Assembly (NCBI GenBank): GCA_024278415.1
Contig: JAJRTI010000073.1
Coordinates: 1-19,387, forward strand
Length of the DNA: 19,387 nucleotides
Direction: 5' to 3'
Source of the DNA: Planctomycetota bacterium
GTDB taxonomy: Bacteria > Planctomycetota > Brocadiia > JAJRTI01
Positions 1 to 19,387 of the stretch are shown piece by piece (the first letter of the stretch is position 1; every line of letters starts with the position of its first letter). Position numbers and translations under genes: made by a program. The notes under the pieces are model-generated. The model saw nothing but the letters and a program-made list of their open reading frames with translations, was not told the DNA's origin and did no database searches.

Positions 1-2
1 GC

Positions 3-590
3 GCCTGTACGGACGTGTCGGCTGGACATTTGGCGGACGCGATGCGCGTGTGCGAGCGGATCCTCGCGGTCTGCCCGGACCACGAGGACGCGCAGGCGAT
101 GTGGGACCAGGTCCAGAGCCGCCACGACCGGGCCGCGCAATTGTATGGGGCCATCGAGCGCGGCCTGCAAGGCCAGACCGGCCTGGACGAGTTGGCGAGC
201 TTGCTGGCCGAGGCCGTGGACACGTACCCCGATCATCCGCTTGCCCATGCTGTCCAAGTGCGCATGGCAGCGAAGGCAAGGGAGTACAGACAGTACATGG
301 ACGAGGGCATGGCCTCCGCGGGCCGGGGCGACTGGGATGGAGCCCGGACCTGCTTCGAATCCGCCGCCAGGCTTAACGCGGGGGCCGCGCACGCGGACCG
401 GCCGGTGCGTTTCGTCGACCAAGTGCTAACCACGCGCCTGGAGGCCCGGCAGCGCATCGACACCGCAATCGCGGCCGGGAACGGGGACCGGGCCATGGCG
501 CTCGCCCAGCGCCTCGACGAGTTTCTGGAGGAGATGCGCCAATCCGTTTCCGCACCCGACTGGAGCCCACCCCATGACCACAACCCTTGA
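3..590 (+). CDS. TPR-like helical repeat protein, 5' partial
   Basis: The frame is open from the window edge, so the true start is probably upstream. A GTG at 15 is the first possible start inside the window, but no ribosome site supports it. The first visible segment fits a tetratricopeptide pattern (small residues, Ala/Tyr spacing, a Pro-Asp turn at each helix-pair boundary), followed by two more TPR-like helix pairs around residues 60-80 and 100-120. TPR proteins are protein-binding scaffolds, and no catalytic motif is visible. Its last 17 bases overlap the next gene, which points to translational coupling with the sigma-like, beta-rich and protease genes that follow. The TPR call rests on pattern only. 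Confidence 0.7.
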   Translation, partial: ACTDVSAGHLADAMRVCERILAVCPDHEDAQAMWDQVQSRHDRAAQLYGAIERGLQGQTGLDELASLLAEAVDTYPDHPLAHAVQVRMAAKAREYRQYMDEGMASAGRGDWDGARTCFESAARLNAGAAHADRPVRFVDQVLTTRLEARQRIDTAIAAGNGDRAMALAQRLDEFLEEMRQSVSAPDWSPPHDHNP

Positions 591-1716
591 GCCCAGGAAG
601 ACGACTCCTGCTGGTCAGGACAGGAACGGCTACGCGCGCCTGTCCCTGGTCGAACTCGCGGCTCGCATCGCCAATTGCGGGGATCGAGACGCGCTGCGCG
701 AACTCCACGACGAGCGCGCGTTGTTTCGCATCGCAGACAGCCGGCCCCTGCGGCTCGCCGCATTTGTGGACGGGCTGTGCCGTCGCCGCGCGAGGACAGA
801 ATCCCGCCAGGCCCTGCTGGACCGGGCGTACGACCTGACTATCGACAAATTCACGCACCTGCCGGCGGGCCAGGCAGGGACGCGGCCCGAGGGTCCCGAT
901 TGCCGCTGTTACTTCCGGTGCTTCCTCCGTCAATGCCGGCGATGGCACGGCGAGCACCCCCGCGCCCATCCGCTGCAGGCGGAGGCCGCGGCGAGGGGCA
1001 TTCTCACTCGATTGGTCGTTCGGCACTTCCGGCTGTCCTGTGCCGAGGCCAACCGATGCGTCAACCCGGCGCGCACCCGCTACGTCTGGCGCGTGAACGG
1101 CGGCGCGATATCCCTGTGGATGCCGGCGCACCTGGCTGGGGCGCAACGAGGCGCTTGGCTGGCCGCGCACGTGGACGAGCCCGATCCCCGTCGCGTGAAC
1201 GAACGTGTGCGCGTTCAAGAGATCGTGGACCGCAGCTTCGGCCACATGCGTCACCTGCCGCTCGACGAACGCGACGACGCCTTGCTGGTGGCCGCGGACA
1301 CCGGTCCCCCGATCGAGGACGACGTCTTCGCCCACGGCTTGGCATCGGTGGTCGCCCACGAGAAGGCCAATACGCTCGACCGGCAGCGTCCCGCGATTCG
1401 GAGCCTGGGGCCAGGCGCCGTGCACCAACTCGTGCTGCGGATTCTTGGAGACTTGGAGGACGGCTGCTACGAGGAGAAGGCCGTCGCGGCGCAGTTCGGG
1501 CTCAGCCCCGCGACCCTGAGCCGGTTTGCCGGCAGCCGCTGGCGTCTGGGTCCCGCGCGCCGGCCGCCCGACCTGTGGCTCAACGTGGCCCAGACGCTCG
1601 CCCTGCACGAGACGTTCGTCGACGCGGCGCGGGAGGCAGGCGTTTGGGACAACGTGGAGACACTGCTCGCGGAACATCCAACGCACTCGCTGGCGGAGGT
1701 AGACCATGAGCGATGA
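574..1716 (+). CDS. Unknown protein with C-terminal sigma-region-4-like HTH
   Basis: 380 residues, starting at the ATG that overlaps the end of the TPR gene. Near residues 300-325 is a helix-turn-helix stretch (EEKAVAAQFGLSPATLSRF) of the kind seen in sigma region 4 and related DNA-binding domains. The N-terminal half has an alpha-helical, Arg- and Cys-rich stretch with some resemblance to the start of ECF sigma factors, but I cannot identify a clear region 2. The middle holds a compact tryptophan-containing segment (about 165-185) that looks like a separate fold. Likely role: DNA-binding or transcriptional regulator of this operon. It ends with an 11-base overlap into the next gene, again suggesting coupled translation. 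Family assignment is tentative. Confidence 0.75.
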   Translation: MTTTLEPRKTTPAGQDRNGYARLSLVELAARIANCGDRDALRELHDERALFRIADSRPLRLAAFVDGLCRRRARTESRQALLDRAYDLTIDKFTHLPAGQAGTRPEGPDCRCYFRCFLRQCRRWHGEHPRAHPLQAEAAARGILTRLVVRHFRLSCAEANRCVNPARTRYVWRVNGGAISLWMPAHLAGAQRGAWLAAHVDEPDPRRVNERVRVQEIVDRSFGHMRHLPLDERDDALLVAADTGPPIEDDVFAHGLASVVAHEKANTLDRQRPAIRSLGPGAVHQLVLRILGDLEDGCYEEKAVAAQFGLSPATLSRFAGSRWRLGPARRPPDLWLNVAQTLALHETFVDAAREAGVWDNVETLLAEHPTHSLAEVDHER

Positions 1717-2269
1717 CCTGTTCTTCATCCCTCTCCTCGCGGCCGCGCTGGAGCGACACGACACGCGCGGCGCTATTGCGGCGGCCCTGCAAGAGATCCA
1801 GAGGGACGCGTCCGCGCCGGCATCCCAACAGGGATACCGGCAGTTCCTTCAGTTCATGGCCGCGGCCCGCGACGCGGAGCAAAACGGAGACGCGGAACGG
1901 CTCCACAATCGCGTAGACCGCATTGGGTCCATGGAGCTGCACGTGGTGCGGGAGGGCATCGTGGTTGGCCGAGGCCGGCTGGGGTCTCAGCGCCGCGCCT
2001 GCACGATCGAGGGCATTGTCCCCGGCCGATACGGCCTGCGGACGGACTCGGGACGGATCCTCTGGGAAGGACACATCGCGGCCGAACAGGTGCTGTGGAG
2101 CCAGGCATACCCCCGGCAGGCGCTGAGGGCGGCCGCCGATACGGGCCAGCCGGAAATGGCTCCTACTCGTACGGTCTCAGTGCCGCAGGCCGGCCTCGTC
2201 ATCCAGACGCACGCGGGCATCGAGGCCGGCTCCGTGACGATCGCGCTCTGTTTTGAGGAGACGACATGA
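1706..2269 (+). CDS. Small beta-rich hypothetical protein
   Basis: 187 residues. The start ATG lies inside the end of the preceding gene (ATGAGCGATGA junction). Residues 1-65 look helical. From about 70 to the end the chain is rich in alternating hydrophobic residues with a GRYGLRTDSGRILWEG turn motif and a closing strand pair, suggesting a beta-sandwich. There is no signal peptide or membrane segment, so it should be cytoplasmic. My impression is that such proteins travel with sigma-like regulators in large-genome bacteria, but I cannot name a family. Its TGA overlaps the start of the protease gene by four bases (ATGA), so the two are almost certainly co-translated. Function unknown. Confidence 0.8.
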   Translation: MSDDLFFIPLLAAALERHDTRGAIAAALQEIQRDASAPASQQGYRQFLQFMAAARDAEQNGDAERLHNRVDRIGSMELHVVREGIVVGRGRLGSQRRACTIEGIVPGRYGLRTDSGRILWEGHIAAEQVLWSQAYPRQALRAAADTGQPEMAPTRTVSVPQAGLVIQTHAGIEAGSVTIALCFEETT

Positions 2270-3663
2270 CGGACCCGGACCAAGCCATCGGCCGGGCCAA
2301 GACCGTGCTGGTCTTCGGATCGGGCCCCATGGCCCGCGCCGTCGTATCGTCCGTGGTCGTGAAGCACCGGCCACGACGACCGCGGCGGCGAATGCGGTTC
2401 CGCGGGCGAGTGGCGTTCGCGCCGGTCGCTCGGGCCCACCTGCAGGACACCTTGCTGCCGGCCGTGGACTCGGTGGCTGCCGCGCTCGGCGTCAAGCGCG
2501 CCGGCTTCGACCTGTCCGTGGTGAATGTGGGCGCCGCGGCGAGCCGGGACGCCGGCTTCGCGATCGCCGGCTTCTCGGCCGACGCGCCGCTGTTCCTGGC
2601 CATGCTGTCGGCCGCGCTGAAGATGCCGGTGCGGCAAGACGTGGTCGCCACCGGCCACGTCGCGTCCGAGGACGGAGATCTGCGGCCGGTGAGCAGCCTC
2701 CCCGCCAAGCTGGCCGCGGCCGCAGAGGATCAGGGCATCCGAACGTTCGTCGCGCCGTGCCTGGATTCGGACGCGTCGTTGCGGGAGCTTTCCCCAAGCG
2801 AACTGGAGTCCGCCAGAGAAGCCATCGCTCAGGCCAAGGGACGGGTCGAGGTCGTGTGCGCGTCCGGCGTGCATGAACTGGCGCGCGCCTGTCTGACCGA
2901 CGAAGGCATTGTGCGCGCCGCGCTACAGATCGGGTTCTATGAGGGCGAATTGTCCGAGGCCGACGAGGCCAAGCCCATCGCCCGGCTGGCGCGATGGCTC
3001 GCGCAGGACAATGAGTCCAGGTACTGGCGCGTCATGGAGGCCGCGTTGCTGAATGGACGCACGGCGCTCGCAGCAGACCTGCTCCGGCATCGCATCCGCA
3101 ACCAAACTTCGCGCAAGCAGTACCCCGCCGCGTTCGGCCAGCGTCTCCACGACCTGCTCGCGTCGGTTCCCCGTCCAGTGCGACAACTCAAGATCGAGTT
3201 CCCCTTGGTCCCGGTGGGCGTGTGCCTGCAACTGAGCCGTCACATGGCCGCGGCTGATCAGGCAGACCTGCAACTGCTGTTAGACGCGGTGGCAGGCCGG
3301 CGCGTCCTGGACCAGTCTGCGGGCAAGTCCGGCCTCGAAGGCCGCGCCGGCAACCAGGAAGATGACGCCGCCGGCGGCCCTGCTGAAGCCGTCCTGAACG
3401 CCGTGCTTGACGAGGTCCGTCCAGATGCGCTCGCTAGAAACGTGGGCATGCCCATCGATCAAGCCCGCGCCGGGTACGTTCTGCGCGACGTGACGCTGGA
3501 CTCGTACGACGCGTTCCTCCAGATCGTGCAGGCCTTCTACCGGTCGCTGTTGCGCCACGCTGGGCTGTCCAGCCTCTGCGCGGCCCCCCGCCAGGCCGGC
3601 GACGAAGCCATGGCTCTGCTGGGCCGCGCATTCCAGGACACCGGCGGCTTGGACGCGGCCTAG
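2266..3663 (+). CDS. Lon/S16-like Ser-Lys protease fused to an interrupted F domain
   Basis: 465 residues up to a TAG at 3661-3663. Residues about 60-165 match the proteolytic domain of Lon (peptidase S16). The GFSAD segment places Ser104 where Lon has its catalytic serine (GPSAG), and the PVSSLPAK segment places Lys148 where Lon has its catalytic lysine. The spacing of 44 is close to the 43 in E. coli Lon. No AAA+ ATPase domain is present, so it resembles ATP-independent Lon-like proteases. After an acidic, glycine-rich linker (about 340-365) the last ~100 residues are the N-terminal half of the F domain also found at 3984, 4573 and 7795. The C-terminal half follows in the same frame after the TAG. 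The ATG overlaps the previous stop. Confidence 0.8.
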   Translation: MTDPDQAIGRAKTVLVFGSGPMARAVVSSVVVKHRPRRPRRRMRFRGRVAFAPVARAHLQDTLLPAVDSVAAALGVKRAGFDLSVVNVGAAASRDAGFAIAGFSADAPLFLAMLSAALKMPVRQDVVATGHVASEDGDLRPVSSLPAKLAAAAEDQGIRTFVAPCLDSDASLRELSPSELESAREAIAQAKGRVEVVCASGVHELARACLTDEGIVRAALQIGFYEGELSEADEAKPIARLARWLAQDNESRYWRVMEAALLNGRTALAADLLRHRIRNQTSRKQYPAAFGQRLHDLLASVPRPVRQLKIEFPLVPVGVCLQLSRHMAAADQADLQLLLDAVAGRRVLDQSAGKSGLEGRAGNQEDDAAGGPAEAVLNAVLDEVRPDALARNVGMPIDQARAGYVLRDVTLDSYDAFLQIVQAFYRSLLRHAGLSSLCAAPRQAGDEAMALLGRAFQDTGGLDAA

Positions 3664-3963
3664 GCTGAGGCCCGGCTCGGCGCGAACGGAGGCATGCGGT
3701 ACGTGCTGGACCTGATGACTGAGCAGTTCAAGACCGAGCAGCAGGCCAAGCGCGTCAGCCGCGCGTTCAAGGCCGCGCTCGACCCCCTGGACTGGGACGC
3801 GCGCGTCGCGTTCATGGCCGCGTTCATTCGACGCATGGGCGACCACCTGCCTCCCGAGATTCGCGAACAGCCTCCTCAACGGTTTGCACGCCACTACGAA
3901 CAGATTCTCAGAACGTACGTGCAGTCGCTCGACCGCGTCAAGCAACTGCTCAATAGGCTCTGA
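3664..3963 (+). CDS. C-terminal half of the protease-fused F domain, after in-frame TAG
   Basis: This is the same reading frame as the protease gene, continuing past TAG 3661-3663 with no frame change. The first ATG is at 3694 (89 residues), but homology to the F proteins begins before it: AEARLGANGGMRYVL here lines up without gaps with NDAHDGTNGGMRVVL in the 3984 gene. The GGAGG before ATG 3694 is only one base away, too close to be a good ribosome site. So this is more likely the tail of a 565-residue protein, either read through or orphaned by a nonsense mutation, than an independent gene. It ends in TGA at the same relative place as its paralog. Conserved features include DPLDWD and a C-terminal YVQSL helix. 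Confidence 0.6.
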   Translation, partial: AEARLGANGGMRYVLDLMTEQFKTEQQAKRVSRAFKAALDPLDWDARVAFMAAFIRRMGDHLPPEIREQPPQRFARHYEQILRTYVQSLDRVKQLLNRL

Positions 3964-3983
3964 CATCAGAAGGAGAAACGACC

Positions 3984-4562
3984 ATGGCCAGGATCGACAG
4001 CCTATTGGCCGAACTGGACGAGCGCCACATCGCTCAACGCGTGGCCCTTCGGCACGACGAGGCACGCATGCGCTTTCCGCTCCAACGTAACACGGTGGAC
4101 ACGTTCGACGAGTTCAGCCGACTTATATCGGACTACTGCTCGTCCCACCTGCAGGCCGTGCTAAATGGAGCGGTCCTGCCCCGCGTGGAGGCCGCGAGCG
4201 AAGCCAAGGAACTCTTGGAGCAAGAGTACCGTAGGAAGGGCGGCGACATCGTGGCCGCGTTCAACGACGCCCATGACGGCACCAACGGCGGCATGCGCGT
4301 CGTGCTGGACGTCATCGCCGAAGGCTTGAAGGCGCGATCCGTCGAACGCCACATTCGCGATGTGTTCGACCGGCACGTGGCTCCCAATGATTGGGACACC
4401 AAGGTCGAGATCATTCGGCAGTTCATCGCTCAGTGCGGGGCCAACATGGCGTCCTCAATCCGCCCGGATCAGCCCGAGCGGTACGCGCACGACTACCGGG
4501 AGTTGATCGAGTCCTACGTCGAATCGCTTCGCCGCACGTCCTCCGTCTTCAGACGTCTGTAG
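3984..4562 (+). CDS. F-domain protein 2 (unknown function)
   Basis: 192 residues, with a good ribosome site (AAGGAG about 8 bases before the ATG). Entirely F domain, predicted mostly helical, with no catalytic motif or membrane segment. The N-terminal half carries a DTFDEFSRLI-type segment matching DSYDAFLQIV in the protease fusion. The C-terminal half has NGGMRVVLD, APNDWDTKVEIIRQFI and a final YVESLRR helix. It is the closest relative of the protease-fused copy, from which it differs mainly by lacking the stop. It ends in TAG, aligned with the TGA of that copy, so TAG is a genuine stop here. Eleven bases separate it from the next F gene. No function can be assigned. Confidence 0.85.
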   Translation: MARIDSLLAELDERHIAQRVALRHDEARMRFPLQRNTVDTFDEFSRLISDYCSSHLQAVLNGAVLPRVEAASEAKELLEQEYRRKGGDIVAAFNDAHDGTNGGMRVVLDVIAEGLKARSVERHIRDVFDRHVAPNDWDTKVEIIRQFIAQCGANMASSIRPDQPERYAHDYRELIESYVESLRRTSSVFRRL

Positions 4563-4572
4563 GAGACGAATC

Positions 4573-5163
4573 ATGTCCACCAAGCTCGAACAGTTGCTGG
4601 AGAGCATCTCTCACGAACGGACGCTGGACGACGTGAGCCGGCTCACCGATGACGCTCTCAACGCGCTGCCGATCCGGGACGCCCAAATCACAGACTGGGA
4701 GGCCTTCCGGCGCGCCCTGATCCAGTGCATGCAACACGTGGAGGACAGCGTCCTTCGAAGAACGCCTGTAGGGGCGACCCGACGCGCGGACCTGGATTTC
4801 GAGTGGGGACGGTGCTGCCACGTGCTCACCCAACTCTATGGCCCCAACGGCGAGAAGGCCGCGTTCGAGAGGGCGCGCACCGGCAACGAGGGAGGCCTGC
4901 GCCAGGTGATTAGGGACTTCGCACGAAGGACGGCCGAAGACACGGCGCAGAACGAGATTCGGGCCAAGGTCGGCAACTGGTGGCTCGAACTCTCCGTGGA
5001 CGAGCAGCTGGCGGTCGCGGACGAGTACCTGCGCAGATTTGGGCATCTGTTGCCTTCGGAACTCACCGAAAGGAGCGCCGCGCGCATCCGAGCGAACATG
5101 CCCCAGGTGCTCGAGCAACACCCGCGGCTCATGCAGCCGCTCGCGCGAGTGGGCAGGGGCTGA
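4573..5163 (+). CDS. F-domain protein 3 (diverged, unknown function)
   Basis: 196 residues, with AGGAGA about 7 bases before the ATG. Clearly related to the 3984 product but more diverged. The best-preserved stretch is AAFERARTGNEGGLRQVI, gapless against AAFNDAHDGTNGGMRVVL. The N-terminal ITDWEAFRRALIQ segment and a C-terminal SELTERSAARIRANMPQ stretch keep the pattern of helix boundaries, but the DW of the N-D-W motif is lost. Helical throughout and probably cytoplasmic. Tandem position after another F gene suggests duplication followed by divergence. It ends with TGA, and a 125-base gap with a repeat then precedes the ATPase genes. Confidence 0.8.
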   Translation: MSTKLEQLLESISHERTLDDVSRLTDDALNALPIRDAQITDWEAFRRALIQCMQHVEDSVLRRTPVGATRRADLDFEWGRCCHVLTQLYGPNGEKAAFERARTGNEGGLRQVIRDFARRTAEDTAQNEIRAKVGNWWLELSVDEQLAVADEYLRRFGHLLPSELTERSAARIRANMPQVLEQHPRLMQPLARVGRG

Positions 5164-5220
5164 GCGTCATCGCGCGGAGTAACGTACGGGCTCTGCGACG
5201 ACGATGGTGTTTCTAAAACC

Positions 5221-5250
5221 GAGCTGAAATCCCAAGGCCCGTTCGCCCGC
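5221..5250 (+). repeat. Leader repeat copy A (upstream of split ATPase)
   Basis: Thirty bases that align without gaps to 8419-8448. Both copies share CTGAAA near the left end and CCGTTCGCCCGC at the right end. The gap 5164-5288 that contains it has no gene and no obvious promoter. A ribosome site (GGAGG) follows at 5279-5283, ahead of the ATG at 5289. Confidence 0.55.
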
Positions 5251-5288
5251 GGCGTACCGGTGGAAGTCCATGACCTGTGGAGGCCCAC

Positions 5289-5843
5289 ATGTCCATCGAA
5301 CAAGCGCTCATCGCCAAAGCCCATCCCTACATGCTCGCCGAAAAGGCTCGCGCCGTGCTGCGGCAGGAGACGAGCAAGGGCTGCACCCCCTACATAGGCC
5401 CCAAGCCAACCGCGCTGGAGCCGGCGTACGAGCCGCTGTCTGACCCCAGGGACGCGCTCCCAGGAGCCGACCTGTCCGCGGTCGTACTGGCGTCTCCACT
5501 GCCCCGGGACGAACTGGTGCGGCTTCGAGTCTGGCTCTCGCCCAACCAGGTTTGCGACTGGCGCCGGTCCGAGCTGTTCCTCAAACAGCTCTCCAGGGTC
5601 CGACACCGCGTTGCGTTCGAGATCGTGGGCAACCGCGAAGACATCGCGTTCCATCTCCTTCTGGCTCGACGCGACCTGCCCACGATCCGCACTGCGTTCG
5701 ACGGGCAGTTCGAGCTGTGTGAGATGACGGAGATCAAGCGCGATCCCTTGAGTCGCTTCTCGGAGAGAACGTGGAGCCGCGCACGGTTCAGAGACGTGTT
5801 CCCGCCTCCGCCATACTCCCACCTCCTCACTCGGCCTACCTAA
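5289..5843 (+). CDS. N-terminal part of a conjugation-type ATPase (split by TAA)
   Basis: 184 residues from ATG 5289, chosen over the GTG at 5277 because GGAGG lies 5 bases before it. The segment FEIVGNREDIAFHLLLARRD followed by a strand-helix ending in FELCEMTEI is the pattern found at the N-terminus of VirD4/HerA-like ATPases of integrative elements, ahead of the motor domain. The frame stops at TAA 5841-5843, but the same frame stays open after it and continues straight into the next gene, where the expected second half of this N-terminal region is found. So this is best read as the front part of one ATPase of about 838 residues. Alternative: a genuinely separate accessory subunit. Confidence 0.65.
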   Translation: MSIEQALIAKAHPYMLAEKARAVLRQETSKGCTPYIGPKPTALEPAYEPLSDPRDALPGADLSAVVLASPLPRDELVRLRVWLSPNQVCDWRRSELFLKQLSRVRHRVAFEIVGNREDIAFHLLLARRDLPTIRTAFDGQFELCEMTEIKRDPLSRFSERTWSRARFRDVFPPPPYSHLLTRPT

Positions 5844-5882
5844 CTGCATCGATCGCCCTTTGCCACGGTCATCGCCGCGCTC

Positions 5883-7808
5883 ATGACCGTACCAGAGTCT
5901 GCGCTCGGTTTCTATCAGGCCCTGTTCGCCCCCACGCCGCCGGACCATGACTGGCACCGAAACGTGCGCGCACTGCTGGACTTGGAGTTCTCGATCAAGC
6001 TGGCTGCAGGCCTGCCCAGCGCGTACCGCTACGCGCAGCAGATGCCCTCAGGCGACCTCAAGCAGATGGCCATGGACACGGAGGAGAAGGCGCACAGCGA
6101 CAAGCCGTTCTTCTTCGCCGCACTGCGGCTGGGCGTCGTGAACGGCCGAGAGCAGGCAGACACGCTCATGCAGTCTCTCGCGGCCGGGGCCGGTCTTCTG
6201 CAGCACGGAGGTCGGCCCATGAACTGCCTCACGGAACATGACTATGCCGAGCATCTGCCGGCCGCGGTGACACGGGATCTGTTCGCGCAAGGCCTCACGT
6301 ACCGCCCCGGCTTCCTCGTGAATTCATGGGAGCTGACCAGCCTCGTGCACCTGCCTCCCTCGGACATCATCGATCCGAGGCGGCAGGCTGTGGCTGTCTT
6401 GGAGACACTTCCCCCGGAGGGATCGCTATCTCGTGGCACCCCGATCGGCCAATGTCTGTACGCAGGCATGTGGCGATCCGTCTGCATTCCCTCGGACATG
6501 AGATCCAAGCACGTTCACCTTATCGGCCGGCCCGGCATGGGCAAGTCCACCGTCATCGAACACATGGTCCTCCACGACGTGGGACGGGGCGAGGGCGTGG
6601 CCGTGCTGGACCCACATGGGCAGATGGTGCAGCGCTTGCTCGGCCTGCTGCCCGAATCCTGCGCGGACCGCGTCATCTATGTTGACTTCAGCGACCGGGA
6701 GTGGGTGCCCATCTGGAACCCCCTGATCCCCGGGCCCGGCACGCCCATCGGCCGCGTGGCCGAGGACCTCGTGGGAGCGTTCAAGAGCTTCGTCACCGGG
6801 TGGGGCGACCGGCTCGAACACATGCTGCGGCACGCGATCTTCGGGCTCATGCACCTGCCCCAGGCCAGCCTGCTCGACGTGGCCAACCTCCTGCGTTGCC
6901 AGTCGGCAGAGAGCGAACGCCTTCGGCCGCTCGTGATCGAAGCCATGGACAACCCGCTGGCCAAAGCCTTCTGGCAGGAGGATTTCGCCAAGTACAGATC
7001 CGCCGACATCACGCCGGCACAACACAAGCTTGGCAAACTGGTGACCACCGCGGGCTCAGTGGCCCTGATGCTGTCTCAGAGCGATTCGGCGTTCAATCTG
7101 CGGGACGTCATGGAGACGGGCCGCATTCTGCTGCTGGATCTATCCAACCTGGGGGCCGAGGTGCAGGAAATCCTGGGCTGCTTCCTCATGTCCCTGCTGC
7201 ACCTGACCGCGGTGAGCCGGCAGCGAGACGCCGAGGGGGCGCTGAAGCCGTTCCACATCTACTGTGACGAGGCGCACAAGTTCCTCACCGACGCGATGGA
7301 GAACACGATCGCGGAGACGCGGAAGTTCGGCGTGTCGCTCACGCTCGCGCACCAGTACATGGCTCAGTTCAACACGCGCAAGGCCGGAGCCCTGTCCACG
7401 GTCGGCTCCACCGTCATCTTCAACGTGGACACTCGGGACGCGCAGTACCTCAAGAAGGACCTGCAGGGCCTGGCGGACATGGATGACATCATCACGCTCG
7501 ACGTGGGCCAGGCCCTCGCACGAATCGGCAACCAGGTCGTGAGGCTGAACACACACAAGCCCCTGGACATCGAGCCGAACAACGCCCGTGACCTGTTTAT
7601 CGCTCAGTCACGGGAGCGGTACCACAAGCCTGCAGATCAGATGCGCCAAGCCCTTCAACATCGAGGGGACCAACGATCTCCCAGGCCGAATGCGGAGGCG
7701 GTGCTCACTGTTCTGATGGACGAAGGAGGAGACCAGACAGGGCGCAATGCTAACCACACGACACCGCAGGACGTGCGCCAGGCCGACTTCACCTATGACG
7801 AGTTCTGA
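5883..7808 (+). CDS. VirD4/HerA-like DNA-translocase ATPase, main part
   Basis: 641 residues from ATG 5883. Walker A is GRPGMGKS (215-222), and Walker B is FHIYCDEAHKF with Asp462-Glu463. Downstream, TRKFGVSLTLAHQ is the sensor-like strand typical of type IV secretion coupling and HerA-type ATPases. No transmembrane helices are apparent, unlike classical VirD4, so it may work in the cytoplasm or dock on a membrane partner. Likely role: pumping DNA during transfer or segregation of the element. The ATG has no ribosome site, and ATPase-like sequence (FATVIAAL) lies before it in the same frame, reaching back to the TAA at 5841. The true protein may therefore begin at 5289. The end overlaps the fourth F gene by 14 bases. 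Confidence 0.85.
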   Translation: MTVPESALGFYQALFAPTPPDHDWHRNVRALLDLEFSIKLAAGLPSAYRYAQQMPSGDLKQMAMDTEEKAHSDKPFFFAALRLGVVNGREQADTLMQSLAAGAGLLQHGGRPMNCLTEHDYAEHLPAAVTRDLFAQGLTYRPGFLVNSWELTSLVHLPPSDIIDPRRQAVAVLETLPPEGSLSRGTPIGQCLYAGMWRSVCIPSDMRSKHVHLIGRPGMGKSTVIEHMVLHDVGRGEGVAVLDPHGQMVQRLLGLLPESCADRVIYVDFSDREWVPIWNPLIPGPGTPIGRVAEDLVGAFKSFVTGWGDRLEHMLRHAIFGLMHLPQASLLDVANLLRCQSAESERLRPLVIEAMDNPLAKAFWQEDFAKYRSADITPAQHKLGKLVTTAGSVALMLSQSDSAFNLRDVMETGRILLLDLSNLGAEVQEILGCFLMSLLHLTAVSRQRDAEGALKPFHIYCDEAHKFLTDAMENTIAETRKFGVSLTLAHQYMAQFNTRKAGALSTVGSTVIFNVDTRDAQYLKKDLQGLADMDDIITLDVGQALARIGNQVVRLNTHKPLDIEPNNARDLFIAQSRERYHKPADQMRQALQHRGDQRSPRPNAEAVLTVLMDEGGDQTGRNANHTTPQDVRQADFTYDEF

Positions 7809-8412
7809 CGACATTGAGGAACGCGCGGCAGGGATCGTCCGGCAACTGGTTGCGGGCATGGACGAAAATGAACTCGTGCGCCGCATCGACAGACCTATTG
7901 ACCAAGCAGCGGGGAAACTCATCGCCCAGGCGCCGCCCGAGTACTCCCACAAACAGCTCCATGCAGCGATCACCAGCTTCGTCCAGCAGCTCTTGCTCGC
8001 GGGAGCGGACAGAGAGGGCATGCCCCGTGCGCACGCGCACGACGAGGCGATCGCGATCATCGAACAGGGATACGAGGGCGCGCATGCCAAGGGGTACGAG
8101 GGCGCGGTACTGGACGCAATGGACCCGTCGCACCCAGGCCTGGCGTTGGTCCTGGCCCGAATCGCCGAGGCCGTCAAAGCCAGACACCGGCAGCTTCGGG
8201 TCACAGGACTCGCGGCCAAGCTCATCAATCCCAACGATTGGGAACTGAAGTGTGCGATCGCCGGCCTCCTTCTCGAACGCTGCCGGCCCTGGCTCACTCC
8301 CGAGCTTCAGGCCTGTGCGACGGAGCAGTTGGCCGACGACGTCGTGGACCTCCTCGCCCTCCATCTCGCCACCGATACCGGGGTGCAGCAGCTTAAGGCG
8401 AGCCCGTTCTGA
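7795..8412 (+). CDS. F-domain protein 4 (unknown function)
   Basis: 205 residues from the ATG at 7795, which overlaps the ATPase gene by 14 bases. An in-frame start further upstream would add a stretch that looks like ATPase-gene shadow. Related to the other F proteins: INPNDWELKCAI matches APNDWDTKVEII, and GAVLDAMDPSHPGLALVL aligns gapless with AAFNDAHDGTNGGMRVVL. The final helix of copies 1 and 2 is not conserved. Helical, with no catalytic motif. The overlap with the ATPase gene implies coupled translation, so at least this F protein is likely to act with the translocase. That link is inferred from gene order only. Confidence 0.8.
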   Translation: MTSSDDIEERAAGIVRQLVAGMDENELVRRIDRPIDQAAGKLIAQAPPEYSHKQLHAAITSFVQQLLLAGADREGMPRAHAHDEAIAIIEQGYEGAHAKGYEGAVLDAMDPSHPGLALVLARIAEAVKARHRQLRVTGLAAKLINPNDWELKCAIAGLLLERCRPWLTPELQACATEQLADDVVDLLALHLATDTGVQQLKASPF

Positions 8413-8418
8413 GGAGAG

Positions 8419-8471
8419 GAACTGAAACGGGAGCATCCGTTCGCCCGCACATGTCCATAGAAACCGTCTGA
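8419..8471 (+). repeat. Leader repeat copy B with remnant start codon region
   Basis: Bases 8419-8448 match 5221-5250. Directly after comes ATGTCCATAGAA at 8451-8462, differing by one base from ATGTCCATCGAA at the start of the 5289 gene. The frame from this ATG stops after six codons (TGA 8469-8471). It looks like a shortened duplicate of the leader and first codons of the ATPase N-terminal gene, with about 34 bases lost in between. It now sits just before the primase gene, where it could act as a leader peptide or simply be debris. Confidence 0.5.
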
Positions 8472-8508
8472 CCTCTGTCGCCGCTTGGTCGGCTCACAGG
8501 ACAGTAAC

Positions 8509-9540
8509 ATGGACATGACGCGCGAACATGGAGTCAGATCGACTCGCGAGAAGATCGCCATCTTCAGGGCGTGCTTCTCAGGGCTCGACCACGTGTACGG
8601 CACGTACGACCCGGCCACGGGCAGGGCCAGGCAGGTGAAGGAGCCCGTCACCGACTGGGTGATCCTACGGCACCTCACCGGGCAGAGGCCGTTCGGGGTG
8701 TATCTGCTCGTGCAGGATCGCACGCGGGCGTTGGCCGTCGATTTCGATAGTGAAGATCACGGGCCGCCGCGGGCGCTCGTGTCGGTAGCAGGGGAGTTGG
8801 GTATCCAGGCGTACATCGAGCGCAGCAAGTCCAAGGGGTACCACGCATGGGCGTTCTTCGAGAAGTCCGGCGTGCTTGCGGCCCACGCGCGTCGCGTCGC
8901 ACAGCTCATCCTCGACAGGATCGGCCTGCCCAACACAGAAGTTTTTCCCAAGCAGGACCGGCTCGGCCACGCCACCCAGTACGGCAACTTCATCAACGCG
9001 CCCCTGTTCGGTAATCTCGTGCCCCAGGGGCGCACCGTGTTCGTCGATCCCGTGACTCTCAGCCAGCCGTACGCGGACCAGTGGGCGCTGTTGGCAAGCG
9101 TGCGCCGTGTGTCGGGGACAAGGCTCAGCGAGATTGCTGAATCAACTGCAGTCGGTGAGAGTGAAGAGCCGCAGCGGACGCGGCCTCGCGCGGTGAGAGG
9201 AGGTAATGGAACTCCCTCGCAGACCTTCGGCCTCCCGCCCTGTGCGCAGCGCATGCTGGCGAAGGGGGTAGAGCATTACCAGCGCGTGGCCTGCTTCCGG
9301 CTGGCGGTGCACTTGAGGAAGGCTGGACTGCCCCTCGACTTCGCGCGTGTGTGCTTGGAGAAGTGGGCGGCCAAGAACCGGCCACGAGACGGCAAGAGCC
9401 GCATCACGCGGACGGAGATCGCGGAGCAAGCCGTCTGCGCGTACCAGAAAGATTACCGCGGGTGTGGATGCGAGGACCCAGCGATTCGACCGTACTGTCA
9501 TCCAGAATGCCCCCTGAAGGTCAGGGCCACGCAAACGTAA
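8509..9540 (+). CDS. Archaeo-eukaryotic-type primase (AEP) with C-terminal Cys cluster
   Basis: 343 residues from ATG 8509 (AGGA ahead of it; ATG 8515 is an alternative). The AEP/primase signatures are present in order: LAVDFDSED with metal-binding Asp78 and Asp80, then RSKSKGYHAWAFF with the conserved Ser-x-His-type motif (His112), then EVFPKQD. This matches the primase-polymerase domain of TOTE-type and related mobile-element replication proteins. The C-terminal third is helical and ends in a cysteine/histidine cluster (CGC...YCHPECPL, near residues 318-334) that probably binds zinc or an iron-sulphur cluster. No helicase domain is fused. Likely role: priming element replication after excision; an ancillary repair or defence role is also possible. 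Confidence 0.85.
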   Translation: MDMTREHGVRSTREKIAIFRACFSGLDHVYGTYDPATGRARQVKEPVTDWVILRHLTGQRPFGVYLLVQDRTRALAVDFDSEDHGPPRALVSVAGELGIQAYIERSKSKGYHAWAFFEKSGVLAAHARRVAQLILDRIGLPNTEVFPKQDRLGHATQYGNFINAPLFGNLVPQGRTVFVDPVTLSQPYADQWALLASVRRVSGTRLSEIAESTAVGESEEPQRTRPRAVRGGNGTPSQTFGLPPCAQRMLAKGVEHYQRVACFRLAVHLRKAGLPLDFARVCLEKWAAKNRPRDGKSRITRTEIAEQAVCAYQKDYRGCGCEDPAIRPYCHPECPLKVRATQT

Positions 9541-9548
9541 AAGCTGCC

Positions 9549-10011
9549 ATGTTGACAAAACGACGCCTCGCACCTCAGACACAGAGTGCCCGGATGCATC
9601 AGGCGCTGTTGCGCAGGTACCCGGCCAGGGATCGTCAACCCAGACGAACAGGGCCTGCGCGAGATCCTCACCCATCCCAGCAAAGCGGGCGACCGCCCCT
9701 CACAGTCGGCAGCCAGGTGCAGGGCCGTCTCTATGGCCCTGAGGTCAGGAGTCGATCCCAGGGAGTTCATTCAGCAACTGAGGGGGATTGGGTGTCTGTC
9801 TACCCAAGGGCAAAGTGGAACGATGGTGACATCATCGTCGTGTCTTGTCCGGACGCCATCGCGAAAGCCGGCGAGGAAGCCGAGGGCCGGGGGCTTGAGG
9901 CCGTCGATAGACGCACCCCCGGCGAAGTCGCTTCGTGCCGGCTGCGACTTGCCCTTTCGCTGCAAGTTCGGATGCAACGTATGCTCGCGCGGCTACAGCA
10001 AGTGCAGCTGA
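9549..10011 (+). pseudogene. Frame-damaged NrdJ-like TSCPD / C-terminal domain
   Basis: No single frame covers this gene, but pieces in two frames together spell the C-terminal region of B12-dependent ribonucleotide reductase. Frame 1 (about 9631-9795) has NPDEQG, then SMALRSGVDPREFIQQLRGI followed by GC, the TSCPD signature. The protein then continues in frame 3 as NDGDIIVVSCPDAIAK (about 9820-9865) and returns to frame 1 for the cysteine tail CKFGCNVCSRGYSKCS, ending at TGA 10009-10011. The first slip fits loss of one base near 9792-9795 (TGTTCT to TGTCT); the second lies between about 9900 and 9950. The start, perhaps ATG 9549, is also out of frame with the TSCPD part. Free-standing TSCPD proteins occur; this copy looks inactivated, or the sequence has indel errors. 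Confidence 0.65.
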
Positions 10012-10061
10012 TAGGTTGCTGCCTTCAGCCGCGCTCGGTCGCCAGGACGATCGGAGACACC

Positions 10062-10301
10062 ATGGAAACTGAATGCAATAACCTGAGCCTGCTCATGAAC
10101 GCACGCGACGTGGCCGAGGCTCTTGGCGTGAGTGAACGCTCCGTGTGGCGCCTCGCCGCGATAGGGGATATCCCACCACCGGTACGCATCGGACGATCGA
10201 CGCGGTGGCGACGAAGCACGATCGACTCATGGCTCACAACAGAGGAGCGGCGGGCCGCGCGACGGCAGAAGGCTGAAATGCGCGGCGACGAAGAAGCTTG
10301 A
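10062..10301 (+). CDS. Excisionase-like winged HTH (MerR/AlpA type)
   Basis: 79 residues from ATG 10062, with GGAG 5 bases ahead. A much longer open frame to the left is rejected because it is out of frame with the TSCPD domain it would cover. The sequence is a compact HTH_17-type domain: LLMNARDVAEALGVSERSVW, then WRLAAIGDIPPPVRIGRSTRW, then a WL-containing final helix and a basic tail. This matches AlpA/Xis-type DNA-bending proteins that help the integrase excise the element or act as transcriptional regulators. It sits two genes before the recombinase, the normal place for a recombination directionality factor. The stop overlaps the -35 box of the next promoter. Confidence 0.88.
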   Translation: METECNNLSLLMNARDVAEALGVSERSVWRLAAIGDIPPPVRIGRSTRWRRSTIDSWLTTEERRAARRQKAEMRGDEEA

Positions 10302-10326
10302 CAACGCACTGCGACGGCGCTAGTCT
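10298..10326 (+). promoter_or_regulatory. Promoter for the RHH-integrase pair
   Basis: TTGACA at 10298-10303, 17 bases, then TAGTCT at 10321-10326. The -35 is perfect and the -10 weak, as expected of a regulated promoter. The inverted repeat 10325-10348 begins on the -10 box, well placed for repression. Confidence 0.55.
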
Positions 10327-10348
10327 GTAATGTGGCTTTGCATTACAG
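10325..10348. promoter_or_regulatory. Inverted repeat, likely operator (or RBS-masking hairpin)
   Basis: CTGTAATG (10325-10332) and CATTACAG (10341-10348) are perfect 8-base inverted arms around an 8-base spacer. They lie between the -10 box and the ribosome site AGGAG (10347-10351) of the ribbon-helix-helix gene, and the right arm touches that ribosome site. The RHH protein or the HTH protein may bind here to control integrase expression. As RNA, the hairpin could instead mask the ribosome site. Confidence 0.6.
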
Positions 10349-10359
10349 GAGTCGTGGTC

Positions 10360-10587
10360 ATGGCAAGCAGACGACGCAAACAGACGACGAAGCGCCCCAA
10401 ACTCTCTATTCCCGTGGAGCACCTTCGTGAGCGAGTGGTCCGTAACCGCACGCTGAACGTCCGCATCACGGAGATGGAACGCAACCAGATCCACGACGCT
10501 GCAAAGCACATGGGCGTCAACATCAGCGACTACATCCTCGGCCTACACGCCGAAGCGTGGGAACAGATACAGAAAGGCAAGGTGTGA
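10360..10587 (+). CDS. Ribbon-helix-helix DNA-binding protein
   Basis: 75 residues. ATG 10360 is chosen because AGGAG lies 8 bases upstream. An earlier in-frame ATG at 10330 falls inside the inverted repeat and has no ribosome site. After a very basic N-terminus (residues 1-30) comes TLNVRITEMERNQIHDAAKH and then a helix with MGVNISDYILGL, the strand-helix-helix layout of Arc/MobC-like RHH proteins. Possible roles are autorepressor of this promoter, relaxosome accessory or partition-type protein. Since no relaxase is seen, repression through the adjacent palindrome is the simplest reading. The integrase ATG starts one base after its TGA, so the two are co-translated. Confidence 0.85.
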   Translation: MASRRRKQTTKRPKLSIPVEHLRERVVRNRTLNVRITEMERNQIHDAAKHMGVNISDYILGLHAEAWEQIQKGKV

Positions 10588-10588
10588 G

Positions 10589-12049
10589 ATGGCTGGCGGA
10601 CTTTACAGACGCAAGAGCCGGACTGGGAAGCCACTTCCCCGATGGTATATCTGGTGGCACGATGCTGATGGACGCCGCAGAGACAAGGCGGCGTACCGGG
10701 ACAAGGCGGCGAGTCGGAAACTGCTTCAAGATCTGGAGGTCGAGGCCGCCCGAGGTGAGACGGGCATGTTGGACCCCTTCGCGAAGTACAAGAGAACGCC
10801 GCTATCCCAGCACATGGCGGACTTCATCCCCCATGTGCGAACAGCGGGAGCATGTGCGAAGTACGTCGAAGGACTGAAGCACAAGCTTGAGAAAGCTCTG
10901 GGTGCCATGGAGGCAGTCCTGCCCACGGATCTGTCGACTGACAGAGCGGAGAAGTTCCTGCTCTGTCTCGTTGAGGAAGACGGGCTTTCCGCTAAGACGC
11001 GCAACGCCTACTTGGCGGCCCTGATCCAGTTCGCCGAATGGGGAGTGAAACGAGGACGGTGGCCCTCGAATCCCTTCAAGAGCATTGCGAAGCTCAACGA
11101 GGACGTGGATGTTCGGCGTCAGCGGCGAGCTCTGTCCGAGCAGGAACTCCGGAACCTTGTTGCAGCCGCAAAGGTGCGCGCATCAGAGAACTTCCGCCAG
11201 CAGTGCCCCAATGCTTCTGCCACGACGCTATCCAGACTGAAACGAACGGGACTGGAGCGCAGCCTGATCTACAAGATGGCTGCGCTAACAGGATTGAGGC
11301 GGAAGGAACTCAAGACGTTGGAGTGGGGCCATCTCTCTCTTGACACACCCGCAACAACGGTCACCGTTGAAGCCAAGAACGCCAAGGGCAAACGGGAAGA
11401 CACGGTTCCGATTCACATAGGCTTTGCTGAGGAGTTGAGGCAATGGCGGGCACTCCGAATGCGTGAACTCGGACGTCCCGTAGAAGCAGGTGACCGGGTG
11501 TTCCACATTGCTCACCGCCTGTTGGAGCAATTCGAGAAGGACTGTGCTTACGCGGGCATCCGACTCAAGGACGGTGCCGGACGGATCGTAGACTTCCATT
11601 CATTGCGGCACACCTTCAGCACACTGCTGAGTCGCGCTGGGGTGTCGCCGCGGGTGGCGCAGTCCCTCATGCGCCACGCCGACATCACGACCACGATGAA
11701 GACGTACACCCACGTAGAACTCATGGATCGTGTCGCGGCAGTCTCCGCATTGCCGGCCCTTTGGGACACGGTCGCACAGGCCGACATGGGAGTAGCGGCT
11801 GGGGCTGAGTCCCTCCATGCAGCCGCGCCAATGCATATGCCAAAGAATCTGTTGCTGGAAGTGTCTTCGGGTGACGCTTCAGGTCAGATCGTCGAGAACG
11901 ACGGACGGCCGTCAAACCGTGGTTTGGCGGCCGTCTGTGCAGAGAATGGCGGGATCTGTCAATTGGTGACAGCCCCTGGCAGAGAACACGCCCGGCAGGA
12001 CTCGAACCTGCAACCTTCGGATTCGAAGTCCGTGACTCTATCCAATTGA
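10589..12049 (+). CDS. int: Tyrosine recombinase / integrase
   Basis: 486 residues in the present frame. The N-terminal part (about 1-170) is an AP2-like arm plus SAM-like core-binding domain. The catalytic domain has Arg237 (TGLRRKE), a Lys in the beta-hairpin near 263-268, His337 and Arg340 (HSLRHTF), His363 (MRHADI) and nucleophile Tyr373 (KTYTHVEL). The full R-K-H-R-H-Y set is intact, so the enzyme should be active. After about residue 400 the chain is a low-similarity tail, and the last ~21 codons (from 11987) are the antisense of tRNA-Arg, with TGA at 12047-12049 inside the tRNA gene. The enzyme would cut and rejoin DNA at the tRNA-borne att site. It lies one base after the RHH gene and shares its promoter. 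Confidence 0.93.
   Translation: MAGGLYRRKSRTGKPLPRWYIWWHDADGRRRDKAAYRDKAASRKLLQDLEVEAARGETGMLDPFAKYKRTPLSQHMADFIPHVRTAGACAKYVEGLKHKLEKALGAMEAVLPTDLSTDRAEKFLLCLVEEDGLSAKTRNAYLAALIQFAEWGVKRGRWPSNPFKSIAKLNEDVDVRRQRRALSEQELRNLVAAAKVRASENFRQQCPNASATTLSRLKRTGLERSLIYKMAALTGLRRKELKTLEWGHLSLDTPATTVTVEAKNAKGKREDTVPIHIGFAEELRQWRALRMRELGRPVEAGDRVFHIAHRLLEQFEKDCAYAGIRLKDGAGRIVDFHSLRHTFSTLLSRAGVSPRVAQSLMRHADITTTMKTYTHVELMDRVAAVSALPALWDTVAQADMGVAAGAESLHAAAPMHMPKNLLLEVSSGDASGQIVENDGRPSNRGLAAVCAENGGICQLVTAPGREHARQDSNLQPSDSKSVTLSN
11987..12049. other. Probable attachment site (attR-side) within tRNA-Arg(TCG)
   Basis: The part of tRNA-Arg from its 3' end through the anticodon region to the D-arm overlaps the end of the integrase frame. 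Tyrosine recombinases of this kind usually use the anticodon or T-loop of the tRNA as the crossover core, with the element supplying an identical 3' part. The exact core cannot be fixed here because the second copy, at the far end of the element, is outside the window. Confidence 0.65.
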
Positions 12050-12060
12050 GCTACGGGCGC
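11987..12060 (-). tRNA. tRNA-Arg (anticodon TCG)
   Basis: Read on the minus strand from 12060. The acceptor GCGCCCG pairs with CGGGCGT (G1 opposite U72 is a wobble). The D-arm has GCTC/GAGT, the anticodon loop is CTTCGAA (anticodon TCG, reads CGA), and the T-arm GCAGG-TTCGAGT-CCTGC is perfect. The first anticodon-stem pair is an A-A mismatch. The discriminator is G and CCA is not encoded. The 3' half may now be supplied by the integrated element, which would explain the small imperfections (U72, A-A pair) if the element's copy differs slightly from the host's. Confidence 0.93.
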
Positions 12061-12068
12061 GGAACGCG

Positions 12069-12099
12069 CCTGCTGCGCCGGCGGGGCCGGCGCAGCAGG
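12069..12099. other. Perfect 14-bp hairpin between tRNA-His and tRNA-Arg
   Basis: CCTGCTGCGCCGGC (12069-12082) is followed by a GGG loop and its exact complement (12086-12099). It is very GC-rich and lacks a U-tract in either direction. It lies between two tRNAs of one transcript, so it may be a processing hairpin or a weak terminator-like pause site. Confidence 0.6.
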
Positions 12100-12104
12100 G
12101 GAGG

Positions 12105-12178
12105 GGTGAGAGAGGGGATTTGAACCCCCGGCCTCCTGATCCACAGTCAGGCGCTCTAACCAACTGAGCTACTCCCAC
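12105..12178 (-). tRNA. tRNA-His (anticodon GTG)
   Basis: Minus strand from 12178. The acceptor GTGGGAG pairs with CTCTCAC (one G-U pair). The D-arm is GCTC/GAGC, the anticodon stem CCTGA/TCAGG with loop CTGTGGA (anticodon GTG), and the T-arm GGGGG-TTCAAAT-CCCCT (one G-U pair). The discriminator is C73 and the base just before G1 is G (12179), giving the G-1:C73 pair that is the histidine identity mark. CCA is not encoded. Confidence 0.97.
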
Positions 12179-12194
12179 CACGGCTTGCACGCGG

Positions 12195-12268
12195 CGCGCC
12201 AGCGAGGATTCGAACCCCGGACCTGCGGATTAGAAGTCCGCTGCTCTATCCAACTGAGCTACTGGCGC
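12195..12268 (-). tRNA. tRNA-Arg (anticodon TCT)
   Basis: Minus strand from 12268. The acceptor GCGCCAG pairs perfectly with CTGGCGC. The D-arm is GCTC/GAGC, the anticodon stem GCGGA/TCCGC with loop CTTCTAA (anticodon TCT, reads AGA), and the T-arm CGGGG-TTCGAAT-CCTCG with one G-U pair. The discriminator is G and CCA is not encoded. First gene of the Arg-His-Arg cluster. Confidence 0.97.
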
Positions 12269-12344
12269 CTGCAAAATGGCGCTGGCAAGCTCGGGACACG
12301 CCCGTGCGTCTGCGAACGACTGCTAGGCCACACGCAGACTCAAG

Positions 12345-12372
12345 AGTATAGCACAGAACCGCAGGCAGTCAA
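12345..12372 (-). promoter_or_regulatory. Promoter of the tRNA cluster
   Basis: On the minus strand TTGACT (12372-12367), 16 bases, TATACT (12350-12345). Both boxes are near consensus, and the site lies about 75 bases before the first tRNA, between the permease stop and the cluster. Confidence 0.75.
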
Positions 12373-12386
12373 GGCTGCACTGCGCC

Positions 12387-13259
12387 TCAGCCCCGCCCGG
12401 CCTCCTTGGGGTCCAGCGCATCCCGCAGCCCGTCGCCGAGGAAGTTCAGCGCGAGCAGCGTGGCCGCGAGCGCGGCCCCGGGGAACACGATGAGCCACCA
12501 ATACATGCGAACCGGGTTGAGCGCGGCCGCGCCTTCCGCGGCCAACGAGCCCCAGCTCGCGTCGGGCGGCTGCACGCCCAGGCCGAGGAAGCTGAGGAAC
12601 GCCTCCTGGAGCATCACCGCCGGCACGGTGAGCGTCGCGTACACGATGACCGGGGCCATGACGTTGGGCAGCAGGTGCCGGGCGATGACGCTCCACATGC
12701 CCCCGCCCATGGCCCGGGCCGCGGCAATGAACTCGCGCTCCTTCAGCGCGAGCACCTGCCCGCGCACGATACGAGCCATGGTGAGCCATTGCACCGCGCC
12801 GAGCGCGACGAAGAGCAAGATGAGGTTGCGCCCGAAGATGACCATGAGAAGGATGACGAGGAACATGTACGGGAGCGCATAGAGCACGTCCACAAAGCGC
12901 ATCATCAGCGCGTCCACCCAGCCGCCCAGGTAGCCCGATACCGCGCCATAGAGCACGCCGATGAAGACGCTGACAGCCGTGGCCACCACTCCCACGGCCA
13001 GCGACAGCCTGCCGCCGTACAGGGTGCGGCTCAGCAGGTCTCGGCCGAGCGCGTCCGTGCCCATCCAATGTTTCAGCGACGGAGGCTGGTGCTGCTCCTC
13101 CAGGGCCTGGGTGCGGGGGTCGTACGGCGCGAGCCACGGCGTGAGCAGCGTCACGGCAACCAACGCGGCGAGAACGCCAGCCGCGGCCAGGGCCATGCGG
13201 TTGCGGCACAGGCGGGTCCACGCGTCGCTCCAGAGCGTTCGGTTTGCAGTGGCAGCCAT
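12387..13259 (-). CDS. ABC peptide/oligopeptide transporter permease, OppC/DppC type
   Basis: 290 residues from ATG 13259. An inner-membrane permease subunit of a peptide (or nickel/oligosaccharide) ABC importer. The N-terminal membrane helix (about 22-42) is followed by the HWMGTDALGRDLLSR motif typical of OppC/DppC proteins. Further helices lie near 85-110, 120-150, 200-225 and 253-275. The EAA loop that contacts the ATPase is at about 177-200 (EFIAAARAMGGGMWS). Length is normal and the protein looks intact. Its usual partner, an OppB/DppB permease, would be expected just upstream (right of 13259), but the next kilobase has no gene, so it appears as an orphan here. Substrate cannot be told from sequence. 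Confidence 0.93.
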   Translation of the reverse strand: MAATANRTLWSDAWTRLCRNRMALAAAGVLAALVAVTLLTPWLAPYDPRTQALEEQHQPPSLKHWMGTDALGRDLLSRTLYGGRLSLAVGVVATAVSVFIGVLYGAVSGYLGGWVDALMMRFVDVLYALPYMFLVILLMVIFGRNLILLFVALGAVQWLTMARIVRGQVLALKEREFIAAARAMGGGMWSVIARHLLPNVMAPVIVYATLTVPAVMLQEAFLSFLGLGVQPPDASWGSLAAEGAAALNPVRMYWWLIVFPGAALAATLLALNFLGDGLRDALDPKEAGRG

Positions 13260-13700
13260 CGTGCCGTTGCCGTCCTATTCGTTCAGCCGCAGTTCGCCGG
13301 CGAGATGGACACTTAGGTGAGCATCGCCAATGCCTTTGGACTGTAGCCCACACGCGGCAGCAGGTCAAGGCAGCGCCCGGCCACCCGGCCATGGGCCAAC
13401 GCGGCACGCACCGCATCTGCCTGCACCCGATGCATGCGCAGTGCGCACACCATGCACCCGGCTAGCGTGTGAAGCAATGGCGGAAATGGCCTAATGTGGG
13501 CGCACGCCGCCTTGCCTAAGCAGCGCTTCAACTTTTCAGGCACCTTCGCCGCCCTGCAACGACAAGTCACTCGCGCTGCACGGCCACATCCAGACCGACA
13601 GAGTCTAAGCGCGCAGCAGGCCATTCGCCACAGCGGCGGACGAGGCCGTCCGCTGTGAGTGACTCGACAGAAAATGGCAAAAAAAATGCCGTTTCTTTCT
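13260..13700. other. No convincing gene; minor hairpins only
   Basis: Several short open frames exist on both strands, but none has a ribosome site or recognisable sequence. A bulged hairpin, CACAG/CTGTG outside CGGAC/GTCCG, lies at 13629-13657. An A-tract lies at 13671-13686, just before the -35 box of the next promoter, like an UP element. Confidence 0.5.
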
Positions 13701-13728
13701 TTGACAAGTGGCAGACCTCCGCTATACT
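13701..13728 (+). promoter_or_regulatory. Strong sigma70-like promoter with upstream A/T tract
   Basis: TTGACA at 13701-13706 (perfect), 16 bases, TATACT at 13723-13728 (five of six, identical to the -10 box of the tRNA promoter). An A-rich stretch at 13671-13686 and a pyrimidine run precede it. Expected start near 13735. It resembles promoters of stable RNAs more than those of ordinary genes in this window. Confidence 0.75.
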
Positions 13729-13734
13729 GGAGAA

Positions 13735-14230
13735 TTCAAGCCCGAGGCGCGTGGTTCCCCTATAAATTCTGGGCCTCGCTTGTCGGGCCTGCAACAATAG
13801 AATCGGCCATTGGGCCGTTGCGCTCATGGCTAGGGTGTCATGGGTGAGATAGACCCTACTCGTTCGCCCCTCAACTAGGCCGCCCGGAGATACGCGGGAT
13901 GCAACTGATGAGCAAGCAAGTCCTTGACGCGCTGAGAGATAGCGCAAGGCGCGCCATAAGCGTGGCGTCGGCCTGCGCGTCTGTAGCCGCTGAAGGGCCG
14001 TCACGCTTGCCGCGGCCATCGTGGTCGAATCGGCACACGGCCTGCGTAGCTGGCGAACGTGGCGTTGGTCTCAGTTCGTTGAAACAGCGCCATCAGACCG
14101 CCCGCCCGATGCCCATCTTCGCCGGCTATCTCCGCGTTGATGGTATCGTGAACGCGAGAGGAGGGCCTTAGGGCACTGCCATACCGGTTATGGACAAGCC
14201 CTGAGGCCCAGAAGCCTCAGGGCTTTTTTT
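13735..14230 (+). ncRNA. Candidate structured noncoding transcript
   Basis: A strong promoter and a strong terminator bracket about 495 bases with no convincing gene. The only + frame of note (13899-14171) has no ribosome site and no recognisable protein. Several local pairings are visible: CAAGCCCGA (13737-13745) with TCGGGCCTG (13783-13791, one mismatch), GAGGC with GCCTC inside it, and TAGGGT with ACCCTA around 13831-13858. I looked for the hallmarks of RNase P RNA, tmRNA, SRP RNA and 6S RNA and found none convincing. It could also be a long leader or carry a short unknown gene. Confidence 0.35.
14197..14230 (+). terminator. Strong intrinsic terminator
   Basis: AGCCCTGAGGC (14197-14207) and GCCTCAGGGCT (14214-14224) form a perfect 11-bp stem with loop CCAGAA, followed by an uninterrupted T run to 14230. 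Oriented for + strand transcripts; there is no A-tract on the other side. It ends whatever is transcribed from the promoter at 13701. Confidence 0.9.
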
Positions 14231-14354
14231 GTTGACCTTTTTTGCAATATCCCCCAGTGAGAACCGTATTACTTGCAGACCACAGCGTGTGGCCTCAAGC
14301 TTCTGTGAACCTGGCGCCGTGTTCCTGCGTCTTATCTGTTAGGAGGACAGAGCT

Positions 14355-14693
14355 ATGAAGATCGCGGCAGTTGCTTTCAAGTACCGGCGAGGGCTCGCCC
14401 GCGGCAGCGGCGACGATGTTTTCGACCGGATCGACTACACGAGCCCGCCTCGCACCCCGCGCCGGCGCCGGCGTCGGCCCGAGGAAGAGGTGGGGAACCC
14501 CTCCACCATCTTCCCCCAGGCCCCCACGGTGACGGACTACGTGTCCGAGCGGAACCCCTACGGGACCGCCTACGTCCAGGCCCTCATCGAGCGCATCGAC
14601 TCGGGCAAGTACCCGCACGAACTCGATGACCGGCGCAACCCGGCAGCGGCGGACGCGGACGACGAACTCGTTATGGCGGAGGACAAGCGATGA
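14355..14693 (+). CDS. Small hypothetical protein with Arg-rich stretch
   Basis: 112 residues. A strong ribosome site (AGGAGG, 14341-14346) lies 8 bases before the ATG, which is the main reason to believe this gene. The N-terminus (KIAAVAFKYRR) is followed by a flexible region with a run of arginines (about 33-40). A more ordered part with TVTDYVSERNPYGTAYVQAL then leads to an acidic tail. No family recognised; the composition suggests a small, partly disordered nucleic-acid- or protein-binding protein. It lies between a terminator and a large inverted repeat (14793-14857) that may end its transcript. No clear promoter is seen; TTGACC at 14232 lacks a matching -10. Confidence 0.65.
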   Translation: MKIAAVAFKYRRGLARGSGDDVFDRIDYTSPPRTPRRRRRRPEEEVGNPSTIFPQAPTVTDYVSERNPYGTAYVQALIERIDSGKYPHELDDRRNPAAADADDELVMAEDKR

Positions 14694-14792
14694 CCCCATG
14701 CGACTCGATCGACTGTGGTGTTGCTCATCGCGACTCCGCCCATTCGAGCGCGCTCCTCGCCCCGTCCGCGGCCCGTGCCCCTCACGCGCAGC

Positions 14793-14857
14793 CAGCCGAT
14801 GGCTTCGGCCGGCCCTCGCCCCTACTCCGGCCGAGTGTCGACCCAAGCCATCGGCTG
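14793..14857. repeat. Nested inverted repeat (13 + 7 bp arms)
   Basis: CAGCCGATGGCTT (14793-14805) pairs exactly with AAGCCATCGGCTG (14845-14857). Inside, CGGCCGG (14806-14812) pairs with CCGGCCG (14827-14833). The result is a long, nearly continuous cruciform or RNA hairpin. It lies in the gene-free stretch 14694-14995, 32 bases before the toxin-antitoxin promoter, with a modest T-rich patch after it. Possible terminator of the 14355 gene or protein-binding site. Confidence 0.7.
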
Positions 14858-14889
14858 AGTTGCGCGTTTTCGTTTGGGGCCGCGCAGCC

Positions 14890-14917
14890 TTGACAGCAGC
14901 GCTCGCAAAAGTAGAAT
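14890..14917 (+). promoter_or_regulatory. Promoter of the MNT/HEPN pair
   Basis: TTGACA at 14890-14895 (perfect), 16 bases, TAGAAT at 14912-14917. The start would be near 14924, leaving a leader of about 70 bases before ATG 14996. Confidence 0.7.
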
Positions 14918-14995
14918 CGGCGTGGGATCAACGTGCAGCGGGCACCCAGAGCAGGCGGCTGCCCGCCTACCCGATTTCGGCACGAGCAATCCAGC

Positions 14996-15286
14996 ATGTC
15001 ACGCACAGAGATAATCAAGAAACTTTCGAACTTCCGACAAGCCAAGCAGGGAGAGTTTGGCATCGTGCGGCTGGGCGTCTTTGGGTCGGTTGCGCGGGAT
15101 GAGGATGTGGTCGGCAGCGACGTGGACGTTGTCGTCGAACTGAGCGAGCCGGATCTGCTAGCGCTCGTGGGGATCAAGCAGGACATCGAGGAGCTTCTCC
15201 AGAGGCCTGTGGACATCGTGCGATACCGAACGAGGATGAATGCGTTCCTTAAGCAGCGCATTGAGCGGGAAGCCGTCTATGTCTGA
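14996..15286 (+). CDS. MNT-family minimal nucleotidyltransferase antitoxin (MntA-like)
   Basis: 96 residues from ATG 14996. A GTG at 14933 is possible but sits almost on the transcription start and adds an unconserved tail. The nucleotidyltransferase signature is complete: VFGSVARDEDVVGSDVDVVV, with Gly30-Ser31, metal-binding Asp42 and Asp44, and a likely third acid in PVDIV (Asp73). In MntA/HepT systems this enzyme transfers AMP to a tyrosine of the HEPN toxin and so silences it. The next gene starts inside its last codons (ATG 15279), the usual coupled arrangement. No good ribosome site is visible. Confidence 0.92.
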   Translation: MSRTEIIKKLSNFRQAKQGEFGIVRLGVFGSVARDEDVVGSDVDVVVELSEPDLLALVGIKQDIEELLQRPVDIVRYRTRMNAFLKQRIEREAVYV

Positions 15287-15661
15287 CACCGCACTCGTCC
15301 GAGAGATCTTGCGTCAGATTCATGGTGCAGCGCAGACGATCCTCAGACGATTCGAGCCCATCTCGTCCCCCGCGAACGTCGTCGAGTCTGAAGCCGGATT
15401 GGAGAAGCTCGACGCAATCTGCATGCAACTGATCGCCATCGGGGAGAGCGTGAAGAACTTGGATAAGATCACGCGGGGACGCTTCTGGCGAAGTACGGCG
15501 GCGTCAAGTGGAAGCGAATCATGGGCATGAGAGACGTGCTGAGCCACCACTACTTCGACGTTGACGCGGAGGTCGTGTACGCGGTGTGTGCTGACCGCAT
15601 TGGCGAACTCACCGAGGCCATCGAGCGTATGTTGGCCGAACTCGACGACGCTGACGCGTAG
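15279..15661 (+). pseudogene. HEPN-domain toxin (HepT-like), one-base frameshift
   Basis: From ATG 15279 the frame encodes the first HEPN helices (LDAICMQLIAIGESVKNLDK) but shifts near 15474-15479. The remainder lies in another frame and ends at TAG 15659-15661. Adding one G to the GGGG at 15475-15478 restores a 127-residue HEPN protein containing RDVLSHHY, a perfect RX4HXY motif (Arg85, His90, Tyr92), the RNase centre and AMPylation site of HepT toxins. Without correction, translation ends at about 15530 and lacks this motif, so no toxin is made. Possible readings are loss-of-function mutation, a sequencing error in a G run, or slippage. Its antitoxin gene is intact. Confidence 0.85.
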
Positions 15662-15715
15662 CGCCGCGCCTGGAGGCCAAACCGTGGAGGCGCCAACTCG
15701 CCGCGGGATGCGACT

Positions 15716-16033
15716 ATGGCCCAACCGATTACCCACTCTCGTATCGACATCGACCTGCGCGTCCTGCCCCACACGTGCTACCGCGCGAGCGACCGCGCCC
15801 GACCGCGATGGCGGTTCCTCCTAGCAGCGATCAACAGGCCACGGCGAGGGTTTCTGCTGCGCAGGATGACGATCGTGCAGCGCACGGCCAAGGACCAAAC
15901 GCAGCGCACGGTCGCCGGCAAGGCGCTGGTGACTGCACTCGCGCAGAGTTCCGTTGGGCTACCCAAGAAGGGAGCAATCGTGCTGGACGTGCAGGAGCCG
16001 GCAGACCGCATGATCGCGAGGAAAGAGGTGTAG
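15716..16033 (+). CDS. Small hypothetical protein upstream of the nuclease
   Basis: 105 residues from ATG 15716, or 55 from ATG 15866. The stop TAG (16031-16033) is three bases before the nuclease ATG, and codon choice in this frame is GC-rich at third positions as in the neighbours, which argues for a real gene. The C-terminal half (about 52-105) is a plausible small helical domain with a GLPKKGAIVLDVQEPADRM segment; the N-terminal half is Arg-rich and less convincing. No family recognised. If real, it is co-transcribed with the nuclease. Confidence 0.45.
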   Translation: MAQPITHSRIDIDLRVLPHTCYRASDRARPRWRFLLAAINRPRRGFLLRRMTIVQRTAKDQTQRTVAGKALVTALAQSSVGLPKKGAIVLDVQEPADRMIARKEV

Positions 16034-16036
16034 GCC

Positions 16037-17116
16037 ATGACCATCGACCTGTCGAGCGTCACCATCGCCGCAACCCAGCCGCGGCACAAGATCGCACAGG
16101 CGCTGCGGGAGATGGGCATCCAGATCAAGACGCTCGATGAGGACGAGGGCAACGTGGACCGCTACGTTGTGAGCGAACGCCTCGCGATCGAGCGCCGCAC
16201 CGGCGCCAGCTTCCTCAAGGGCATCATGGACAAGACGCTCTTCACGAGCGCGATCTACCTGCGCGAGCACTTCGAGATTCCCGTGCTCATGGTCGAGGGC
16301 AAGGTAGACGACAACTACTCCATGATGACGCCCGCCGCGGTGCGCGGCGCGCTGTCCAGCATGATGCTCCAGTACGGCATCAGCGTCCTCTGCACCGAGG
16401 ACGCGGAACAGACGGTCGAGTTGATCGCCATGATGGCGCGGCAGGAGCAGATCGGCATCCCGGAGATTTCGCTCATCCCCAAACGCAAGGCGACTTCGCT
16501 CGACGACTTGCAGCGCCGCGTCGTGGAGATGCTCCCGGGCTGCGGCATGGTCGTGGCCCGGGAGCTGCTCCAGCACTTTGGCAGTGTGCAGCGAATCGTG
16601 GCCGCGACCGAGGACGAGTTCCGCGCGGTGAAGGGCATCGGAGCGAAAACCGCGCGGGAGATCGTGCGAGTCCTCACCGCGGACTACGAGGCCATCGACA
16701 CGGAGAAGCAGCTCGAAGACGCGATCGAGGCCGCGCCGGAGCTGTTGTTCCAAGACCAAGCCACCTTGCTCGCGCGGCAGCACTACATCTTCACCGACGA
16801 GGGCGAGCGCCAGTTTGTGGACATGGCCTTCCTCGAGCCCAAGGCGAACGAGGTTGTTCTGGTGGAACTCAAGCGCGGCGCACTCGAGCGGGCGCACGAG
16901 GAGCAACTCGGCCGCTACCTCGACCACGCGGGCGATTCGAAGCTCCTCGCCAGATTCCTCGGCAAGGGCGCCGGCTTGCGCGGGGTGCTCGCGACGGCCC
17001 AGCCATGCAAGTTCAGACCCAAACGCAAAGACGTGGACGCGCGGATCGTGGACCGCCGCGCGGCGATTGAAGTGCTGAAGCGGCTGCGGAGGCAGAGGGA
17101 GACGCAAACGCGCTGA
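16037..17116 (+). CDS. ERCC4-like / helix-hairpin-helix / NucS-like nuclease fusion
   Basis: 359 residues, with AGAGGTG about 7 bases before the ATG. Residues 8-145 resemble the XPF/Hef ERCC4 nuclease fold, with RYVVSERLAIERRTGASF at the active site. The expected GD-x3-E-x4-ERK-x3-D pattern is broken: D is replaced by Arg42, K by Arg54 and the last D by Ser58. Residues about 162-213 are tandem helix-hairpin-helix motifs (LPGCGMVVARELLQHFG and VKGIGAKTAREIV) that bind branched DNA. Residues about 240-330 resemble the NucS C-terminal PD-(D/E)XK nuclease: FVDMAF with Asp262 and VLVELKRG with Glu277 and Lys279, then a QLGRYLDH helix. Likely a structure-specific repair nuclease in which the second domain cuts. 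Confidence 0.85.
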   Translation: MTIDLSSVTIAATQPRHKIAQALREMGIQIKTLDEDEGNVDRYVVSERLAIERRTGASFLKGIMDKTLFTSAIYLREHFEIPVLMVEGKVDDNYSMMTPAAVRGALSSMMLQYGISVLCTEDAEQTVELIAMMARQEQIGIPEISLIPKRKATSLDDLQRRVVEMLPGCGMVVARELLQHFGSVQRIVAATEDEFRAVKGIGAKTAREIVRVLTADYEAIDTEKQLEDAIEAAPELLFQDQATLLARQHYIFTDEGERQFVDMAFLEPKANEVVLVELKRGALERAHEEQLGRYLDHAGDSKLLARFLGKGAGLRGVLATAQPCKFRPKRKDVDARIVDRRAAIEVLKRLRRQRETQTR

Positions 17117-17134
17117 GGCACAGAGGCCCTCGAG

Positions 17135-18070
17135 TCAGCATTCGAGCGAATACGAATCCTCGCAGACCGTCAGCCGTCTCACGCCGCGATGCGCCTCATA
17201 GGTCTCGTGCATCTCCTCGATGGAGTCGAAGAAGCCGATGATGTACACCGCACCAAACGACTCGCCCTTCTTGATCGGATAGCCGCCGATCTCGGTGATG
17301 AAGCACACGTATCCGCGCTGATGGCACCACGCCTCCCAGATCATGGACGGGTCGAGCGCGAGACCGGCCAGCCACGGGCCGACGCTCGTCTTGTACGCGC
17401 GGATGACGCTCTCCGCCGCGCCGTGCTTCGGGCGCTGGTACGTGAACTTGTCGTCGGGCGTGAAGTTGTCGAGGAACTCGCTCGACGGGATGCGGCCGTG
17501 ATAGCTGAGATAGATCTCGTCGAACGTGTCGCCCGCGGCGTGCTTGAGGTGTCCCGGGAAGTCGATGCGCAGCAGCAGTTGCTCCGCGTCGTTCGCGCTC
17601 GTGACCACGTCGGTCGCATAGAAGTAGCGCTTGCCTCGCGGGAAGACCAGCACCTGCTCCCAGCGAGAGCCAGGCTCGTACCCGAGCGTCGCGACGCGCC
17701 AGTCCCAGTGCTGCTTCACCGCGACGAAGTCGGGACCAGTGACCGTCTCCATGGGCAGCTTCTTCGCCTGCGTGCAAATCTGCGGCAACTCGACGAAGTG
17801 CTTCTCGATCGCGCCGTGCACGGAGACATCGAGGTTGTACTGTTGGTCCCGCGGCAGTTCGCCCTCTCGCGGATGCCGCCACGGCTGCATGAGAAAATCG
17901 ACAATGTCCAGCCCATGCCCAAGGTCGACCGCGCCTGTGCGCTTGTCGCGGAACGTGCCGCCCTGCACGCCGCTCACGTAGCCTTCGGGACACACGACCG
18001 CGGAGTACTGGTCCGTGTCGATGTGGGCAAAACCATTCCGGATCTCCACATTGGCGTAGCGCTCGGGCAT
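17135..18070 (-). CDS. Conserved-looking hypothetical protein
   Basis: 311 residues from ATG 18070, preferred because GGAG lies 9 bases before it; ATG 18085 would add five residues (METIS). There is no signal peptide or membrane helix. It is rich in aromatic residues and alternating strands, with stretches such as YSAVVCPEGYVSGVQGGTF near the start and FFDSIEEMHETYEAH near the end, suggesting a beta-sandwich or mutarotase-like fold. I do not recognise the family. It converges with the nuclease gene (18 bases between stops) and diverges from the glycoside hydrolase gene, so a link to carbohydrate use is possible but only inferred. Confidence 0.8.
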   Translation of the reverse strand: MPERYANVEIRNGFAHIDTDQYSAVVCPEGYVSGVQGGTFRDKRTGAVDLGHGLDIVDFLMQPWRHPREGELPRDQQYNLDVSVHGAIEKHFVELPQICTQAKKLPMETVTGPDFVAVKQHWDWRVATLGYEPGSRWEQVLVFPRGKRYFYATDVVTSANDAEQLLLRIDFPGHLKHAAGDTFDEIYLSYHGRIPSSEFLDNFTPDDKFTYQRPKHGAAESVIRAYKTSVGPWLAGLALDPSMIWEAWCHQRGYVCFITEIGGYPIKKGESFGAVYIIGFFDSIEEMHETYEAHRGVRRLTVCEDSYSLEC

Positions 18071-18151
18071 CGAAATCGTCTCCATGATGCAAGATATAGG
18101 CTGGGCGATCCTGCAAGACGCTGTCAGACCGCACAATCGAGCGCGTCTATT

Positions 18152-18197
18152 CGTAAGACCGTGCCACGAGCGCGCCCGATGCCTGCACGGTCTTACG
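18152..18197. repeat. Perfect 13-bp inverted repeat
   Basis: CGTAAGACCGTGC (18152-18164) and GCACGGTCTTACG (18185-18197) around a 20-base spacer, in the divergent intergenic region. No T run follows either arm. It could be a regulator's operator shared by the two divergent genes, or a small repeat element. Confidence 0.65.
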
Positions 18198-18273
18198 GAA
18201 GGCCGCACTTCGCGCGAACGGAACCACAGCATGTTGGCGATGTGTGCGCCGCGAGGCGGCGAGGCTCGTAGTA

Positions 18274-18295
18274 GGGCGATTTATCGCCCGTTTTT
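18274..18295 (+). terminator. Terminator-like or REP-like hairpin
   Basis: GGGCGAT (18274-18280), TT, ATCGCCC (18283-18289), then G and TTTTT. It has the shape of a weak intrinsic terminator for + transcripts, yet no + gene ends nearby. A short RNA upstream or a dispersed intergenic repeat are both possible. I see nothing else definite in 18296-18570. Confidence 0.5.
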
Positions 18296-18581
18296 CCAGA
18301 GCGGCCGACGGGCGAAGCGACATGTGCGCCGCACGGCGGAAATCGTCCTATCACGAACAGCGTGGGGGGCAGGCTCGGTCTGTGGTAATATGAAGGCCAG
18401 CGACGCGAAGCCGGCCGGCTTCTGCGCTCGCACTTCCTCGGCGGTCGGGTCGCCGAGGCATTGAGATCGCCCCGGTCCCCACAGCGGGAACGGGCCATTA
18501 TTGGCTCCATTGCCACCGGTGTCAACGAGGCGCCCGATGAAACCTGTCCGCGCCGCTGAGAGGTCCGCACGGAGAAAGATC

Positions 18582-19387
18582 ATGCGCCTGCCGCGATTCT
18601 GCCGCCTTCTTGTCATGACGTTCGCATTGTGCCAATCCGCGCGATGCGCGGCGCCCCAGTTCCTCGGCAAGTCCTATCGCTTCGAGTCCGCCACCGCGCT
18701 CGACGCCCGCGAACGCGCAGACGACCGGTTCCAATCTCCACTTCGCAGCCGGCCCGAGTTCCGCGACGGCATTCTCTATCGCAACGGCCGGCCGTGGTTC
18801 CTCGTGGGCTCGCAAATCGGGGCCGGGCAGTGGAACCAGAAGCTCATGTTGCTGCCGCGGGTGATGGGCGACAACTACGTGACCATCGCCGCGTCGCCGA
18901 CGCGACACTTCTACCCGCGTTTGGAAAAAGGCCAACTCGTGCTCGCGTGGGAGCGCGTCCCGTTCGTCAAGTCGATGGCGAACCAGGCCGCGCGCAACCG
19001 CTTGTGCGTCTACCTCGACATGGGCGGCGGGGTGGCAAGAAACATGGCCGGCGTCGTGCAGCGCCTGCGCCAATACAAACTGCCCGGCGCACAAGACTGG
19101 CTCGACCTGTGCAGTGAATACTACGGCCACTTCTATCCCATCGACGTCAACTCCGAGTTGGGGCAGCAGTTCTACCTCAACGCGTTCGCTTCCTACTTGC
19201 GCTACTTCAAGGACGCGGACATCCCCATCGTGGGAGTCGAGTTGCGCAACGAACTCGCGGTGTACGCGTTCACGCCGCAGGCGCTGGCGAGCTTCCGCGA
19301 ATACCTGCGCAAGAAATACGGCGACCTGAAGACGCTCAACCGGGTGTGCCGCACGCGCTTCGACTCGTTCGACGCGGCCGTCCCGCC
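18582..19387 (+). CDS. Secreted GH42-like glycoside hydrolase, 3' partial
   Basis: 268 residues are visible and the gene runs off the window. GGAGA lies 6 bases before ATG 18582. A signal peptide is likely: basic start (MRLPRFCR), hydrophobic core, and cleavage near CAA (about residue 23). The mature part begins with a segment about a named dwelling site of the fold (GILYRNGRPWFLVGSQ), followed by (beta/alpha)8-type repeats. VELRNELAVY contains Asn223-Glu224, the NE pair that carries the acid/base in clan GH-A enzymes. After it, FREYLRKKYGDLKTLNRVCRTRF matches the stretch following that motif in GH42 beta-galactosidases. Substrate unknown, and the nucleophile lies beyond the window. Clan GH-A is well supported, the exact family less so. 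Confidence 0.82.
   Translation, partial: MRLPRFCRLLVMTFALCQSARCAAPQFLGKSYRFESATALDARERADDRFQSPLRSRPEFRDGILYRNGRPWFLVGSQIGAGQWNQKLMLLPRVMGDNYVTIAASPTRHFYPRLEKGQLVLAWERVPFVKSMANQAARNRLCVYLDMGGGVARNMAGVVQRLRQYKLPGAQDWLDLCSEYYGHFYPIDVNSELGQQFYLNAFASYLRYFKDADIPIVGVELRNELAVYAFTPQALASFREYLRKKYGDLKTLNRVCRTRFDSFDAAVP

Follow-up and report, generated by a model that had tools for sequence, protein, structure and literature searches.

Four paralogous F proteins, a Lon-type protease and a HerA/VirD4-type ATPase in the conserved core of an apparent family of tRNA-targeted integrative elements

A 19,387-nucleotide contig of a Planctomycetota bacterium (referred to below as the window) carries four copies of a domain of about 190 residues, F1 to F4, around a gene for a DNA translocase, and the question it raises is what these proteins do there. 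The initial annotation, made from the sequence alone, had taken them for diverged tandem duplicates of no named family, one fused to a protease, and had suggested a multi-subunit assembly in which they are adaptors, substrates or paired components. The features discussed are listed in Table 1.

Table 1. Features of the window and, in the last row, of related loci.
Feature	Position	Strand	Remark
Ser/Thr kinase-TPR protein, C-terminal TPR part	15-590	+	TPR matches; kinase+TPR genes of relatives
S574, core protein, 380 aa	574-1716	+	13-row alignment
U1706, small acidic core protein, family unassigned	1706-2269	+	
S16 (Lon-type) protease domain, helical segment and N-terminal half of F1	2266-3660	+	
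F1 domain	3379-3960	+	fused to S16/Lon-type protease in relatives
In-frame TAG inside F1	3661-3663	+	absent from relatives
F2	3984-4562	+	most conserved core protein; nine-helix model
F3	4573-5163	+	
H, ATPase N-terminal domain	5277-5840	+	same gene as ATPase in relatives
In-frame TAA between H and ATPase	5841-5843	+	absent from relatives
HerA/VirD4-type ATPase	5883-7808	+	TrwB_AAD_bind, phrog_5156, PDB HerA chains
F4	7795-8412	+	start overlaps ATPase stop
Archaeo-eukaryotic primase, AEP-TOTE family	8485-9540	+	PF22548, 8.5e-33
TSCPD C-terminal remnant of ribonucleotide reductase (RNR)	9586-10011	+	long version in L011, L018
HTH_17 excisionase-like protein, approximate start	10092-10301	+	residues 248-296 of ORF 9351-10301, 6.4e-10
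NikA-like mobilisation protein	10330-10587	+	borderline, score 27.0 = cut-off
Tyrosine recombinase	10589-12049	+	PF00589, 5.5e-20; ORF extends into tRNA-Arg
tRNA-Arg	11986-12061	-	3' end toward element
JAB, E2-like and E1-like (ThiF) genes upstream of F core	L023 11404-14673; L024 1650-4721; L021 1533-4626; L019 4754-7906; L020 3559-6797; L067 10206-12959		

The four copies of F are real: in local alignments, five of the six pairs scored above all 300 shuffles, while the F3-F4 pair was at chance level and is linked via F1 and F2 only. Scans of F2, F3 and F4 against Pfam, NCBIfam and PADLOC gave no match above the cut-offs, which bears out the absence of a named family, and the matches to PHROGs were weak (phrog_762, 3.5e-5, for P0007; phrog_28287, 0.0037, for F3). 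The phrog_762 family is a phage family of unassigned function; its weak likeness to F2 covers residues 68 to 182 of P0007, with 52 of 98 members at E ≤ 0.5. A search with an alignment of the four F sequences returned 962 proteins at E ≤ 1e-3 among 7,997 scored candidates. Among the 120 matches listed, identity to F2 was 59 to 74%, the window's own rows excepted, and none of them carried a Pfam domain. The enlarged alignment (A3) held 76 of the 117 matches considered (<85% mutual identity) and 22 rows from loci, and excluded P0067, an F1 piece joined to F2.

In the tree of the F sequences each F position formed a group of its own, that of F1 less firm than those of F2, F3 and F4, and duplication therefore preceded the spread of the block. 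Recent repeats are thus ruled out as the origin of F, and the description of the copies as old duplicates holds. Three F4 rows (L003, L007, L010), from fragments that end upstream of F4, were mislabelled; they were present in the first HMM and the first tree and are excluded from the final tree, the distance correlations and the pI figures. The predicted model of F2 had nine helices (pLDDT 91.9, pTM 0.86), and in that of the Lon-F1 protein of a relative, L003 (pLDDT 82.8), the F1 part repeated the helix order of F2. The finding of different folds, which was to have spoken against a common family, was thereby ruled out for F1 and F2, the two copies modelled. Structure searches with F gave no convincing match. 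With mean pI values of 5.5-7.1, the F proteins range from neutral to acidic; this indirectly favors contacts with protein over contacts with DNA, and DNA binding by F was set aside from the pI. F is an unnamed, strongly conserved protein family without an assigned fold. As a separate observation, a C-terminal half of F occurs alone in L041/L076 (1276-1713, minus strand; 45 bits, 146-aa ORF) with no element around it; a nearby ORF looks helicase-like by eye and has no Pfam match.

Two of the genes associated with F turned out to be interrupted in the window. The initial annotation had composed the first F copy of the end of the protease gene and a tail behind its TAG; the F1 content was right, but what it had treated as two units is one interrupted gene. 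The frames at 5277-5843 and 5883-7808 make up a second such gene, which is a single one in relatives. Lon and F1 were in one frame in all 21 relatives showing both, confirming the proposed fusion, and so were H and the ATPase in 20 of 20. For these counts, overlapping loci were taken once and the first block of L016 was used; the two loci entered as lacking the Lon/F1 fusion (L022, L070) are cross-matches to the housekeeping Lon gene, and the window was scored as joined since its stop lies behind the N-terminal half of F1. A split in both genes was found in the window only. Recoding of the stop codons was ruled out for both, since F2 itself ends in TAG and the relatives are open at these positions. 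The two in-frame stops, together with the truncated RNR gene, suggest that the window copy is decaying or that it contains sequence errors; intact versions are found among relatives.

The protease keeps the S16 Ser and Lys columns, invariant in all 17 rows with the window included. Its profile match was to archaeal Lon (1e-8), and the model of a relative's protease resembled the proteolytic domain of Escherichia coli Lon (Foldseek E 3.2e-8). The chain consists of the S16 domain, a helical segment and F1. The ATPase, with the Walker A motif GRPGMGKS in the window, matched TrwB_AAD_bind (7.6e-8) and phrog_5156 (7.1e-32), had HerA chains as its nearest PDB matches, and was weakly similar to the PADLOC models mad8 (5e-12), HerA and DndH; its nearest phage match was gp156 of phage G, at about 20% identity. 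VirD4-type coupling proteins have an N-terminal membrane anchor. None was seen at the N-terminus of this ATPase in a crude hydropathy scan of eight loci, the fused H-ATPase having at most one borderline hydrophobic stretch, near residues 618-636. Nowhere in the core did the same scan find a clear membrane helix. Lon and the ATPase gave borderline stretches of a kind seen also in soluble proteins such as RNR, and S574 of L017 had one at a probably mis-set start.

We then mapped the surroundings of F in relatives. A single scan of genome contigs, using patterns taken from 30 F2 rows, gave 18 related loci, a lower bound because the scan needs exact peptide patterns. Their hosts were Planctomycetota, Desulfobacteraceae, Pontiella sulfatireligans (Kiritimatiellota), Verrucomicrobia, Sumerlaeota, Ignavibacteriae and unclassified bins, and the related loci span six phylum-level groups. 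Maps made with tblastn and HMMs gave the core order S574, U1706, Lon+F1, F2, F3, H+ATPase, F4, primase. This order was whole in 8 of the 18 loci (L005, L006, L009, L011, L013, L015, L016, L017; L015 is counted though the contig edge cuts its S574), and in the other 10 members were cut, interrupted or missing. Contig ends cut the block in L001, L002, L007, L008 and L018, which agree as far as visible. L010 stops about 1 kb past F3, with no H; L014 stops 1.3 kb past F4, with no primase; in L012 Lon+F1 is preceded by a transposase gene, and neither S574 nor U1706 was matched; in genome G001 (L003 with L019) the block lies in two divergent halves, and L016 has an additional, partly broken Lon/F1-F2 block. 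Among divergent versions, G451 reads JAB, E2, E1, F2, F3 (weak), S574, U1706, Lon+F1, H+ATPase, F4, and G631 reads U1706, Lon+F1, H+ATPase, F4, with F2, F3 and the primase not found; the short contig of G105 holds the ATPase and F4 only. A primase near F4 was not found in L014, G451, G631 or G105. Two further arrangements were seen: about 7.8 kb of other genes (8857-16643; ORFs of 1,642 and 617 aa) between F3 and H/ATPase in L004, and a second, partial copy of the VirD4-type ATPase (15649-16908) right behind the primase in L005.

The linkage of F with the ATPase was steady across loci and fits the multi-subunit assembly proposed at the outset. F and the translocase had been seen correctly in the window, but the wider block had been overlooked, namely the end of the kinase-TPR gene, S574, U1706, the primase and the integrase. 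This larger block appears to be the core of a tRNA-targeted integrative element. The C-terminus of S574 has the invariant motifs S-x(4)-S-R-F-A-G-x-x-W and P-D-L-W, which from their sequence might be HTH-like; the protein had no Pfam family above cut-off and no PDB match below E 0.15.

Mean identity across seven loci was highest for F2 (0.56), the primase (0.50) and the ATPase (0.48), followed by F3 (0.40), H (0.39), Lon (0.37), F1 (0.36), S574 (0.34), U1706 (0.29) and F4 (0.28); for the proteins of the upstream cassette described below it was 0.26 to 0.41 (3-4 loci). That F2, primase and ATPase are the slowest of the core is as expected of an element backbone. In a mirror-tree comparison with 300 permutations, the distances of F2 correlated with those of F3 (0.82), F1 (0.74), S574 (0.67), the primase (0.67), Lon (0.57), H (0.57), F4 (0.54), the ATPase (0.48) and U1706 (0.36); such correlations show joint inheritance, not contact. 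F was matched in 5 of 392, 3 of 288 and 2 of 395 genomes of three phyla, each count including the centre genome, itself picked for having F, with the best 8-11 candidates scored per genome. The five include the genome of L002 (G172), the G105 fragment, a lone half domain (G051) and a match that is probably due to chance (G119, E 8e-5). The distribution of the element is rare and patchy.

Evidence for mobility came from the region behind the primase. A primase followed by at least 3.5 kb of sequence is present in eleven loci (the window, L001, L009, L011, L012, L013, L015, L016 with L033, L017 and two copies in G862), and in 10 of them a tyrosine integrase lies no more than about 3 kb from the primase. 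The exception, L012 of Pontiella, gave no integrase match and has a tRNA-Leu nearby in the other orientation. Beside the integrase, six of the 11 have a tRNA with its 3' end facing it (Arg, Asp, Asp, Lys, Asp, Glu). The two G862 copies (L070, L071) share 95.8% identity across 4,190 ungapped bp, the identity breaks at the start of the integrase, and their integrases differ, one adjoining tRNA-Asp and the other tRNA-Glu, which suggests that the backbone moves as a unit; both pieces are partial, and G862, a MAG, may mix strains. In G862 a ParA gene adjoins the primase, and in G451 a serine recombinase follows the block in place of the tyrosine one. The relaxase family Replic_Relax, detected by Pfam in three genomes and by our own HMM in two more, lies directly 5' of S574 in L014 and 5' of the H/ATPase gene in L019; in G003, G005 and G451 it is some 9-24 kb away from the block, of which it may not be part. 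The only relaxase-like gene of the window is that of the borderline NikA-like protein. ArdC genes occur near the block in G003 and G005, and RNR genes lie 3' of the primase in L011, L018 and G001. A search for att direct repeats in G005, G007 and the window found none, and an unsystematic look noticed no T4SS genes. Beyond the tRNA, the window has a nucleotidyltransferase gene (14933-15286) with an overlapping ORF (15240-15530, no Pfam match), perhaps an MNT/HEPN pair. At 16037-17116 an ERCC4 nuclease domain is accompanied by helix-hairpin-helix motifs and, C-terminally, by a weak match of nuclease type.

Upstream of the core, five genomes (G001, G003, G004, G005, G007) carry genes for a HerA-type ATPase, two coiled-coil proteins, a WD40 protein and a kinase-TPR protein before S574; this cassette is cut or diverged in G002, G006, G009 (other strand) and L008. 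Ahead of it in the same five genomes, and also in G451, are JAB, E2 and E1 genes, giving six genomes from at least three phyla, five of which also have the HerA, coiled-coil, WD40 and kinase genes. No JAB, E2 or E1 gene was found in the G006 and G009 pieces, and no ubiquitin-like modifier was recognised beside E1/E2/JAB in the relatives. In L012, L014, L016 and L017 the core has no cassette adjoining. The cassette region would lie outside the window, which opens inside the kinase-TPR gene, so that the kinase part would precede it; a kinase catalytic motif was found by pattern in only some of the kinase genes and was absent in L003, L005 and L011.

The reading we prefer, in which we place about even confidence, is that the F proteins are adaptor or scaffold subunits of a cytosolic protease/DNA-translocase assembly that forms the backbone of a tRNA-targeted integrative element family. 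F belongs to the core, whose gene set and order are conserved, together with old F paralogs, an S16 protease that keeps its Ser-Lys pair and a HerA/VirD4-type ATPase; a primase is present in most loci, and the integrase adjoins tRNAs. The adaptor role we infer. F2 would be the hub on which F1, F3 and F4 pack by F-F contacts, and F1 would tether the protease to the translocase. The ATPase ring might move element DNA, as a coupling protein or a dsDNA pump, and the primase might copy it. The protease held there could cut a regulator, for which S574 is a candidate, or a subunit, and cleavage would switch the element between a resting and a mobilised state. More tentatively, and doubtful as a whole, F, the S16 protease and the membrane-free HerA/VirD4 ATPase may form a new kind of cytosolic machine, a DNA translocase coupled to a protease, which would drive the life cycle of integrative elements of an undescribed family; in many copies the ubiquitin-like and kinase cassette would control it. 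We found no description of this family in the literature.

The main rival, possible though we lean away from it, is that the whole block is an anti-invader conflict (defence) system on a mobile island, in which the ubiquitin-like cassette and the kinase sense infection, the HerA/VirD4 ATPases capture foreign DNA and the protease is the effector, with F as its adaptors. The JAB, E2 and E1 genes of six genomes and the HerA, WD40 and Ser/Thr kinase genes upstream do have the look of a conflict system, the primase family is named for TOTE conflict systems, the distribution is patchy, and the ATPase has its weak resemblance to mad8, HerA and DndH. Against this stand the four cores that lack an adjoining cassette, the slow evolution of F2, primase and ATPase, the steady tie to the integrase, and the absence of any match of F, S574 or U1706 to a defence model.

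Two other roles for F appear far less probable. As structural subunits of a shell or filament, with the F1-fused enzyme as maturation protease as in phage heads and the ATPase packaging DNA, a very unlikely reading, F would account for four paralogs with one fused to a protease and for the very high conservation of F2, and the ATPase matches to phage G gp156 and phrog_5156 and the weak one of F2 to phrog_762 would fit. However, no capsid, portal or tail genes were noticed in an unsystematic look, and S16 is not known among the usual phage-head protease families. Viral contigs yielded 57 stretches that matched an F2 pattern, with no relative confirmed, a further search gave one record at E 10, and phage origin was rejected as first choice; plasmids yielded no relative of F2. 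Scarcely probable is a role of F as the target of the fused protease, in which the F proteins would make up a proteolytic timer or a set resembling antitoxins and would not be partners of the ATPase. F1 does sit on the protease chain and F2 and F3 follow directly behind it in most loci, but F4 keeps its place beside the ATPase, and the constraint on F2 is very strong for a substrate that would be disposable. What the locus adds is an F family tied to an apparent mobile element family across several phyla. In this element a protease is coupled with a DNA pump and a primase, and ubiquitin-pathway genes adjoin it in six genomes; it thereby offers an entry point for studying possible effects of regulated proteolysis and ubiquitin-like modification on mobile DNA.

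Several known systems share parts of this gene set. The protease has the fold and the Ser-Lys pair of Lon (S16) proteases and, unlike Lon proper, lacks the AAA+ unfoldase module on its chain, has G-x-S-x-D around the Ser and carries F1 at its C-terminus. A Lon-like protease is also part of BREX. Unlike BREX, the element has a primase, an integrase and F, and a scan of ten window proteins gave no methyltransferase match and none to PglZ or PglX, with a weak BrxA match (E 0.003) to the TPR part only. Multi-gene sets with a HerA-type ATPase are common to BREX and the HerA/FtsK capture systems, as far as an excerpt of PMC12839542 describes them. Prokaryotic operons with E1-like, E2-like and JAB genes on mobile clusters are likewise described in part of PMC1779556; here such genes stand beside HerA, coiled-coil, WD40 and kinase genes and the F core. 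The actinomycete integrative and conjugative elements (AICEs), reported from Actinomycetales only in the accessible part of PMC3218068, carry a PF09250 Prim-Pol and a PF01580 FtsK-type Tra and share with our element Int, a primase-polymerase, a DNA-pumping ATPase and insertion at tRNA 3' ends; the same part of that paper names no F or protease for them. Here the ATPase matches TrwB/HerA models and the primase PF22548, so that by its defining genes the element is not an AICE. The streptococcal IMEs of class 8, as presented in the available portion of PMC5357655, combine a MobC (PF13814) relaxase with a VirD4 coupling protein. Our element is like them in having an integrase, a VirD4-type ATPase and a Replic_Relax gene, which adjoins the core in two relatives and lies in its vicinity in three; it differs in its mostly tyrosine integrase, the four F proteins, the S16 protease, S574/U1706, the AEP-TOTE primase, the ubiquitin-like cassette and its occurrence in other phyla. 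By this analogy it resembles mobilizable elements with a PF13814 relaxase and VirD4, its own relaxase and transfer being putative.
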